A stretch of DNA of 64,000 bases, taken from positions 37,538 to 101,537 of IMG/VR virus record IMGVR_UViG_3300032116_000064. One strand, given 5' to 3'. The stretch comes from a virus. The translations under genes and the position numbers were made by a program. The notes under the pieces were generated by a model that made no database searches, was not told the origin of the DNA, and saw only the letters and a program-made list of their open reading frames with translations. This document shows, one piece after another, positions 1 through 64,000 of this stretch. How positions within the stretch are numbered: the stretch's first letter is position 1; every line of letters begins with the position of its first letter.

Positions 1-9
1 CTTTCCGAT

Positions 10-243
10 ATGTCAATTTGCATACAAGGAACATGTTTTAACTGTGGTGCTTGCCAATGGATGGCAGTTGATGGAAACTGGGTCAAAGTTCATCCAGTAT
101 ATTTTACACCAATACAAAATGGATGCTTTACAAGCACTTTGGAAAATTCATATATTAATATGCCCAATTGTAACTGTCTTCCACCAGCATTTCCAACAAA
201 TCAATCACAAGGATTTGAAATAACCCCCTGTTTTAGACTGTAA
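10..243 (+). CDS. Small cysteine-rich protein, unknown, possibly 5'-truncated
   Basis: Encodes 77 residues with eight cysteines, including a CFNCGAC cluster near the N-terminus and a CNC pair near residue 55. This pattern suggests metal binding or disulphides. No signal peptide or membrane segment is visible. The frame is open to the left edge of the window and no ribosome-binding site can be seen before the ATG at 10, so the true start may lie outside. It sits directly upstream of another Cys-containing protein in the structural block. I do not recognise the family. Confidence 0.55.
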   Translation: MSICIQGTCFNCGACQWMAVDGNWVKVHPVYFTPIQNGCFTSTLENSYINMPNCNCLPPAFPTNQSQGFEITPCFRL

Positions 244-294
244 AAATACCTATAATATAAGTAAAAGGATAAGTTATATCTGAAAGGAATAAAT

Positions 295-894
295 ATGAAA
301 CTTAAAAATCAAGTAACAATTCAGCCACCACCATATTCTGATAACAGCGGAAGGATAATCAATCCTAATGCTATTACTACTGATAGTATAGATCTAATAT
401 TTATAGATAACCCTAAAACCAAGACGTTAAACGTACAAATATTACCATTATCTGTTACTGCCAATTTATGGAGTGGAGACAATTATACATTAATTGGTGA
501 TTGGACTAAATCTCAAGCGGAAAAAAAATTAGAGGAATTAATGAGTAATAATCCTGCTGTATATTTGCGATCACTTTATCCAAAGACTCTAGAAGAAAAC
601 CCCAATCATCCCGGCACTGTTCTGTCTAAGATGATTAAAAGTGTTGGTATTCAAATGACAGACAGTTGCTCTTGTAAGCGTCATGCTCTAGAAATGAATG
701 AAAAGGGCAACGATTGGTGTGAGCAAAATATAGATACTATTGTTGGGTGGCTAAGAGATGAAGCCAAGCGTAGAAACTTACCATTTATGGACGCTCTTGG
801 TAAATTACTAGTAGGCAGGGCTATTAAAAAGTCCCGTAAATTGCTAGCAAATGAACCAGTTCCAGAAAATGACGAAGAATTAGATAGTATTTAG
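295..894 (+). CDS. Conserved CxC-motif protein (CSCxxHAxxMN), function unknown
   Basis: A 199-residue protein preceded by a good ribosome-binding site (GAAAGGA). The C-terminal half carries a compact motif: C125-S-C127 followed by H130 and MN, then C142, then the helical run IDTIVGWLRDEAKRR. The C-x-C plus later Cys and His could bind a metal. From memory, this motif with its trailing helix recurs in planctomycete genomes and in phages, without an established function. The first 110 residues look like a separate domain containing the polyproline stretch QPPPY. It precedes the likely head-tail adaptor, so a virion role is possible. A host-like regulatory protein is the alternative. Confidence 0.7.
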   Translation: MKLKNQVTIQPPPYSDNSGRIINPNAITTDSIDLIFIDNPKTKTLNVQILPLSVTANLWSGDNYTLIGDWTKSQAEKKLEELMSNNPAVYLRSLYPKTLEENPNHPGTVLSKMIKSVGIQMTDSCSCKRHALEMNEKGNDWCEQNIDTIVGWLRDEAKRRNLPFMDALGKLLVGRAIKKSRKLLANEPVPENDEELDSI

Positions 895-896
895 TT

Positions 897-944
897 TTGG
901 TGTATACTATACTAGATAAACTAACCTAATAACAGGGACACATT
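897..944 (+). promoter_or_regulatory. Candidate late promoter, GTGTATA motif, site 1
   Basis: The gap before the gene at 945 contains GTGTATACTATACTAGA at 900-916. Nearly the same string is found at 7156-7172 before the tail tube gene, and a weaker version at 39317-39335. In each case the motif lies 41-45 bases before the start codon. A promoter function is inferred from position and recurrence only. Confidence 0.5.
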
Positions 945-1463
945 ATGTCTTGGCGTAGTCAAATACCATTAATTGTTAGGCATCTAATAAATGACCTTGA
1001 CCAAGAAAAATACAAGTATTCTGACGAAAGAATAGAAACATCTATTCTAGTTAGCGCACAATTGCTGTCAATTGAAACAGATTTTACTAATTCATACATT
1101 ATAGATATTGCTAACGGTGGGTTATCTCCAGATCCAACTGAAGGTATGATAGATAACGCCTTCATAAATCTTACTGCTCTTAAATCAGCATGTATTATAA
1201 TTGGAAGTGAGTTAAAAACAGAAGCTTCAAATGCTATATCTATAAAAGATGGTCCTTCAGCAATAGATCTACGTGGAGTAGCATCTACGTTATCTATTCT
1301 ATATAAAGATCTATCTGATAAATATTCTAAACTGTTATTAGATTATCGCGCTGGCAATAGTATTGCTGGACATGCAATTCTTGGCCCATATAGTCCCGCT
1401 AGTGATTATGTCGTAAGAACGCATGGCGATTACGATTCTCGGGGTGGTTATTTTAGATATTAA
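945..1463 (+). CDS. Putative head-tail adaptor (gp6-like connector)
   Basis: A 172-residue, mostly helical protein with its own ribosome-binding site (CAGGGAC) and a candidate late promoter upstream. The N-terminal 110 residues are rich in amphipathic helices (DERIETSILVSAQLLSIE, then FINLTALKSACIIIG). That layout resembles gp6-like adaptor proteins that sit under the portal. Its size, helical content and place ahead of likely neck and tail-completion genes support this role. The C-terminal 40 residues are Gly/Tyr/Ser-rich and probably flexible. No diagnostic motif is present, so the assignment rests on gene order and secondary-structure character. Confidence 0.45.
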   Translation: MSWRSQIPLIVRHLINDLDQEKYKYSDERIETSILVSAQLLSIETDFTNSYIIDIANGGLSPDPTEGMIDNAFINLTALKSACIIIGSELKTEASNAISIKDGPSAIDLRGVASTLSILYKDLSDKYSKLLLDYRAGNSIAGHAILGPYSPASDYVVRTHGDYDSRGGYFRY

Positions 1464-1475
1464 TGGAGGCTCGAA

Positions 1476-2441
1476 ATGACGGCTAAAAATAAGGATGCTT
1501 TGATAGCATATGTAACTGGAGTTTTAGCAGATAATAATGCTGGACAAATATCAGCCGCTGATGTTCGTATCAGTATAATTGATACAATTGATTCTATAGT
1601 TCCTATTGTTAGCAGTGGGGACTTTTATAGTTATCCATTTATCAAAAATGTTAGAATTAAAAGAACTGACGGCGATGGAGATACTGGACATTTAATTGTG
1701 GATTCTGGTATAAAATTCTCAGATGATTCTATACAATATGTAGCTTACCCCGGAGCTATGGCAATTTCTCATACAGGATTAGCTCAACTAAATATTGGCG
1801 ATCCTCACCCACAATATGTTCCAGCCGATGGTGGCAGAGCATTTACACAGAATGTTGCTCTAGGAAATAAATGGGTCAACGCTAGTGGTAGTTCCATAGT
1901 ACAATCTACAACCGGCAAAGGATTACAATTTATATACTCAACAGACCCACTTAGAGAAACTATTAATGTTGGTAGCGGAACACAATTTACATTCTTAAAA
2001 GATAGATCTGTTCTAAATTCATCTAGAGGAGTTGCTAAAGCTTGGATCAGATTCCAAGGTAGTGGCATCGGTGGAGATGGAAGTCCAGCTGTTCTAGATG
2101 CCTATAATGTATCTGGTATTAAAAAAGAAGATAGGGGCAAATTTACTATTATATTTGCATCTGGTATTTTAAAAGATAACAACTATGTTGCTATTGGTCA
2201 TAGTAATGGTAGAAGTACATCTGCTAGTAGAGAAGACTTTAGTGAAAACACTGTTGCTATGGTATCTAGAGTTGGCGATGATGCTCAAAAGTTACGATCT
2301 GTGAGCTTTGTTGTTATGGGTGAAGACACTGGCACGTATTTAGATGGTATAGTTAATGATTTAGTTGTATTTGGTACAGAACCCGGAGGTAGTGGTAATC
2401 CACCTACCGTAGTTATAAATCCAAACTACACAGCTTACTAA
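1476..2441 (+). CDS. Tail fibre or spike protein
   Basis: A 321-residue protein preceded by a strong ribosome-binding site (GGAGG). The N-terminal 50 residues are helical and resemble fibre attachment domains. Near residue 100 is a HTGLAQLNIGDPHPQYV segment of the kind seen in many phage tail fibres. The C-terminal half is beta-rich with repeated short strands (GKFTIIFASGILKDNNYVA, SVSFVVMGED) and ends in a Gly/Pro-rich tail, as expected of a receptor-binding or tip domain. It is followed immediately by a second fibre gene, so the two probably form one host-recognition module inserted among the neck genes. Confidence 0.65.
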   Translation: MTAKNKDALIAYVTGVLADNNAGQISAADVRISIIDTIDSIVPIVSSGDFYSYPFIKNVRIKRTDGDGDTGHLIVDSGIKFSDDSIQYVAYPGAMAISHTGLAQLNIGDPHPQYVPADGGRAFTQNVALGNKWVNASGSSIVQSTTGKGLQFIYSTDPLRETINVGSGTQFTFLKDRSVLNSSRGVAKAWIRFQGSGIGGDGSPAVLDAYNVSGIKKEDRGKFTIIFASGILKDNNYVAIGHSNGRSTSASREDFSENTVAMVSRVGDDAQKLRSVSFVVMGEDTGTYLDGIVNDLVVFGTEPGGSGNPPTVVINPNYTAY

Positions 2442-2448
2442 ATAAAAT

Positions 2449-4548
2449 ATGATTAAGTTATATGATCGTATAAAAGAATTAAGTTATGTGATTGGCACCG
2501 GTAACATTACGTTATCTGGTGCCACTCGCGGATTTTCTACATTCTCATCTTGTTATTCCAATGGTGATGCTTTATTTTATGGGATCACTGACGGCACTGT
2601 GTATGAACTTGGTTCTGGATTATACGTATCTTCATCTAATCAGATACAACGCTTTCCCGTAAAATCTACTAATAACAATTCTCTTGTAAATTTTACAGAA
2701 GGAACCAAAGAGGTATATGTAAACTATCCAGCTACCAACTCTGTTTTTAATACTTCTGGTATAAATCCAGTTCCTCAAAGTAGTGGCTTGGCTTTTTGGA
2801 CTTCTTCCAACTCATTATCATACAATGACAATCTTATTTTTAATTCTGGAAATAGTAGATTAGGACTTAATAAGTCTTCTCCATCTGTTGCTTTAGATAT
2901 TGGTGGAAGTTTAGCTTATTCACAATTAAGAGTTTCTGGTATAAGCGTTAGTGAGTCTGGCATATATTTTCCTTCTGGTAATAATGGATTATCATCTTAT
3001 TCCGGTGGAAGACAACTAGTACACTTTCAGCCAAATCAATTAAGTTCACAGTTGTCTCAAGTGTTGCAACTCAGTGGAATTGTAAATCAAAATATTGTAC
3101 TCAAAAAACAAAATTCAAACATGGTCTTTGCTGGACCTTCCGGTTATTGTAATCCTCCATGCGGCCCAGACTATCCATCTTTTAGACTATTAAATAAGTA
3201 TGATATACCACAAGAAATTCCAAATCTTGATGTTGGCAACGATGATAGCTCTGTTACATTTTTAAGGATCTTCTTACCAAATGGTTTACCAGATAATGTC
3301 TATAGAGATATAAATGCTATTGAAGTTAATAGTAATAGCAATGTTTTTGCAGTAAATGGGTTGGGTCATATTGAAATTGGCACAATAGGTTATTCGCAAG
3401 TTCTTGATTTAGACGATACTATGAATTCTGTTTCTGGTGTATCTGGAATCATATATTCTGTATCGGGAGCGTTAAATTCTAGAATTACAGCAGTGTCTGG
3501 AGTAATAAACTCAGCATCTGGAGCATTAAATTCTAGGATTACATCAGTGTCTGGTTATTTAGACAACAGAATATCAAATATTAATAACTTTATATCAAAT
3601 CCAAATAATAATTTATGGAATGCTCGACTTTCTTTGAGTTCGACTGATTCTACATATAGTGGCAGTGGAACATCATTATACTTAACCCAACACCTTGGTA
3701 ATGCTATTTCATTGTATAATGGCTCTTCTTGGCAGACCATGCAATTTAATTCTAAGTTAGTTTCTAATTTTTCTTCTTTAAGTCCAAACACTATCTATGA
3801 TGTTTTTGGATATTTAAATAACAATGATATTAGTTTTGAATTGACTCCTTGGTCAATGTACACACCTTATGATCCAGAGACTCCAGAAATAGAACCGGTA
3901 AACTCATCAAGAACTATTAATTTATCAACAGTTGATGGAGTATATTGTAAATCTGGGAATAATACCAGAAGATATATTGGCACTATAAGAACATCTAGTT
4001 CTGGTTTTCTTGACAATGAATCTGATAGATTAATATGCAATTTTTACAATAAAATCAAAAAAATAATTCGATCAGATGTAAATTCAATCAATAATGATCC
4101 ATATTTTACCTTTTCGTGGATTTATCCAACCAACGTTATAAGGCAAATTCCATACATATCAGAAGTTTCTGTAGTTAATGGCTTAAATTCTAATATAGAC
4201 TTAAAAGTAATACTAGAAATATTGATACCATATGTTAGATCAGAATACACTCTTGGTATTATAAGAAAGCCAGAAATAAATAATATCTTAGAAAGTATAG
4301 ATAACGATGCAACTTTTGATTACTATGCTGCCATTGTGCTATCTGGAACCAATGGCTTAGTAACCACAGAAAATATTGGTGGAGACTATCAAGATGGATT
4401 ACAAAAAACTATTTCCGCCTCTATATACTGTCAGCCGGTTGGATATGAAAAGTATCATGCTATAGAAAAATCTAGACTTGGTTCGCCCGTAGTATATGGT
4501 AACAGGGTAGTAGGCAGCTATGGAATTATGGGAACATACGAATGTTAA
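2449..4548 (+). CDS. Tail fibre protein with conserved C-terminal phage fibre domain
   Basis: A 699-residue Ser/Gly/Asn-rich fibre protein. Residues about 325-380 hold VSG-containing repeats (SGALNSRIT twice, 18 residues apart), typical of trimeric fibre shafts. Residues about 395-560 match, from memory, a widespread phage fibre domain. It has the order: a TYSGSG-like strand, then ISLYNGSSWQ, then YDVFGYLNNNDISFEL, then DGVYCKSGNNTRRYIGTIRT, then a NFYNK segment. A globular region of about 140 residues follows. No strong ribosome-binding site precedes it, so translation is probably coupled to the upstream fibre gene eight bases away. The gene overlaps the next one by seven bases. Confidence 0.75.
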   Translation: MIKLYDRIKELSYVIGTGNITLSGATRGFSTFSSCYSNGDALFYGITDGTVYELGSGLYVSSSNQIQRFPVKSTNNNSLVNFTEGTKEVYVNYPATNSVFNTSGINPVPQSSGLAFWTSSNSLSYNDNLIFNSGNSRLGLNKSSPSVALDIGGSLAYSQLRVSGISVSESGIYFPSGNNGLSSYSGGRQLVHFQPNQLSSQLSQVLQLSGIVNQNIVLKKQNSNMVFAGPSGYCNPPCGPDYPSFRLLNKYDIPQEIPNLDVGNDDSSVTFLRIFLPNGLPDNVYRDINAIEVNSNSNVFAVNGLGHIEIGTIGYSQVLDLDDTMNSVSGVSGIIYSVSGALNSRITAVSGVINSASGALNSRITSVSGYLDNRISNINNFISNPNNNLWNARLSLSSTDSTYSGSGTSLYLTQHLGNAISLYNGSSWQTMQFNSKLVSNFSSLSPNTIYDVFGYLNNNDISFELTPWSMYTPYDPETPEIEPVNSSRTINLSTVDGVYCKSGNNTRRYIGTIRTSSSGFLDNESDRLICNFYNKIKKIIRSDVNSINNDPYFTFSWIYPTNVIRQIPYISEVSVVNGLNSNIDLKVILEILIPYVRSEYTLGIIRKPEINNILESIDNDATFDYYAAIVLSGTNGLVTTENIGGDYQDGLQKTISASIYCQPVGYEKYHAIEKSRLGSPVVYGNRVVGSYGIMGTYEC
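3466..3554 (+). repeat. 54-bp imperfect tandem repeat in fibre gene
   Basis: A segment beginning GGAGCGTTAAATTCTAGAAT at 3466 recurs at 3520 with a few substitutions, giving an 18-residue protein period. The repeat encodes SGALNSRIT followed by a variable VSG-containing half. It is consistent with fibre-shaft repeats that can expand or contract. Confidence 0.7.
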
Positions 4549-5054
4549 ACATTTTATTATCTAAATTACAAAATATTATACCTATTAAAGCTATAGTGGA
4601 AAGAAATTCTACTATTGATATAGAATATTTTATAGACAATATGCCATCTGAGTCTCAATTATTACAAATTAGTAATATTATAGATCAGTGGCCTCTTGAA
4701 AAAATAAAATTAGAAAAAATTAAGTTATTAGATGAATCTTGGAAAGTAAGACTTAGAACTGGATGGGAAACTCCAGATGGATATAATCTCGGTATAGATA
4801 TATCTGACGTTACTCTTTTGAATGGAGCTTTCACATTGGCTAAGGAAGCGTCTTTAATGGGTATGAATAATCCCACATCTATTGTAGATTTAGATGGGGC
4901 TTCACATTCACTATCTTTACAAGATCTAACTACGTTAATGTTGCAATACGGACAAGCAAGAGCATCTTTAAGTAATTCATATGCATCCATAAAACAATCA
5001 ATAAATATGGCAACTACAACAGAAGAATTAGAAGCTATAAACACTAATATATAG
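4542..5054 (+). CDS. DUF4376-like fibre-associated protein
   Basis: A 170-residue protein whose C-terminal two thirds resembles the DUF4376 family of phage tail-fibre-associated proteins. Residues about 70-100 read YNLGIDISDVTLLNGAFTLA, followed by a DLDGASHSLSLQDL stretch and a helical YGQARASLSNSYASIKQSI segment. Family members usually lie next to or at the end of tail-fibre genes and may act in fibre assembly or attachment. The start codon lies inside the end of the preceding fibre gene, indicating translational coupling. The assignment to DUF4376 is from memory of the motif. Confidence 0.6.
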   Translation: MLNILLSKLQNIIPIKAIVERNSTIDIEYFIDNMPSESQLLQISNIIDQWPLEKIKLEKIKLLDESWKVRLRTGWETPDGYNLGIDISDVTLLNGAFTLAKEASLMGMNNPTSIVDLDGASHSLSLQDLTTLMLQYGQARASLSNSYASIKQSINMATTTEELEAINTNI

Positions 5055-5062
5055 GTATTAAT

Positions 5063-5545
5063 ATGCCAGTAAACGTACCAGAAAGTGTATTCGACAAGTA
5101 CTATGATGTTATAGATTCTACTTTTGACATATTTGGAGTAGTTTGTAAACTTGTTACTACCAATAAAATAGAAGAAGTAATATATAATCCTAGCAATAAT
5201 ATACCAGAAAGAAATTCTATTAATGCTCATCGTATAAACAATCCAGATTATGAGCGATCCAATAAAATCATAAGGGAAGTAGAAGTATATAATGAGATAA
5301 AATTAAAAGTATACTGGAATCCAAGAGATTGGATCAACGTTGCTGGAGATATACAAGTTCCCAATAATGTGATACAAACAATCGGCTTTATGAAAGATTT
5401 GCCACTAATATTGAAATCTAAAGCTTTAATAGTCCATAAAGGAATAGAAGACTACAAAGAAATGAGATTTGAAAGAATGGGTGAGCATATACCAGTTGGA
5501 TTAAGACAAGATAGATATTTTTCTTGTTTATGGAGTAGAGCATGA
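5063..5545 (+). CDS. Putative neck or head-closure protein
   Basis: A 160-residue protein, helical at the N-terminus and beta-rich in the C-terminal half. It includes LKVYWNPRDWINVAGDIQVP, suggestive of a small beta-barrel, and ends YFSCLWSRA. Head-closure (stopper) proteins are of this size and fold class and lie between the adaptor and tail-completion genes, as here. There is no catalytic motif. It overlaps the next gene by four bases (ATGA), so the two are probably made together. The assignment is by synteny. Confidence 0.4.
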   Translation: MPVNVPESVFDKYYDVIDSTFDIFGVVCKLVTTNKIEEVIYNPSNNIPERNSINAHRINNPDYERSNKIIREVEVYNEIKLKVYWNPRDWINVAGDIQVPNNVIQTIGFMKDLPLILKSKALIVHKGIEDYKEMRFERMGEHIPVGLRQDRYFSCLWSRA

Positions 5546-6177
5546 GTATCTCTCTAAAATTATTAGATTCAGTAGATGAAGTAGAGAGCAAAATATTATC
5601 TGCTATTTCTTCGAATTTTAATTCCTTAATGAAATCAAACAAGACTAAAATATTTAATGAAATCAAACTCTTAATTCCTTCATGGATATCTAATCAACCA
5701 GAAATTAGTTCTTTATCTTCTAGTGACCCCCAATCATTAGTTGGACAATTCGGTATAACTATTGACCCATCTTCGATTATAAATAGTATAATATCCGCTG
5801 TTGTTAACTCATGTTCCGTATCTATAGTTCCATATGACAGTAAACTAAAAAATGGCGGAATTGAGATCAATATACAACCAGATAATTTTGCTAATCTCAT
5901 TGGACTTCCACAAGGGCATTCAACTTATTTAGGTGGCGACCTACATTGGTTAGATTGGTTATTAAATAGGGGTGATGAAATAATAGTAGTTGGTTATCAA
6001 TACAACCCACAAACTGGTTTAGGCAGATCTAAACTAGGAAATATGAAATCTGGCGGATCTTTTAGAGTGCCTCCACAATTTTCTGGTACTCAAGACAATA
6101 ACTTTATAACTCGCTCATTAGTAGGGGCCGAACAAGAAAAACAAATAGCCAAGATCTTTGAAAAAATACTAAACTAA
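5542..6177 (+). CDS. Putative neck protein, gp10-like
   Basis: A 211-residue protein with a helical N-terminal third. A central region contains VGLPQ-like turns and the distinctive LHWLDWLLNRGDEIIVVGYQ segment. A C-terminal helix EQEKQIAKIFEKIL follows a Gly/Phe-rich loop. Size and position (after head closure, before tail completion) fit the HK97 gp10-like neck or tail-completion class. I cannot identify the family directly, so the function is inferred from gene order. Confidence 0.4.
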   Translation: MSISLKLLDSVDEVESKILSAISSNFNSLMKSNKTKIFNEIKLLIPSWISNQPEISSLSSSDPQSLVGQFGITIDPSSIINSIISAVVNSCSVSIVPYDSKLKNGGIEINIQPDNFANLIGLPQGHSTYLGGDLHWLDWLLNRGDEIIVVGYQYNPQTGLGRSKLGNMKSGGSFRVPPQFSGTQDNNFITRSLVGAEQEKQIAKIFEKILN

Positions 6178-6178
6178 A

Positions 6179-7150
6179 ATGAATTATTTAAACTTAAAGG
6201 GTTTTGATAGCGTATTCGACACAACTCTTAACAATGAGTTGCAAGATAATATTGTTGAATTTTTAGAGTGGTCCCTTTTAGAAAAGGGTAACTATATGAA
6301 TGTTTCACTTGGGGAATTATCTCCAGAAGGAATAGATTATAGTAAACTAAGAATATCTTCTAATTCATCTTTTCCAAGCGGTAAGGCTTGGGAGGGATTT
6401 AGACAAAACTGGATTTGGCAAAGTGGCGTTTCTTACAATCCTCCTCCCATAGTAGGGAATAATCATGCTATACCCGGTATTTCTGGAATATATGTAAATA
6501 ATGTATTTTATCCATCAAATACTAGTGGAACATATGCTCACAAAGTAGATTATTTCAATGGTCGCGTTGTATTTAATAACATAATCCCAACAAATAGTGT
6601 AGTAAAAGCTGAATATAGTTATAGATATATAAATGTAGTATATGCTAATAGTTTACCTTGGTTAACAGAAGTTCAGTATTCATCCCTAAACTTAGGGGAA
6701 GACTTTGATGATCTTAATAAAGGTAAATATGATATTCCCGCAGAAGCTAGAATTCAATTGCCTGCTATAGCCATTGAGATTGTTCCAAGAAGAACATTGA
6801 AAGGTTATCAACTCGGCGGTGGTCAGTGGGTAGATACCGACATTTTGTTCCACTGTTTAGCTGAAGATGAATATACTCGTAATAAATTAGTAGATATTAT
6901 ATCCTTACAAAATGATAAAACTATATATATGTTTAATAGTAATGCTATAGCAAGGAGTGGGTCTTTTCCGTTGGATTATCATGGTTTTCCTGTTTCTGGA
7001 GCTTTAAGATACCCAGACTTGGTAGAAAATTACTATCGCGGAAATTTACGCCTTAAAAACTCTAGTGTTCAAAATATGAAAGTAGTAAATAGTAATTTTT
7101 ACGCTGGTATTGTGAGAATGACATTAGAAACAATCGAAACATCAATATAA
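6179..7150 (+). CDS. Putative tail-completion/terminator protein
   Basis: A 323-residue protein. It begins with an amphipathic helix containing NELQDNIVEFLEWSLLEKGN and continues as beta-rich sequence (GISGIYVNNVFYPSN, GRVVFNNIIPTNSVVKAEYSY). A segment near residue 200 reads LPAIAIEIVPRRTLKGYQLG, and a conserved-looking HCLAEDEYTRNKLVDIISLQ follows. This mix is typical of proteins that cap the tail tube or join it to the neck. It lies immediately before the tail tube gene and after the neck candidates. Function is inferred from this context, with no motif to prove it. Confidence 0.45.
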   Translation: MNYLNLKGFDSVFDTTLNNELQDNIVEFLEWSLLEKGNYMNVSLGELSPEGIDYSKLRISSNSSFPSGKAWEGFRQNWIWQSGVSYNPPPIVGNNHAIPGISGIYVNNVFYPSNTSGTYAHKVDYFNGRVVFNNIIPTNSVVKAEYSYRYINVVYANSLPWLTEVQYSSLNLGEDFDDLNKGKYDIPAEARIQLPAIAIEIVPRRTLKGYQLGGGQWVDTDILFHCLAEDEYTRNKLVDIISLQNDKTIYMFNSNAIARSGSFPLDYHGFPVSGALRYPDLVENYYRGNLRLKNSSVQNMKVVNSNFYAGIVRMTLETIETSI

Positions 7151-7200
7151 TTTTAGTGTATAACTAACTAGAGCTTACCATCTTAAAATAGGAGAGAATT
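7151..7200 (+). promoter_or_regulatory. Candidate late promoter and strong RBS, GTGTATA motif, site 2
   Basis: GTGTATAACTAACTAGA at 7156-7172 closely matches the motif at 900-916, and is preceded by the same TTTT run. It sits 45 bases before the tail tube ATG. A strong GGAGAG ribosome-binding site at 7191-7196 follows. High expression of a tail tube gene is expected, which fits. Confidence 0.55.
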
Positions 7201-8427
7201 ATGCCCGCTTCAAACAATAATAGAATTTTTTATGCTTGCCAAGCAGTGGCCCTTCACCCACAGCAAACTAATGCACAAACCGGTGCTTTATCAAATTACG
7301 GTGCTGCAACAGTTTTACACGGCGTACAAAGCGTAGGTATCAATACAACATTTAATTTAGAGCAAGTATTTGAACTAGGTCAAATTCATATTTATGAAAA
7401 TATTGAAGGTGTGCCAGACGTTGAAGTAACTCTTGAAAAGGTACTTGATGGTTATCCATTAATGTATCACGTTGCAACAGCCGCCGTGGCAACTGATAAT
7501 TCTACAACCGGTGCCGCTAAAGCTTCTCTAGTCGCTAGAACAAAATACAGATGCAATGTTGGTCTAGGCATTTTCTCGGATACTGTTTCTCACGTTGGCG
7601 ATGATTCAGCTACACCAATAGAAGTTTTAATGAGCGGAATGTATGTTAGTAGTATTGGTTATACTATTCCTGTAGATGGCAATGCTACTGAGTCACTTAC
7701 ATTGGTTGGCAACCACAAGCAATGGAATACTAGTCCATCAGTAGCAACCAATGCTGTTGTTAGAACTCTTACATCTGGAACAAATTACTATGACGGTCCC
7801 GGCAATTTTAGCGGTGGTGCTGGAGGTCCAGCATTCAGAGGTGGAGTACAAAGAAGAGAAAATGTTGCTTTAAATGGTTCTGTGCTTCCCGTATCAATCA
7901 AGGGAGTTGTAGGAACTACTACTGGCAATGCTTGGACGGGCGGAACAGCCGCTACTGGAGTACCTAGAGTACACTTACAGAATATTAGCATAAGTTGTGA
8001 CTTAAATCGTGAAAGTGTACAGGAACTTGGAAGAAAAGCTCCATATACAAGATATGCAAATTTCCCTGTAGAAGTTACATGTGAAATTGAAGCTCTTTGT
8101 GCTTCTGGGGACTTTGTACAGGCATTAGAAGAAGGCATTAAGGGCGGTACTGTGAATGGGGTAAGTTATGCTCTCGGTACAGAAAATTATGGAAATAATA
8201 CTCCAAATGAAACCATCTTAATCAGATTACATGATGGTACATGTTTTGACCTTGGTAATAAAAACAGATTATCATCTATTAACTATACGGGCGGTGACGC
8301 TGGTGGTGGTAATGTAACAACTACATATAGTTATAGCACCTTTAATGCTCTAAGCGTTTTCCACCCCTTGGATCCAGCCGGAAGCACTGTTGCTCCAGTT
8401 GGTGGATTTAAGTTTAATGGTCAGTAA
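7201..8427 (+). CDS. Major tail tube protein
   Basis: A 408-residue, beta-rich protein with the segment GVQSVGINTTFNLEQVFELG near residue 45. This is followed by YENIEGVPDVEVTLEKVLDG, a pattern I associate with phage tail tube subunits. It has its own promoter-like motif and a strong ribosome-binding site, and lies just before the tail chaperones and tape measure, the standard position. The middle (about residues 185-240) is Gly-rich and may be a surface insertion or extra domain. Compared with minimal tail tube proteins (150-250 residues), it carries a large addition. No sheath gene is visible nearby in this window. Confidence 0.75.
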   Translation: MPASNNNRIFYACQAVALHPQQTNAQTGALSNYGAATVLHGVQSVGINTTFNLEQVFELGQIHIYENIEGVPDVEVTLEKVLDGYPLMYHVATAAVATDNSTTGAAKASLVARTKYRCNVGLGIFSDTVSHVGDDSATPIEVLMSGMYVSSIGYTIPVDGNATESLTLVGNHKQWNTSPSVATNAVVRTLTSGTNYYDGPGNFSGGAGGPAFRGGVQRRENVALNGSVLPVSIKGVVGTTTGNAWTGGTAATGVPRVHLQNISISCDLNRESVQELGRKAPYTRYANFPVEVTCEIEALCASGDFVQALEEGIKGGTVNGVSYALGTENYGNNTPNETILIRLHDGTCFDLGNKNRLSSINYTGGDAGGGNVTTTYSYSTFNALSVFHPLDPAGSTVAPVGGFKFNGQ

Positions 8428-8471
8428 TATATCGTTTAGCTAAAACTTAATAGGATTTTTAAGGAAACAAA

Positions 8472-8513
8472 ATGAGACTCCCGCTTGTGAGAAAGCTGTA
8501 TGAAGCATCATGA
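8472..8513 (+). CDS. Short leader ORF overlapping the tail chaperone start
   Basis: A 13-codon frame (MRLPLVRKLYEAS) starts at ATG 8472 with an ideally spaced ribosome-binding site AAGGA at 8461-8465. It ends at TGA 8511-8513, inside the next gene, whose ATG at 8500 has only a weak GAGAAAG site. Its whole length lies within a hairpin region (8477-8521). It may be a leader peptide that couples translation to the chaperone. Alternatively it is the true start of the chaperone through a +1 shift near TCA TGA. No direct proof is possible here. Confidence 0.4.
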   Translation: MRLPLVRKLYEAS

Positions 8514-8530
8514 GCGGGAGTTTTTCGTTT
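8477..8530 (+). terminator. Inverted repeat with T-run: attenuator or terminator
   Basis: ACTCCCGCT at 8477-8485 pairs perfectly with AGCGGGAGT at 8513-8521, extendable by G-T wobbles on both sides. A TTTTTCGTTTC tract follows. The loop is about 27 bases. The structure has the form of an intrinsic terminator after the tail tube gene, yet it overlaps the coding start of the tail chaperone. Ribosomes translating the leader at 8472 would melt it, so it may act as an attenuator that lowers chaperone expression relative to tail tube. Confidence 0.55.
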
Positions 8531-9528
8531 CTATGATACGATCTGGAAAAGTATTTATTAACCATAATAATATAGAATTGGAAATACACCCTATCACAGT
8601 TGAGCAAAACTTCAAATCTTGCCAAATCTATAAATCTGCTTATGACAAAGCTTATTCAGAAGAAATAATGACAGAAGAGGATATGGATCAGTGGATGTTA
8701 GAAAATGAACTGTGGACTATTCATGATAATAAAAAGGAAGAATCACTGAAAAATGATCTTGAACGTCTTAAAGTTGAAATCTATAATAATAGAGATAATA
8801 CGATGATGGTTAATAGTATAAGAAAATACTTACGTGCTGGTGAGCTTCAGTTGTCTAGCCATCTCAATAAAAAATACATGTATCATCAAAATACATGCGA
8901 AGGAGTAGCCTCAACAGAAAGACTAGCTTGGATAATAAAAAACACTACATATTGTGATAATCAACCATATGATTTTGATGAGATATCTTTACAATATGTT
9001 ATAGATGAGTGGCAGTCTCATTTTTTGAGCGATACTAAATGTAGAGATTTAGCACGAAATGATCCATGGAAATCGCTATGGATAGTTCGTGAGAAAAGTA
9101 ACATTTCACTTTTTGCTAATCCACCAAATACAGAATTAACACATAATCAAAAAAGTTTATTAATTTGGTCACAAATGTATGATAATATACAAGAATCAAT
9201 GGACTGTCCCAATAAAGAAGTTATAGAAGATGATGATATGCTAGATGGATGGTTCATAGTTCAGCATAAGAAACGAGAAAAAGAACGCTATGAACGTGAA
9301 TTTGAAAACCAAACAAACAATGAAAAAATAAAAAATGCTGGTGAAGTGTATGTAATGTCTAGCAATAAGCAAACTACAGATAAAATTAATAGTTTAAATA
9401 ATACTCAAGCTAATATTATTAAAGCTCAAAGATTTGCTGCTCTTAGACAACTTGACAGCATTCAAGAACAACACTTGCCCGATCAGCGACAAAATATTCA
9501 AATGCAGGCTACTCGACAAGGAATATAG
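8500..9528 (+). CDS. Tail assembly chaperone 1
   Basis: A 342-residue helical, charged protein. The N-terminus (EREFFVSMIRSGKVFI then INHNNIELEIHPITVEQ) is a small beta domain, and acidic helices with EEIMTEEDMDQWMLENELW follow. It is clearly related to the gene at 9883: the same EIMT/GIMT, W-containing helix and a following DLE...L...Y segment occur in the same order. Tail chaperones lie between the tail tube and tape measure and bind the tape measure during tail assembly. The ATG at 8500 keeps the conserved EREFF start. ATG 8533 is an alternative but would remove it. The start is embedded in a hairpin. Confidence 0.65.
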   Translation: MKHHEREFFVSMIRSGKVFINHNNIELEIHPITVEQNFKSCQIYKSAYDKAYSEEIMTEEDMDQWMLENELWTIHDNKKEESLKNDLERLKVEIYNNRDNTMMVNSIRKYLRAGELQLSSHLNKKYMYHQNTCEGVASTERLAWIIKNTTYCDNQPYDFDEISLQYVIDEWQSHFLSDTKCRDLARNDPWKSLWIVREKSNISLFANPPNTELTHNQKSLLIWSQMYDNIQESMDCPNKEVIEDDDMLDGWFIVQHKKREKERYEREFENQTNNEKIKNAGEVYVMSSNKQTTDKINSLNNTQANIIKAQRFAALRQLDSIQEQHLPDQRQNIQMQATRQGI

Positions 9529-9540
9529 AAGGAGGATATG

Positions 9541-9870
9541 ATGGACGATTATAAAAAGATTAGAGACTCAAAATACAAATCTGACTCAAGAGATAGATTG
9601 TCTAAAATTCTAAAAAAGAAAATACAGACGACTATGATTGGTGCTTTAAGCACTATAGAAGAGAATTTTGGATTCTTGTGGAATAGTGAATCCAAAGAGC
9701 CACTTACTAAAGATCAAGAGATGATGAAGAATCTTTATAATAAGGTTAGATCAGAAATCTTAGATCGTGGTAATAATCAAGCTAGAAATATTGATGCTGA
9801 GTTAGCTCAATATGAAGTAGAGTGGACAAGATATCAACTTAAAATTCCAGTAATAAATCCTAACAAATAA
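9541..9870 (+). CDS. Small conserved tail-region protein
   Basis: A 109-residue basic helical protein. Two adjacent ATG codons are available. The second (9541) has the better five-base spacing from AGGAGG at 9530-9535. Residues about 25-75 (KKIQTTMIGALSTIEENFGF, then LTKDQEMMKNLYNKVRSEIL, then DRGNNQARNI) look conserved. From memory, similar small proteins occur between tail tube and tape-measure genes of other large phages. Placed between two paralogous chaperones, it probably takes part in tail assembly. No enzymatic motif is present. Confidence 0.6.
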   Translation: MDDYKKIRDSKYKSDSRDRLSKILKKKIQTTMIGALSTIEENFGFLWNSESKEPLTKDQEMMKNLYNKVRSEILDRGNNQARNIDAELAQYEVEWTRYQLKIPVINPNK

Positions 9871-9882
9871 TTGGAGGAACCC

Positions 9883-10773
9883 ATGTCACAGGATAAGGAA
9901 AAGATAGTAGATGTAGTTTTAAATAAGAATGGCAAAGATGAAAACGTCAAGTTAGTAGTTAAACGCCCCAGTAGCGCATTAATTTCTCAAGCTCAACGAG
10001 TCGGAGCAAAAGCTTGGACAGATTGTGTTCGTGAAGGAATTATGACCAAGAAGGAACTTGAAAAATTTATGAAAGAGCAGGGGATTTGGGACGAAGGTAA
10101 AGACGAAGAGCAAAGAAAGGTTGTTCAAGAAATCTCTGATTTAGAAAAAAGATTGTATGTTAGCGGGAATGGTGGTAAAAAGCTAAAAGCATCAGAAGGC
10201 AAGGATATTGCTATTCAGATGAGAATTAAGCGAAATGAGCTTAGAGACTTAATTGCAGAGAAAATGAGCCTTGAGCAAAACACCGCAGAATCCATCTCAG
10301 ATAATGTCAGATTTGACTATCTAGTAGCACATTCTGCCTTTTATGAAAATGGTCAGAAAGTGTATAACAGTTTAGATGATTATAAAGAAAGGTCTGACGA
10401 TCAGATAGCTTTTAGTGCTGCATCAGCACTTGCGGGTATGATGTACGCTGTAGATAAGGACTTTGAGGCAAAGCTGCCGGAAAATAAATTCCTTAAAATG
10501 TTCCACTTTGTCAACGAGGATTTAAGTCTAGTTAATGACAAGGGCGAAACTGTAGATACTCAAGGTCGCAGAATAGACAAGAACGGATACTGGCTCAACG
10601 AAGATGGTAAGCGAGTAGATAAAGATGGTAATGTTCTTGACGAAAATGGTAATTATATTCCGAGCGTTGTTTATGTAGATGACCAAGATAAGGAAATTAA
10701 GCCAGAAGAAACAGAAGAAGCCGAAAAACCAACATCCAAGAAAAAGAAGTCAACAGCAACGGATAGTGAATGA
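9883..10773 (+). CDS. Tail assembly chaperone 2, paralogue of the 8500 gene
   Basis: A 296-residue protein. The start at ATG 9883 is chosen because GGAGGA lies seven bases upstream; the frame also extends to a TTG at 9871. It shares the arrangement of the 8500 gene: an N-terminal beta domain, then A...A...REGIMTKKELEKFMKEQG with IWDEG, then ISDLEKRLY. The C-terminus differs. It has four or five D-x-x-G-x-x-x-D repeats (nt about 10555-10650, for example RIDKNG, RVDKDG, VLDENG), reminiscent of calcium-binding loops, and then a Lys/Glu-rich tail. It lies directly before the tape measure, which chaperones of this type coat. Confidence 0.65.
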   Translation: MSQDKEKIVDVVLNKNGKDENVKLVVKRPSSALISQAQRVGAKAWTDCVREGIMTKKELEKFMKEQGIWDEGKDEEQRKVVQEISDLEKRLYVSGNGGKKLKASEGKDIAIQMRIKRNELRDLIAEKMSLEQNTAESISDNVRFDYLVAHSAFYENGQKVYNSLDDYKERSDDQIAFSAASALAGMMYAVDKDFEAKLPENKFLKMFHFVNEDLSLVNDKGETVDTQGRRIDKNGYWLNEDGKRVDKDGNVLDENGNYIPSVVYVDDQDKEIKPEETEEAEKPTSKKKKSTATDSE

Positions 10774-10806
10774 GATAGAGTTGTGTGGCATCAGTAAAGG
10801 AGAATT

Positions 10807-13800
10807 ATGTCAAGATTCGTACTGACCGCACAATTACAGTTACAAGCTCCAAATAACGTTAGGCAAGTTGTACAACAAATTCAGAGCCAGTTACAGGGTG
10901 TAAATGTTAATGTACAAATTCAGAATAGCCCACAAGCACAGCGTCAATTACAGCAAGTAACTCAACAGGTTAATCAAGCAACAACGGCAGCAGAACGCAT
11001 GGGCAAGGCATTTGCTTTGTCCATTAGGCGTTTTGCTGCTTTTTCTGTAGCCACAAGAGCAGTTGGTTTATTTACTAGTACTCTCAATAGTGCTGTTAAT
11101 AGTGCTATTGATTTTGAAAGACAGTTAATTAAAGTCTCTCAAGTTACTGGTAAAAGTGTTGGTCAGCTTCGCGGATTAACAAAGCAAATTACTAGTCTGT
11201 CTACTGGTTTTGGTGTAGCATCTTCTGATTTGTTAGAAGTTTCTACAGTCTTAGCACAGGCTGGTTTGACCGCTGAAGATACATCTATTGCACTAAAGAC
11301 ACTAGCAAAAGCGGCACTTGCCCCTAACTTTGATAGTATCACAGAAACTGCCGAAGGTGCCATTGCTATCTTAGCACAATTCCAGCAGGGAGTTGGAGCT
11401 TTAGAACAGCAGCTTGGTTCTATTAATGCTGTTGCTGGTGCATTCGCTGTAGAAGCTAGTGACTTAATTGACGTTGTTCGTAGAACTGGTGGTGTGTTTA
11501 AAGCTTCTGGTGGTAATCTAAATGAACTATTAGCATTATTTACAAGCGTAAGAGCCACAACGCGAGAAAGTGCCGAAAGTATTGGTACAGGTTTGCGTAC
11601 TATCTTTACACGTATTCAACGACCCAAGACTATTGAGTTCTTAAAACAATTTGGTGTTGAACTTACTGACTTAGACGGTAAATTTGTTGGTCCATATGAG
11701 GCTATTAAACGACTAAGTGAAGCCCTAAGTGGACTTGGAGAAGGTGATCTTACTTTTATTAGTATAGCTGAAGAGCTTGGTGGATTCAGACAAATTGGTA
11801 AAGTTCTTCCACTTTTACAGCAATTTTCTACCGCTCAGTCCGCGTTAAATGTTGCTATGAAAGCCGGTGATTCTTTGACTAATGATGCTGCATCAGCACA
11901 AGCGGCATTAGCTATTAGAATTATGAAAGTCAAAGAAGAGTTTTTGGCACTTATTCGTAGTGTTACTGAAACATCTACTTTTCAAGTAATGGCTAATACT
12001 GCTCTTAGTTTAGCATCTGCCCTCATAAAGATTGGTGACTCTATTAAGCCATTGCTTCCAATGTTAGCAGCTTTGGCGGCTTTTAAATTAGTGAAGGGTA
12101 TGGGAGGTTTCTTGGGCGGAATGATGAGCGGTGCCACTTCTGGTAGAGCTTATAATAAAGGTGGTAAAGTTCTTGGTTTTGCTAGGGGTGGTCTAGTTCC
12201 CGGTTCTGGTAATGGAGATACTGTTCCAGCGATGCTAGCTCCGGGTGAATTTGTTATACGCAAGAGTAGCGTTAATAAGATGGGTGCTGGTACTCTTGCT
12301 GCGATGAATGAAAATCGTTATGAAAATGGTGGACCTATGACCACGGCTCAGAAGCTGGCTATGGCTAGAGGTCCACAAAAAACACAATCTCTTGGAAAAA
12401 AAGATAAAAAAGCAAAATATACATCTGGTCGAGATAAAGATGAATTAAGATTTTCTGTAGCTGATGGAAGTATTGGCGCATTCTTTATGAATAAAGAAGG
12501 CACTCCAGATGGTTTAAAACCATTTAAAAGTAAAAGTTTTAATATAACAAATTCTGAATTGTTATCATTAGCTGGAGTTAAGCCGTATAAAAACAAAGGC
12601 GACAAAATGGCTGGTAAATCAGATACATTTTTTGCCAAAGGAATTTTAGAAGCTGGAAACATACAAACATTTTATCCATCTATTGGAGATATAAAGTCTG
12701 GCTCTTTAAGTCAAATTATTCAGAACAATGTAAAAACTAAACTATCTGAAGCGGTTGCATCCGTAGCTAATGAAGTTTCGTCTAAAAAGTTATTAGACAT
12801 TCCACCAGTTGATAGTAATGATGCACTGTTATCGGCAGCAGCAAAAAGAATTCAATCTGATGCAGGTGCCATAAGAACTACTTCCGGGTATTTATATGAA
12901 GGTGTAATCGATGCTTTAACTGGTGCTAGACCAGCTTCTGGTAATGCTGTATTCGATTTTCCTGCGTCTTCTTTACAAGGAAATAGACAGAGATTGGCGG
13001 CATTATTTGGTAATGCTGGAGCTATAGGTAAATTAAGACAAGCTGATGCTAAAGCCTCATACTCCAGTAAGATTATCGATGGAGATATGGGAAGCGGTAG
13101 TATATCTAGTAAGATTGTAAACTCAATCAATAACGGTGTTTTAGCTGGTATCAATGTAAAGAAAAAGTTTTTTGGTGGTCCTATCTCTAAGTTTGCTGCT
13201 GGTGGTGGAGTTGGTACTGATACCGTTCCGGCCCTATTAACTCCCGGTGAATTTGTTGTTAACAGATCATCTGCACAAAATATAGGATACGGTAATTTAA
13301 ATCGTATGAATAAAGTTGGTAAATACGCCAAGGGTGGAGTTGTTCAGCGTTTTGCCGCTGGAACTTCTGGAACTGGGGCAAAATCAATTGTTAGCGACTC
13401 AAATATTCCCGGCTTTGATATAAAAGCTCCTACAGTATTGAATAAAATAATCAGTAAATTAACTGGTACTTTTTCCGTTATGGATGTTAGTGTTGAAGAG
13501 GGCCGTAAACAATTCCAAGTATTAAAAGCCGTTACTCCAGATTTAAGTAAATCATTAGTAGATTATGCAAATGCTAATAATTTATCTTTTAAGCAAGCCG
13601 CTCAATTATCTTCGGCATATTCACAACTTGTAACACAAATGTTGAAGCAGGGAGCATCAAGTGCTGTAATTCAAATACGTATGCAAGATTATGTTGATGC
13701 TTTGACTTCGGGCGCAAAAGCAATTGGTACTACAGCAAGTGAAACAGCTTCATCTTCAGCAACTTCTCCAGCATCTTCTGCGGCAGCAACTGCTGCAACA

Positions 13801-16800
13801 GCAACTACGACTAATAAAGCTGGTGGCGCAGTAACATCAAGTAATGTTAAATCTAAAATTTCTGGATTAGCTGATAATGGGGAAATTCAACGTGAAATTG
13901 CTGCTACAGCACAAGAAATCAAGAAAACTGGTAGTTATTCTAAAGTATTGTCTACTTCGCTAGAAAAACAAAAGCAAGTAACGGATGGTTTATATCAAGA
14001 ATCTGCCGCTTTGGATGCAAGAATAAGTGCTTATGATCAAGCTCTGGCAAAATTAGCAACACAACAAGGAAAAGCTGCTGCAACTGGAACAGCTGCCAAT
14101 AGAATTGTTCAGATGAAAATGGATGCTGAGTCCAAGCGAATTGAAGTAGATCAAAGGGCTTTGGCTGAAGAACAAAAATTTGAGGGTATACAGAAAAAAC
14201 ATCAAGCAACTATAGAAAAACAAACTCAGTTGATGGATAAACAAAATGCCTTGATACAACAAGCTAAATCCAACAAACAAGCTGCTAGTCAACTCACAAA
14301 AGATACTTTACAAGGTGGAACACAATCCAATTTTAAAGATAGTGACACTCGCGCTAATAGTCGCGCTGATAGCTGGAATCAACTACAAAAACAAAAAGCA
14401 GATGCAATATCAGCTAGAGAAAATGAATTTGCTAGAGCAAGAACTGCAAATAAGGAAAGACAATCTCAGAGATCTGGCGGATTAGGTAGCATGATGCCAT
14501 CAGACGTTGGCGGTGCAGCTATAGCTATATCAATGGTTACTGCATCATTACAAGCTATGCTTCCGCCACTTGATGAAAACTCATCCGCTTTGACTACAAT
14601 GTCTCATTCTTTATTGGGATTGGTTACTACAGTGGCTGGAGTAGCTTTTGCTTTACAAGCATTTGGCGTAGAGCTAAAAGCTCAGAGCGTAATGAAATTT
14701 TTAGGTGGTGGTGGCCTTGGTACTGGCGGCAAAAAAGCTGTCATCAGTGCTGCTCAAGGCTTAGGATTTGGTAGGGACGCAACTGTTGGCATTATGAAAA
14801 CTGTTAATGCAATATCTAAAATAGCTGGACCATTATTAGCTGTTGCTGGAGGGGCATATCTTGCTCAACAAGCCTTTAATGTCATTGCAGAAAGTATTTA
14901 TAATTTTGACGGAAGATTAAAACAATCTATAGAGTCGGGAGATGTAGAGGGGGCTAAAACAGCTGCCCGCGAAAAGGCAGATTTTCAACAAGGCTCTGGA
15001 GCGATTGGTGGAGTATTAGCAGCAACAGCAGCTGGTGCCGCTATTGGTAGTTTTATTCCAGTAATAGGTACAGTGATTGGTGGACTTGTTGGTTTAGGAG
15101 TTGGAATTTTAGGAGTATCATCGTCATTTTTAACAACAACTGATAGTGCCGTGGCTTTAGCTGCGGCTCAAGCCGGTGCGGTTAAAACTCAAAAAGCTTT
15201 AGATGAAGCTCAAAAAGTTGCAGCTACCGCTATGGATGATTTTAAAAATGGCACCATTTCTGCTTCTGAAGCTCTTGCGAAAATTAGAGCTAAAACAGGA
15301 GAAGCAAATGCTCAAATGGGACGAGCAAATACTTTCGCTACTGAAAATTTAAAAAATAGATCCAATGCTTATAGTGACAGTGGTTTCCTAAGAAATGTTG
15401 GAGCTTTAGGTGGTTTAAATCCATTTATGGAGACTACTGGAGCGCGTAATGCGCGACTAGGAAAAGAAAGTGCAGATCAAATAAATAATGCCGCAAAACA
15501 ACAACAAGAAGCATTCAATATTGAAAGTCCAGCCCGACAAGCTGCTATTAGATCTGGCGTAGCTAGAGGAAAAAATATAAATGCTGTTAGAGCAGAGGCA
15601 ACTAATGGGTTACAGAAACAAATTAGTGAACAAAGATTATTAGGTAATCAACTACAGTCTTCTGGCGATGAGGCTGGAGCAAAAGCCGCATTTGCAGCAG
15701 CATCACAGATGGAAGCACAACTTAAACAAGTTAACAAAGAAATAGAAAATATTGAAAAGGAAGTCAAGCGTCAGAAAGAATTGTATGATGCTATGAATTT
15801 AGGATTACGTTCAGCAACGGCAACATCATCCGCACTATCAGCTACGATGGATAGATTTTCTGCTGGATTTGAGGTAGGCGGATCTACACTTGGCAGTGAT
15901 ATTGAATTTTTACAGCAGTCAATGAGTAGTGCCGCACAAGCTATGGATCCAAATGAAATTAAAGATGCAGTTAGTAATGTATCTTCTAACTTACGCGAAT
16001 TTGGTGTTGGTGAAGAATATATTAAGAAATTTGAAGGTAATGTGGCAGCATTTACATCTGCTCAACAAAATTACAACAAAGCCTTTGATAATATTAAAAA
16101 TTCAATGGCCGAAGCAGATTTCAAGGGTCTAAGTTCTGATGAAATAAAGAAAAAGTTTGCTGATGAACTTACAAAAGGGATGGATGAAGAAGGCGCAAAG
16201 AGTCTTAAAGCGGCAATCGGAGGAATGGATTTAAGCGATACTGATGTTGACCAAATTATTGCTGGAGATTTAAGCGTTTTTGGCAATAAATTAACTGAAG
16301 TACAGAAAAAAATGTTTGAAGATCTTCAGAAAATTGAGCAAGATAGAGCTAGAGCCGAACAGGTACTTATAGATTTTACAAAAAAGAGAATTGATGCTGA
16401 ACGTAATTTAGTTGCTGCTCAACAAGAAGCACTAGATTTAACTTTAGAAGGAAGAGAAGTACAAGCCAAGTATGGCGGTAAAGCTGTAAGTGCTGAAGAA
16501 AGACGGGCTAATATTCTTGGTAAGTCTAACGTAGAGGGCAATCGTCTTGGTTTGACGGCTATGAGAACTGGTAGTATTCAAGAATTAAGAGCTAGAAATG
16601 CAGAAATTAGAGGCGGATTTGCTAACGTCGAAGCCCGTAGGACTGAACGTGGTGGTATGGATAGAACTGCCGGTGTAGTCGCTGATGAGTCACAAAAAGA
16701 CTTAGAGAAAGCATACAAGACACAAATAGAAACAATTAGAGGATTGATTAAATTAGAAGAAGAACAATTAAAGATTACCCAAGAAAAGAATAAACTTGAG

Positions 16801-17844
16801 AAAGAATCTATGGAATCTTTAATTAAGGGAGATGTAGAAGAATTTTTCAAGAAGCAATCAGCTGTTGGTGCTACAGCCGCAATTGCTAGTGGAGATACTC
16901 GTCTACAAAATTATTATGGTGCTGACGCTTTAGGCATGGCATATCAAGATATTCAACGTCAGCAAGAAGCCGGTGTTCAAGAATTATATGGTCAACAACT
17001 TGGTGGTGCCGGTGGATTAGTAGAAAGTGCTGCCGGTGCTGCACTATCAGCCAGAGGTGTAACTGATATGAGAGCAGCACAAGTTATGGCCGGTACTACA
17101 GCAGAAGAAGAAGCAAGTAAATCTAGATTAAGAGAACTTGGCGGTATGCTAGGAGAAACTGGGCAACTTGGAACAGAAATGGCAGAAATGCAAGTCACAA
17201 CTGCTACAATGAATGTAACAGCAGCGCAAGTTAAGTTTGATGAAACTATGGCAAGAGGAAGAGCAAAAGCAGAAGAAGGGTTGGCTTCTGAAAATAAGAG
17301 TGCTGCCGAATTCAAGTCTCGCGGCGGATTAATTTATGCAAGTCGTGGTATCTTCGTTCCTCGCGGAACGGACACTGTGCCAGCAATGTTAACTCCGGGT
17401 GAATTTGTGGTTAATCGCGCCGCTGTTCAACGTGATAATAACTTGCAAATTTTACAAGCAATGAATGGTAACTCTTCTCCTCCACCAGCCGCTGGGCAAG
17501 CAGTTGGAATGGCAAAGGGCGGAATGGTTCAATACTTCAGAGATGGAGGTCAACCTCAAGGTGGTGGTTCTTTTGCTGGAATGTTTGCGGGTATAACTGA
17601 TGGATTATCTAAATTTGCTACTTCTTTTGGATCACAAATATCTGAAGCCGTCGATAAACTTAAAGGTATTAATATCACATTAAGTTCTAATTCAAATGTC
17701 AATGTAAATATTAATGATAGTTCTGGATTGTTAAAAATGCTCAAAGAAGATACTAGAAAAGACATATTAGCAGCAATAGAAAGAGAGTTCAAGGATTCTC
17801 AAGGTGGATCACTTAAAAGAAATAGTTCAGTATTAGGATCATAA
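10807..17844 (+). CDS. Tail tape-measure protein
   Basis: A 2345-residue protein that sets tail length. Residues about 60-300 match the PhageMin_Tail/TP901-type tape-measure core (AIDFERQLIKVSQVTGKS, STGFGVASSDLLEVSTVLAQ, RTIFTRIQRPKTIEFLKQFG). At the usual 0.15 nm per residue this would give a tail of roughly 350 nm. Three copies of a DTVPAML-PGEFV motif occur at about residues 471, 805 and 2189, each followed by an Asn/Met-rich helix and a KGG turn. Glycine/alanine-rich hydrophobic segments near residue 1400 (AAIGSFIPVIGTVIGGLVGL) could insert into the host membrane. Residues about 1080-1180 are coiled coil. A strong AAAGGAG site precedes the ATG. Confidence 0.93.
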   Translation: MSRFVLTAQLQLQAPNNVRQVVQQIQSQLQGVNVNVQIQNSPQAQRQLQQVTQQVNQATTAAERMGKAFALSIRRFAAFSVATRAVGLFTSTLNSAVNSAIDFERQLIKVSQVTGKSVGQLRGLTKQITSLSTGFGVASSDLLEVSTVLAQAGLTAEDTSIALKTLAKAALAPNFDSITETAEGAIAILAQFQQGVGALEQQLGSINAVAGAFAVEASDLIDVVRRTGGVFKASGGNLNELLALFTSVRATTRESAESIGTGLRTIFTRIQRPKTIEFLKQFGVELTDLDGKFVGPYEAIKRLSEALSGLGEGDLTFISIAEELGGFRQIGKVLPLLQQFSTAQSALNVAMKAGDSLTNDAASAQAALAIRIMKVKEEFLALIRSVTETSTFQVMANTALSLASALIKIGDSIKPLLPMLAALAAFKLVKGMGGFLGGMMSGATSGRAYNKGGKVLGFARGGLVPGSGNGDTVPAMLAPGEFVIRKSSVNKMGAGTLAAMNENRYENGGPMTTAQKLAMARGPQKTQSLGKKDKKAKYTSGRDKDELRFSVADGSIGAFFMNKEGTPDGLKPFKSKSFNITNSELLSLAGVKPYKNKGDKMAGKSDTFFAKGILEAGNIQTFYPSIGDIKSGSLSQIIQNNVKTKLSEAVASVANEVSSKKLLDIPPVDSNDALLSAAAKRIQSDAGAIRTTSGYLYEGVIDALTGARPASGNAVFDFPASSLQGNRQRLAALFGNAGAIGKLRQADAKASYSSKIIDGDMGSGSISSKIVNSINNGVLAGINVKKKFFGGPISKFAAGGGVGTDTVPALLTPGEFVVNRSSAQNIGYGNLNRMNKVGKYAKGGVVQRFAAGTSGTGAKSIVSDSNIPGFDIKAPTVLNKIISKLTGTFSVMDVSVEEGRKQFQVLKAVTPDLSKSLVDYANANNLSFKQAAQLSSAYSQLVTQMLKQGASSAVIQIRMQDYVDALTSGAKAIGTTASETASSSATSPASSAAATAATATTTNKAGGAVTSSNVKSKISGLADNGEIQREIAATAQEIKKTGSYSKVLSTSLEKQKQVTDGLYQESAALDARISAYDQALAKLATQQGKAAATGTAANRIVQMKMDAESKRIEVDQRALAEEQKFEGIQKKHQATIEKQTQLMDKQNALIQQAKSNKQAASQLTKDTLQGGTQSNFKDSDTRANSRADSWNQLQKQKADAISARENEFARARTANKERQSQRSGGLGSMMPSDVGGAAIAISMVTASLQAMLPPLDENSSALTTMSHSLLGLVTTVAGVAFALQAFGVELKAQSVMKFLGGGGLGTGGKKAVISAAQGLGFGRDATVGIMKTVNAISKIAGPLLAVAGGAYLAQQAFNVIAESIYNFDGRLKQSIESGDVEGAKTAAREKADFQQGSGAIGGVLAATAAGAAIGSFIPVIGTVIGGLVGLGVGILGVSSSFLTTTDSAVALAAAQAGAVKTQKALDEAQKVAATAMDDFKNGTISASEALAKIRAKTGEANAQMGRANTFATENLKNRSNAYSDSGFLRNVGALGGLNPFMETTGARNARLGKESADQINNAAKQQQEAFNIESPARQAAIRSGVARGKNINAVRAEATNGLQKQISEQRLLGNQLQSSGDEAGAKAAFAAASQMEAQLKQVNKEIENIEKEVKRQKELYDAMNLGLRSATATSSALSATMDRFSAGFEVGGSTLGSDIEFLQQSMSSAAQAMDPNEIKDAVSNVSSNLREFGVGEEYIKKFEGNVAAFTSAQQNYNKAFDNIKNSMAEADFKGLSSDEIKKKFADELTKGMDEEGAKSLKAAIGGMDLSDTDVDQIIAGDLSVFGNKLTEVQKKMFEDLQKIEQDRARAEQVLIDFTKKRIDAERNLVAAQQEALDLTLEGREVQAKYGGKAVSAEERRANILGKSNVEGNRLGLTAMRTGSIQELRARNAEIRGGFANVEARRTERGGMDRTAGVVADESQKDLEKAYKTQIETIRGLIKLEEEQLKITQEKNKLEKESMESLIKGDVEEFFKKQSAVGATAAIASGDTRLQNYYGADALGMAYQDIQRQQEAGVQELYGQQLGGAGGLVESAAGAALSARGVTDMRAAQVMAGTTAEEEASKSRLRELGGMLGETGQLGTEMAEMQVTTATMNVTAAQVKFDETMARGRAKAEEGLASENKSAAEFKSRGGLIYASRGIFVPRGTDTVPAMLTPGEFVVNRAAVQRDNNLQILQAMNGNSSPPPAAGQAVGMAKGGMVQYFRDGGQPQGGGSFAGMFAGITDGLSKFATSFGSQISEAVDKLKGINITLSSNSNVNVNINDSSGLLKMLKEDTRKDILAAIEREFKDSQGGSLKRNSSVLGS

Positions 17845-20800
17845 ATGAGTTGCTCAGTTTGTAATATAAATACTAATATTATCTTACAATCAGATAGTAA
17901 AATATCTGCTAATATATCTCCATTCAATCATGGCTTTTCTTGCCGTATATCTTCATCTGCTAAAGTTTCTTCTTCTGCTTCAATATTTAGAAATCTTACT
18001 CAAGCATTAACTAGTGTTGGAAAAGTAGTGGCTCATGAGAATGTTAATTTCTCTCCAAAGGAAGACTTATATGAATCCGCTGTTGGTAAAATTCTCGGGT
18101 CAACATCTGCCACACTTGGCGTAAATAATAGATTTTTGTCCTCTAGTAATTTTCAAACTACAAAAACTGATAAATTTAGTGGAAGTAAATTATCTTTTCA
18201 AGCATCATCTAAGCTATATCCTATTGGTGACATATCATTTAAAAATAAGTTTACTGATACCAACGTCAATATAAGCAATTCACAAGCTCAATCTACCAAT
18301 ATATATACAAGTATTGATGAAGGAATTTTTGCGGGTAATTACACTGATAATAATTCCAATGGATTTTTAACATCTGATGATGCTAGAAGTTTTGTATTTC
18401 TTAATCAAGCTCTTGCGTCTGGAGATTTAGAATACAAATTTAGAGTAACATATCCACTTGCTAATCCCAAGTTTAGCTATTTCGCTTTAAGGGCATATGC
18501 ACCATTTGACAATTATTTATTGAGAAGACCTCAGAGATACAAAATATATGATATTACTCTTAATGATCCAAGCGGCAATTTGATCATTAAGTATGATGAT
18601 ATATTTGTAGAAGGTGATAATAACTTTACTACATATATATCACAAGCTAATATAAATAAAGTGAATCAAACGACATGGAGTTCTGGTTATCCATACATGG
18701 ATTCTGGCAGTCCACTATTTTTAGAAAATAAACCATATACATGCAACTTTAGTGTATCTGTAGATTGTCCACAGCGTCCATTTGATGATCGATTTAATTT
18801 GGGTTACGAGCAACTATGTATCAAAGATGCCCCTAGTCCAAATCCATACAATGCATTGCTTATTTCTGCTATTGAGATTGGAAATAGTGGAGGTGTTGGA
18901 GTTCGAAAAGACAATGCATTGAACTGCTTTGTAAAAGTTCGGGACAAGTCTGAAAGAATTAAAAAAATAATATTACCAAATACATTGTTTACGAATGAGT
19001 TTAACAATGGTATATATCCAGAGGCTAGTAGCGTATGGAGAACGCCAGATTATGAACACAGTAATCAAGATGTATTGTCATCTAATACGCTGTTGCAAAA
19101 AATTAGACATGTAAATACGGATTATGGAGATTATATCAGTCTCAGCGGGTCATTACCAAATGTTGACAGCGGTAGATTAATTCTTAAATTTGATACGGAT
19201 CGCGATGAATTAAACGTATATGCTGGCGGTGCATTTAATTTTGGTGGAAATAAAGTCTTTGACGATGCTACAAAACAACAGTATCAATATCAAGACTACT
19301 TTGAAGTAGACTATGCTGAGTTAAAAGTTATAGCCCGCAAGCACCCTAGTAATTCTGATTATCCAATCGACATAGTTGGATATAGTGACGATAAGTTATT
19401 ATATGTCACTCCAGCCATTGGTGGATTCTTACAAAATAGTGGATCTTTACCCACAATCTCAAGTAGTATTCCAGATGTATCTGGTTTTAAAAAACCTAAC
19501 TTGAGTATTTCTAGCAGTAGTATATCTGATGGCAGTGAGTTTTTCTTGAATGATATATCTTCGCTGGGTGATCACTACGTACTAAATACTTCAATCTTAG
19601 TAGACAGTACATCATTTAAAGAATATATAATACCATTAGATATATATTCTGACCCAAATAAATTAGGATACAATAAATATTCTTTAAGTCCGTATTTTGA
19701 AAATCTATATATAGATATATGTCCGATACCTAGCGGGGCTTCTATAGCTCATGTTAGTTTGATCTTATATTACAAACCAGCCAATGCTCTACATCTTCAT
19801 ACTTTAGGTAGTCCATCTAACCGAAATGCTGTACAAAAAATAATAACACTACTACCAGATGGAAGCGGCACAATATCAAGCAACGAACAGCCTAGCGGAT
19901 TAGTAGTTGGATTCTCATCTCCTAGTTACTTATCTACCAATTTTGCCAGAAGGTGGAGAGGTCATACTGGAGATATATTTGTTGGAGGAGATTTTGACCG
20001 TGAAAGATTTGATTTCTCTTTTAATCATCAGCAGTCTGACGCTTTATTTTTAAATTCTTACATAGATTTTACAAACTGCGATGGTCAAAATATATATGAT
20101 CATAATAAAGTAGCGGTAGGGGCATCTATAAACGATGATTTAGATATATTAAGTAATTTTGGATGGAGATATTCTTCTCAGCAGCTAATTGATGGTATTA
20201 CAACAGATTATTCATCATTATCTTGGAACAACAGTGTATATGATAATTTTGATAGAGCTTTGCGTATTGGAAACGATTATGTAAATACCAATTTTTTGAC
20301 TAGCTCAAATAATGATTTTGTATTATTCTTTCGATATACTCCCGACAAAGTATCGAGCGGTGAGCTAAACAATCATTTAATAATGTGCTGCGAAGATGGA
20401 GATTGGTCTATTGCAATAGTTGTAGAGAATGAAAACTTAACACTAAAAGTAAAAAATACCAACTCCACAATATCTACAATAGTTGATACAATCAAAATTT
20501 CACAATATTCTTTCCCGCTCCCAATATTGATAACTTATAACAGTGCCACTAAAAAATTCAAATTATACACCGACAATCAATTGATAAAACCATTTGATCG
20601 ATTTAGAGGTGAAGTAACTATTAATTCATATAGTAGCAGTACAAACAATTTCTTTGGATATTCTAATTATTTTACATCACTTGGATCTATACCAATGTTT
20701 TTGCATGAAATTGGTTATTCAAGTGGTTGTCATATAGTAGATTCTAATCCTAATAGATTTTTAAATCAAATTACTGCAAATGATTTCTTTGATTCTTATA

Positions 20801-22350
20801 GTGTATTAGCATCTAATATAGATGATGATATATCTAGATGGAAGCTTGGTGCGTTTAAGATATGTAGTTTTTCATCAGATTTTGATTCCTACACAAAGCG
20901 AGAAGGAAAAGATTATATTACGTTTAGTCTAGACCATCCGGGTTCTGGATATTCTCAGTTAACAAATAAAACCTTACCATCCAACATACATTTATCTGGT
21001 GTATCTTATCATACTCAGATAGAAAATGATTTTTTGAGATTCGACATATCTGATATTCCATCTGAAGATCAATCAAGATTTTACGGGTTAGCTCCGCGTA
21101 TATCTAAAAATTTACCAAAGGGTTATGACTTTAGAGAAGACTCTCTTTGTGTTGATACTGTATTAGAGCATCATACTAATAATGATATTATTTGGCCAAA
21201 TGGAAAAGTTGGTCCTAAATTTATTGTAAGTATTTATGCGCCAACTCAAGAATCACAAGAACGTCCAAGTAAATCTCTTGGATTGGTAAACAGATCTATT
21301 CATTATCTTGAACCATCTGGGTGTATAAGAAAAATTACTAGTAAATTAACATTCAATGATATTTTAGATAAATCTGAACCTTGGGCTACATTTGATAGTG
21401 AATCATATTTTAATGAATTCAGAGATAAGTATCTCTTAAATGATGTCAATCAGATGTTCTTACAATATGATCTTGTTTACCCATCTGGTTCGCCTTATAA
21501 ATCTAAAGTCAAAATTCATAATACTAATATTAGAGCAAACAATGCAATTTATCTTGATGGCCACACTAGTGGAACTTTGTTCTTATATACAAGTGGATAT
21601 TATTATCAATTTAATACTTTAAATCTATTCACACCAGAAAATGGCCCACCTGTTAGTGGGTTTCCGCCACTCAATTTATTTGTTACTGGCCATGGACCAA
21701 CCGGCATACATAATAGTGGTTTGAACTTATTCGTTGACAATAGTAGCAGTGGATATTTTACGCCGCCAGAGATATTGAGTCTATATACTATTGGCAATGG
21801 TTCTATTGACAGTAGTGAACAAGTTTTTACTGGCATGTTTGGATCTCTACCATTTAGGGGTCTAGGTCTTAATGTCAGTGGGCAACTTATGAATGAAACT
21901 GTTATGCCACTCTATGTGTCTGGCATGGCATTTAATTCAAATGACTATTTAAATCTTTGTAATTTAGGACCGGAAGGTTATCAACCAGCTGATAATATAC
22001 TAAATTTACGTGTACGCGGAATAAATAGATCAATTAATGCATACCCATCTTCGGTTATGTCATTGCATATTTATAATGATCAACAATTTATTGGGAATAC
22101 ATCTAACTCATTTAATTTATTCTTATCTAGTTTCGATCCGGTTAAAACTAACATTTCTGGAAATTTGCCGCTGGTGACATTAAATTATCCTATCTCCGAC
22201 AATTTAGCCTCTAAAAGTGCTACAATAAAATGGGATAGTGATAACATTGGTCAGGGTATAACATCTGTAGATAATGTCTATGCATATGTCGATGCTGATG
22301 ATAATATAAGAGGAGTTAATTTAGCATGTTACGGAGACTGTAAAAAATGA
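17845..22350 (+). CDS. Giant tail-tip/baseplate adhesin with LamG-like domain
   Basis: A 1501-residue, Ser/Asn/Tyr-rich, beta-rich protein starting one base after the tape-measure stop. The N-terminus has a CSVCNIN motif and is followed by strongly serine-rich sequence. Residues about 800-920 (ALRIGNDYVNTNFLT, FVLFFRYTPDKVSSGEL, LTLKVKNTNSTI, KLYTDNQLI) look like a LamG/concanavalin-type jelly-roll, a common carbohydrate-binding fold. Residues about 1256-1450 hold at least six L-x-L-x-V/T-S/G repeats (LNLFVTG, LSLYTIG, LGLNVSG, MPLYVSG, LNLRVRG), which also occur at the end of the next protein. Position suggests a distal tail or baseplate component. I do not recognise the whole family. Confidence 0.6.
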   Translation: MSCSVCNINTNIILQSDSKISANISPFNHGFSCRISSSAKVSSSASIFRNLTQALTSVGKVVAHENVNFSPKEDLYESAVGKILGSTSATLGVNNRFLSSSNFQTTKTDKFSGSKLSFQASSKLYPIGDISFKNKFTDTNVNISNSQAQSTNIYTSIDEGIFAGNYTDNNSNGFLTSDDARSFVFLNQALASGDLEYKFRVTYPLANPKFSYFALRAYAPFDNYLLRRPQRYKIYDITLNDPSGNLIIKYDDIFVEGDNNFTTYISQANINKVNQTTWSSGYPYMDSGSPLFLENKPYTCNFSVSVDCPQRPFDDRFNLGYEQLCIKDAPSPNPYNALLISAIEIGNSGGVGVRKDNALNCFVKVRDKSERIKKIILPNTLFTNEFNNGIYPEASSVWRTPDYEHSNQDVLSSNTLLQKIRHVNTDYGDYISLSGSLPNVDSGRLILKFDTDRDELNVYAGGAFNFGGNKVFDDATKQQYQYQDYFEVDYAELKVIARKHPSNSDYPIDIVGYSDDKLLYVTPAIGGFLQNSGSLPTISSSIPDVSGFKKPNLSISSSSISDGSEFFLNDISSLGDHYVLNTSILVDSTSFKEYIIPLDIYSDPNKLGYNKYSLSPYFENLYIDICPIPSGASIAHVSLILYYKPANALHLHTLGSPSNRNAVQKIITLLPDGSGTISSNEQPSGLVVGFSSPSYLSTNFARRWRGHTGDIFVGGDFDRERFDFSFNHQQSDALFLNSYIDFTNCDGQNIYDHNKVAVGASINDDLDILSNFGWRYSSQQLIDGITTDYSSLSWNNSVYDNFDRALRIGNDYVNTNFLTSSNNDFVLFFRYTPDKVSSGELNNHLIMCCEDGDWSIAIVVENENLTLKVKNTNSTISTIVDTIKISQYSFPLPILITYNSATKKFKLYTDNQLIKPFDRFRGEVTINSYSSSTNNFFGYSNYFTSLGSIPMFLHEIGYSSGCHIVDSNPNRFLNQITANDFFDSYSVLASNIDDDISRWKLGAFKICSFSSDFDSYTKREGKDYITFSLDHPGSGYSQLTNKTLPSNIHLSGVSYHTQIENDFLRFDISDIPSEDQSRFYGLAPRISKNLPKGYDFREDSLCVDTVLEHHTNNDIIWPNGKVGPKFIVSIYAPTQESQERPSKSLGLVNRSIHYLEPSGCIRKITSKLTFNDILDKSEPWATFDSESYFNEFRDKYLLNDVNQMFLQYDLVYPSGSPYKSKVKIHNTNIRANNAIYLDGHTSGTLFLYTSGYYYQFNTLNLFTPENGPPVSGFPPLNLFVTGHGPTGIHNSGLNLFVDNSSSGYFTPPEILSLYTIGNGSIDSSEQVFTGMFGSLPFRGLGLNVSGQLMNETVMPLYVSGMAFNSNDYLNLCNLGPEGYQPADNILNLRVRGINRSINAYPSSVMSLHIYNDQQFIGNTSNSFNLFLSSFDPVKTNISGNLPLVTLNYPISDNLASKSATIKWDSDNIGQGITSVDNVYAYVDADDNIRGVNLACYGDCKK

Positions 22351-25300
22351 GTTATTGCACAGAAGCCATAGTAGATATTCATGGAATTAAGTGGTATTAT
22401 CCAGAGATATGTGTAGACGGTGGCGTATTTAGAGCTAAAAATACTTATACCAATCTTACATTTCCTAGTGGATCATTTAAGCATACTATAGATAGTAACT
22501 CATTGCAGTACATAGCGGCGGAAAATCAAAATATAATTACTACGGAAAATAATATTTCTTTTGTAACTGAAAGCACATATGACTCAGTTGTTTTTGATCC
22601 TATGCCATATAGTGGTCATTTTTACGGTATAAGAAAATATACTGGCTTGGCTCCCAACTTGCCCTACGTCGTTAATATAACAGGTAAATCTGGATCTTCA
22701 AACGCTATAAAGATTCCAACAGAAATTCTAGAAGTAGAGTACAATAAAAACGAAACTGACGAAATCAGCAATGATTATAGTGGATTTAGATTAGTTGATA
22801 ACGTTTTTGCCGGTGGAGAATATGGTAAATCTGTCGCGTCTAAAAATGATTTGTTAGCTATTGGATGTCCAAAGATGCCAGTTACATCTGGATCTACCAC
22901 ATATGAAGAAGCTGGCAAAGTATTCTTGTATAGAAGAGATGCCAGACCATCTACTGTTGATTGGCCGCTTGATAATTATAAGTCAGAATGGAGTCTTGAG
23001 ACAGAATTAACTTTACCATCTGGATTGCTAGGTGATTATGCGATAGAGTCAAATATTTTTATCAATGGGTTGCCGTCTGATTTCACTGGTGTACAAACAT
23101 CATGGTTTGTGGGTCAGGACGGAAGACAGTTTGGACATTCTGTAGATCTCTCTGTAAATGAAAATATAAAATCTTTAGGAGAAGATAAACAAGAAATATT
23201 GGTAGTTGGTGGAGTTGGTGCAAGATGGACAAGAACTTTTGAAGATGATCCACCATCTAAAGTATCTATTGGTTTGATGATTTTTACTGACGAGTTTAGT
23301 TATATTTTACCGGACCCATCACCCGGTGCGCCTTGGAAAGTAAAAACATATGAAAATATTTTGTCTAGCATAGCTAATAAAGATTTGGTATTCAACTATT
23401 TTTCTGATCCTAGAGTAGAGTTTGATGTCAAAATTATTGTTTGCGTACCAACCGCTAACTCTGACGAATCTGATCCCGTCTTTCCAGAAAAACCGGATTT
23501 TATTACATTAAAACGTATAAGTAAAAACTTTGGATACCCATTATCAGAGTCCTCTATTAATGGAACATTGAGTGGAATTACTTCTTCATTTTTGGAAGCT
23601 TTTCCTTACAACAATAGTATAAATAGTGGGATTCCACCGATGCTAGGTATTTGTATCGATGGAAGTTTTTCAATGGGTGGTAGAGAAGCCTTAGAGCCAG
23701 CATTAGATAGATTCATTGACTTTTATCAGAAATATAGTTTTGCTAGTGGGTTAAAAGACTTTTATGGCGTTCAATCATCTGGAATAGTATATGAATATTT
23801 GACAGAAGGCGATACTGATTGGATAGACATGTCCAAATTGATTTTAGGTGAAGTTCTAGATACTGGACGATTAGTTGAAAGTAATCAAGTAAGATTTTTC
23901 TCTAATAATGTCGGAACATTTAACAAGTATGACAAAAATTTTAACATCCCACCAGACAGTGGTGGAAAAGTATATATTTTTGAAAAAGAAAGTGGATCAT
24001 GGAATTTAATTCAAGCAATTTCTTCTCCCAATGTAACAAGAGATTACAATGATAGATTTGGACACGCAGTTAGTATAAGTGATGACGGCGAACTTGTAGT
24101 AATTGGTTCTCCATATATCAATCAAGCAGTCATGATGTATGAAAGGAATTACGAAGCGCGTAATTACTTTTACAACTATCAAATTGCTGATTGGGTTGCA
24201 TCTAAAAGGTCAGACAAGTATTCTAAACAGCTTGCGGCATATTACAGTAAGCCTCAATTATTAGAAGACAAAAAAGCTCTATATCTATCATTAGATCCAG
24301 AAGACAAATTTCAAGCTAGATTAGATAATAATGTAGAAGAATATCAAAATATATATACATTTGATTATAGCAATATGCAACCGGCTGGTGGCTGGTCATT
24401 TGTCGCACAAGAACACGCACCAACTTCTAGACTAGGTTATAGTGTAGACACCAATGAAAATGGCACAGTAGTAGTAGCTGGCGCACCAACGGATAGTCTT
24501 AATTTTCATAACAATGCAGATGTTTATTATAATACAGATGGACATGCACCAAATGGAAAGACTTTACAAGCTAGATATCTAGGATCCGAAGGAATTCCCG
24601 CTGGTAGAATTCATCCATCTTGGTCAGCAAGTTTGTATACAGGGTCAGTACACGTATTTGAATCTAGAAAATATTATCCTCATAACAAAGCTATTGAGTA
24701 TGGTAAGTTTGGAAATTTACATGAGAATATTAGTTCAAACACGGCAGATTCTGGACACTTTAATTATTTAGCTCAAATTTTTTCTGACAAAAATTATGTA
24801 AAAACTCAATTCGATGATTCTGAAATTCCGCAGGATGCTGGATTGATCTTTATAATAACGCCAGCGGTTTCCGCTCTTAGTGAAGAAATCTTGGATAAGA
24901 TTAAAAATTGGTTAGCACTTGGAGACAGAAATTTAGTATTGGTTGGAAATGATCCAAGGTGGGAAGCCAATGGAATATATTCTCAATCAAACAACATCTT
25001 AAATGATTTGTTATCTAAATTACAATCTAGAATGAGAATTGTTCCAGCTAGAAATGAATATGAATCACTTCCAAGTGGATACTCTTCATTTAACAATATT
25101 GTTCCATCTTTTACTCCACAAGGATTAACAAGTACTTATGTAACAAGATCTCCAGTTAGAGGTAGTGGTGTTGCTGACATCAAAATATATTATCCATACT
25201 TTGAAGAAATGCCCTGCAAAGAAGTTGATGATTGTTCAATTGATCAAACAAAAATACAAATACAAACCAAATGTCAGATGCCATTAAAAAATTACGGAGA

Positions 25301-28300
25301 CTTAAGGGCAGAATGGAATGCTTCTTGTTGTACAAATGGTGGATTATTAATATATGGTTATAATTGGCCTTTAATATTTGGATCATATACTCCAGCCTGT
25401 GGGGATGTAGCCTTTGAACCAAAACCAACTAAAAATTTTGAACCGATACCAATACTAGTAGCAGCTGAAAAAGTAAAACAAGAAATTATATATCCAGCCA
25501 TACCTGCGGTTTCTGGAACACGTATTGTCTACGATACAATTACAGCAGGTTCTAATAACTATTATGAATTTGGTTCTCCTATGAGTGAAGAGCTTAACTT
25601 CGCTTTTAGTTCTGGCAGCAGGGTTGGTCATGACTATAACAGCATTTTATACAATATTAATAACAGAACCAATACTCCTTTATTTTATATTCCAACAGAC
25701 GAACTTGGCGGTGTTTTACAAGCTAAAGGTTCTCCGAAAATTGATATTACACCATATTTGTCTAGAGAAGAAATTTCAGATAAATCATATTTTGCTTTAG
25801 AATACTCTTACAAAAATCAACCAACTTCTAAAATTGATATCATACCTAGTCTTGTTATAGAGTCTCAATTAAAACAGGGATCAAATGATGAAAACATCTT
25901 ATTCTATCAAAATTTAATTTCTTTTTCTAAAACTGTATTTGGACGATCATATATAGCGCAGTTGAATTGGAATGGATGGGAGTCTTTTTATGATGCATAT
26001 AGCAATTCTTTGTTAAAAGATGCTTTAGGTGCAGATAATAATATTACATATAATGTTAATGTTTTAGATAGCACTTATAACGTCGCATGGTTACCAAACT
26101 TAATTTCTCAACCTTCTAACTCGCAAATTGATAATCTATCTCTTTGGTTATTATTGGGAAATAGAAGATTGATAATTACTTGCGATAATACAATATCTAG
26201 TATTATTCAAACAAAGACATTCCTAGAGAAGTTAGGTATAAATTTGGAATTATTGCAAAAGTATAATGGAGAATATCCACTATCTGGCTTTGGTTCTTTT
26301 TCAATAAATCAAAATCATCAAATAGGTGGTCAATACTTTAGTAATGTTAAAAACAAGAAAATAAATTATTTTTCTGGTAATGGATCATTTTATCCATTCA
26401 AATTAAATGATGGTGCTGTTCCGCTAGCATATATAGATTATCCTGTTTATGATGAAATTCCAAAAGAATACAACAATGATAACTGGGATATTAATGCCGG
26501 TATTGTAAAAATAAATGTACCAGTACTGCCGGGATCTGGATATAGATTATTTGTTACTACAGACTCTCAAGATCCCGCCGAATCACATGCCCTAACTGTT
26601 AATGTCGATAAATCATCAGTAACTCCAACCGGAACATATCCAGATTTAGGTACAATTGGAATATATGAGCTGGATGAAAATAGAAGTTTATTTGAATCTC
26701 AAACTATTAATACATCATTCAATACAATAAATTGTGGCGGCGGAACATGCTTTCAAGATTTTCAAGTCTCTAATACTGATAATGTAAACATTTATGTTTC
26801 ATGTGTCATGCCTAGATTAAAAAATGATAAATCTCCAAAAAGTGTAAGATTAATCGGCATTTCGGGAGTATTAATACCTATTTATGAAAAAGCAGTTGTA
26901 TCTACCATTGATGTGCCTGTAGGAATTTCATTTTATAGAATTTCTGATCCAGTAGAAGAAAGTCGTGAAATTGTTGAAGTTGTTAGAACAATTAGTACAG
27001 ATAATACAAAATATTGTAAATCTGGATGTGAGTTTTTGGGAAATCAATTAATAGAAGATGGTCCAGTTGTAGTAGCACAAGAATTAGAAATTTTTTCTGA
27101 TTTTGATGCTGGATTTGCTAGATCTAGAATAACAGTCATAACTGACTCTAGTATTTTACAAGGCAGATATGTTACTGAAAATAATGTTATTCCACAAGAC
27201 ACATATTCATTTATTAGAAGCTTGTATCCAGAAACAGAATTCTTTTCAGAAAATGCTGGTAGACAATTTAATGTATATACCAAGTTAACTTCATCAGAAC
27301 GTGGAAGTCCAAATAAATATCATTCTAAAGCACCTTATCTTGGCATTAATAAAAATTTTGGTAACTATCCAAATCTGCCATCAGCACCAATAAATTCTTA
27401 TGAATCTCAATACATTCCTAAGTATATTGTTGGGGCAGCATTACCATGGGATGGAGAAACTGATCCAAAAAAGATAGAAGAGATAAAATTATATGCAATA
27501 AGTGGATTTTTACCTAAACAAATTAATCATTCTACTACTTCACGAATTAGTGGAGTTATTGATGGCGTTTCTTACGCTGATGCAACTATTGGCGGTGGAG
27601 TTCCCGCTATAGTAAAAGACAAAGGTTATGATTATCTAGATTTTGATAAGTTCCCATCTGGTTATGTTGGAGATTTATTTGGATATTCTGTTTCTGCCCG
27701 TGGCAATAAAATACTAATTGGATCTCCATTTTCTGCCTTTGATTCAGAATCATTAAATGCTTGGGGAGATAATACCCCTCTGCGTTTGGGTCAAGATGGT
27801 GGTGCCGGTGCAGTATACATGTTTGAAAAATCTTCAGAAAACAAATGGGAAAATACTAAAAAGATTAGACCTAATTCATTGATGGGACAACTTAGTGGAG
27901 TGGGAATTTATTCAGACCATTTCGGTCATTCAGTTGATATGCAGAATGACGTTATTATAATAGGATCGCCAAATCATAGTTATGGTAATTACTACGATTT
28001 TTATTATGACGATGGAGCTTTTGCTAGGAAAAATTTTAACCCTCAGTTTGATATACCACAATTATCTATTTATGATCTAGGAGATTCTGGAATAAGAGAT
28101 CAGCTTAACATAGATAATGCATACATCAATAACATTGGTGCTATATATGTATATGAAAATAAAATTACAGATTGGGAAAACAAAACTCAATCTTGGAAGT
28201 TAGTAGAAAAATTGGTTTCATATCCATATAATCCAGATGGAGACAATTACGCAAAGGGAAGCGGAGAAAGGTTTGGAAGAGACATATACTTGTCTCGTCC

Positions 28301-28943
28301 ATATAGAAGCGATGCCGACTATTGCATAATAGCTGGATGCAATTTTGCATCTGGATCTATGCTAAATGTTGGTGCTACTTATGCTAAGGACATTATGCTT
28401 AAATCTCAAAGACCTTCTATACCAAATAGTGGGGCTTGGATATCTGCAAAAGTCTTTGGTGACAGAGATCAGTATGGTAATCCATTCGCATCATTATACT
28501 TTACTAATATTGGTGACAATACACGATATCATGCTAGTGGTAGTGTAATCACAAATAGCAAAGGTGAAATATTCCTAGAGGTATCTGGGCAAGACCCGTC
28601 CACAAAAGGCTTTATTTCTCATAGACCATATATTGAATCAATTTATGGATATTATCAATATGGTAAGCTAATAAATGATACATTAAACTTACATATTAGC
28701 GGCGGTCACATACCGCCAAGCTCTCAATTACCCCTTCTTATAAGTGTCGAAAATTCAGCATATGTGTATAATACATTAGGATTGTATAGCGATGTAAAAA
28801 CCGGGGATGCTGATTCTAGCCTATCCGGTATGCCATTATTTGCACAGGTTTCTTCTGGAACCGCACTTGAATCTTTAGGCTTATATACTAGCGGGATAGG
28901 AAGTCCAAGCGACAATCTTAACTTAAGTGTAAGAGGTAAATAA
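22347..28943 (+). CDS. Giant tail protein with seven FG-GAP propeller signatures
   Basis: A 2198-residue protein overlapping the previous gene by four bases. Seven FG-GAP-type signatures are visible at about residues 155, 255, 560, 694, 1775, 1860 and 1985 (YGKSVA, FGHSVD, FGHAVS, LGYSVD, FGYSVS, FGHSVD, FGRDIY). Each is followed by a hydrophobic strand ending in a GCP, GSP, GAP or related turn, as in integrin-alpha beta-propellers. Between the second and third lies LGICIDGSFSMGG (residues 435-447), resembling the DxSxS MIDAS of a vWA domain. Residues about 830-893 and 1235-1304 hold two related Rossmann-like segments (LALGDRNLVLVGND and LLLGNRRLIITCDN). The C-terminus carries L-x-L-x-SG repeats. 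A probable receptor-binding or tip protein. Confidence 0.65.
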   Translation: MSYCTEAIVDIHGIKWYYPEICVDGGVFRAKNTYTNLTFPSGSFKHTIDSNSLQYIAAENQNIITTENNISFVTESTYDSVVFDPMPYSGHFYGIRKYTGLAPNLPYVVNITGKSGSSNAIKIPTEILEVEYNKNETDEISNDYSGFRLVDNVFAGGEYGKSVASKNDLLAIGCPKMPVTSGSTTYEEAGKVFLYRRDARPSTVDWPLDNYKSEWSLETELTLPSGLLGDYAIESNIFINGLPSDFTGVQTSWFVGQDGRQFGHSVDLSVNENIKSLGEDKQEILVVGGVGARWTRTFEDDPPSKVSIGLMIFTDEFSYILPDPSPGAPWKVKTYENILSSIANKDLVFNYFSDPRVEFDVKIIVCVPTANSDESDPVFPEKPDFITLKRISKNFGYPLSESSINGTLSGITSSFLEAFPYNNSINSGIPPMLGICIDGSFSMGGREALEPALDRFIDFYQKYSFASGLKDFYGVQSSGIVYEYLTEGDTDWIDMSKLILGEVLDTGRLVESNQVRFFSNNVGTFNKYDKNFNIPPDSGGKVYIFEKESGSWNLIQAISSPNVTRDYNDRFGHAVSISDDGELVVIGSPYINQAVMMYERNYEARNYFYNYQIADWVASKRSDKYSKQLAAYYSKPQLLEDKKALYLSLDPEDKFQARLDNNVEEYQNIYTFDYSNMQPAGGWSFVAQEHAPTSRLGYSVDTNENGTVVVAGAPTDSLNFHNNADVYYNTDGHAPNGKTLQARYLGSEGIPAGRIHPSWSASLYTGSVHVFESRKYYPHNKAIEYGKFGNLHENISSNTADSGHFNYLAQIFSDKNYVKTQFDDSEIPQDAGLIFIITPAVSALSEEILDKIKNWLALGDRNLVLVGNDPRWEANGIYSQSNNILNDLLSKLQSRMRIVPARNEYESLPSGYSSFNNIVPSFTPQGLTSTYVTRSPVRGSGVADIKIYYPYFEEMPCKEVDDCSIDQTKIQIQTKCQMPLKNYGDLRAEWNASCCTNGGLLIYGYNWPLIFGSYTPACGDVAFEPKPTKNFEPIPILVAAEKVKQEIIYPAIPAVSGTRIVYDTITAGSNNYYEFGSPMSEELNFAFSSGSRVGHDYNSILYNINNRTNTPLFYIPTDELGGVLQAKGSPKIDITPYLSREEISDKSYFALEYSYKNQPTSKIDIIPSLVIESQLKQGSNDENILFYQNLISFSKTVFGRSYIAQLNWNGWESFYDAYSNSLLKDALGADNNITYNVNVLDSTYNVAWLPNLISQPSNSQIDNLSLWLLLGNRRLIITCDNTISSIIQTKTFLEKLGINLELLQKYNGEYPLSGFGSFSINQNHQIGGQYFSNVKNKKINYFSGNGSFYPFKLNDGAVPLAYIDYPVYDEIPKEYNNDNWDINAGIVKINVPVLPGSGYRLFVTTDSQDPAESHALTVNVDKSSVTPTGTYPDLGTIGIYELDENRSLFESQTINTSFNTINCGGGTCFQDFQVSNTDNVNIYVSCVMPRLKNDKSPKSVRLIGISGVLIPIYEKAVVSTIDVPVGISFYRISDPVEESREIVEVVRTISTDNTKYCKSGCEFLGNQLIEDGPVVVAQELEIFSDFDAGFARSRITVITDSSILQGRYVTENNVIPQDTYSFIRSLYPETEFFSENAGRQFNVYTKLTSSERGSPNKYHSKAPYLGINKNFGNYPNLPSAPINSYESQYIPKYIVGAALPWDGETDPKKIEEIKLYAISGFLPKQINHSTTSRISGVIDGVSYADATIGGGVPAIVKDKGYDYLDFDKFPSGYVGDLFGYSVSARGNKILIGSPFSAFDSESLNAWGDNTPLRLGQDGGAGAVYMFEKSSENKWENTKKIRPNSLMGQLSGVGIYSDHFGHSVDMQNDVIIIGSPNHSYGNYYDFYYDDGAFARKNFNPQFDIPQLSIYDLGDSGIRDQLNIDNAYINNIGAIYVYENKITDWENKTQSWKLVEKLVSYPYNPDGDNYAKGSGERFGRDIYLSRPYRSDADYCIIAGCNFASGSMLNVGATYAKDIMLKSQRPSIPNSGAWISAKVFGDRDQYGNPFASLYFTNIGDNTRYHASGSVITNSKGEIFLEVSGQDPSTKGFISHRPYIESIYGYYQYGKLINDTLNLHISGGHIPPSSQLPLLISVENSAYVYNTLGLYSDVKTGDADSSLSGMPLFAQVSSGTALESLGLYTSGIGSPSDNLNLSVRGK

Positions 28944-30793
28944 TGCTAGCTGTTTATTATGATGAATCTACCCCCTGTCTCATTAGACCCACTCCACTTA
29001 TTTCTATAACTCAAAATGTTATTAGAAATAAAGCCGGTATGCTTGGTAGTTATTATGATATAACTCTTAATGGTACTATTCTACCAGATGAAGGTAGCCC
29101 ATTTTATATAATTGGCGGTGGATCAACTTCTCACAATTCACCAGCGACGGTACAGTCTGCATTCCAACAAACTTATGCTAGACCGGCAACTGAAGCAGTT
29201 CATTTTGATAATGCTATGAGTTCTATAATTCATAAGCAAAATATGCTTAGAGAATTATTTAAAAGAGATGGACAACTTTGCGAATTATTACCTGTTAGTA
29301 ATAGGCCGGAATCAGATAGCGCAATGACAGATACCCCAATTTTGAAATTTCACCCAACAGTTCAGTCTATATCTTTTGAAGAGGGTGCTTATATCACAAA
29401 TTGCAAATATACTATTAATTTACGCGCAGAGGTTTTGTTAGATAATAGCAATAAAATTATATCAGATGGTATTACTAATTCTACTATAAGTCCAACTGGT
29501 TCAAGTAGAATACCAATAAGATCAAATGACAGAAATTTGACATTACTAAATGCTTTAGATGCTAGCGGGTTTATTGAAGATTATAGTGAAAGCTGGTCTT
29601 TGGAAGTAGAAGAGGGAAATGGAACTACTAATACTAACGTTGCTAATCCAACAATTTTGCCACCTAATCATATAGGATCTCTTAGAACTTATCGTGTTAC
29701 AAGAAATATTACGGCCACTGGTCGTACTATGTATTACACTGAAAACGGTACAGGTCCAATCAAACGGCGAGAAGCTTGGGAGCAAGCCAAACAGTACATT
29801 TATAATACTGTACTTAAAGATAATGATAATGTTTCAACAAATAATTCAACTGGTTATGAGCAATTTCCAGAATATAATTTAGGTCCATATTTTGGTAGCG
29901 GATTTTTAAATATTGCTAAAACTATATGGGGAGGTTATAATCATTTACGAACAGAATCAATAGATACCACTGCCGGAACCATTACTGTCAATGATACTTG
30001 GTTAATGTCTAGTGGAAATGCTTATGAAAATTTTAATATGGGAGTATCTAAAAGTTATGATAGTGCTTTACATAAAGTTACTGTCAATGGAAGCATCAAA
30101 GGATTATCTAGCGTACATGCTGGATCAACTCAATATGGCGGATCCAATGCTAGCACACAGACGCAATTTGGAGTTGCCCCTCTAAACACTGCCCATGAAA
30201 ATGCTCGTTATAAATGGAATCAAATAAGTAACAGTGGTACTTATGGCCCCAATTGTTATTTGTACCGTCGCGCACAGTCCGTCTTACATTTACCTCTTAA
30301 CTTTATACCATTATCCGTATCACTATCTAGTAATCAATTTACTGGAGAGATCACTTACGATATTGAATATGATACTAGATTACAAAATATTGTTAGCGGG
30401 GCTTTGTCGGAAAATATCACTTGCAACGATACTTACCCCGGCGATGTATTTGCAGTTATACCGGTCATTGGCAGACAGCACGGTCCAGTTTTACAATATA
30501 TAGGCGGAAGAACAGAATATCAACGAAACTTAAGTATTGAATTAGTTATGGATAAATATTATACATCTGGTGCTGGAACTCTTGTTAATAGAATTAGACA
30601 ACAATCAGTTTTATCAAAACCAAGTTTAAATGAACCATTTAAAACTCAAATTAATTCTATTATACATGCTTATAGTCCTATACAAGAAGCAGGAATAAGA
30701 AAATATTTTGTTAGCCCGCCATCAGAAAGTTGGGATCCAAGTACTGGAAGATATTCATTACAAATCAACTGGACATACGAGGTAGGAAGATAA
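28943..30793 (+). CDS. Baseplate or tail-tip structural protein, unknown family
   Basis: A 616-residue beta-rich protein whose ATG overlaps the preceding stop (TAATG). Near the N-terminus is a strand-turn-strand stretch (MLGSYYDITLNGTILPDEGS). A mixed region with HKQNMLRELFKRDGQLCELL follows, and then LKFHPTVQSISFEEGAYITN. The C-terminal half shows long alternating beta strands and ends with a SLQINWTYEVGR strand. It sits in an unbroken run of tail-tip genes with TAATG-type coupling on both sides, so it is presumably present in stoichiometric amounts with them. No known domain was recognised. Confidence 0.5.
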   Translation: MLAVYYDESTPCLIRPTPLISITQNVIRNKAGMLGSYYDITLNGTILPDEGSPFYIIGGGSTSHNSPATVQSAFQQTYARPATEAVHFDNAMSSIIHKQNMLRELFKRDGQLCELLPVSNRPESDSAMTDTPILKFHPTVQSISFEEGAYITNCKYTINLRAEVLLDNSNKIISDGITNSTISPTGSSRIPIRSNDRNLTLLNALDASGFIEDYSESWSLEVEEGNGTTNTNVANPTILPPNHIGSLRTYRVTRNITATGRTMYYTENGTGPIKRREAWEQAKQYIYNTVLKDNDNVSTNNSTGYEQFPEYNLGPYFGSGFLNIAKTIWGGYNHLRTESIDTTAGTITVNDTWLMSSGNAYENFNMGVSKSYDSALHKVTVNGSIKGLSSVHAGSTQYGGSNASTQTQFGVAPLNTAHENARYKWNQISNSGTYGPNCYLYRRAQSVLHLPLNFIPLSVSLSSNQFTGEITYDIEYDTRLQNIVSGALSENITCNDTYPGDVFAVIPVIGRQHGPVLQYIGGRTEYQRNLSIELVMDKYYTSGAGTLVNRIRQQSVLSKPSLNEPFKTQINSIIHAYSPIQEAGIRKYFVSPPSESWDPSTGRYSLQINWTYEVGR

Positions 30794-31209
30794 TGCCAAC
30801 AGATTCAGAAAATATTAATAATAATCCATCAGAAGGATTAGATGCTAACGATAGTCGTATATCTCCTCAATTAACAAATGATATGCGAGGAGTAACCTAT
30901 GGACTTACTTATGATGCGGTGTCTGTTGCGCGACCTCCTAGCCCAATAGCACCTAATGGCTTGACATTTGAGACTGTTGGAATTTCTAATGGGTATGCAT
31001 CTAGAGTAAATGGGATTACTGATTTTAAAGAGTATAATGACTATATACATTACGCACCGATTGGAAGTGCTGGTGCTGTTGGTTCAGCATTAGGAGGTGC
31101 TGGTATAACTAATGTTTCTATGGGCAGTAGCCCAAGATTTAATGTATATAATTCTTTGATAACAGCCTCTTTTAGATTTGAAATGTATAGTAGACAGTAT
31201 AGGGTTTAA
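30793..31209 (+). CDS. Small tail-tip protein, unknown
   Basis: A 138-residue protein starting at the ATG that overlaps the previous stop codon. A longer reading frame to 30730 exists, but the TAATG coupling and overlap favour 30793. The N-terminal 20 residues are Asp/Asn/Ser-rich. The centre is Gly/Ala-rich (GSAGAVGSALGGAGITNVSM) and could form a linker or pack in a bundle. A C-terminal beta strand FRFEMYSRQYRV ends the protein. Its context suggests a minor baseplate or connector subunit. Confidence 0.5.
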   Translation: MPTDSENINNNPSEGLDANDSRISPQLTNDMRGVTYGLTYDAVSVARPPSPIAPNGLTFETVGISNGYASRVNGITDFKEYNDYIHYAPIGSAGAVGSALGGAGITNVSMGSSPRFNVYNSLITASFRFEMYSRQYRV

Positions 31210-31210
31210 C

Positions 31211-34200
31211 ATGACTAGAACAGAACTAACATCTGGTATTTATGGTAATCCTAACCCAGTTCCTATACCATACGCTGGTATTGTAAATAATGGTCAAATT
31301 TCTTCTATAATACCAGCTAGTGGATTTTATGGCACATCTTGGCCTAGTAAAAGTGGTAGTGTCATACCGCAAGGTTTAGGTGGTGGAGGTTGGACGTTAG
31401 ATGCAACTACACCAAAGACTTATGATAGAGGCTATCCGCAGCAAACATTCTTAGGAGCTTCCATAAGAAATTTCAGCATGAATGGTGGATTTGGAGACAG
31501 TAGCTCATCTCTTTCTGTTGACCTAGTAGTTGATGAATATAACAAGTCTGACAACACCGCTCAAGGACAAGGAGATGATGTTTATCATAGTGGAAATGGT
31601 GATGGGTTTGTTCCTCCAATGGCTGGAAGCCCCGTATTTTTTAAATTTGGATCTAACTTTGCAACTGTAGAAGAAGCTTACGTGTACACTTTTGATACTA
31701 TATATAATACTAATACATTAGAGGCAGTTACTATTACTGCAAATGGATCATTTAACAAAGATAGTTTTAGATCTTTGGCTGCAAATCAATATGTTAATTT
31801 AGAAAATAATACAATATATGATTTTAATAATGCAGTAACTAGTCCCGGCAGAGGTTCTGGTCATATAGTCTTTGGTGGTATATTACAATCTTATGTTCAA
31901 AACCGTGGTCCCGGTGGAAATCCATTGTATTCTGTACAAGTTACTGACCCCAGAGAAATTTTATCTAATGTCGTGGTAGTCTTGAATAATTATGCTGGAA
32001 GTACATTCAATACTAAAAACATATTTAATGTTTATGGATTTTTAGAGCATAATTTTTCTACAGAACTTTCTGGACAATTAAACTCAGCTTTTGGTGGGTT
32101 TAATTTGTTAAAAAAATATGTAAATCCAACTAATGGTTATGTCACATATAGCGGATCGATTAGCGCAAGTGATCCAATGGATTCTTGGATTGGTCAAAGC
32201 GAAGGATTATTTCCGGCGTTTGGATCTTCTAAGCCGTCCTTTCCATATACTGGAACTGGTATGTCCAGAAGAGGACCGCAAGGTATGCCCTTCTACAGAT
32301 TAGTACAGGGAATGAATGCTTTAATGTCATTAGAATATACTTTGCCTCAAGAATATATCAATAAGGGATATGGCGGTCTTATCAATTTTAGAGGATATAA
32401 CTATGTTGTTGATTTCAGCGGACTTCCCACATTGCCTACAATGTACTATTTAGATTTTGATCAAATCAATTTATTAGATTTAGCCTTAGAAGTATGCGAT
32501 GTAGCTAGTAGAGATTTATTTGTTTCTTTGCTTCCGGTTATAAATCATCCAGCTTGTCAATATATATATAACAATCAAAGTTCGGATCCAAACAAATTAA
32601 TTGCTGGTATCATCAGATTGTCTAGCATAGACCGATCATCTCCTCCTGTATATGGTGCTATTAAAAATTATATAGATAGTCTGTCTGGTGTTGGTATTTT
32701 AGTTGAAAATCAAGATGTTGGATATGAATTGTCCAATGTAACAACTGACAAATTTGTAGTTGGTGCGCAAGAAGTTGATATGTATTGTTTTTCTACCAAT
32801 ACAGATAGAGGTATGGCAAATGCAAGAAGCAAACGTAGCGGCGGTGAGGGCGACGATGCCGATTGGAAACAATGGACACTTGAAAAACAGGTCGAACAAC
32901 AAGTTTTGCCGTATTATGGTATGCTTGGACAAAATGCAATTAGTATACCAAAGGGCTGGGGATCATACCAACAAATACTATTAGATACTACTGGATTAAA
33001 TGTAAAAGGGGTTGGTGCATATTATGTTGCTACAGAGATGGAATTACGATGCGCGTCAGTATCTTATGAGTGTTGGAAAAATTTTCTACAACAATATAAT
33101 GATACGTATTTAGAATCTATAGAAGATGGTGATACATTTGAGGGTGCTGCCCTTAGTCAAACTCCAAATTTTGGAGGTGTTCCCGCTCGACCAATAGCCA
33201 GTAACTATGCAGTTACTGTTCCTCGTTCTGTTTTTGATACATATGCTCCAAGTGGATTGCGATTTGGATCTGATGGTTTACCATCTAGCTCCTGCAATCC
33301 GCCATATGGATATCCATTATATTATAAACGAATGACAAAACTTGGAATACCAGAGGGTGGGTTAACCAAGCTACAATCTAGAATAACAGGCATGATAACA
33401 GGTGCCGCTTCTATTAGAGGTGCGGATGCTGATACTTGGGATGATGTTAGAAATACACAATTAGCAGAACTAGAACAAATAAATTACGGCGAACTATCTC
33501 AACAAGAAAAAACATATTATGATGCTATTAAAAATGCATTAAATCAAACTCCTCCCAACTTAGATTTACTCAATAATGTGGAAGATGGACTACATAGGAT
33601 CGGAGCGGTTTTGCCACGTTTAGCTAAAAAGGGTACAGAAAATGCTTTAAAAGTTTATGAATTTATTAAAAAAGTAGCGGATGATAACTTAGGTAAAAAA
33701 TTCTTAGTGAAAATTCCTAGCAAAGTCAATTTACATTATGAAGACTCTATAGCATGGAATGGTAACGCAGCCGGTGGAGAATATGCAACTGGACCATTTG
33801 GATTCAAACCTAGACCAGTAACTTCTGGTATTAATGAAGAATTTTCTGAAGCATTTAAAGAAATTGTCAGAGGAGATAGACGAGGATCCATGAATTCTTT
33901 TCTGACCAGTGGAATTGATGACAATCAAAACAAATACGTTGGAGCATTAAGAGTAAATTTTAATCCCGTTGCTGATAAATATGAATTTAATTATACTCCA
34001 ACCAATTTAGGCGGTTACTTTCCATTTGATCTTTATACAAATACTTTGAGTGTTGCTCAATTACAATCCTTACCAGACTCTGTTGTACCAAAAGCTGTAT
34101 ATCAATTGTTAATTCCACAAGATGCTACTAATTTTTTGGATGAAAATGGTAGATTATCGGCATATGTTAGATTTGATCATAGTCAACACTTAGCAGTAAA

Positions 34201-35929
34201 TTCTATGAATGCTGAAGATTTTACTCAGCAACTTATTACACCAAGAGGTATGGTTCCAGATCTTTGTGAATTTTTAGAAAATACAGGTGAAGATCGATGG
34301 GAGTCATTCGCTACTGCCGATGCAGACCGAAGAGATAACGATCCTTCAGCAAGCAAACAATGTTTATTTGTAAAATGTACTGTTGAAGAAAAATTATACA
34401 TGGCACCAAAATTAATAAATAGGGACATAGCAGTTTTTGGTAATGCTCCTACATCAAGAAGTAAGGTTTCTAGACCGCGAAAAATTTTCATTCCATGTTC
34501 TGGATGGAAGGCTGGATCTTCTAGAACTAGTGTATCTGATTTAATTCCCGGTACTGGATGTTATGTAGATAGTTTTAGATTTATTGAATATAATTATTCT
34601 CCCACAACAAGTCAAGATGGTACTGCAAATAGGCTAGATTATGATAGACCTTTTTCTCAAGAATTAGAAAGTCATATAGTAAACACTAGATTACAAGATT
34701 TAGATACTAGATTTGTATATGCATTGATTACTTTACCAAGTAAAGTATCTGCTACCAAAGATGCAAGGTTCAGGGATGCTATTAATCAAGAGGGAGATAC
34801 TAAGAGTATCAAGCATTATCTTACTATCGACGTTGTAAAGGGATTACCAGAGTTTTCTAGTCTTGCATATGCAAGTGAGGCTGGTCAAAGTAACGCATTA
34901 AATTTACCAGTTTTTTCATCAGAGGTTAGTAGTCGGGCATGGTTAGCAGCAAAAAAAGCAAAATATGCTATGCAATTTGGTTTTCCTTATCAAATACAAA
35001 TGGCATCACCATCTCCTGTATATCCAGACTTAGTAGTACTACCATTAATGTCTAACGAAAGATGTTATGGCCCATGGATATCTTCTCAAGTAGACCCTCA
35101 AGGAAATGCATACGTAAATGTTGGAGGTAGAGTAGAATTTATTAAAGATGAAAATCTAGCTCCTTGGAATTATGCTGGATATGAATTGATGAATAGTGCT
35201 GGTGTGCTGCAAGCTCAATTTTCAAATAGTTTATTGTTGTTCTCTGAGCGAGGTGGTTTTACTTTCCCAGGAATTCCAGATAGGTCACTTTGTCAGGCAT
35301 TAGAAGATGGTGGCCCACTTGTTACAAATATATCTGTAGATGTATCTGAGGCTGGACTAAGAACAACTTATAAGTTGGATCTATATACTGCAAGTTTTGG
35401 AAAATTACAAAAACAAAAACAAGATATGATTTCTAAAATTAGTAGAGAGCGTCAAAGATTAAGAGATGAAAGAAACTCACTGATTAGAAAAGGTCTTGGT
35501 AAATCTCAGTCTAGCGTTAATACTATTGGAGCAATTAACCTATTTGGTAATAATGGAACACCGGTAAGAATGCCAGAAATGAATAATTACATAGTGGCTT
35601 CTGTTAATGAATATGAAAGTCAGTCATATTCTTCTGTGCTTGGCGGTGGAAATTTTGGAAGTAATTTTGGTGATAGTCCAAATAGTCAATCAGTTAATGT
35701 TGTTGATCACTCACTAGCTGTTGGACCTACGTCTGAATCTGCTTTGTTAGACTCCATTAATCATTTTGCTGGCGAGAAGGGAAATCTTCTTTATAATAAC
35801 AGATCATACAAAACTGGCGGGGCATCATTCTCTGAAGTATTTAGTCCATATTCACAAGAATTCAATCCTAATATGCCAAATACTTTAAACATCAATCAAG
35901 AAGCAAGAAAAGAATTCTACAATACTTGA
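31211..35929 (+). CDS. Giant baseplate/tail hub-like protein
   Basis: A 1572-residue protein. The start at ATG 31211 is preferred over an upstream TTG at 31178 because AGGG lies six bases before it and it avoids overlapping the preceding gene. Residues about 85-260 are beta-rich with a GHIVFGGILQSYVQNRGPGG stretch and YSVQVTDPREILSNV, a pattern reminiscent of tail hub proteins that join the tube to the baseplate. A helical region follows (LLDLALEVCDVASRDLFVSL). The C-terminus has a basic coiled coil (KISRERQRLRDERNSLIRKG) and a Gly/Ser/Asn-rich tail. The hub assignment is tentative. Confidence 0.45.
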   Translation: MTRTELTSGIYGNPNPVPIPYAGIVNNGQISSIIPASGFYGTSWPSKSGSVIPQGLGGGGWTLDATTPKTYDRGYPQQTFLGASIRNFSMNGGFGDSSSSLSVDLVVDEYNKSDNTAQGQGDDVYHSGNGDGFVPPMAGSPVFFKFGSNFATVEEAYVYTFDTIYNTNTLEAVTITANGSFNKDSFRSLAANQYVNLENNTIYDFNNAVTSPGRGSGHIVFGGILQSYVQNRGPGGNPLYSVQVTDPREILSNVVVVLNNYAGSTFNTKNIFNVYGFLEHNFSTELSGQLNSAFGGFNLLKKYVNPTNGYVTYSGSISASDPMDSWIGQSEGLFPAFGSSKPSFPYTGTGMSRRGPQGMPFYRLVQGMNALMSLEYTLPQEYINKGYGGLINFRGYNYVVDFSGLPTLPTMYYLDFDQINLLDLALEVCDVASRDLFVSLLPVINHPACQYIYNNQSSDPNKLIAGIIRLSSIDRSSPPVYGAIKNYIDSLSGVGILVENQDVGYELSNVTTDKFVVGAQEVDMYCFSTNTDRGMANARSKRSGGEGDDADWKQWTLEKQVEQQVLPYYGMLGQNAISIPKGWGSYQQILLDTTGLNVKGVGAYYVATEMELRCASVSYECWKNFLQQYNDTYLESIEDGDTFEGAALSQTPNFGGVPARPIASNYAVTVPRSVFDTYAPSGLRFGSDGLPSSSCNPPYGYPLYYKRMTKLGIPEGGLTKLQSRITGMITGAASIRGADADTWDDVRNTQLAELEQINYGELSQQEKTYYDAIKNALNQTPPNLDLLNNVEDGLHRIGAVLPRLAKKGTENALKVYEFIKKVADDNLGKKFLVKIPSKVNLHYEDSIAWNGNAAGGEYATGPFGFKPRPVTSGINEEFSEAFKEIVRGDRRGSMNSFLTSGIDDNQNKYVGALRVNFNPVADKYEFNYTPTNLGGYFPFDLYTNTLSVAQLQSLPDSVVPKAVYQLLIPQDATNFLDENGRLSAYVRFDHSQHLAVNSMNAEDFTQQLITPRGMVPDLCEFLENTGEDRWESFATADADRRDNDPSASKQCLFVKCTVEEKLYMAPKLINRDIAVFGNAPTSRSKVSRPRKIFIPCSGWKAGSSRTSVSDLIPGTGCYVDSFRFIEYNYSPTTSQDGTANRLDYDRPFSQELESHIVNTRLQDLDTRFVYALITLPSKVSATKDARFRDAINQEGDTKSIKHYLTIDVVKGLPEFSSLAYASEAGQSNALNLPVFSSEVSSRAWLAAKKAKYAMQFGFPYQIQMASPSPVYPDLVVLPLMSNERCYGPWISSQVDPQGNAYVNVGGRVEFIKDENLAPWNYAGYELMNSAGVLQAQFSNSLLLFSERGGFTFPGIPDRSLCQALEDGGPLVTNISVDVSEAGLRTTYKLDLYTASFGKLQKQKQDMISKISRERQRLRDERNSLIRKGLGKSQSSVNTIGAINLFGNNGTPVRMPEMNNYIVASVNEYESQSYSSVLGGGNFGSNFGDSPNSQSVNVVDHSLAVGPTSESALLDSINHFAGEKGNLLYNNRSYKTGGASFSEVFSPYSQEFNPNMPNTLNINQEARKEFYNT

Positions 35930-35942
35930 TAAGGAAAAACAA

Positions 35943-38900
35943 ATGACAGAATTTTTTAACTCACGTTCTGGATCTAGCGTAAGAAATTATCATTACTATG
36001 TTACATCTGATAAAAAATTGCATGACATAGGATTAGCTTCATACACTAGAAATAGTATAGAAAAATTTGGGAAAAGACGCAAGAACGGGAGAGAAGAAAA
36101 TGATCCAGATATTAGTGAGTATTTGAGCGGCGGGTTGGATAGCATCAAGCCAAAGCTCATTGGGGATAGTGCCACATTAATAATATATAGATTTGAAAAA
36201 GATACCAAGCGATATTTATATACTACTAATTCTGGTTCAGATGAAGACAATATTTTTTGGACTCCTAGCGGATCAAACGGAACGGGTGGAGGAACAGTAT
36301 ACAATACTTTACAATTATTTCAAGAAAAATTTGATTTATTTCAAAAGGGCTGGATAAAAGATGATGGCAGTTTAGAAGCATACAATATAAAATACATATG
36401 GTCTAAAATTAATAACAGTTTATCTGGATGTATAAATTTTGATGTTAATGGGTATTCTATTTTAACGACAGCTTCAAGTGGTGTAGTAAGTTTATTTTTA
36501 CAGTCTAAGGGTGATGGCAATAACAGGAGTTTAGCGTTTCAGCCGCCAGTTGTTGCTGGTGTAGGGATGACAGCAACTGGAAGACAACACGCTTTTAATT
36601 TAAGTGAAAATCTTGGACCGGGAGCTTTTTCTGCCCCAGATGTTGGTGGAATAAAAAATCCTAATAATACTGTTGCTGGTCCATTAAGGATGCATTTTAA
36701 CAGAGGCACTGGAGAGTGGGAGTCAGGAACTACTCAAACATATTGTAAACTTTTAGATGACCTTCCCGGTGTATCGTTAGCCGATTTACCTTTGAATGTT
36801 GACAATGTTGACAACGAATCATTAAAAACTCCATTTAATAGCGGCATTGCTATGGTTATGAGTACAGAAAAAGGAAATCCACACTTATGTGTTCCGTGTT
36901 CAATGGGGTGCAATACATCTGAAAAAGAAAAAATTATTCTTGTTAATAGAAGTCCACGATCTTATGTTAAAGGTGAAATTTGCTTGGCCAGCCAGATAAA
37001 CGGAGATTGGGTGCCAGTTCCACTTACAAATGGATCATCTGTTGCTAAAAAGTTAACTATAGAATGGTCACAAATACAAAAATATATAGTAAATGCAAAG
37101 GGATTTTTTAGAAACTACAATGATACTAGATTTCTTGAGCCATCTAACTATCAAGACCATGTTCGTAGTCGATTTTACGATAGTCTACCGAGTACATCTT
37201 TTACTGATAATGTAGCTAATAATGATTTAGGTAGATTGAGACTATTGAATTTATATTACACTGGCGATTCAGATAAAATTGAATACAGTCTGAATAGCAA
37301 TGGATCAATAAATATGGGTGGAATAAATGACTCAGCAATTAATAATTTCACTTCCTACTCTTTAAATAATTTTCCTAGTTTAAATTATATGCAATTTTAT
37401 GATGCTGATATAATTACTAAAGACTTAGGAGGCAATAATGCTGGTCCAAATAGATTATTAAATACTGTTATCAAAAGAACTGAAATATATGATGCAGATA
37501 CTGGAGTAGCAGCAAATAGTGTTCCTGTAAGCTGGGGTATGTATTTTCCTAACGGATATGCATCTGCCGGTGTTACAAGAACCAGAGATATCAAATCAGC
37601 AACATCAGCTAATCCTAGTATGAAGATATATGATCCCGGCAGTCTCAATTTTAATCAATATACAAATACAGTTCAAGTAGGAAAGTTTAATTTAAAAGAT
37701 GTATATTTTTATCATATGCCAGCACAAATCGCACTAAATTCTTCTCGTAATCAAACATTACAAATGTCAAAGTTAGTATTGGCTATGATTCCCAAATCTA
37801 CTTATTGTGACAGTTTAATTAAATACATGATGGATCCAATAAAGGGAGATTGGATCAAAGCATCTGGAGGGAAAGATGTATACGCTTTATCTCCAACTGA
37901 TTCTACTAATCTACAGTTTACTCCACTCTCAGTAGAATTAGCTTTGTCTGATACCTACATAAAGAATGAAGGTCTTGGATCACAAAGAGCCATAAACGGT
38001 GGATATTCCAACTTAGCAGCAAACTTGACTGTTATAGGTGCTAACAAAGCTGGATTTAGTGCAGATGCTGGTTTTTTTGGTAAAGCATGGACTAGAATGG
38101 AATTAACATCAAGGCCACAGCTTGAGGCTGATGGATCAGTAGAAGGTAGAATATCTTTTTGTAATAGGTTGTCAAATGGGGTTGATTTTTCTACTATTGG
38201 TCCACCAGTTAGAGCCGACACTCCAGACGGTGGTCCAGAGTTACTACCAAATGCTAGTACTAATGAAAGCTCTAATGTAATGGGAATAATTGGTACTAAA
38301 GGTACATTCTCATTGCCAAATGGAGGAGCGATAGAGCTAAAAACTTCTAATATGCTCGGCATGTTAGCATATAGTAAAACTAATATAGCTGGTGGAGGAT
38401 TTTCTAGCTTTTTTACTGGATTGTCATTATTTATTCAAGATTTAGGTGGTCAAAATCGAACTTTTGATATTGTTCAGTGGGGTGGTAGTTTAGGAACAGA
38501 CCAAATTAAAGAGTTAGGGTCTACTGCTCTATGGTGCGCTGTATATGATCATTGTCCTGACACTATATATGATAGTAGATATTTTACGCCCATGCAGTTT
38601 AATGCTTCTGGTACATCTGTAGATTTTGAAGAGGTTACTTTGTCACCCGGAACGCCGGTTCAAACTCAAAAAACTATACCAACACGTAAGAACAAAATTC
38701 GTAGAAATATGTTACTTACTAATGGCGGTTTTACATATATTAAGAAAGTTATTGGAGCTAGTCCAACTTCTATTGTAATTGAAAGTGGTGGTACTGGTTA
38801 TAAAGAAAATGATCCAGTCACTTTTTCAATAGGTACAAAACCAGCAAAATTTATTATTTCTGAAATAAGTGGCAATGGAGGAATAACAGGGTTGACTCTT

Positions 38901-39311
38901 GACGAGGAGAATGAGGGGATTGAGGCTTACGGAGAAACCTCAAATAATGGAACTAGTAATCCATTTTTTAGTGGACCAATTCCAGCTACATTACCATCTA
39001 CTGGTGGTATTCCTGCTATTATCAAATTAAACAGCGGAAAAGTAATAGAAAAATTGGTTACAGATAAAATAGGATTTTATGGTGCCAAAAAAATTACTCC
39101 AGAAGATAATAATGGAGAAGGAAATAATCGTGGTTTCGTTACTGGCACTAAAACAACAACTTTTTCATTAAGCAAAAATGATACTGGAAAATATGATATT
39201 TTTCTATTTTTTGCCAATGATATATTGAATTATCCAGAGGCTGGAGTTACATGGGAAGGGTACTCTGTGCCACCAGCAAGATATGTTAACTTAGAAATAA
39301 CGTCAATCTAA
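35943..39311 (+). CDS. Large tail structural protein, unknown family
   Basis: A 1122-residue protein with a clear AAGGA ribosome-binding site. The N-terminal 100 residues are charged (KFGKRRKNGREENDPDISEY). The following region has fibre-like composition (YNTLQLFQEKFDLFQKG, NFDVNGYSILTTASSGVVSL). A CVPCSMGC cysteine cluster near residue 318 could bind metal or form disulphides. The region at about residues 940-990 contains Gly-rich turns (IVIESGGTGYKENDPVTFSI) typical of phage beta-structured tail proteins. It ends the run of giant tail genes. No family was recognised; it could be an upper baseplate or fibre-attachment protein. Confidence 0.5.
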   Translation: MTEFFNSRSGSSVRNYHYYVTSDKKLHDIGLASYTRNSIEKFGKRRKNGREENDPDISEYLSGGLDSIKPKLIGDSATLIIYRFEKDTKRYLYTTNSGSDEDNIFWTPSGSNGTGGGTVYNTLQLFQEKFDLFQKGWIKDDGSLEAYNIKYIWSKINNSLSGCINFDVNGYSILTTASSGVVSLFLQSKGDGNNRSLAFQPPVVAGVGMTATGRQHAFNLSENLGPGAFSAPDVGGIKNPNNTVAGPLRMHFNRGTGEWESGTTQTYCKLLDDLPGVSLADLPLNVDNVDNESLKTPFNSGIAMVMSTEKGNPHLCVPCSMGCNTSEKEKIILVNRSPRSYVKGEICLASQINGDWVPVPLTNGSSVAKKLTIEWSQIQKYIVNAKGFFRNYNDTRFLEPSNYQDHVRSRFYDSLPSTSFTDNVANNDLGRLRLLNLYYTGDSDKIEYSLNSNGSINMGGINDSAINNFTSYSLNNFPSLNYMQFYDADIITKDLGGNNAGPNRLLNTVIKRTEIYDADTGVAANSVPVSWGMYFPNGYASAGVTRTRDIKSATSANPSMKIYDPGSLNFNQYTNTVQVGKFNLKDVYFYHMPAQIALNSSRNQTLQMSKLVLAMIPKSTYCDSLIKYMMDPIKGDWIKASGGKDVYALSPTDSTNLQFTPLSVELALSDTYIKNEGLGSQRAINGGYSNLAANLTVIGANKAGFSADAGFFGKAWTRMELTSRPQLEADGSVEGRISFCNRLSNGVDFSTIGPPVRADTPDGGPELLPNASTNESSNVMGIIGTKGTFSLPNGGAIELKTSNMLGMLAYSKTNIAGGGFSSFFTGLSLFIQDLGGQNRTFDIVQWGGSLGTDQIKELGSTALWCAVYDHCPDTIYDSRYFTPMQFNASGTSVDFEEVTLSPGTPVQTQKTIPTRKNKIRRNMLLTNGGFTYIKKVIGASPTSIVIESGGTGYKENDPVTFSIGTKPAKFIISEISGNGGITGLTLDEENEGIEAYGETSNNGTSNPFFSGPIPATLPSTGGIPAIIKLNSGKVIEKLVTDKIGFYGAKKITPEDNNGEGNNRGFVTGTKTTTFSLSKNDTGKYDIFLFFANDILNYPEAGVTWEGYSVPPARYVNLEITSI

Positions 39312-39357
39312 TAAAAGTGTATATTACAATATAACCCACAAATATAGGGAGAATTCT
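39312..39357 (+). promoter_or_regulatory. Candidate late promoter and RBS, GTGTATA motif, site 3
   Basis: GTGTATATTACAATATAAC occupies 39317-39335, 41 bases before the ATG. It shares the GTGTATA core with sites at 900 and 7156 but differs more downstream. A GGGAGAA ribosome-binding site follows at 39347-39353. Confidence 0.4.
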
Positions 39358-40089
39358 ATGGCTGAAATCAAATTTTATGGTAATTTCTTGTCTGCCGGTG
39401 GAGATAATTTAATTAGGCACGATTTAGGATCCGGTATAGGATTCTACGGGTTGGATTTTGGTGTTTCAGTTCCAGTAGGTTCCCAGCAGAGTACCACATG
39501 GATTACTAATGCTGATGGTACAAATTCGGGGCCAAGATTAAATAATACCGCTAAAGTCGCCAGTGGAGTCAATAATTCCAGCAAAGGTACAGTCAGCGTA
39601 AATAGTGCCACCCCTATAGATCTAGATAAATTATCTAATTACCTTTGCCCACTCAATGTAAGATTTACTCATAGCACACCTGTTCGTGTTCAAAATGGTA
39701 AATTAAGAATCTTTGCAAGGGATCATGGTATTGATAAGCCAGCAAGCGGAGTTACAACTTGGGTATACGAAGCCCGTAAGCCTTCTTCTGATCCTTCTAA
39801 GGCTAGCTTGGCTTTAAGGGGTGTTTCTGATTTTGTATGGAAAGAATTTTCTCCGGGTCCAGCTGGCAGTCCAGCTGCTCAGACTGATTTGGCACTTACA
39901 CCTTCTCCCGGCATGAGCGGATTAAATACTAGCACTACTGATAGCGATTCAGCCCTTGGGTATACTTCTCAAAGTGGTATTGCTCATCAATCTATGCAAC
40001 ACGATTGGTATATTGCTCTTAGTTCGGAACCAGAAGCAATTGGAAGCAAAACTAATTATGGACTATACTACACCGTAGAATACCTATGA
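39358..40089 (+). CDS. Small structural protein, probable abundant virion component
   Basis: A 243-residue Gly/Ser/Thr-rich, beta-rich protein with its own promoter-like motif and a GGGAGAA ribosome-binding site. That arrangement is shared with the tail tube gene and implies strong, separate expression. Regions such as AEIKFYGNFLSAGG, CPLNVRFTHSTPVRVQNGKL and the terminal NYGLYYTVEYL form alternating strands. The central Pro/Ser/Thr-rich stretch (about residues 140-205) is probably exposed. It may be a decoration or tail-tip protein. I do not recognise the family. Confidence 0.5.
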   Translation: MAEIKFYGNFLSAGGDNLIRHDLGSGIGFYGLDFGVSVPVGSQQSTTWITNADGTNSGPRLNNTAKVASGVNNSSKGTVSVNSATPIDLDKLSNYLCPLNVRFTHSTPVRVQNGKLRIFARDHGIDKPASGVTTWVYEARKPSSDPSKASLALRGVSDFVWKEFSPGPAGSPAAQTDLALTPSPGMSGLNTSTTDSDSALGYTSQSGIAHQSMQHDWYIALSSEPEAIGSKTNYGLYYTVEYL

Positions 40090-40181
40090 AAGATCCAATA
40101 AATAAATTCCTGTTTTTTATAAGCTCATTAGGAATGCTATTGGGATCTTTTATAACTTGGTTTTTCTTATATATGAAATAA
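40086..40181 (+). CDS. 31-residue single-pass membrane protein
   Basis: Starts within the stop codon of the 243-residue protein (ATGA overlap) and encodes 31 residues ending in TAA. After a short charged N-terminus (MKDPINK) come about 21 hydrophobic residues (FLFFISSLGMLLGSFITWFF) and a final LYMK. It is a typical small bitopic membrane peptide. Its place at the end of the late block, just before the hairpin, suggests a late membrane function such as lysis assistance, but nothing shows this directly. Confidence 0.55.
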   Translation: MKDPINKFLFFISSLGMLLGSFITWFFLYMK

Positions 40182-40182
40182 A

Positions 40183-40200
40183 GGGGCGGTTTCCCGCCCC
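40183..40200. terminator. Bidirectional hairpin between convergent blocks
   Basis: GGGGCGG at 40183-40189 pairs with CCGCCCC at 40194-40200 around a TTTC loop, a very GC-rich stem in an A/T-rich genome. On the minus strand it is followed by CTTTATTTC. On the plus strand the T content is weaker (CTTAAATTCTT). It lies exactly where the rightward late block and the leftward block end. Confidence 0.8.
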
Positions 40201-40209
40201 CTTAAATTC

Positions 40210-40494
40210 TTAGTAATTCCAGCACCTATGTCGATGTTGTATGACCGGCATAGGTGTTGTTGTATAGTAAGGATAGCCCCAATAAATTCTTTGATCAATA
40301 ATTGGTTGAGGATAAACTACCACTGGCACAGGAACAGTTACAAATACTTGTGGTGCTTGATATACCATAGTTTGTGTAATTATTACTGGCTGTTGAACAA
40401 TAATCTGTTGAGGTTGAGGAACTAAATAAATCTGATTAGCATATCCATCCTTGGATAATGCTATCAGCATAAATAGTACTGCTAAATATTTCAT
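40210..40494 (-). CDS. Small exported proline/valine/glutamine-rich protein
   Basis: A 94-residue protein with a likely signal peptide: MKYLAVLFMLIALSKDGYA, with probable cleavage after the AxA-like YAN region. The mature part is rich in Pro, Val, Gln and Tyr (QPQQIIVQQPVIIT, VPVPVVVYPQP) and ends in HRHRCWNY. The ATG at 40494 overlaps the stop of the zinc-ribbon gene (ATGA) and is preferred over an upstream in-frame start inside that gene. It is the last gene of the leftward block. A periplasmic or envelope role is likely, perhaps modifying the host surface or aiding lysis, but the function is unknown. Confidence 0.55.
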   Translation of the reverse strand: MKYLAVLFMLIALSKDGYANQIYLVPQPQQIIVQQPVIITQTMVYQAPQVFVTVPVPVVVYPQPIIDQRIYWGYPYYTTTPMPVIQHRHRCWNY

Positions 40495-40826
40495 TCGGGC
40501 TTCTCCGTCTTTGGATTCCATTTGACCCAACCGTTATCGGGTAGCCAGTTACCTTCGTTATCCTTACGCTTTGGGAATAACCCGCCACCCTTCTTGTGGA
40601 CACCAAATGATAGTCTAGCACCGCACTTCATACAACGAAGTTCGTAATACTGGTTATCATCAACGGTACGCACCACAAATCGAATATCATCAGATCCACA
40701 CTTACTGCATGTGGTTTCTTCAAATACTTCTTGAAATCTACTTAGTTCATTAAATAGATCCTTCTGTGATTCGCCCTCTATTTCTGCTTGTAGTCTGCCA
40801 TTCTTTGTTGTATATAGAATCTTCAT
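40491..40826 (-). CDS. Zinc-ribbon protein, conserved in phages
   Basis: A 111-residue protein with a four-cysteine zinc ribbon: C40-x2-C43 and C65-x2-C68 separated by beta strands (IRFVVRTVDDNQYYELR). The C-terminus has a basic GGGLFPKRKDNEGNWLPDNG stretch. From memory this is a recurring phage protein found beside single-strand annealing proteins. Here it overlaps the Rad52-like gene by four bases. A role in DNA or RNA binding during recombination is plausible but not shown. Confidence 0.65.
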   Translation of the reverse strand: MKILYTTKNGRLQAEIEGESQKDLFNELSRFQEVFEETTCSKCGSDDIRFVVRTVDDNQYYELRCMKCGARLSFGVHKKGGGLFPKRKDNEGNWLPDNGWVKWNPKTEKPE

Positions 40827-41578
40827 TTACGCCACTCCTGTTTATAGCCTATAATATCTTGTGGAATTGAACTCTTATCACGCTGATAATCGTTTAGTGA
40901 ATCAATGATCTCACTAGCGATCTTTTTAGAAACCTTTTTTCCGCTATCCACATTAAAACGTGCGAATAGCTTCTCTCCATCGATATTGAGTTGCTTACAC
41001 TTTACATCAATAAAGTTGTATTGTGCATCACTCATTCTACTCTGATCGTCATACTCTCCTTCGCTTGCTGCTTTATTGTTAGATATTTCTCTAACAATCT
41101 TGGCAGTATCCTTCTTGGTTAATTCTTCTGCGGCAACACCCTTGATTTTAAGAGCCTTACGCAATGCTCTGGCTTCTGCTCTTGTGCTAGCAATAGCAAC
41201 GGCATAAGCACAAAAGTTATCGTCTGTATTACCTTCCCATGAATCTGCAACTTCTGCATATCTAACACCATTAGCAAACTCTACGCTAAATATAACCGTA
41301 GCTCTGCCGTGATGATCATCACGCTGTACTGGAAAGACCTGCGTTGGTCCGCTATAAACAATCTGCCCCAGTATAAGCTCTGCTACACGCCTAAGACCAG
41401 CTACTAGAGGGTGGCCGTCTACAAGTTCCGATGGATGAAACAGTGTCATCGCATAATCGTGCCATTCTGGTGAAAGCATCGATGGTGCATCTGTCACAAC
41501 AATGTCCTTTACTGAGGTATTTGTATTACTAGGTGTAGCGAGTTCTACTTCTTCAAAAATTGCTGCTATATCACTCAT
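40823..41578 (-). CDS. Rad52-like single-strand annealing protein
   Basis: A 251-residue protein whose core (residues about 45-145) resembles the Rad52/22 annealing fold. It has a helix LVAGLRRVAELILG, then beta strands ATVIFSVEFANGVRYAEVA, then the characteristic helix STRAEARALRKAL at 131-143. Such proteins coat single-stranded DNA and promote annealing in phage recombination. The C-terminal 70 residues form a separate helical unit (MSDAQYNFIDVKCKQLNIDG), perhaps an SSB- or partner-binding tail. SSB is encoded upstream in the same block. The neighbouring genes overlap by four bases on both sides. Confidence 0.7.
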   Translation of the reverse strand: MSDIAAIFEEVELATPSNTNTSVKDIVVTDAPSMLSPEWHDYAMTLFHPSELVDGHPLVAGLRRVAELILGQIVYSGPTQVFPVQRDDHHGRATVIFSVEFANGVRYAEVADSWEGNTDDNFCAYAVAIASTRAEARALRKALKIKGVAAEELTKKDTAKIVREISNNKAASEGEYDDQSRMSDAQYNFIDVKCKQLNIDGEKLFARFNVDSGKKVSKKIASEIIDSLNDYQRDKSSIPQDIIGYKQEWRK

Positions 41579-42342
41579 ATTTCAATCTCTATGTACCTTT
41601 CTGATTTTGGGGGGAACGACCCTTTTATTGTATCCAAGCATTTCAAAATGTCAAGTCTCAACTTTTCTTTATCGGCTAAACACACTGAGTCAGATAAGTT
41701 TTTTATTCTGATTATGACCATTCCCTTACTCAATATTAAACCACTTTTTTGTGTGTCAGCTTTGATTTGCTTTTGCAGTTTTTCTTCTCCCCAAATGGGC
41801 AAGAAGTGAGAAGGTCCGTCTACCTCTATTATAGTCTTGATGGACGGGATGTACATATCCAGTTCCATGTCTTGGTTTTGAATGAGTTGCTTCTTATGAT
41901 ATTGAACAGCGTAGCCACCTTTGGTAATTTCTTCATATAAAAATTTTTCTAGCTTAGAGCCTTCTTTACCAGCCGCCTGTATACTCTTAATAGCAGCACT
42001 CATCATCTTATCCTTCTCTACATCTGATAGAGATTCCCATCTCTTTTTTGACTGATCTACTCTTGACTTATACATCTCATCCGACATATCATCCCAATAC
42101 TTTTTAAGACCAGAACTAATCTTTAACTTTTCCTCTTTAGTTCTAACCTTACCACTAGTAGGATGAACAGCAGTTCCGCTTTCTATAGCATTCTTCTGAG
42201 CTTCGCTTTTGGTTTTTAGATTAATACCACTTTTTAAAAGAATACGTCTTATGCGATTGGGGTAAGTATTCAACTCTTCCGCAATTTCATAAGTACTCTT
42301 ATGTTGTTTGGTATACATTGTTATTATTTGATTTGTATTCAT
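41575..42342 (-). CDS. Homing-type endonuclease: HTH + NUMOD3-like + Vsr-like nuclease
   Basis: A 255-residue protein. ATG 42342 is chosen for its AAGGTG site. Three parts are visible. A helix-turn-helix (residues 10-40, STYEIAEELNTYPNRIRRIL) comes first. A NUMOD3-like DNA-binding repeat region follows (residues about 60-115, SGKVRTKEEKLKISSGLKKY). Last is a PD-(D/E)XK/Vsr-like nuclease (about 130-230) with ELDMYIP at 160-166 and IIEVDGPSHF at 171-180, giving D162, E173 and D175 as likely metal ligands. This architecture is typical of free-standing phage homing endonucleases. The gene overlaps the previous one by 44 bases, which suggests insertion. It may cut a related phage lacking it. Confidence 0.65.
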   Translation of the reverse strand: MNTNQIITMYTKQHKSTYEIAEELNTYPNRIRRILLKSGINLKTKSEAQKNAIESGTAVHPTSGKVRTKEEKLKISSGLKKYWDDMSDEMYKSRVDQSKKRWESLSDVEKDKMMSAAIKSIQAAGKEGSKLEKFLYEEITKGGYAVQYHKKQLIQNQDMELDMYIPSIKTIIEVDGPSHFLPIWGEEKLQKQIKADTQKSGLILSKGMVIIRIKNLSDSVCLADKEKLRLDILKCLDTIKGSFPPKSERYIEIEI

Positions 42343-42784
42343 CTTCACACCTTGATAGTAGATCTGTGATATTATTAAAATTTTCTGATATTCCAATTGC
42401 CTTCTTGCCAGTTAATCTATAAATTTCTTTAGCATCTTTTTCTGACTTGCATATGATTTTGACATTTTTTGTTAACATAACTAAATGTAATGTATTTTTT
42501 GTTTTTTCCCATCCGTGATAATAAAATATGTTAATATTATTTACAACCCTTAGAGAAGTAGCCAAAGCATCTAATGAAGTTACTATTAAATTTCCATTAA
42601 AGCTCCATAAGTCTGTAGAATTAAACATACCGCATGGGGTATGATGTGGGTTAAAATCTATATTATCATAAAAAATGCTGATATCATAGATATCCTTAGA
42701 GTTTAAATTTTTATTTACAAAAGAGCCAACGTGCATCAATTGCTCTTGGTCTGAAAAGTTACATAGATATATTCCTAAATTCAT
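42299..42784 (-). CDS. Glycosyltransferase-cluster protein, possible GT-B-like
   Basis: A 161-residue protein. ATG 42784 overlaps the upstream stop (ATGA) and lies nine bases after GGAGA, so it is preferred over the ATG at 42793. Alternating beta strands and helices (NLIVTSLDALATSLRVV, NINIFYYHGWEKTKN, LHLVMLTKNVKIICKSEK, KKAIGISENFNNI) resemble half of a Rossmann-type glycosyltransferase. There is no complete nucleotide-sugar site. It may be a truncated GT-B protein or an accessory subunit. It is the last member of the glycosylation cassette. Confidence 0.45.
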   Translation of the reverse strand: MNLGIYLCNFSDQEQLMHVGSFVNKNLNSKDIYDISIFYDNIDFNPHHTPCGMFNSTDLWSFNGNLIVTSLDALATSLRVVNNINIFYYHGWEKTKNTLHLVMLTKNVKIICKSEKDAKEIYRLTGKKAIGISENFNNITDLLSRCEDEYKSNNNNVYQTT

Positions 42785-43521
42785 TGGTCCCATTCTCCAA
42801 TCATGTTTGAAAAGAAGTTATTGCCAAGATAATAATGTCTATCAAATCCAGCCGATCCCAAAAATGGATTTAAAGTAGACCCTATGTCTAGATAAGTGTG
42901 ATCGCCGCATAATTCAGTAAATTTATGACATAATATATTGCCAAATGGTCCACAGCAAAACAAAAAGAGCATATTTTTTTCTGGCATTGCAGATAGAAGC
43001 ATCTTAGAATTATCTACCCAATCCCAATTGTATTCCCAAGCATTGTTTTTAAGAGGAACCACCATATAAGGTACAAATGGTAACTTATCTATTTTTCCAG
43101 CCTCATTACAGAATAATACTATATTTCTATTCTTATACAAAGGTAATATGTTATTGATATAGTACTGATAGTTTGAATTTACCCATATATCTGCCCATGT
43201 TAAGTGTTCTTCATCTTGCTTACATATCTGTTTCATAAATCTATGAGTTTGTAATCCAAAAACTTTGGTACAAGTAATTCCAATAAAATATCTTGGATTC
43301 TTATATTGAAACGCACTAATTAGAGCCTGTCTTTTTATTTGATCCTTTTCACTACTTGGATCAAACCAAAATTCTTTGTTATCTATTTGCTGATTACATA
43401 TAACAGACCATTCGCCATCACAAAATTTAGAAAAGCTAATATTTTCTTTATTTTTCAGTGCATGTTCCAAAATCTTAATATCTGAGAGAAAGTCTTTATT
43501 TGGCGGTGTAGTAAACTTCAT
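42781..43521 (-). CDS. GT-D-type (DUF1792) glycosyltransferase
   Basis: A 246-residue protein with SFSKFCDGEWSVI at residues 29-41. The DGE triad corresponds to the DXE metal/nucleotide-sugar motif of the GT-D fold (DUF1792), first described for streptococcal adhesin glycosylation. Near the C-terminus, LFCCGPFGNILCHKF and YLDIGSTLNPF match the conserved G-P and D-I-G elements of that family. The family usually acts on glycan chains of surface proteins, transferring a further sugar. It is embedded in overlapping glycosyltransferase genes, with ATGA overlaps on each side. Confidence 0.65.
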   Translation of the reverse strand: MKFTTPPNKDFLSDIKILEHALKNKENISFSKFCDGEWSVICNQQIDNKEFWFDPSSEKDQIKRQALISAFQYKNPRYFIGITCTKVFGLQTHRFMKQICKQDEEHLTWADIWVNSNYQYYINNILPLYKNRNIVLFCNEAGKIDKLPFVPYMVVPLKNNAWEYNWDWVDNSKMLLSAMPEKNMLFLFCCGPFGNILCHKFTELCGDHTYLDIGSTLNPFLGSAGFDRHYYLGNNFFSNMIGEWDQ

Positions 43522-44267
43522 TCTGTCCTCAATGGTTTGAATCCATTACTTAATATGAAATTCCAATAATCATTCATCCCTTGATTTGCAACACTATTCC
43601 ACGATATGGCTACAGCATCTTCTCCATATTTCTTGCCAGTATCTGGCTGAGATCCCCATAATGAAGTATCGTTTTGTGGGTGTGGAGGGACATATGTTTT
43701 TAGATTAAAATGTTTTTGTGCAACATATGACAAATGCATGTCTTCACCATAATTCATAGGTAAAGCATGAGGAGCTTCTGCCCAAAAAGCTCTTAATACA
43801 TCTCTGTCAAAAAACCAGCAGTGGCACCCTATGTCTACTTGAACTGTTTTTTCATTAGGATTACACCAGCCAAATGCTGTATAGCTGTCTGGACCCGGAT
43901 ATTGGTTCAATTTATTAGGGTTAGCAATTACGCCCCTAGTAGTCAATATACCATTATTTTCCTTAATGGTTGATATGCAATTTTCTAACCATCTTAATCC
44001 GGGTATAGTGTCATCATCTATTATGCACACATAATCACTTCTAGCCATCATGGCTATTGCAAATCTTCCCCAAACTCCATAATTTTCTGTTGACCGAATA
44101 TATTTGCATCTAGATGTTACACTTGGTGGAAATTCAATCTTTTTATCAGAATCATTTTGCCAAAAAATAATCTCTGATGGTTTATATGTTTGATTTATAA
44201 TAGCATTATATTGTTGCTGTGCAGAGTATGGTCTTTTGAAACCACTCAATATTACTGTAACACTCAT
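43518..44267 (-). CDS. GT-A family (GT2-like) glycosyltransferase
   Basis: A 249-residue protein of the GT-A superfamily. The N-terminus VTVILSGFKRPYSAQQQYNA is the nucleotide-binding strand and helix. SDYVCIIDDDTIPG at 78-90 contains the DXD metal-binding motif (D84-D86). Near residue 163 is NYGEDMHLSYVAQKHF, with the acidic ED typical of the catalytic base region. It transfers a sugar from an activated nucleotide donor. The acceptor is unknown; the context suggests cooperation with neighbouring GTs on one glycan. Overlaps both neighbours by four bases. Confidence 0.8.
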   Translation of the reverse strand: MSVTVILSGFKRPYSAQQQYNAIINQTYKPSEIIFWQNDSDKKIEFPPSVTSRCKYIRSTENYGVWGRFAIAMMARSDYVCIIDDDTIPGLRWLENCISTIKENNGILTTRGVIANPNKLNQYPGPDSYTAFGWCNPNEKTVQVDIGCHCWFFDRDVLRAFWAEAPHALPMNYGEDMHLSYVAQKHFNLKTYVPPHPQNDTSLWGSQPDTGKKYGEDAVAISWNSVANQGMNDYWNFILSNGFKPLRTE

Positions 44268-45070
44268 AGTTTTGAAATTTCACTTTCTAGTTTCTCTATT
44301 ATATCTTTACAATTCAGCTGTGACAACAAAGATTTGACTCTATGCAAACAAGTGTGTTTATTTTTTACTGATGACAATAGTTTTCCACCTTTAAAAATAC
44401 TATTGATTTGTTCCAAGTCATTGGATTCTTTTGTATCAAAAATAACTTTTGTGCCACTATATATCGCATTGAATGCTGTTTGAGATCCAATATATGATGG
44501 ATCTTTGAATACTATTTCGTCATAGTTAGAAAACAATGTTGTTAGTATATTAATAGGAAAAATAAAATCTACATAATTAGATAACTCTGGTAAACTTGAA
44601 GTATAATGATAACTACCATCTATCTCAGATATATCGTCTTGTGAGTTTACAAAAATGAGTTTATTTATCTTGTAGTCGCCTCTCCCATTATTGAGAAAGA
44701 TATCTGCTGATTGAAGAATTTTTACATATTTTCCATTGGTTAGTTGTATATCTTCTTTTCCAAAAAATATGGCTGTTATACCTGTTTTTTCAAGAGAAGA
44801 GGACAACTGATTCAAATCTTCCAGCTTAATATTATCAGTGTTGATCATTAATGTGATCTTTTTGTTGTTAACTATATAATGTAGCATATCTTTTGATATG
44901 TGGCTGACATGTGTAATTATCACATCTGGTAAAAATGCATCACATTCATCATATATACTTGACTGTGGGTTGAAAATTTTAGACTGAACACCAATCAGTG
45001 AAAAAGCGGCGTTAAAATAAAACGGTTCGGTATTCCAAGGAGAACTATAATTAGATATTAAAAATTTCAT
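44264..45070 (-). CDS. Putative GT-B-like protein of glycosylation cassette
   Basis: A 268-residue protein with a good AAAGGAC site before its ATG. N-terminal strand MKFLISNYSSPWNTEPFYFN and DVIITHVSH resemble the start of GT-B transferases. A second alternating segment (KLIFVNSQDDISEI) follows, then FKDPSYIGSQTAFNAIYSGT and KVIFDTKESN, which looks like the donor-site region in which a target residue is chosen by position. No canonical EX7E motif is present. It is probably a divergent glycosyltransferase or an accessory. The DNA here is visibly more A/T-rich than the replication genes. Confidence 0.45.
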   Translation of the reverse strand: MKFLISNYSSPWNTEPFYFNAAFSLIGVQSKIFNPQSSIYDECDAFLPDVIITHVSHISKDMLHYIVNNKKITLMINTDNIKLEDLNQLSSSLEKTGITAIFFGKEDIQLTNGKYVKILQSADIFLNNGRGDYKINKLIFVNSQDDISEIDGSYHYTSSLPELSNYVDFIFPINILTTLFSNYDEIVFKDPSYIGSQTAFNAIYSGTKVIFDTKESNDLEQINSIFKGGKLLSSVKNKHTCLHRVKSLLSQLNCKDIIEKLESEISKL

Positions 45071-45815
45071 GATTGTCCTTTATGCTGTGATAAGTTTTCA
45101 CATTGTTAATTTTATATACTGGTATTTTGTTATCTATACAATAAATTTGATAGCTATTTTTTATTAAGTCATTTAAAGCTTCAAAAACAAATCTTTTTTT
45201 GCTGTCTTGATGATTTAAAAACTTTCTAAATGTGTCTATAGAATCATATCCATTTAAATATAATACTTCAGACCATGTTTTATATGCACCAAAAGAAAAA
45301 TGTTCTGCAATATTTTCTTTGTTAACATTTATTCCAATTTCTAAATTTTCTGATGGATTTTGTTCTACTATGACACAATTTTTATTAGTATCTATCAAAG
45401 ACAAAGTTTTTTTGTTTATGAGCAGGCTACCATCAAAAATGAGAACTTTGCTGTTCAGAGTATTGTTGATAGCTAATCTTACGCCTTCGCATGAGTTACA
45501 TGATGAAAAAATTTGATTTTCAACTATGCGTATATTGATATTTTTATATTTTGATCTTATATGCTTAACTATTTTTTCGCTGTCAAATCCGGTACAAACA
45601 ATTATTTCATATTTATTGAAGCATTTTATTATACATTCTATTTGCGTATCTATCAGTAGTTTTTTGTTAATTTGTATCAGAGATGAAGGTCCATAAGACT
45701 TCATTCTATATCCCGGCAAATCACATAATATTACTACACTGATACTTGAACCTTCATTTTGTGAAGATATAATTTTTTTTGTAGATTTCTTTTTTTGTTG
45801 TTTTAATCTTGCCAT
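45051..45815 (-). CDS. Sugar-nucleotide nucleotidyltransferase-like protein
   Basis: A 254-residue protein starting at ATG 45815, one base after the upstream stop. After a basic N-terminus (KQQKKKSTKK), residues about 27-55 read ISVVILCDLPGYRMKSYGPS, then SLIQINKKLLI. This resembles the G-x-R-M and P-x-L-x-x-I-x-x-K signature of sugar nucleotidyltransferases. The usual lysine after the proline is replaced by serine. A metal-binding strand VLIFDGSLLI follows near residue 130, with a single Asp. It would activate a sugar phosphate for the neighbouring transferases, but the altered signature means it may be degenerate. Confidence 0.55.
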   Translation of the reverse strand: MARLKQQKKKSTKKIISSQNEGSSISVVILCDLPGYRMKSYGPSSLIQINKKLLIDTQIECIIKCFNKYEIIVCTGFDSEKIVKHIRSKYKNINIRIVENQIFSSCNSCEGVRLAINNTLNSKVLIFDGSLLINKKTLSLIDTNKNCVIVEQNPSENLEIGINVNKENIAEHFSFGAYKTWSEVLYLNGYDSIDTFRKFLNHQDSKKRFVFEALNDLIKNSYQIYCIDNKIPVYKINNVKTYHSIKDNHEIFNI

Positions 45816-45816
45816 T

Positions 45817-46542
45817 TTACAGCTCAATATATAAGCCCTCTTCTCTAGTTTGTTTTTCCATATTTAAATATTCATTATCATAATCTAAGTATAAATTTGG
45901 AAATAGTGTTCTGCATATCAAACTTAAAATAGCTGTTTGGTTGTTTCTTTTAAAGATAATAGCTTTCCTCATATCTTCAGTTATATATTCATTGATTTTA
46001 TATAGAAATTTTTCTATGTCTAGATAATTGCTTTCATCAAGTAAAACATGAAACATACTAGAACTTTTCATAACATTCAAGTAAATATATTCTTTTTTAT
46101 CAAAATACATAGATACTGTAATAGATGGATGATTATAGAAAAGATTTTTTAATTGATTTTTTGTTTCAAGAGATGATTTATAGGAATAAAATAATTTAAT
46201 TTGAATCTTAGAGTGTAATGTTGAAAGTAGGGCATTAATATATTCATACATTTCTATGTCAATGTTATCGCAGTTAATTAATAAGTCAAAGGTTACTTGT
46301 GATTCATTTTTAGCCTTTTCAATATCTGCAATTCCTTCATTCCACTCTTTAGTTCTATATAAAGTACATAGTCTCTTTATTACAAAAAACTCTTTGTCAT
46401 TATCATAGGCTTCTATTATATCATCTTTAAATTTGATAATTCTATTATCTTTACATCCAGTTTGAGTAATGCCATCATAAATTGCAAACGTACAATCTTT
46501 ACAACTAGTATTACTAATTTTTTCTTGTGGCGTGTAGTTCAT
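45817..46542 (-). CDS. Cys4-motif protein with divergent GT-A-like domain
   Basis: A 241-residue protein. The N-terminal 70 residues contain C14-x2-C17, C29 and a cysteine near residue 59 (CKDCTFAIYDGITQTGCKDN, then FFVIKRLCTLYR). From memory this four-cysteine module precedes GT2 domains in phage glycosyltransferase clusters. The remaining residues have the alternating strands of a GT-A fold (VTFDLLINCDNIDIEMYEYI, MFHVLLDESNYL) but no clear DXD. It is likely a degenerate or unusual transferase. Overlaps the upstream methyltransferase-like gene by 29 bases. Confidence 0.45.
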   Translation of the reverse strand: MNYTPQEKISNTSCKDCTFAIYDGITQTGCKDNRIIKFKDDIIEAYDNDKEFFVIKRLCTLYRTKEWNEGIADIEKAKNESQVTFDLLINCDNIDIEMYEYINALLSTLHSKIQIKLFYSYKSSLETKNQLKNLFYNHPSITVSMYFDKKEYIYLNVMKSSSMFHVLLDESNYLDIEKFLYKINEYITEDMRKAIIFKRNNQTAILSLICRTLFPNLYLDYDNEYLNMEKQTREEGLYIEL

Positions 46543-46930
46543 ACGTTGATCCCTTAAATAATAATTTATCCGTTTTGATGCCTAGAGAGGTTAGTTTATC
46601 TGATAGTTCTTTGCAATCATAGATGGCCTTGCGATTATATATAACTTCATTCATTACTGCACAATCTAAAACTCTATTGACACAATCTACTGACAAACAA
46701 TTTATGTCTACGCCTGTTATTACTAACGTACCGTTTAGCCTTAACAATTGTCTAATTTTATTCAAGAAAGCATCGATATTTTTATATGAAATTAGTTCTA
46801 TAGTATTGATCATTAAAATAGAAGAAATTGAATTATCTGGAACGTCTATATTTAGATTATCGTCTTCTATAAGTACTGGATTATAACCATCTATACAATC
46901 TGATATATCTTTAATAATCTGTATTTTCAT
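46514..46930 (-). CDS. Partial SAM-methyltransferase-like protein
   Basis: A 138-residue protein resembling the second half of a class I methyltransferase. DNSISSILMINTIELISY is the strand-4/loop region, IDAFLNKIRQLLRLNGTLV is the following helix and strand, and LVITGVD ends it. The N-terminal glycine-rich SAM-binding motif is missing, so it is either truncated or a binding-only domain. The ATG overlaps the stop of the upstream glycosyltransferase (ATGA). It may methylate a sugar or, being incomplete, be inactive. Confidence 0.5.
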   Translation of the reverse strand: MKIQIIKDISDCIDGYNPVLIEDDNLNIDVPDNSISSILMINTIELISYKNIDAFLNKIRQLLRLNGTLVITGVDINCLSVDCVNRVLDCAVMNEVIYNRKAIYDCKELSDKLTSLGIKTDKLLFKGSTYELHATRKN

Positions 46931-47919
46931 CTTATTGATTCCTCATAAACTTTGTTAAATAATGCATTCCAATTACTTACGAATTGACTTTCCGAAAACT
47001 TGGATTCTATTGTTTTACGTGCATTTTCTCCAACTTCTGATCTAAGATCATCATCTTTTAGTAATAGCTCAATATAGGATCTAAGTTCTGTTTCATTATT
47101 AGATATAAAACCATTTTTTCCGTTAGTAATGATTTCTGGTATCATGCAAGTTGCTGTTGATACTACAGCACATCCACACGACATCGCCTCTAGCAAAGAC
47201 ATTGGTATTGGACTTAATACTGAGCTATTAAAATAGACTGAGCATGAATTATACGAATCTACTAAACTATTTATATTAGGTGCTGCCGTGGATAAGCCGG
47301 GAGTATCCCCAACAAGTTTGACGTTTAACCCGTTGGTAACACGTTTCCATCCGCTAAAATTTAAGCAATAATCTCTATTTACAAAATCATTTGCTACCGT
47401 AAGGACTGTACTGTCGCGTGTTTGCCCAGTGGGTCTAAAAGTATTAGTATCTAAACCGTGGTGTATAACAATACCATCTATTCCCCAAGCTTGTCTAGAA
47501 AATTCAGAAATAAATACATTTACATCTCCACGCATAGTTCTCATTTGAGCCACTTGTTTTTCAGTCATAGATGGTGGAGTTGGCAATGTATGCTCTAGGC
47601 ATATTATTGGTAAACCCAATTGTCTATTTATGTCTTGTGCTGTTTGAAATTGTCCAAATTTACTTTGTACAAGGATCAAGTCAAAATTTAGATAATTACA
47701 TAATTGATTTTCTGGCAATATGTGATAATTTGTTGGAACCTCTGTCTGATTGACATTCCACTTTTTAGCATTAGAAATGTTTATAGAGTAAAATTCATGT
47801 TCTGTTTTACATAGCTCTGTTTCATACCTTTCGTGAGTAGGAAAGGTTAAAATATTGTATTTTTTCTTTTGTTCACTATTAGCTATATCTATTATTCTAC
47901 TAGTTATATTATTAAGCAT
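46927..47919 (-). CDS. GT4-family glycosyltransferase
   Basis: A 330-residue GT-B enzyme. The C-terminal half has the GT4 donor-binding pattern: IVIHHGLDTNTFRPTG, then VLTVANDF, then CSVYFNSSVLSPIPMSLLEA followed by MSCGCAVVSTATCMIPEI. The EAMSCGC block contains the conserved glutamate and Gly turn. The N-terminal half carries LILVQSKFGQFQTA and an acceptor-site region. It transfers a sugar from a nucleotide donor, probably with retention of configuration as usual for GT4. It overlaps the next upstream glycosyltransferase by eight bases. The first residues are open to another, later start, but ATG 47919 fits the fold length. Confidence 0.85.
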   Translation of the reverse strand: MLNNITSRIIDIANSEQKKKYNILTFPTHERYETELCKTEHEFYSINISNAKKWNVNQTEVPTNYHILPENQLCNYLNFDLILVQSKFGQFQTAQDINRQLGLPIICLEHTLPTPPSMTEKQVAQMRTMRGDVNVFISEFSRQAWGIDGIVIHHGLDTNTFRPTGQTRDSTVLTVANDFVNRDYCLNFSGWKRVTNGLNVKLVGDTPGLSTAAPNINSLVDSYNSCSVYFNSSVLSPIPMSLLEAMSCGCAVVSTATCMIPEIITNGKNGFISNNETELRSYIELLLKDDDLRSEVGENARKTIESKFSESQFVSNWNALFNKVYEESIR

Positions 47920-49024
47920 TTAGTAATTCCTTTATCAAGTTACCAACATTTTCGTATGAGAATTGTTTTGCATTCTCAAGACCCTTATTTCTATCTATAG
48001 AATCTTTATTCTCATAGTAAAATCTCATAGCTGACTTTATTTCTTCCTCATCTGGAACAAACCAAGACTCTCTTCCTGTGAATATATTTGGAAATGCGGA
48101 GTCCGAGTGTTCGCAAACAGAATATATACCACTTATTAGAGTACCGGTGTTTTTATCTTTAATAAATTCTTTTGGACCACCCTCATTACTGCATATCGGA
48201 GTCTTTCCAAAACACATGGCATCAAATGATGGTATAGACCATCCCTCGCCATGAGTTGTATTAACCATGCAATCGCACGATTGGTGCAAAATATTAATTT
48301 CTTCAGATGACATATCATCAGTAATAATTATTTCCTTATGGTAGTCATCTATCGATGGATAGATTCTTAATGTATTCTTAATAGTAAGACACATGTTTTG
48401 AACCTGTTTTTGTAGCTCTATTGGATTAACACCAAACTTTTTTACCTTCAATACTAAAGAAACTGGTTCGTGTCTAAAAAATTCACTATGAAAACATTTT
48501 ATTACGGATTCTATATTTTTTCGCTGGTTTAAGTCTGCTATATAATAGAATTTAAAAGTGTTATTTTTATCACCAAAATTTATTTGTGAAGTTTGTTTCT
48601 GTGAATATTTAGCTAAATCAAATGCGTGTGGTACACATTTCAAGTTATTGAAACCATCTTTTTTCATATTATTTAATTGAGTTTGGTTCGGAACCCAAAT
48701 CTCGTCCATAATATGCAGGTTGGATTTCCAATTATTGTACTTTAATGTTGTGGATTCCCCGACATAATATGCTATATTTTTCTTAAACTTTGATGTTCCC
48801 ACTAAATGATGAGGTAATAAATGCTGAATACATATATCAATGTTATCAAGAGATTTATTTTCTAACTCTTTTATTTTATTTGGCGTATTGAATGTTTTTG
48901 ATGTTAACTTTATGTTTCTACATACAATATCTATACCAGCGGAATCTATAGCTTGAATTAAATCCATGGCAGCTTGTGACCACCCGCTATTTTCTTTGTA
49001 ATGACCTATGTATAGTACTTTCAT
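47912..49024 (-). CDS. GT4-family glycosyltransferase
   Basis: A 370-residue GT-B enzyme starting MKVLYIGHYKENSGWSQAAM, the Rossmann strand plus acceptor loop of GT4. The linker contains KCVPHAFDLAKYS. The donor region has a FKFYYIADLNQRKNIESVIK block and later TTHGEGWSIPSFDAMCFGKT. In this block the usual second glutamate of EX7E is aspartate (FDAM), a conservative change. It probably adds one sugar of the phage-specified glycan. Its ATG overlaps the stop of the upstream transferase. Confidence 0.85.
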   Translation of the reverse strand: MKVLYIGHYKENSGWSQAAMDLIQAIDSAGIDIVCRNIKLTSKTFNTPNKIKELENKSLDNIDICIQHLLPHHLVGTSKFKKNIAYYVGESTTLKYNNWKSNLHIMDEIWVPNQTQLNNMKKDGFNNLKCVPHAFDLAKYSQKQTSQINFGDKNNTFKFYYIADLNQRKNIESVIKCFHSEFFRHEPVSLVLKVKKFGVNPIELQKQVQNMCLTIKNTLRIYPSIDDYHKEIIITDDMSSEEINILHQSCDCMVNTTHGEGWSIPSFDAMCFGKTPICSNEGGPKEFIKDKNTGTLISGIYSVCEHSDSAFPNIFTGRESWFVPDEEEIKSAMRFYYENKDSIDRNKGLENAKQFSYENVGNLIKELLNA

Positions 49025-50691
49025 ATCATACCTCTAGCTTTCAACATTTCTATTCTCTTTTCTTCCCAATAATTTCGTCTTTGCGACAAATATGCTAACT
49101 GATCATATGCTATACTAAAATCGAAAGGACTTCTATTTTGTTTACCATCAAACATGGAAGAACTTTCATTAAAGTACATACCGCCAGTAGTAGCTGTGTG
49201 ATTTTTGTATGTTAAATCTCTTACAATTCTAGACTCAAAATATGAATTTAATCGTTCTGGCTCTCCAAGAACTTCAACTATCAACCATTTGGCTAAATCC
49301 TTATAATTGACATTAGTCGGAATTGGATCGGGTTTTGGTTTAGCCGTTACTATTCTTGGTGGTTGTTTCCAATTTTCGAAATTGTCTGAGATTTCTACAG
49401 AATCAAAGAATTTTTCCCAAGCCCTTCCGCTTTGATCCCATTGATAATGTTTCAAAAATGCTTGTCTTGTTTCAAAGCCCATTCTCTTTCTTATACCGAT
49501 TGGTTGTTCAAAAAATTCTTTAAACTTTTGTGCGGCTAATTCGTTATCTGGTACTGCTCTGAAACATCCAGTTTCTAACTCTTTGTACAAAGCTTTTGGG
49601 GCCAATGGTATACCGCCAAGATTTCTTACTACACTTTCCATAGCAGAATAATCTGTAGCCATTACTGGGATGCCACATGCCGCTGCTTCAACTTGCGGTA
49701 ATCCAAAACCTTCACAGTTAGCATATTGAACATAAAGATCGAACAAGTTAATTATCTTAGACAAATCTTCATATTCTACACCATTTTTGACATTAGACAA
49801 TGATGCACCAAATTGTCCAGTAAATGGAGATTGTGCTATGGCACCTTTGAATAAGGATGGAAATGGTTTGCCGGTTTGGCCACATATATATGTAAAATAT
49901 ACCTTAGAGGACAATTGATATTGTTGTAATAGCTCTGGTATATCCCATCCAAGATCGGGATAACTGGTATGGCAATACAAATAATAATTAGAATTGTCTT
50001 CTACTCTGTCTAATAATAATCTAAATGCTTGAAAAAGATCTGGATATAATTTACGACGCTGGTTTCTCATTACGGTGCCAATGATCTTTGCGTTAGGATC
50101 AATACCCATAGATGATCTTAACCCTTCTTTGTCTTCTATGGGGCGATAAGCATGATGGGCCGATGGCGGTGAAATTCCTATATACTTGATTTTTTCACCC
50201 GATTGTTGCTTCAATACTTCTCCAGCCCATTCAGAATATGTCAAACATGCATCAGCAGATTCATAAGTTGCTATCCATTGTCTTGCTTGTGGTCTAGCAT
50301 CTACGGTTGGCATAATGCACCATTTAAAATATTTTCTAAATGGCGATCTTTCTGCAAAGTCTAACATCCAAAAATCACGAATATCACACACTATATCTGG
50401 AAGAAAGTCAAGACAAACAGATTCGAACATTAACTCACCAAATTGTGCTACTGGCTGTTGATTATACTGATTTTTTTCTTCCTCAGAACACGAAGCATCT
50501 GGGACAACGCCATAAAATTTCCACGGTATAGATGATGCCCGTGGATCATTTCTTTCTCCATAAGAAGCCATTTCTGCAAGTTCATATTTACCAGTACTGT
50601 GGAGATAATTCAAAATCTCTCTAGTATATGTAGCATATCCGGTGTTCAAAAATGTAGCTTCGCTGCAAAATAATATTCTTGGTTTTCTCAT
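49021..50691 (-). CDS. Large GT4-family glycosyltransferase
   Basis: A 556-residue enzyme, longer than most GT4 proteins. The N-terminus is RILFCSEATFLNTGYATYTR, then EILNYLHSTGKYELAEMASYGERND. From memory this segment recurs in GTs of phages and certain bacteria. The donor site reads CEGFGLPQVEAAACGIPVMA with an intact EX7E pattern. About 100 extra C-terminal residues, after residue 455 (PKPDPIPTNVNYKDLAKWLI and onward), form an added domain of unknown role. It lies between GT4 and GT32 genes, with ATGA overlaps. Confidence 0.85.
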   Translation of the reverse strand: MRKPRILFCSEATFLNTGYATYTREILNYLHSTGKYELAEMASYGERNDPRASSIPWKFYGVVPDASCSEEEKNQYNQQPVAQFGELMFESVCLDFLPDIVCDIRDFWMLDFAERSPFRKYFKWCIMPTVDARPQARQWIATYESADACLTYSEWAGEVLKQQSGEKIKYIGISPPSAHHAYRPIEDKEGLRSSMGIDPNAKIIGTVMRNQRRKLYPDLFQAFRLLLDRVEDNSNYYLYCHTSYPDLGWDIPELLQQYQLSSKVYFTYICGQTGKPFPSLFKGAIAQSPFTGQFGASLSNVKNGVEYEDLSKIINLFDLYVQYANCEGFGLPQVEAAACGIPVMATDYSAMESVVRNLGGIPLAPKALYKELETGCFRAVPDNELAAQKFKEFFEQPIGIRKRMGFETRQAFLKHYQWDQSGRAWEKFFDSVEISDNFENWKQPPRIVTAKPKPDPIPTNVNYKDLAKWLIVEVLGEPERLNSYFESRIVRDLTYKNHTATTGGMYFNESSSMFDGKQNRSPFDFSIAYDQLAYLSQRRNYWEEKRIEMLKARGMI

Positions 50692-51329
50692 ATGAATCCT
50701 ACTTCCCTTTGATATTCTGGATATCTCGACAATGCTATTATTTTATTTCCGTAAATACATACATATGTCGAATTTAATTGATATTCTTGAGCTATTTGTA
50801 TAGCTTTATTATTTATCATATATACTGTTGGTTGAATCATAGATGTGATGTCTAAGTATTTTTTTATATTTTTGTACATATGTTCTGTTGTTTGATAAAA
50901 TAAATCTTTGGCTGTTTCTGGATTCATTATATCTTTTATACAATCTAATATAATTGGGTGTTCGCTTTCGCAATATAATAAAGCTTGAAATGTCATTGGA
51001 CCTATTGCAGAATTAACACTAAAAAATTCAAGATTATCTGCTGTATAATGATCAATAGGTTCTACATGTTTAATATCAACATCGCAGTAATATCCACCAA
51101 ACTTTAACAAGTAACAATATCTAAAAAAATCTCCTTTAGTGCATCCAAGTTTTACGCCATGGAAAAAGTCAACATACGATGAGTCATATTCTTTTAGAAG
51201 AAATTTTACCACATCTTCATCTGTAAAAAACAGTATATTCTTTTCTGGATTTAGTAGTTTTATATTATCAAAAACATACTTTGGAATCTTATCATTTTTG
51301 TAAGTTAATATAATATTATTTGGTATCAT
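50688..51329 (-). CDS. GT32-like (DXD) glycosyltransferase
   Basis: A 213-residue protein beginning MIPNNIILTYKNDKIPKYVF, with TKGDFFRYCYLLKFGGYYCD followed by VDI. This is the GT32 signature (Gly_transf_sug): a basic/aromatic acceptor helix, then YYCDVD with the DXD metal-binding motif. GT32 enzymes include capsular and OCH1-like transferases that add a hexose. It begins one base after the stop of the SSB gene, so it is the first gene of the glycosylation cassette. Overlaps the next by four bases. Confidence 0.8.
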   Translation of the reverse strand: MIPNNIILTYKNDKIPKYVFDNIKLLNPEKNILFFTDEDVVKFLLKEYDSSYVDFFHGVKLGCTKGDFFRYCYLLKFGGYYCDVDIKHVEPIDHYTADNLEFFSVNSAIGPMTFQALLYCESEHPIILDCIKDIMNPETAKDLFYQTTEHMYKNIKKYLDITSMIQPTVYMINNKAIQIAQEYQLNSTYVCIYGNKIIALSRYPEYQREVGFI

Positions 51330-51641
51330 TTAATCCTCAATATCACCATGACAGAAATCAAACTCATTTACCCTAAATACTATTTCATAACTGTCTTTTG
51401 ATGGATGCTTGGCAGATGCATTAACAACAAGTTTTGTACCCTTTGTAGCATACTTCTCTAAGGTTTCGGCACCAGTATGCCATGCCTCACACTGTATATA
51501 AGTAGGTATCCTATTCTTCTCGCCACTCTTAGTCTTGCGATATGTATAGACCACCATGGTAAATTCTGCCAAAACAATATCATTGACAACAGATACTCTT
51601 GGATTTTCTGTAAGGTATCCGGTAAAAGAACATATATTCAT
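51330..51641 (-). CDS. ssb: Single-stranded DNA-binding protein (SSB)
   Basis: A 103-residue OB-fold protein. ATG 51641 follows AAGGAGAG with correct spacing. N-terminal MNICSFTGYLTENPRV, then AEFTMVVYTYRKT, then PTYIQCEAWHTGAETLEKYA, then KGTKLVVNASAKHP match the SSB pattern (strands plus W-containing loop). The protein ends HGDIED and lacks the long Gln-rich linker and DDDIPF-type tail of bacterial SSB, so any protein-interaction tail is reduced. It coats single-stranded DNA during replication and would serve the annealing protein and primase of this phage. Start of the glycosylation cassette follows directly. Confidence 0.85.
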   Translation of the reverse strand: MNICSFTGYLTENPRVSVVNDIVLAEFTMVVYTYRKTKSGEKNRIPTYIQCEAWHTGAETLEKYATKGTKLVVNASAKHPSKDSYEIVFRVNEFDFCHGDIED

Positions 51642-51693
51642 CAATCTCTCCTTATCTTATTATATTAGCAGCGACACAAGAAAAAAACAACTA
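51642..51693 (-). promoter_or_regulatory. Intergenic gap with SSB ribosome-binding site
   Basis: A 52-base gap, the longest in the leftward block. On the minus strand it holds a TAATATAATAAG element followed by the AAGGAGAG ribosome-binding site of ssb. TAATATAAT could serve as a -10 box, but no convincing -35 at normal spacing is seen, so an internal promoter is only a possibility. Confidence 0.3.
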
Positions 51694-53262
51694 TCATACT
51701 TCATGAATTTTTTCAACAATAAAAGATGTATCATTGACGCCGACTGACCCACAAAATATTAAATTATTACCTTCATACAGAATATACTTATATTTTTCTC
51801 TCACTTTTGGAAATGCTATTACGCTATCTAATATACATGTGTCATCTTCTATTGTTAGGAATGACATAACTTGCCCTTTTGATTCTCCCTTAGTTATTGT
51901 ATAGTCTGACAGTCTGTGTATATTTGCTACTATGCACATATCTTTGCCCTTTTTACCATTCACAATCTCTTTGCAAGTTGTATTGGCGGCAGAAGTGTCA
52001 GAAGTCTCAACCTTGGTCATAGTAACTGGACAACCTAAGAATTTAATTTCTTGATCTATTATCCAACTTGGATCATCTTCTAAGTCATACGGTGGATTAG
52101 CTAATAATTGTATTTCATTTTCTATAGCTTGTTTTCTATCGGCTTTGCTAGTTCCTCCACCCTCCTTTTTGGTAGGTGCTAAGTCCTTTAAGCAATCCAT
52201 AAATGTATTCCATTTTTTAGTGGTATAGTTGTTTAATATCCAAGTTTGTTCTGATTTGGTAAGAGTCCTATATATCTCGTAGTCATACAAAGCTTTGTTT
52301 CGGCTTACACTGCCTTTGATGGTTCTAAAGAATCCTATAGAAGCTAGAGCCTTAAAAGATGTAGAGCTAATATTTGCCCCGATAAATAATAGAATTTCTA
52401 GCCAAGTAAACTTATCGACGCTTTTTCCTAAATCTTGTTCTGCGACTATAATAGTCTCAATTAACTTATCGCCAGTAGCACCAGTTAATGACTTTATATC
52501 TTTAATACCAAAGTATATCTTTCCATCCTTGATATTGAACTTACGATCAAAATTGGTCAAACTTGGTGTTCTAGTCTCAATATCGAACAGTTTTGCTTCT
52601 GATATTAATTCGTAGACTTCTTGATGAGGGTCTTGTTTTTCGTTAGCATAGTATAGATATGATAAGAAGAACTCTTTGGTATTGTGGGCCTTAAAATACG
52701 CACTCCAATAGGAGCATACTGCATATGAAACGCTGTGCGACTTATTGAAAGCATATCGTGCAGACTTTTCAATCCATCCGAAGATTTGTTCAGCGTCTTC
52801 CTTAGAAACGGTTCCTACTCGCTCTGCTCCTGCTATAAATGATTTTTTGACTTCATTCATAAGATCGGCTTTCTTCTTTCCGATAGCCTTACGAAGAACA
52901 TCAGCTTCTTGTAGATTAAATCCAGCAATTTTTTCAGCTATACGCATGGATTGTTCTTGATATACAAGAACTCCATATGTTGGCTTTAATATGTCTTCTA
53001 GTGCCGGATGTAAATAGGTTACTTCTTCCCTTCCATGCTTTCTGTCTACATATCGCTGGGTCATGCTTTTGCCATCAACGAAAGCTTTCAAAGTTCCCGG
53101 TCTAATAATAGCAATTAATGCAGAAAGTTCTTCTAGATTGGTTGGTGCTAATTTTTTAGACCAAGACTTTCCAAGGTTACTTTCTAATTGAAAGATACCC
53201 TTAGTTTTACCTTCTGCGAATAACTGCCAAGTTGCTTTATCATTATAATCAATATCGATCAT
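51694..53262 (-). CDS. dnaE: DNA polymerase III alpha (DnaE), C-terminal half
   Basis: A 522-residue protein matching the second half of bacterial DnaE. It starts MIDIDYNDKATWQLFAEG and continues through the conserved KGIFQLESNLGKSW, IAIIRPGTLKAF, DRKHGREEV and YLHPALEDILKPTYG, then VLVYQEQSMRIAEKIAGFNL and RKAIGKKKADLM. These are the fingers region. A C-terminal OB-fold follows (CIVANIHRLSDYTI, then VMSFLTIEDD). It has no catalytic aspartates, which are in the other half at 54777-56399. A GAGGA site precedes the ATG, so it is made as a separate protein. No intein motif is seen at the junction. The two chains presumably associate into one polymerase. Confidence 0.9.
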   Translation of the reverse strand: MIDIDYNDKATWQLFAEGKTKGIFQLESNLGKSWSKKLAPTNLEELSALIAIIRPGTLKAFVDGKSMTQRYVDRKHGREEVTYLHPALEDILKPTYGVLVYQEQSMRIAEKIAGFNLQEADVLRKAIGKKKADLMNEVKKSFIAGAERVGTVSKEDAEQIFGWIEKSARYAFNKSHSVSYAVCSYWSAYFKAHNTKEFFLSYLYYANEKQDPHQEVYELISEAKLFDIETRTPSLTNFDRKFNIKDGKIYFGIKDIKSLTGATGDKLIETIIVAEQDLGKSVDKFTWLEILLFIGANISSTSFKALASIGFFRTIKGSVSRNKALYDYEIYRTLTKSEQTWILNNYTTKKWNTFMDCLKDLAPTKKEGGGTSKADRKQAIENEIQLLANPPYDLEDDPSWIIDQEIKFLGCPVTMTKVETSDTSAANTTCKEIVNGKKGKDMCIVANIHRLSDYTITKGESKGQVMSFLTIEDDTCILDSVIAFPKVREKYKYILYEGNNLIFCGSVGVNDTSFIVEKIHEV

Positions 53263-53609
53263 TTATTCCTCGACAATAAGTAATTCAATGCTTGAATTAA
53301 GCCCTCTATGTTATCTCCTAATCTACTCATCCCTACATTGCAATTATTGCATAGCCATCCGCGAAATAAATCTGTTTTATGGCAATGATCTAAGTGTAAT
53401 TTTCCACTTTTTCCACAACATTCGCATTTGATCGGTTTAGTATGATTGTTTTCCTTTTTAAGTTTGATTAGTAATGTATTTATTTTATGCTCACAAGATT
53501 TACAATTTGTATATGTTCTTAATAAGGAATTATCTTCTGATCTTTGTCTATATCGAAATTCAGATTCATCCTTAAATTGTCCACATTTTGGGCAAATCTT
53601 ATTTGACAT
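53259..53609 (-). CDS. Endonuclease VII-like HNH protein between DnaE halves
   Basis: A 116-residue protein. ATG 53609 follows GGAAA at suitable spacing. The C-terminal half is a recombination endonuclease VII (T4 gp49-type) domain: cysteines at 62, 64 and 65 (CECCGKSGKLHLDHCHKTD), HLDHCH with H72, D74 and H77, then RGWLCNNCNVGM with C87 and C90. The N-terminal part has a second CPKC/CKSC zinc finger. This family includes Holliday-junction resolvases and free-standing homing endonucleases. Here it lies exactly between the two DnaE gene halves. It overlaps the DnaE-C start by four bases and the exonuclease stop by 11. Confidence 0.75.
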   Translation of the reverse strand: MSNKICPKCGQFKDESEFRYRQRSEDNSLLRTYTNCKSCEHKINTLLIKLKKENNHTKPIKCECCGKSGKLHLDHCHKTDLFRGWLCNNCNVGMSRLGDNIEGLIQALNYLLSRNK

Positions 53610-54279
53610 ATAAATTTCCGTCAGCAAATGCCTTATCAAAATTCATATTCTGATACACCGCACGATGAGTCTTCATGAGCTTTATGAATATATTAGCTTC
53701 ATCCTTAACGTCCTGTAATGCGTCGTGTGCATTGTCAAATGATAGCCCCATTCTTTCTCGTAGTGAGTCCATGCTAATAGATCTAACACTTGGATCGCTT
53801 TCTGTCCACGCGAATATATTATCCATTATATCTATCTTATAGACTCTACTAAATAGTTTCTGTTGTTCTCTTTCTTTATCCCAAGGTCCGAAGTCTCTGC
53901 ATAAACGGTTAATTATATGCATATCGAAGCCAATGATATTGAACCCAACTGGGATAGGATTAAAAAATGCATCACCTTTCCAATTATACTGATCAACAAA
54001 CTTAGTAAATTTAGTCCATACCGCTTTTAGAGAGGGTGCTAGTTCTAGTTGCTCTCTAGTCTTTTTAGTGATCTTTAATGCTTCATCTTCTACTGGATCG
54101 AATCCCGCTGCCCGTGCCTTATCCTCGTCAAAAATAGGCTTGATTTCACTATTAAATTGCCCCTTTACTGTTAAGCTTCTGCCGTCTAAAGCAATAGCAG
54201 CTATTTGTGTTGGTTGGGTTCTGTGAGGATTTCTACTTCCAGTTTCAAAATCAAATATAATATAGTCTCTATTAGCCAT
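53599..54279 (-). CDS. DnaQ-like DEDDh 3'-5' exonuclease
   Basis: A 226-residue protein with all DEDDh motifs. Exo I is IIFDFETG (D10, E12), exo II is GFNIIGFD (D119) and exo III is NAHDALQD (H185, D190). This family proofreads DNA polymerases or trims DNA ends. Its gene lies between the two halves of DnaE, whose PHP domain lacks metal ligands, so a proofreading subunit role is likely. The ATG lies inside the end of the methyltransferase-like gene. The C-terminal 30 residues (RAVYQNMNFDKAFADG) may bind a partner. Confidence 0.88.
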   Translation of the reverse strand: MANRDYIIFDFETGSRNPHRTQPTQIAAIALDGRSLTVKGQFNSEIKPIFDEDKARAAGFDPVEDEALKITKKTREQLELAPSLKAVWTKFTKFVDQYNWKGDAFFNPIPVGFNIIGFDMHIINRLCRDFGPWDKEREQQKLFSRVYKIDIMDNIFAWTESDPSVRSISMDSLRERMGLSFDNAHDALQDVKDEANIFIKLMKTHRAVYQNMNFDKAFADGNLYVK

Positions 54280-54796
54280 GATAATGTAATACTCCTAGCC
54301 CCTTTTCTATCTTGTGAATTTTAAATGGATATATGGAAAGATCTATTGTTGTTCCTTTAATGGAAAAATCATCAACACATATATAGATATCTTTTAGGTT
54401 AAAAGATAATATTTTATCAAACTGATTTTTGGTTTCGGCTGGATCTATACTTCCATCTAGATAATAAATATTGTATTCTGGAGTAATATGATCTAATCCG
54501 TTGCCATAACAAAGATTGACATTATAACCTAACTGGCTGGCAATTAAATTTGAGTGTGCTAAGTGGTCTAAAGATATATCTGCTATAGTAAATGTTCCAC
54601 CATTTTTCTTTATATAGTTACCAAATACTATATCTGACCAACCAGAACCTATCCTAAATAAATAATTATCTAGTGTTTCTATGGCACCAATTTGAAAAAT
54701 ATTAACCGACTTATTAGAAAAAGTATTCAAAATACTTAAGAACACTTCGTCCCTAGAACTAGATATGTTTATCAATTCATTTATTTTGTCTATCAT
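54272..54796 (-). CDS. SAM-methyltransferase-like protein in split DnaE locus
   Basis: A 174-residue protein. ATG 54796 is used, since GAGGAGAT lies upstream, and a TTG at 54799 is less likely. It looks like a class I Rossmann methyltransferase: VNIFQIGAIETLDNYLFRIG is the SAM strand, with the glycine motif reduced to a single G. It is followed by GGTFTIADISLDHLAHSNLI (strand 2 with an acidic Asp), then GYNVNLCYGNGLDHI and YNIYYLDGS. The substrate is unknown and it could be inactive or a binding protein. It overlaps the DnaE N-half by 20 bases. Confidence 0.5.
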   Translation of the reverse strand: MIDKINELINISSSRDEVFLSILNTFSNKSVNIFQIGAIETLDNYLFRIGSGWSDIVFGNYIKKNGGTFTIADISLDHLAHSNLIASQLGYNVNLCYGNGLDHITPEYNIYYLDGSIDPAETKNQFDKILSFNLKDIYICVDDFSIKGTTIDLSIYPFKIHKIEKGLGVLHYHG

Positions 54797-56399
54797 CAAC
54801 GATCTCCTCTATTTTCATAATTTTATCAAGAAGATTAATACCTAAAACGTCAAACTTTACATGGCCTAACGCTTCTAAATCTGACATTTCTAATCCGGCA
54901 ATCTTTTCAGATGATCCCTTTTGCTTTACCATTGGACATACTTGCTGTAAAGGTTCAGCAGATATAACCACTCCAGCGGCATGTTTACCTTGAGTTTTAA
55001 ATGTACCCTCTATTTGAATAGCTTGCTCAAAATATTCAGCATACTCTCCTTCTAACTTACCGTCTTCTGATAATCTACAAAAGTCCCGTAGTGCATCGGC
55101 ATTATTTATCAATGCCCACTTTATGATAGATCTATCTTCATCGTCCATTTCTGCTAATTGATCTGAAATCTTAGCCTCGTCTGGAATGCAATTGCTGATA
55201 GCATTCATCTCCGCAAAAGAGCAGGCTTCATTAACACGCAATATTTCTTTTATTGCACTCTTTCCCTGTAATCTACCAAACGTTAACATTTGGCTTACTC
55301 TTTCATGACCATACTTGTCTTTTATATATGATATAATTTCATCACGTTTAGTGCCGGGAACGTCCATATCAATATCTGGTAAAGATATGTGATCAGCCGT
55401 ATTTCGTCCAGCGTTATAAAATCGTGCAAATAGAAGGTCAAACTCTATTGGGTCAATCTTTGTGATACCAATTAAGTATGAAATCAAACATCCGGCGGCA
55501 GACCCTCTACCGGGACCAGAAAGCCACCCCATATCATTAACGTGCTGTATAATATCATGCACAATTAAGAAATATCCGAATAGATTAGCATCCTTAATAA
55601 CGTCAAACTCTTCTTTAAATCTACTAAGATACTTCTGCTTATCTTCTTCTTTTGATACCTTGTTTTGATCTATTAATATTTTCTTCCAGCCAACACGGCA
55701 TAATTCTTTGAGATAATCTTCTTCTGATGCACCCTTTGGACATTCAAATTTTGGAAGCATTGGCTTACTAAGAATATCATAGTCTTCGCATTGATCGTAA
55801 ATCGTTTTTAGCTTAGATGTATCTAGACCTTCAGATTCACTCTTATTTTTTACATAGAATGAGTCTTGCATAAAATATACTAGTTTATCCATATGTTCTT
55901 GTGGATACTTCGAATCTACACTACCGTCTGGTTTAATACTCTTTTTTATTTTAGGTAGAGTAGTCTTCATGTCTGAACATAATAATATTCTATGAAGCTT
56001 GGCATCTTCACGATTAGTATAATAACTAATAGGCATAGAGTCGCTTTGGCTATTAAAAGCACTAATACTAATAAGATTTTTACTGACCTCTAGACTATCA
56101 AAATCTCTTGGGAGTTTACCGTTTTCGTCCAACGCCGAAACCATTTCAATCAATTCATACCAACCCTCTTTGTTCTTAGCAAAGAGTGTAGCAAAATCAA
56201 AGGAGCATCCAATAATGGGCTTTATCCCCTGCTTTTTGCAAGCCTTATAAAAGGCTACTGCGCCGGATAGTGTTTTATAATCACAGATACCACATGCTGT
56301 ATATCCATTATTTTTACACTTTTGGGCCAATTCTTCTGGCTTAGAAAAACCACGCAATAGACTATAATGGGTATAATTTTTAAGTGGAAACCATTTCAT
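54777..56399 (-). CDS. dnaE: DNA polymerase III alpha (DnaE), N-terminal half
   Basis: A 540-residue protein preceded by AGGAGAG. Residues 1-90 are a PHP domain whose metal ligands are lost: the usual HLHVHS near residue 5 reads LKNYTH, and TDHGNL reads CDYKTL. Residues about 270-540 form the catalytic palm: LSGPGRGSAAGCL at 293-305, SLPDIDMDV at 339-347 (D342, D344), GKHAAGVVIS at 471-480 and VKFDVLGINLLDKI at 514-527 (D517). These correspond to E. coli D401, D403 and D555. The chain ends soon after this block at VDDRQNK, before the fingers, which are on a separate gene at 51694-53262. Confidence 0.92.
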   Translation of the reverse strand: MKWFPLKNYTHYSLLRGFSKPEELAQKCKNNGYTACGICDYKTLSGAVAFYKACKKQGIKPIIGCSFDFATLFAKNKEGWYELIEMVSALDENGKLPRDFDSLEVSKNLISISAFNSQSDSMPISYYTNREDAKLHRILLCSDMKTTLPKIKKSIKPDGSVDSKYPQEHMDKLVYFMQDSFYVKNKSESEGLDTSKLKTIYDQCEDYDILSKPMLPKFECPKGASEEDYLKELCRVGWKKILIDQNKVSKEEDKQKYLSRFKEEFDVIKDANLFGYFLIVHDIIQHVNDMGWLSGPGRGSAAGCLISYLIGITKIDPIEFDLLFARFYNAGRNTADHISLPDIDMDVPGTKRDEIISYIKDKYGHERVSQMLTFGRLQGKSAIKEILRVNEACSFAEMNAISNCIPDEAKISDQLAEMDDEDRSIIKWALINNADALRDFCRLSEDGKLEGEYAEYFEQAIQIEGTFKTQGKHAAGVVISAEPLQQVCPMVKQKGSSEKIAGLEMSDLEALGHVKFDVLGINLLDKIMKIEEIVDDRQNK

Positions 56400-56442
56400 G
56401 CAACTCTCCTGTTCAAATTAACGTGGTTCAGCTTATTGTAGC

Positions 56443-57090
56443 TTACGCAAGTTCTTTTTGCAACTGACTAATTATCGACTCTGTAAAAAGTACAGACGCT
56501 TTGTTGTCTGATGGGTAATGTACTCCTTGCATTTCTCTGCAAAAAGCTGTAATTTTTACGCATTCTCTAAATTCTGATATCAAACTGGGATATAATTCTG
56601 AACATAATATGCAAGCTAGCATGGCATAACAAGTATGACCAGAAGGATACGATGGAGTTTTTGTTGTATCTGATTCTATAACATAGATTTTTTTACTTAA
56701 TAAATCTCCCAAATACTCTGGTCTTACTCTATTAAAATGATATTTGACATTAAGAATGCAATTTTTTAAAATACTGTAATATCTGTCAAACATTTCATCT
56801 GGAAAGTCAAGTTCTTTTTTCAACAAAACATCATTGAATAAATATTTTGGATCTTTATCAACTGATTTTATTAATTTTTTTTGATTATCTGAAATCTTAG
56901 ATGTAAGTCTAGATAAGTAATTTAATTCATTTGCTACTATTATACTATCATTGGCCGGTGGGGGATCTAGTATATTTTTCCAATCTAAGTTGTACTTAAC
57001 TTCAAGAAATTTTGGATTATCTGTGTATGTGAGAGTATTTATCTTCTTCTGCTGAATTAACACATCTATATCTTGTATTCTTTTAGACAC
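56443..57090 (-). CDS. PAP2-family acid phosphatase
   Basis: A 215-residue protein with complete PAP2/class A acid phosphatase motifs: KYHFNRVRP at 116-124, YPSGHT at 148-153 (H152) and CREMQGVHYPSD at 184-195 (R185, H191, D195). These residues form and resolve a phosphohistidine intermediate. The start is GTG at 57090; GGTGGGA upstream is the likely ribosome-binding site. No signal peptide or transmembrane segment is evident, so it is probably cytoplasmic, unusual for this family. Substrates could be sugar phosphates, polyprenyl phosphates or nucleotides. It lies just upstream of DnaE, and a 43-base gap separates the two. Confidence 0.8.
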   Translation of the reverse strand: MSKRIQDIDVLIQQKKINTLTYTDNPKFLEVKYNLDWKNILDPPPANDSIIVANELNYLSRLTSKISDNQKKLIKSVDKDPKYLFNDVLLKKELDFPDEMFDRYYSILKNCILNVKYHFNRVRPEYLGDLLSKKIYVIESDTTKTPSYPSGHTCYAMLACILCSELYPSLISEFRECVKITAFCREMQGVHYPSDNKASVLFTESIISQLQKELA

Positions 57091-57112
57091 TAGAATCCCA
57101 CCGTTATGAAGC

Positions 57113-58156
57113 TCACCAACTCTTACAAGCCCAATATCTGGCTTTCCATTTTGGACCCGGATTGTCGCAGTTATGTCTAGCTCTAAAGCTTTTTCGTCTT
57201 TCTGGAATGTTCTTTTTGATGGTCATGTTTGGATCACCAAACCTTACAATAACAACATTGCCACTTTCATTTTTGACATAAACCGCAAATTTCTTGGGGC
57301 CACTAGGAGTTCTAAATGGTTTGTTGAGCGTTACCTTTCTTCCTTGGTATTCGCTTGCTTCACCCATATACATTAAAGTTCTTCCATCTCTTTCATAATA
57401 ACCTTTTCGCCTATAAGTATAGATTTCTCCGGTCTTTGGATCTTGATATTCATAGGCACCTTCTTCCATTTCCATTTCTGGTTCTTCTGTCTCAACTTCT
57501 GAAGGCTCTTCTACTTCTTCTTCATCGTCTTTTTCTTTGTCGGTGTATTCATCTTCATACTTACCGGGTTCATAATACTTAACAAAGTCATATACGTTTT
57601 GTACATAAATCTCAGCCTTAGAAATCATATCCTTGGTCCAATCTTGGAATTCTACGTCTAAAGACATAGTTTTTAATTTCATAACGATTTCCATAAGTTG
57701 ATCATGCATCTTTTGTATTTGTTCAATAGCCATTTCACTGCCATCTTCAGACTGTGCCTTTTTCCAAGATTTTGGATCTGGACGGTCTGGATCTCCCGGT
57801 TTTGCTGGTTTATACTTCTTACCTTCTCGCTCTTTCTTCTTACGAATGTTTTCCCATAATCCGGGTCTTTCTGCCGCTATATCGTATTCTTCTGTTATCT
57901 CTCCAAAGTCTTCATATTCTGCTGCTAATGGTATATGAAGATTATTTTCGTTAATTTCTTCTTCATAACCAAATGCTTCAACCTGTAGTTTGAAATCTGC
58001 CGCTTCTATACAGCCGCAATCGGCTGTTGCTTGATCTATGCAAATTGCTACTCTCTGTTGTGAATTTGGATATTCACTTTTCATAGTTTCATTACTCATG
58101 CATCTTGAAACAAATTTATCTTTATTTTCATCTTTATTTCTCTTTGGAAGTGGCAT
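57113..58156 (-). CDS. Acidic protein with conserved phage C-terminal domain
   Basis: A 347-residue protein with a GGAGA ribosome-binding site. The N-terminus MPLPKRNKDENKDKFVSRCM, with SQQRVAICIDQA, resembles an N-terminal module I associate with phage capsid-assembly or protease proteins. The centre is strongly acidic and coiled (KEKDDEEEVEEPSEVETEEP). The C-terminus has a basic, conserved-looking domain (FGDPNMTIKKNIPERRKSFR, then ARHNCDNPGPK with KARYWACKSW). This C-terminal module recurs in phages, sometimes on scaffold or protease proteins. No catalytic triad is visible. It overlaps the upstream GT gene by 23 bases. Function uncertain. Confidence 0.5.
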   Translation of the reverse strand: MPLPKRNKDENKDKFVSRCMSNETMKSEYPNSQQRVAICIDQATADCGCIEAADFKLQVEAFGYEEEINENNLHIPLAAEYEDFGEITEEYDIAAERPGLWENIRKKKEREGKKYKPAKPGDPDRPDPKSWKKAQSEDGSEMAIEQIQKMHDQLMEIVMKLKTMSLDVEFQDWTKDMISKAEIYVQNVYDFVKYYEPGKYEDEYTDKEKDDEEEVEEPSEVETEEPEMEMEEGAYEYQDPKTGEIYTYRRKGYYERDGRTLMYMGEASEYQGRKVTLNKPFRTPSGPKKFAVYVKNESGNVVIVRFGDPNMTIKKNIPERRKSFRARHNCDNPGPKWKARYWACKSW

Positions 58157-59009
58157 TTTTGTCTCCTAATGTTGATATAGCTTCTTGAAGCATATTATCT
58201 AGTTTGTCTTTTGGTATTCTATTTCTAAAATAGTTGTATATACTTGATATCATTATGTCATTTGGATTTTGTGTTATCTCTAGCCATCCTATAAAATAAT
58301 TCCAAATTCTATCTTCTAGAATTAGTGGATATTTTACACCGTTAGGTCTACCAAATCTATGGTTCCACTTTAAGTATGGAAGGCATATGTTTTTGCCTCC
58401 TCTTCTTTTGAACTTTTCTGCTATATATCCTTCTTCTGCACCAAAACCTTTAAAGTGTTGATTGATACCAACCCAGTTTGATCTTTCGAACGCAAGCATA
58501 CCCATACCCTGCATTGGTATTTCAAACGGGAGGCCAGTGTCATATTTTTCCTTGTTTGTAGCCCATATCCCAAACATATCGCCACGCCATGTGGGATCAA
58601 AGTGTGTTGATATATTTTTTAAATCATCGTACCATAGCGGTCCTTGTATTAAGTCTTTACAGTTTGGATTGTCTTGGAAGTATTTTAATAAATTATCTAT
58701 TCCATTTTTTTCTATTAACACATGGCAATCTATAATTAATACATATTTCCCAGTGGCGTGGTCTACTATCTTGTATTTGTTGAAAGAACTATTTTGATCA
58801 GTATTAATGATGTACTTTCCGTGTACTTGATTTTCAATAAATGATTTGCAAGCTTTTCCATGTTCACTAGCAGAGTTATTGTCTAAAACAATAAATTCTA
58901 CATTGTTTGTATTACATATATCATGATACATGCGTAATGACTGTATGGAGAAAAATACTCCATCATAGTCATCGTGTGTTGCCATTCCTATTGTTAGTAA
59001 TTTATCCAT
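58134..59009 (-). CDS. GT2-like glycosyltransferase (GT-A)
   Basis: A 291-residue GT-A enzyme. N-terminal LLTIGMATHDDYDGVFFSIQ and EFIVLDNNSASEH form the donor-binding start. YVLIIDCHVLIEKNG holds a D-C-H motif in place of the usual DXD, and STHFDPTWRGDMFGIWATNK follows. The segment PMQGMGMLAFERSNWVGINQ then FKGFGAEEGYIAEKF includes the acidic EE of the catalytic region. From memory, this WRGDMFGIW plus GFGAEEGYI pattern marks a recurrent phage and bacterial GT family. It stands apart from the main glycosylation cluster, between RecB-like nuclease and acidic protein genes. Confidence 0.78.
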   Translation of the reverse strand: MDKLLTIGMATHDDYDGVFFSIQSLRMYHDICNTNNVEFIVLDNNSASEHGKACKSFIENQVHGKYIINTDQNSSFNKYKIVDHATGKYVLIIDCHVLIEKNGIDNLLKYFQDNPNCKDLIQGPLWYDDLKNISTHFDPTWRGDMFGIWATNKEKYDTGLPFEIPMQGMGMLAFERSNWVGINQHFKGFGAEEGYIAEKFKRRGGKNICLPYLKWNHRFGRPNGVKYPLILEDRIWNYFIGWLEITQNPNDIMISSIYNYFRNRIPKDKLDNMLQEAISTLGDKNATSKEK

Positions 59010-59010
59010 A

Positions 59011-60030
59011 TTAACCCGGAGCGGAGTAAAATCCTATGTTAAAGCCTTCCCTTGTGCATTCCTTAATAGTGTGATCCATACCATTAGTTTTTAAGTTATT
59101 CTCTATGTATATACACATATTCTGATCTGTCCCCGGCCAGTTATGCTTGCAATAATGGCATAATTTAGTGCATTTCCAATTATCTCTGTTCTGTGATATT
59201 GGCTGCGGTGTATTGTTTTGTTTTATATCTAAAAATCTGTTTTTTAGCATCTTTTTGAACTTATTCTGATCACTTTCATCAAAACACATTGAAAAAGGAC
59301 CGCCATCTTTTATGAAAAAGATACTCATTATAGACTGTTTATAGTCTGGAAACAGCTTAGAAATTGCATAATTATATAGTAATAATTGTGGATCTGCACA
59401 TAGCTTTTCGTATGTTTTTTCTTCGCCAGTAGCCCAATCTAACCTTTTGCCGGTTTTCCAATCTATTACCTCTATTATTCCATCATCAGTTTCAGTGACT
59501 AAATCAATAGTTCCCTTTATGGCTAACTGTCCCTTTACTTTCTCACCATTTATTTCGTATTCATAAAATGCCCAATCTTCATCGATTGGGATATCAAAAT
59601 GTGGTTCTGCTGCCACTATCTTCCTATGTCTTGGATCAAATTGTCCATCATTATATTTTAATGTGTTCCAGACTAATTCAGCACATTGCTTTTTATCCGA
59701 GTTTGTAAAAGAGTTTTTGGAGCTAGATGTATAAAACTCAAAACTTTTAGATATTAATTGCTCCACTAGACTGCTTTGAAGAAACTCATTCTTTTTGATA
59801 GATATGTCTCCAAGTGCATCATCTGTGATTGATAACTTTAGTTTTTTCTCATTGGTTTGCTGATATAACTTTAATTTGGCTAATACCTCTAAAACTTTAT
59901 GCACTATTGTTCCAAGTTCTGCTTTCTTGCCACTGTCAGGTTGATGACCCAGAACATAGGTTATAAAGTATTGCATTTGGCAATAGGCGTAATTGTTATA
60001 ACTAGATGACCTTATGTATGTTACTAGCAT
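59011..60030 (-). CDS. RecB/Cas4-like PD-(D/E)XK nuclease, probable Fe-S protein
   Basis: A 339-residue nuclease preceded by GGAGAA. The PD-(D/E)XK core lies at residues about 170-200: GTIDLVTE with D176 and IIEVIDWKTGK with D190 and K192. Earlier GTIVHKVLE at 40-48 carries the conserved His of the RecB family. C17 with C287, C291 and C294 (CTKLCHYC) matches the one-plus-three cysteine pattern of AddB/Cas4-type 4Fe-4S nucleases. It likely processes DNA ends for recombination with the Rad52-like protein and exonuclease. It ends one base before the GT gene. Confidence 0.82.
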   Translation of the reverse strand: MLVTYIRSSSYNNYAYCQMQYFITYVLGHQPDSGKKAELGTIVHKVLEVLAKLKLYQQTNEKKLKLSITDDALGDISIKKNEFLQSSLVEQLISKSFEFYTSSSKNSFTNSDKKQCAELVWNTLKYNDGQFDPRHRKIVAAEPHFDIPIDEDWAFYEYEINGEKVKGQLAIKGTIDLVTETDDGIIEVIDWKTGKRLDWATGEEKTYEKLCADPQLLLYNYAISKLFPDYKQSIMSIFFIKDGGPFSMCFDESDQNKFKKMLKNRFLDIKQNNTPQPISQNRDNWKCTKLCHYCKHNWPGTDQNMCIYIENNLKTNGMDHTIKECTREGFNIGFYSAPG

Positions 60031-60774
60031 TCAAATTCTCCAAAAAGTATTATTTTTAAGTTCACAACATAAAGTTTCTAGTGTCATATTATGATTATCA
60101 ATGACCATATCAAAATTATGCCAATCAAATTTATCACTATCTAGTGATGATTCGGACTCAGAATCACTGTTGAATATATTCCTTGTAAGACGTATGACAA
60201 TACCTCCATTGTCTTTTATAGATTTTACCTCATTAGGAAATCGTACATCTGGTATAATTGCTAACCGAGATTTTTCACTCAATACCTTATTTATTGTAGC
60301 ATCTACCCAAGCGGTTGACTTTATTTTTCGTATAATCTTTGTTCCAAAATGCTCCAAAAATTCTCTATGTGTCATATATCCCGATTTATTATCATTATTA
60401 TTTGGTATATCTTCCCATTTGATACTTGTTAATTCATTTTTTTGATCATCTGTGCCATATACATTATCTGGCTTGAATCCAAACAAGTTTACGCACATGT
60501 CTTTCAAGTAATCTGCGAAATGGTATACCTTTACATAAGGCCACAATTCTCTTTGTGCATATTCAACAAATGTATTGTCTTTTCTAGTAACATCGAATAT
60601 TCCATAGCCACTGGTCCCTGTAGAGTCTTTAGTCTGTATTGCTAGATTACCGTCATCCTCAATAAAAAATTGTTCAATCATTGACTTACCCTGTAAAATA
60701 TCACCATTGATATAATTAGCAATGGTATTTTTCCCAGACTGTTTTCTACCAGATATACCTATTATTTTAACCAT
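60031..60774 (-). CDS. Deoxynucleoside monophosphate kinase
   Basis: A 247-residue P-loop kinase. The N-terminus IIGISGRKQSGKNT at 4-17 is a Walker A motif, and later RLAIIPDVRFPNEVKSIKDN with GGIVIRLTRN matches the dNMP kinase/T4 gene 1 family. It phosphorylates dNMPs to dNDPs to supply replication. The region at about residues 85-100 (VYHFADYLKDMCVNLFGF) resembles the family's lid and substrate-binding part. It overlaps the primase stop by eight bases and is flanked by replication genes. Confidence 0.85.
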   Translation of the reverse strand: MVKIIGISGRKQSGKNTIANYINGDILQGKSMIEQFFIEDDGNLAIQTKDSTGTSGYGIFDVTRKDNTFVEYAQRELWPYVKVYHFADYLKDMCVNLFGFKPDNVYGTDDQKNELTSIKWEDIPNNNDNKSGYMTHREFLEHFGTKIIRKIKSTAWVDATINKVLSEKSRLAIIPDVRFPNEVKSIKDNGGIVIRLTRNIFNSDSESESSLDSDKFDWHNFDMVIDNHNMTLETLCCELKNNTFWRI

Positions 60775-61801
60775 TAACTATTCCCCGAATTTGTGGTATT
60801 ACTATTTTATTGATTTGTTCTACGCTCATTTCACCAACGTCTTTAGTTGGTATTCTTGGAAAAGATAGCTTATACATTCTGCCTAGCTGTCTTTGTAACT
60901 GTACCTTCGCTTCTCTTCCAGCTTGGTCGTTATCCATTAGAACTACTATATGCGTAAGTGGCATTTTGTACAGTTTTGTTTCTTGTTCTTTGCTAAGAGT
61001 TCTTCCAAAAATACTCATAGATTGTGTGATGCCAGCCTCATGAAGTCTCCATACATCGCCCTGACCCTCTACCAAAACTAGTGAAGAAGTTTTGCGTACA
61101 TTGATTATAGCTCTGTGATAATTATAAAAAAAATATCTTTTGTCAAAACCTTTGGGGTCTAGCAAAAATTTAGGGTGCTTATATTCTTTAATCGATCTAG
61201 CTATACATGCTATGACCTTTTCCCCAGTGTCATTATGGATAGGTATAATAGATCTATCATATAACTTGGATGATTTATCAGTACAGTCTCCAACACCAAA
61301 ATGTATTAATGTTTCTGGTTTAAAACCTCTAGAAAGAAAATATTTCGATGGTAATTCTGAACAAATGTCTTCTTTAATTGCTGGATAATCTTGATCTAGA
61401 GCAATACTAGAGTTTATGGTATTTACGAGCTTAGAGAAATCATCTTCTTCAAGCTTGGGCTTAGAAACTACTTTAGATTTGCCTTGTTTATTTATACCTA
61501 GAAAACTACAAGACCACTTTAGGGCTTCTGAAAAACCAGCATCAATTCCAGTTTCTTTTGATAGTGATCCTCTAATGACTCCAAAGATATCGTTCCTATA
61601 TTGCTCTTGACAATCTCTAGTCCAACACTTCCATATGCCTTTATCTTTTGAAAAAGAAAAAGCTCTTGGATTATCACTGCCATCATGTACAGGACAATTA
61701 CAATATATATTATCTCCTAAAACCTCGTACTTCATACCAAGGCTTGAAAATACTTCTTCCGCACGATTATTTAGTTCACTCTTGATCTTCTGCAAGTCCA
61801 T
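60767..61801 (-). CDS. DnaG-type DNA primase
   Basis: A 344-residue primase, shorter than bacterial DnaG (about 580). The N-terminal zinc finger is C36-x2-H39 and C59-x4-C64 (CPVHDG then WKCWTRDC), the CHCC type. The catalytic core has a SIIPIHNDTGEKVIACIARS strand. Its TOPRIM domain has VLVEGQGDVWRL (the glutamate motif) and HIVVLMDNDQAGREAKVQLQ (the DxD motif). The missing C-terminal domain, which binds DnaB in bacteria, suggests contact through another surface. It overlaps the helicase stop by 26 bases, consistent with a coordinated primosome. Confidence 0.9.
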   Translation of the reverse strand: MDLQKIKSELNNRAEEVFSSLGMKYEVLGDNIYCNCPVHDGSDNPRAFSFSKDKGIWKCWTRDCQEQYRNDIFGVIRGSLSKETGIDAGFSEALKWSCSFLGINKQGKSKVVSKPKLEEDDFSKLVNTINSSIALDQDYPAIKEDICSELPSKYFLSRGFKPETLIHFGVGDCTDKSSKLYDRSIIPIHNDTGEKVIACIARSIKEYKHPKFLLDPKGFDKRYFFYNYHRAIINVRKTSSLVLVEGQGDVWRLHEAGITQSMSIFGRTLSKEQETKLYKMPLTHIVVLMDNDQAGREAKVQLQRQLGRMYKLSFPRIPTKDVGEMSVEQINKIVIPQIRGIVNG

Positions 61802-63242
61802 TTATTTTTAGTTTATCTAGTGTATCTTGATCTACCATACCAGTATCTCCTACTGGTTGATTCTTAAATTCATTTCTGGTCTTTAGTTCTCTTAGCTTGG
61901 CATGTGATCCTTGCATAACCATATTTATGTAATCCCCATCGTCTAATCCGCCGCCGTGTCTTGATACAATAGGAACTAATTTTCTATTGCCAGCATTTGG
62001 ACCATCTTCCGCCAACTCTTCTGGCGACTTAGCTTTGAAGATACTAAACGAAGTACATAGCCAAATTAGTCTATCTGAGCCGCTAACAGCATCTGTACTT
62101 TCTTTAGTTATACCATCGCGGTTCAGCTGAACGAATGAAAGGCATGGTATATCAAGCTTTACGCAAAGATTATGAAGAGAAGTAATTTGAAAGCCCAGTG
62201 CTTGGTATTCTTGTATGTTATTAGTTATTGAGCTAGAAGACATCAATTTAAGATAATCGTATATGATTAGACAGTTATTTGTTTTACCATTGTCATCCAT
62301 TCTAACGTCTTGCATTACCCATCGTCTAATCAAGTTGAGTATTTGTTCAAATGGTTTTCCTGCAACGCTAACGTAACTATACGGTATGGATTCAATCTTT
62401 TCAATAGCGTCTAATACTTTTTGTCGTTTTTCATCATCCTCTGTGAATCTACCGGTAGCAATTTCATTGATTGGAACTCCGCTTATGTTTGCTAATAATC
62501 TATTCAAATGATCTTCCTTACTCATTTCAGTATCTAACATCAGTACCGGTGTTCCTTTAGAAGATACATTTAAAGCTACATTATCAGCAAATACGCTTTT
62601 ACCAACCTTTGGTCGTGCTGATATTAAGTCAACGCATTTCCTTCTTAATCCTCCACCGATTGCTTCATCGTACTTGTTGAAGCCCGTTGGTATTCCTATG
62701 ATATCACATTTGTTCTCTTCTAGAAATTCTAAATATTGTTTGGCATCCTTGCCAATTTTCTCTGGAAGATCACCACTATCGTCTTCTCGTAAAAAATCTG
62801 TAACTGGGTTTTCTAGTATTTGTATAATTTCATTTATAGATTCTGATCCCGTAACGTCATCTATATCCTTATGGATTTTTGCTGTAAGACCTTTTATCTT
62901 ACGTGCAAATTCAAACTTCTTCATCTGTATTGCAAAGCTAAACACATTATCTTTATTGATCGGGAAGTCCATTAAAGACTTTATGTACTTCAACTCTTGA
63001 TCTGTGTTTATACTTTCAGAAAGACTAAGCTGTTCTGATGCAGATAAAATAGATGGTATATCTACCTTTTGATCATTCAATATAACTTTTTCAATACATT
63101 TGAATAATACTTGATTATTAAAATGACCAAAGCTATCTTGGCTTATCACATCTGATACAGATACATATGCATCTATACCATGCTGCAACAGTCCAGCTAA
63201 AACCGCTCTTTCTGAACCAATATCAGTTAACTTAGTTTCCAT
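61776..63242 (-). CDS. dnaB: DnaB-type replicative helicase
   Basis: A 488-residue helicase. ATG 63242 is chosen because GGAAAG lies before it and the DnaB N-domain begins nearby (SERAVLAGLLQHG). An earlier start overlaps the zinc-finger gene. The RecA-like core carries Walker A ARPKVGKS at 209-216 in place of the usual GRPxMGKT, then LMLDTEMSKED, Walker B-like CLIIYDYLKLM, QLNRDGITKESTD and SRHGGGLDDGDYINM. It unwinds DNA at the fork and carries the primase encoded next. The N-domain is complete, so it probably forms a standard hexamer. The helicase-loading factor is not visible here. Confidence 0.92.
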   Translation of the reverse strand: METKLTDIGSERAVLAGLLQHGIDAYVSVSDVISQDSFGHFNNQVLFKCIEKVILNDQKVDIPSILSASEQLSLSESINTDQELKYIKSLMDFPINKDNVFSFAIQMKKFEFARKIKGLTAKIHKDIDDVTGSESINEIIQILENPVTDFLREDDSGDLPEKIGKDAKQYLEFLEENKCDIIGIPTGFNKYDEAIGGGLRRKCVDLISARPKVGKSVFADNVALNVSSKGTPVLMLDTEMSKEDHLNRLLANISGVPINEIATGRFTEDDEKRQKVLDAIEKIESIPYSYVSVAGKPFEQILNLIRRWVMQDVRMDDNGKTNNCLIIYDYLKLMSSSSITNNIQEYQALGFQITSLHNLCVKLDIPCLSFVQLNRDGITKESTDAVSGSDRLIWLCTSFSIFKAKSPEELAEDGPNAGNRKLVPIVSRHGGGLDDGDYINMVMQGSHAKLRELKTRNEFKNQPVGDTGMVDQDTLDKLKINGLAEDQE

Positions 63243-63243
63243 A

Positions 63244-63663
63244 TCACTTTCCAGTGCATCGGTTACAGCGATAATAGTCGCCGTGAACGAATCGTGCGTC
63301 TTCTTTAAATGTTTTACCACAAACGTGGCATTCTACCTCAACCTTTTTATGTGGCTGGCGACGGCGAGGGGTTTTTTCAAACTGGGGAGTTTCTACATCC
63401 CTAAATTCACCGGTATCTTGCCACTCATTCTTTCTGGCTCTCACTTGTTCTTTTCTCCTAGTATTAGAAGTACTTTCCTGCTTAAACATTGTAAAATCTT
63501 CATTCACACTTGCAGGGGGCGTGGAAGATTGTATTTGTTTTATGCTTTCCTTTTTTACTTCCTGTGGAATGCTAGACAATGTTTGACTATCGCCAACCAG
63601 TGCCTTTAACAAAGCTTGTTTTTGCTCATCGTTAAGCATGTTTATAAAATCGTTCATACTCAT
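63244..63663 (-). CDS. Zinc-finger protein upstream of helicase
   Basis: A 139-residue protein. The first 40 residues are helical (MSMNDFINMLNDEQKQALLK), then comes a flexible basic stretch (SNTRRKEQVRARKNEW, PRRRQPHKKVE), and the C-terminus is a four-cysteine zinc finger (C112-x2-C115, C133-x2-C136). It starts with an ATGA overlap to the upstream gene and ends one base before the helicase start. Close linkage to DnaB suggests a helicase loader or accessory, though I see no specific motif to show it. Confidence 0.6.
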   Translation of the reverse strand: MSMNDFINMLNDEQKQALLKALVGDSQTLSSIPQEVKKESIKQIQSSTPPASVNEDFTMFKQESTSNTRRKEQVRARKNEWQDTGEFRDVETPQFEKTPRRRQPHKKVEVECHVCGKTFKEDARFVHGDYYRCNRCTGK

Positions 63664-64000
63664 GATCGTTTACCTTTCTCAAGTAATATGTCGGCTTTTC
63701 TCTTTAGTTCAAATACTTTGCCGTCTAATGATTGCAGCCTAGCCTCTGCTATTTCACGCATATTTTCTAAAGAAGCTGCATAAGAATTCATATTTGCTAA
63801 TATATGTTTCTTAGATTCGTGTTTTGTGTACTGACCAAACTCGTTACTATTTTTTACAATGAGTTTTTCCATTTGATCGTTGCACCAATTTAATGCCACT
63901 TTGTTCTTATTTATTTCATCTTGAATATATGTAGCATAACCGTATAAGAGATATGCGGCATCAAAAAGCTCAACTTGTGTTAGTTTTACTAGTTGCTCAG
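63660..64000 (-). CDS. Helical protein, truncated at the window edge
   Basis: The frame is open to the right edge, so the gene starts outside the window. A GTG at 63899 could be read as a start, but the upstream codons continue without a stop and look coding (QLVKLTQVELFDAAYLLYGY). The visible 113 residues are helical, with a coiled-coil-like C-terminus (REIAEARLQSLDGKVFELKR). No known domain is seen. It overlaps the zinc-finger gene by four bases and belongs to the same replication block. Confidence 0.6.
   Translation of the reverse strand, partial: EQLVKLTQVELFDAAYLLYGYATYIQDEINKNKVALNWCNDQMEKLIVKNSNEFGQYTKHESKKHILANMNSYAASLENMREIAEARLQSLDGKVFELKRKADILLEKGKRS

What the first reader, a model, noticed from the sequence alone, without database searches (positions are those of the whole stretch)
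51694..56399. DNA polymerase III alpha encoded as two separate genes split between palm and fingers
The 540-residue gene ends just after VKFDVLGINLLDKI, and the 522-residue gene starts just before the conserved KGIFQLES block. Together they give a nearly continuous DnaE with only a short linker missing. All three catalytic aspartates (D342, D344, D517) are on the first chain, and the fingers and OB region are on the second. Both chains have their own ribosome-binding sites and three complete genes lie between them. No intein signatures are seen at the ends, unlike cyanobacterial split DnaE, which is joined by a split intein. This would be a polymerase assembled from two chains without splicing.
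Basis: partly seen in the sequence, partly recalled or inferred. Interest (0 to 1): 0.82.

Follow-up and report, generated by a model that had tools for sequence, protein, structure and literature searches.

The report
Two-chain split phage replicative DNA polymerase
A large group of uncultured phages makes its only detectable DNA-copying enzyme as two separate proteins, cut at the same hinge in all 299 genome pieces examined and usually with the proofreading gene lodged in between, so the halves very probably assemble without being joined, an ancient arrangement that does not seem to have been described for this enzyme family.

Summary
The window carries DnaE-N (PHP, palm and thumb, with catalytic D342/D344/D517 = E. 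coli D401/D403/D555) and DnaE-C (fingers and OB) as separate genes. They meet at E. coli residues 576|577, and only 2-3 residues of the hinge loop are missing compared with continuous homologues. In related uncultured phages I found 299 loci (219 distinct) with both halves; none was continuous, against 75 of 77 cellular DnaE loci caught in the same kind of scan. The split loci form one clade (SH-aLRT 100). In nearly all, the DnaQ-like exonuclease gene lies between the halves; the HNH nuclease and the third gene in the window are later, optional inserts. In the deepest group the halves lie 1-14 kb apart. There is no intein or intron at the break, although some relatives carry a split intein elsewhere in DnaE-N. 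Both halves are under strong purifying selection, and 24 long records show no PolA, PolB or second DnaE-C. Best reading: an obligate two-chain family C replicase. This is a new variant of a known kind (precedents: split T4-like PolB; a split minimal Pol III alpha in jumbo phages). Assembly and activity are inferred, not shown.

The parts
54777..56399 (-). DnaE-N: PHP + palm + thumb of DNA polymerase III alpha, all three catalytic aspartates (D342, D344, D517), 540 aa
   Evidence: Pfam PHP 1.3e-19, DNA_pol3_alpha 6.5e-69; AlphaFold pLDDT 88, Foldseek to Pol III alpha chains E ~1e-33; E. coli D401/D403/D555 equivalents
51694..53262 (-). DnaE-C: fingers to C-terminal OB fold of DNA polymerase III alpha, 522 aa
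   Evidence: Pfam DNA_pol3_finger 7.5e-49; profile match to E. coli alpha 588-852 and, weakly, 949-1058; Foldseek E ~1e-21
53599..54279 (-). DEDDh 3'-5' exonuclease (DnaQ-like proofreading exonuclease), the near-constant occupant of the gap
   Evidence: Pfam RNase_T 1e-14, PHROG polymerase exonuclease subunit; DxE and HxxxxD invariant in A3; between the halves in 180 of 182 distinct complete loci
53259..53609 (-). HNH / endonuclease VII-like nuclease, optional insert at the Exo|DnaE-C junction; likely start ATG 53609 overlapping the Exo stop (the longest ORF starts at TTG 53639)
   Evidence: Pfam Endonuclease_7 1e-11; absent from close relatives L003, L008, L015; junction comparison
54272..54796 (-). 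Methyltransferase-like protein of unknown family, optional insert at the DnaE-N|Exo junction (likely start ATG 54796)
   Evidence: no Pfam/PHROG/NCBIfam/phage match; absent from close relatives L003, L018
51330..51644 (-). SSB-like single-strand binding protein next to DnaE-C
   Evidence: Pfam SSB 5.5e-9
61776..63320 (-). DnaB-like replicative helicase of the same replication block
   Evidence: Pfam DnaB_C 6.4e-25
60767..61801 (-). DnaG-like primase of the same replication block
   Evidence: Toprim, PHROG primase 5e-44

Best explanation
The phage's replicative DNA polymerase is a family C (DnaE-type) enzyme encoded as two polypeptides. Chain 1 carries PHP, palm and thumb with all catalytic metal ligands. 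Chain 2 carries fingers and OB. They are translated from separate start codons of one operon, usually with the proofreading exonuclease between them, and very probably associate non-covalently through the natural palm-fingers interface to form one active site. The break lies in the loop between the last palm helix and the first fingers helix, where little structure is lost. The fission most likely happened once, at or before the base of a large uncultured phage clade, and was not reversed in the sample. The resulting gene junctions became landing sites for HNH nucleases and cargo genes. SHOWN: gene anatomy, break point, conservation, one split clade, purifying selection, absence of splicing elements at the break, no PolA/PolB or second DnaE-C in long records. 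INFERRED: physical assembly, activity, the exonuclease binding the complex, translational coupling.
For: 299 loci (219 distinct) hold both halves, 0 continuous; 268 of 268 full-length N proteins keep PDxDxD and K(F/L)D motifs. Of 77 cellular DnaE loci from the same kind of scan, 75 are continuous and 2 are probable frameshifts. Split rows are one side of a branch with SH-aLRT 100. dN/dS is about 0.02-0.07 for N and C where dS is finite. One DnaE-C and no PolA or PolB in 24 records up to 210 kb. The break falls between helices 522-539 of N and 9-16 of C and costs 2-3 residues. Rfam gives nothing. Halves are 5-14 kb apart in most of group Y. Precedent: the split PolB chains 43A and 43B of Aeromonas phage 25 co-purify and have polymerase activity (PMC2988022).
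Against: No biochemical or proteomic evidence; no cultured relative; the two-chain complex could not be modelled here. N and C distances correlate at r = 0.91, but N-Exo and Exo-C do so equally, so this is not proof of contact. The records are metagenome contigs, many incomplete, so a further polymerase could be missed. No sliding-clamp or clamp-loader interaction was established.
Confidence: 0.87

Rival explanations
1. The two chains are joined after translation by a split intein, as in cyanobacterial DnaE.
For: Close relatives carry true split inteins at GPGRG|S inside DnaE-N (IntN CFLPDTRV..., IntC ...VHN|S), so such elements circulate in this gene.
Against: DnaE-N ends a median of 24 residues after KFD begins, and FQLE begins a median of 34 residues into DnaE-C; continuous homologues need 51-52 residues there, so there is no room for intein halves. 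No intein blocks at the break.
Confidence: 0.02
2. The halves are exons of a cis- or trans-spliced group I/II intron that contains the exonuclease ORF.
For: Phages often carry such introns in replication genes, and HNH nucleases are present.
Against: No Rfam match in the window region or in nine relatives. In uninserted relatives N overlaps Exo by 8 nt and Exo overlaps C by 11 nt, leaving no non-coding room. In group Y the halves lie up to 14 kb apart.
Confidence: 0.03
3. Polymerase remnants: the gene is broken and decaying, and replication uses the host polymerase or another enzyme.
For: Gene fragmentation by homing endonucleases is common in phages; the PHP metal-binding motif looks degenerate in the window's own clade.
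Against: dN/dS 0.02-0.07, catalytic motifs kept in 268 of 268, long-term retention of both halves with the exonuclease, and other replisome genes present.
Confidence: 0.04
4. Assembly artefact or frameshift.
For: The window is a metagenome contig.
Against: The same break occurs in 219 distinct loci from many independent assemblies.
Confidence: 0.005

Closest known systems
Split T4-like DNA polymerase gp43A/gp43B of Aeromonas phages 25 and 44RR
   Same: One phage replicative polymerase encoded as two chains without splicing; a nuclease gene can sit in the gap; chains co-purify and are active (PMC2988022)
   Different: Family B, unrelated fold; reported for a few T4-like phages; no proofreading gene between
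Split minimal Pol III alpha of group 2.2 jumbo phages (Iyer et al. 2021, PMC7824862)
   Same: Family C catalytic module split into two proteins in phages
   Different: There it is a minimal version without PHP and the other domains, in distantly located genes, alongside a family B polymerase; here a DnaE with PHP and OB domains is the sole polymerase found, usually one operon with the exonuclease
Cyanobacterial split DnaE with split intein
   Same: DnaE encoded in two genes
   Different: Joined by an intein at another position (within the fingers, from my own knowledge); here no intein at the break
Aeh1 NrdA-a/NrdA-b split by mobE
   Same: Enzyme fission linked to an HNH endonuclease, functional without splicing (PMC2988022, PMC3653736)
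   Different: Ribonucleotide reductase; here the HNH is a late arrival in a pre-existing gap
Other split DnaE genes in isolate phages: Rossellomorea phiT1, Cellulophaga phiST/phi13:1, Tenacibaculum Larrie, Bacillus Jayan, Bacillus phage G, Alicyclobacillus MMB025
   Same: DnaE in two or three ORFs; phiT1 breaks at E. coli 578|579, almost the same place
   Different: Separate lineages (for those in the tree); the others break at about E. coli 396-415, 551 or 713-740; no exonuclease in the gap

Membership tests
Family C (DnaE-type) DNA polymerase III alpha | PHP, palm/thumb and fingers domains by profile | tested here: met
   Pfam and NCBIfam matches on the two chains together
Family C (DnaE-type) DNA polymerase III alpha | Three catalytic aspartates (E. 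coli D401, D403, D555) | tested here: met
   D342, D344, D517, all on chain 1
Family C (DnaE-type) DNA polymerase III alpha | Fold | tested here: met
   Foldseek best matches are Pol III alpha chains for both models
Family C (DnaE-type) DNA polymerase III alpha | Single polypeptide (usual, not strictly defining) | tested here: not met
   0 of 299 loci continuous
Family C (DnaE-type) DNA polymerase III alpha | Polymerase activity | not testable with these tools
   needs purified proteins
Family C (DnaE-type) DNA polymerase III alpha | C-terminal tau-binding domain (in E. coli type) | tested here: inconclusive
   profile match to E. coli alpha stops at 1058; the tau-binding boundary is from my own knowledge
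Split-intein DnaE (cyanobacterial type) | IntN at the end of chain 1 and IntC at the start of chain 2 | tested here: not met
   tails and heads too short, no intein blocks
Split minimal Pol III alpha of jumbo phages (Iyer 2021) | Accompanies a family B polymerase, lacks PHP and other domains | tested here: not met
   PHP and OB present, no PF00136 in 24 records
Homing-endonuclease-split gene | Nuclease gene at the break in split members, uninterrupted gene where the nuclease is absent | tested here: not met
   31 of 103 W-type loci have no insert besides the exonuclease, yet are split; no unsplit relative found
PolC | Exonuclease in cis within the PHP domain; PolC domain order | tested here: not met
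   separate exonuclease gene; best matches are DnaE, PolC matches weak

The most novel reading that the evidence does not exclude
A long-lived, obligate three-protein polymerase core (N chain, proofreading exonuclease, C chain) in which the conserved gene order N-Exo-C reflects ordered co-translational assembly, the exonuclease helping to hold the two halves together.
Probability: 0.2. Interest if true: 0.78.

Novelty: new variant of a known kind. Interest (0 to 1): 0.62.

Why it matters
If the two chains work as inferred, a main replicative polymerase of the bacterial family has been a heterodimer across a whole phage clade (DnaE proteins down to about 35% identity). That would show that this polymerase need not be one chain and would give natural palm+thumb and fingers+OB halves for biochemistry. 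It is directly testable by co-expression. It also helps annotation: each half is easily read as a broken or partial DnaE, although together they make an enzyme. The same gene in this clade shows fractures repaired by split inteins and a fracture that is not repaired, so the two fates can be compared side by side.

Tried and rejected
Split intein at the break (no room, no blocks). Group I/II intron (Rfam empty; coding-dense overlaps). HNH insertion as the cause of the split (HNH is absent from many split loci; in the window it took over an existing overlapping start codon). Exonuclease insertion as the cause (possible, but group Y lacks it between the halves, so the order of events is open). 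A continuous sister gene within the clade: looked for by four IMG/VR scans and one GTDB scan, none found; best-80 limits mean rare ones could be missed. Nearest cultured phage: none close (best DnaE identity in GenBank phages about 30-38%). Dassa et al. 2009 on fractured genes could not be read (not held).

Full report
WHAT IS THERE. On the minus strand the window reads DnaE-N (56399..54777), P0005 (MTase-like), P0004 exonuclease (54279..53599), P0003 HNH (ends 53259), DnaE-C (53262..51694), SSB. DnaB-like helicase, DnaG-like primase, dNMP kinase and a PD-(D/E)XK nuclease lie just upstream. The window is part of a 101.5 kb virus record.

THE BREAK. In continuous homologues 55-56 residues run from K(F/M/I)D to FQLE. 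The two window chains give 53, so the 'missing linker' is 2-3 residues. In E. coli numbering N ends at 576 and C starts at 577. In the AlphaFold models N (pLDDT 88) ends in helix 522-539 and C (pLDDT 83) starts with helix 9-16, so the cut is in the hinge loop between palm and fingers. Both models match Pol III alpha chains best.

HOW WIDESPREAD. Scans of IMG/VR with each half and with deeper alignments, and of GTDB contigs, gave 299 loci with both halves, 219 distinct; none is continuous. The method can find continuous genes: of the 80 best GTDB loci 77 are cellular DnaE, 75 continuous and 2 probable frameshifts. A 61-row tree puts all split rows on one side of a branch with SH-aLRT 100, with no continuous row inside (quick method, root not inferred).

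WHAT SITS IN THE GAP. In 180 of 182 distinct complete loci the exonuclease gene lies between N and C. The plain form, seen in 31 of 103 W-type loci, is N-Exo-C; in the close relatives inspected the overlaps are 8 nt (ATGGCTAA) and 11 nt (ATGTTAAATAA). The window's HNH gene took over the overlapping start codon at the Exo stop, and DnaE-C then starts at a new ATG overlapping the HNH stop (AAATGA); P0005 sits likewise at the N|Exo junction. Other loci carry other HNH families, methyltransferase-like or glycosyltransferase-like genes there. X-type loci have a small ORF of about 55 codons between N and Exo. In group Y (L256, L335-L339, L392) no exonuclease was found in the gap: the halves are about 1 kb (L256, L335) or 5-14 kb apart, with sugar-pathway genes between in L336, and for L256 an exonuclease lies elsewhere on what appears to be the same contig. 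The fission is therefore common to the whole clade; whether the exonuclease came with it is open.

NOT SPLICED. N tails and C heads are too short for intein halves, Rfam finds no intron, and the gap can be fully coding. Seven contigs (L067/L126, L068/L119, L069/L120, L167, L176, L179, L369) show what a spliced fracture looks like in the same gene: a split intein at GPGRG|S, several with a stand-alone nuclease ORF between its halves. Nothing like it is at the palm|fingers break.

FUNCTIONAL. dN/dS is 0.02-0.07 in N and C where dS is finite. All 268 full-length N proteins keep the catalytic motifs. In 24 records of up to 210 kb there is one DnaE-C and no PolA or PolB, with controls ringing. N and C pairwise distances correlate at 0.91, but so do N-Exo and Exo-C, so this only shows shared descent.

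COMPARISON. A split phage polymerase that works unspliced is known in family B (43A/43B of Aeromonas phage 25, PMC2988022), and a split minimal Pol III alpha was predicted in jumbo phages that also have PolB (PMC7824862). Several isolates have DnaE in two or three ORFs at other sites; Rossellomorea phiT1 breaks at nearly the same hinge and lies elsewhere in the tree. I found no paper describing this clade or this N-Exo-C arrangement, but only open-licence papers could be searched.

VERDICT. Observation confirmed, interpretation supported and extended; the assembly step remains an inference. New variant of a known kind.

Noticed in passing
L067 8001-9966, L068 6013-8777, L167 2101-5190, L176, L179 2056-5132, L369 4894-5530: Split intein inside DnaE-N at GPGRG|S, in several loci with a stand-alone nuclease ORF between IntN and IntC, making DnaE a three-gene enzyme with one spliced and one unspliced fracture.
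   Followed up: partly
L219 2150-5143 (also L220, L221, L224) and L070 7950-9963: DnaE-N broken again just before the PDIDMD motif, with a LAGLIDADG ORF between the pieces in L219 and none in L070; no intein recognised.
   Followed up: partly
L253 (Bacillus phage G, 746-11509): Phage G DnaE is spread over gp329, gp331 and gp339 with a homing endonuclease (gp330) between, and an intein-like C-terminal block lies in gp329 at the same GPGRG|S site.
   Followed up: partly
L255 and L256: Contigs binned to Lokiarchaeota MAGs carry the same split DnaE and similar phage gene order (primase, dNMP kinase, PD-(D/E)XK nuclease, glycosyltransferases in L256); probably mis-binned phage, but an archaeal host is not excluded.
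   Followed up: no
L153 7051-7225, L161, L170 and other X-type loci between DnaE-N and Exo: Conserved small ORF of about 55 codons with a VSCCK-like motif in the polymerase operon; function unknown.
   Followed up: no
window 42781-51329: Cluster of glycosyltransferase-like genes directly downstream of the polymerase operon; similar clusters follow DnaE-C in L255, L256 and L336.
   Followed up: no
L335-L339, L392: Group Y DnaE-N proteins are about 780-830 aa with an in-frame insertion of about 100 residues near the catalytic aspartates.
   Followed up: no
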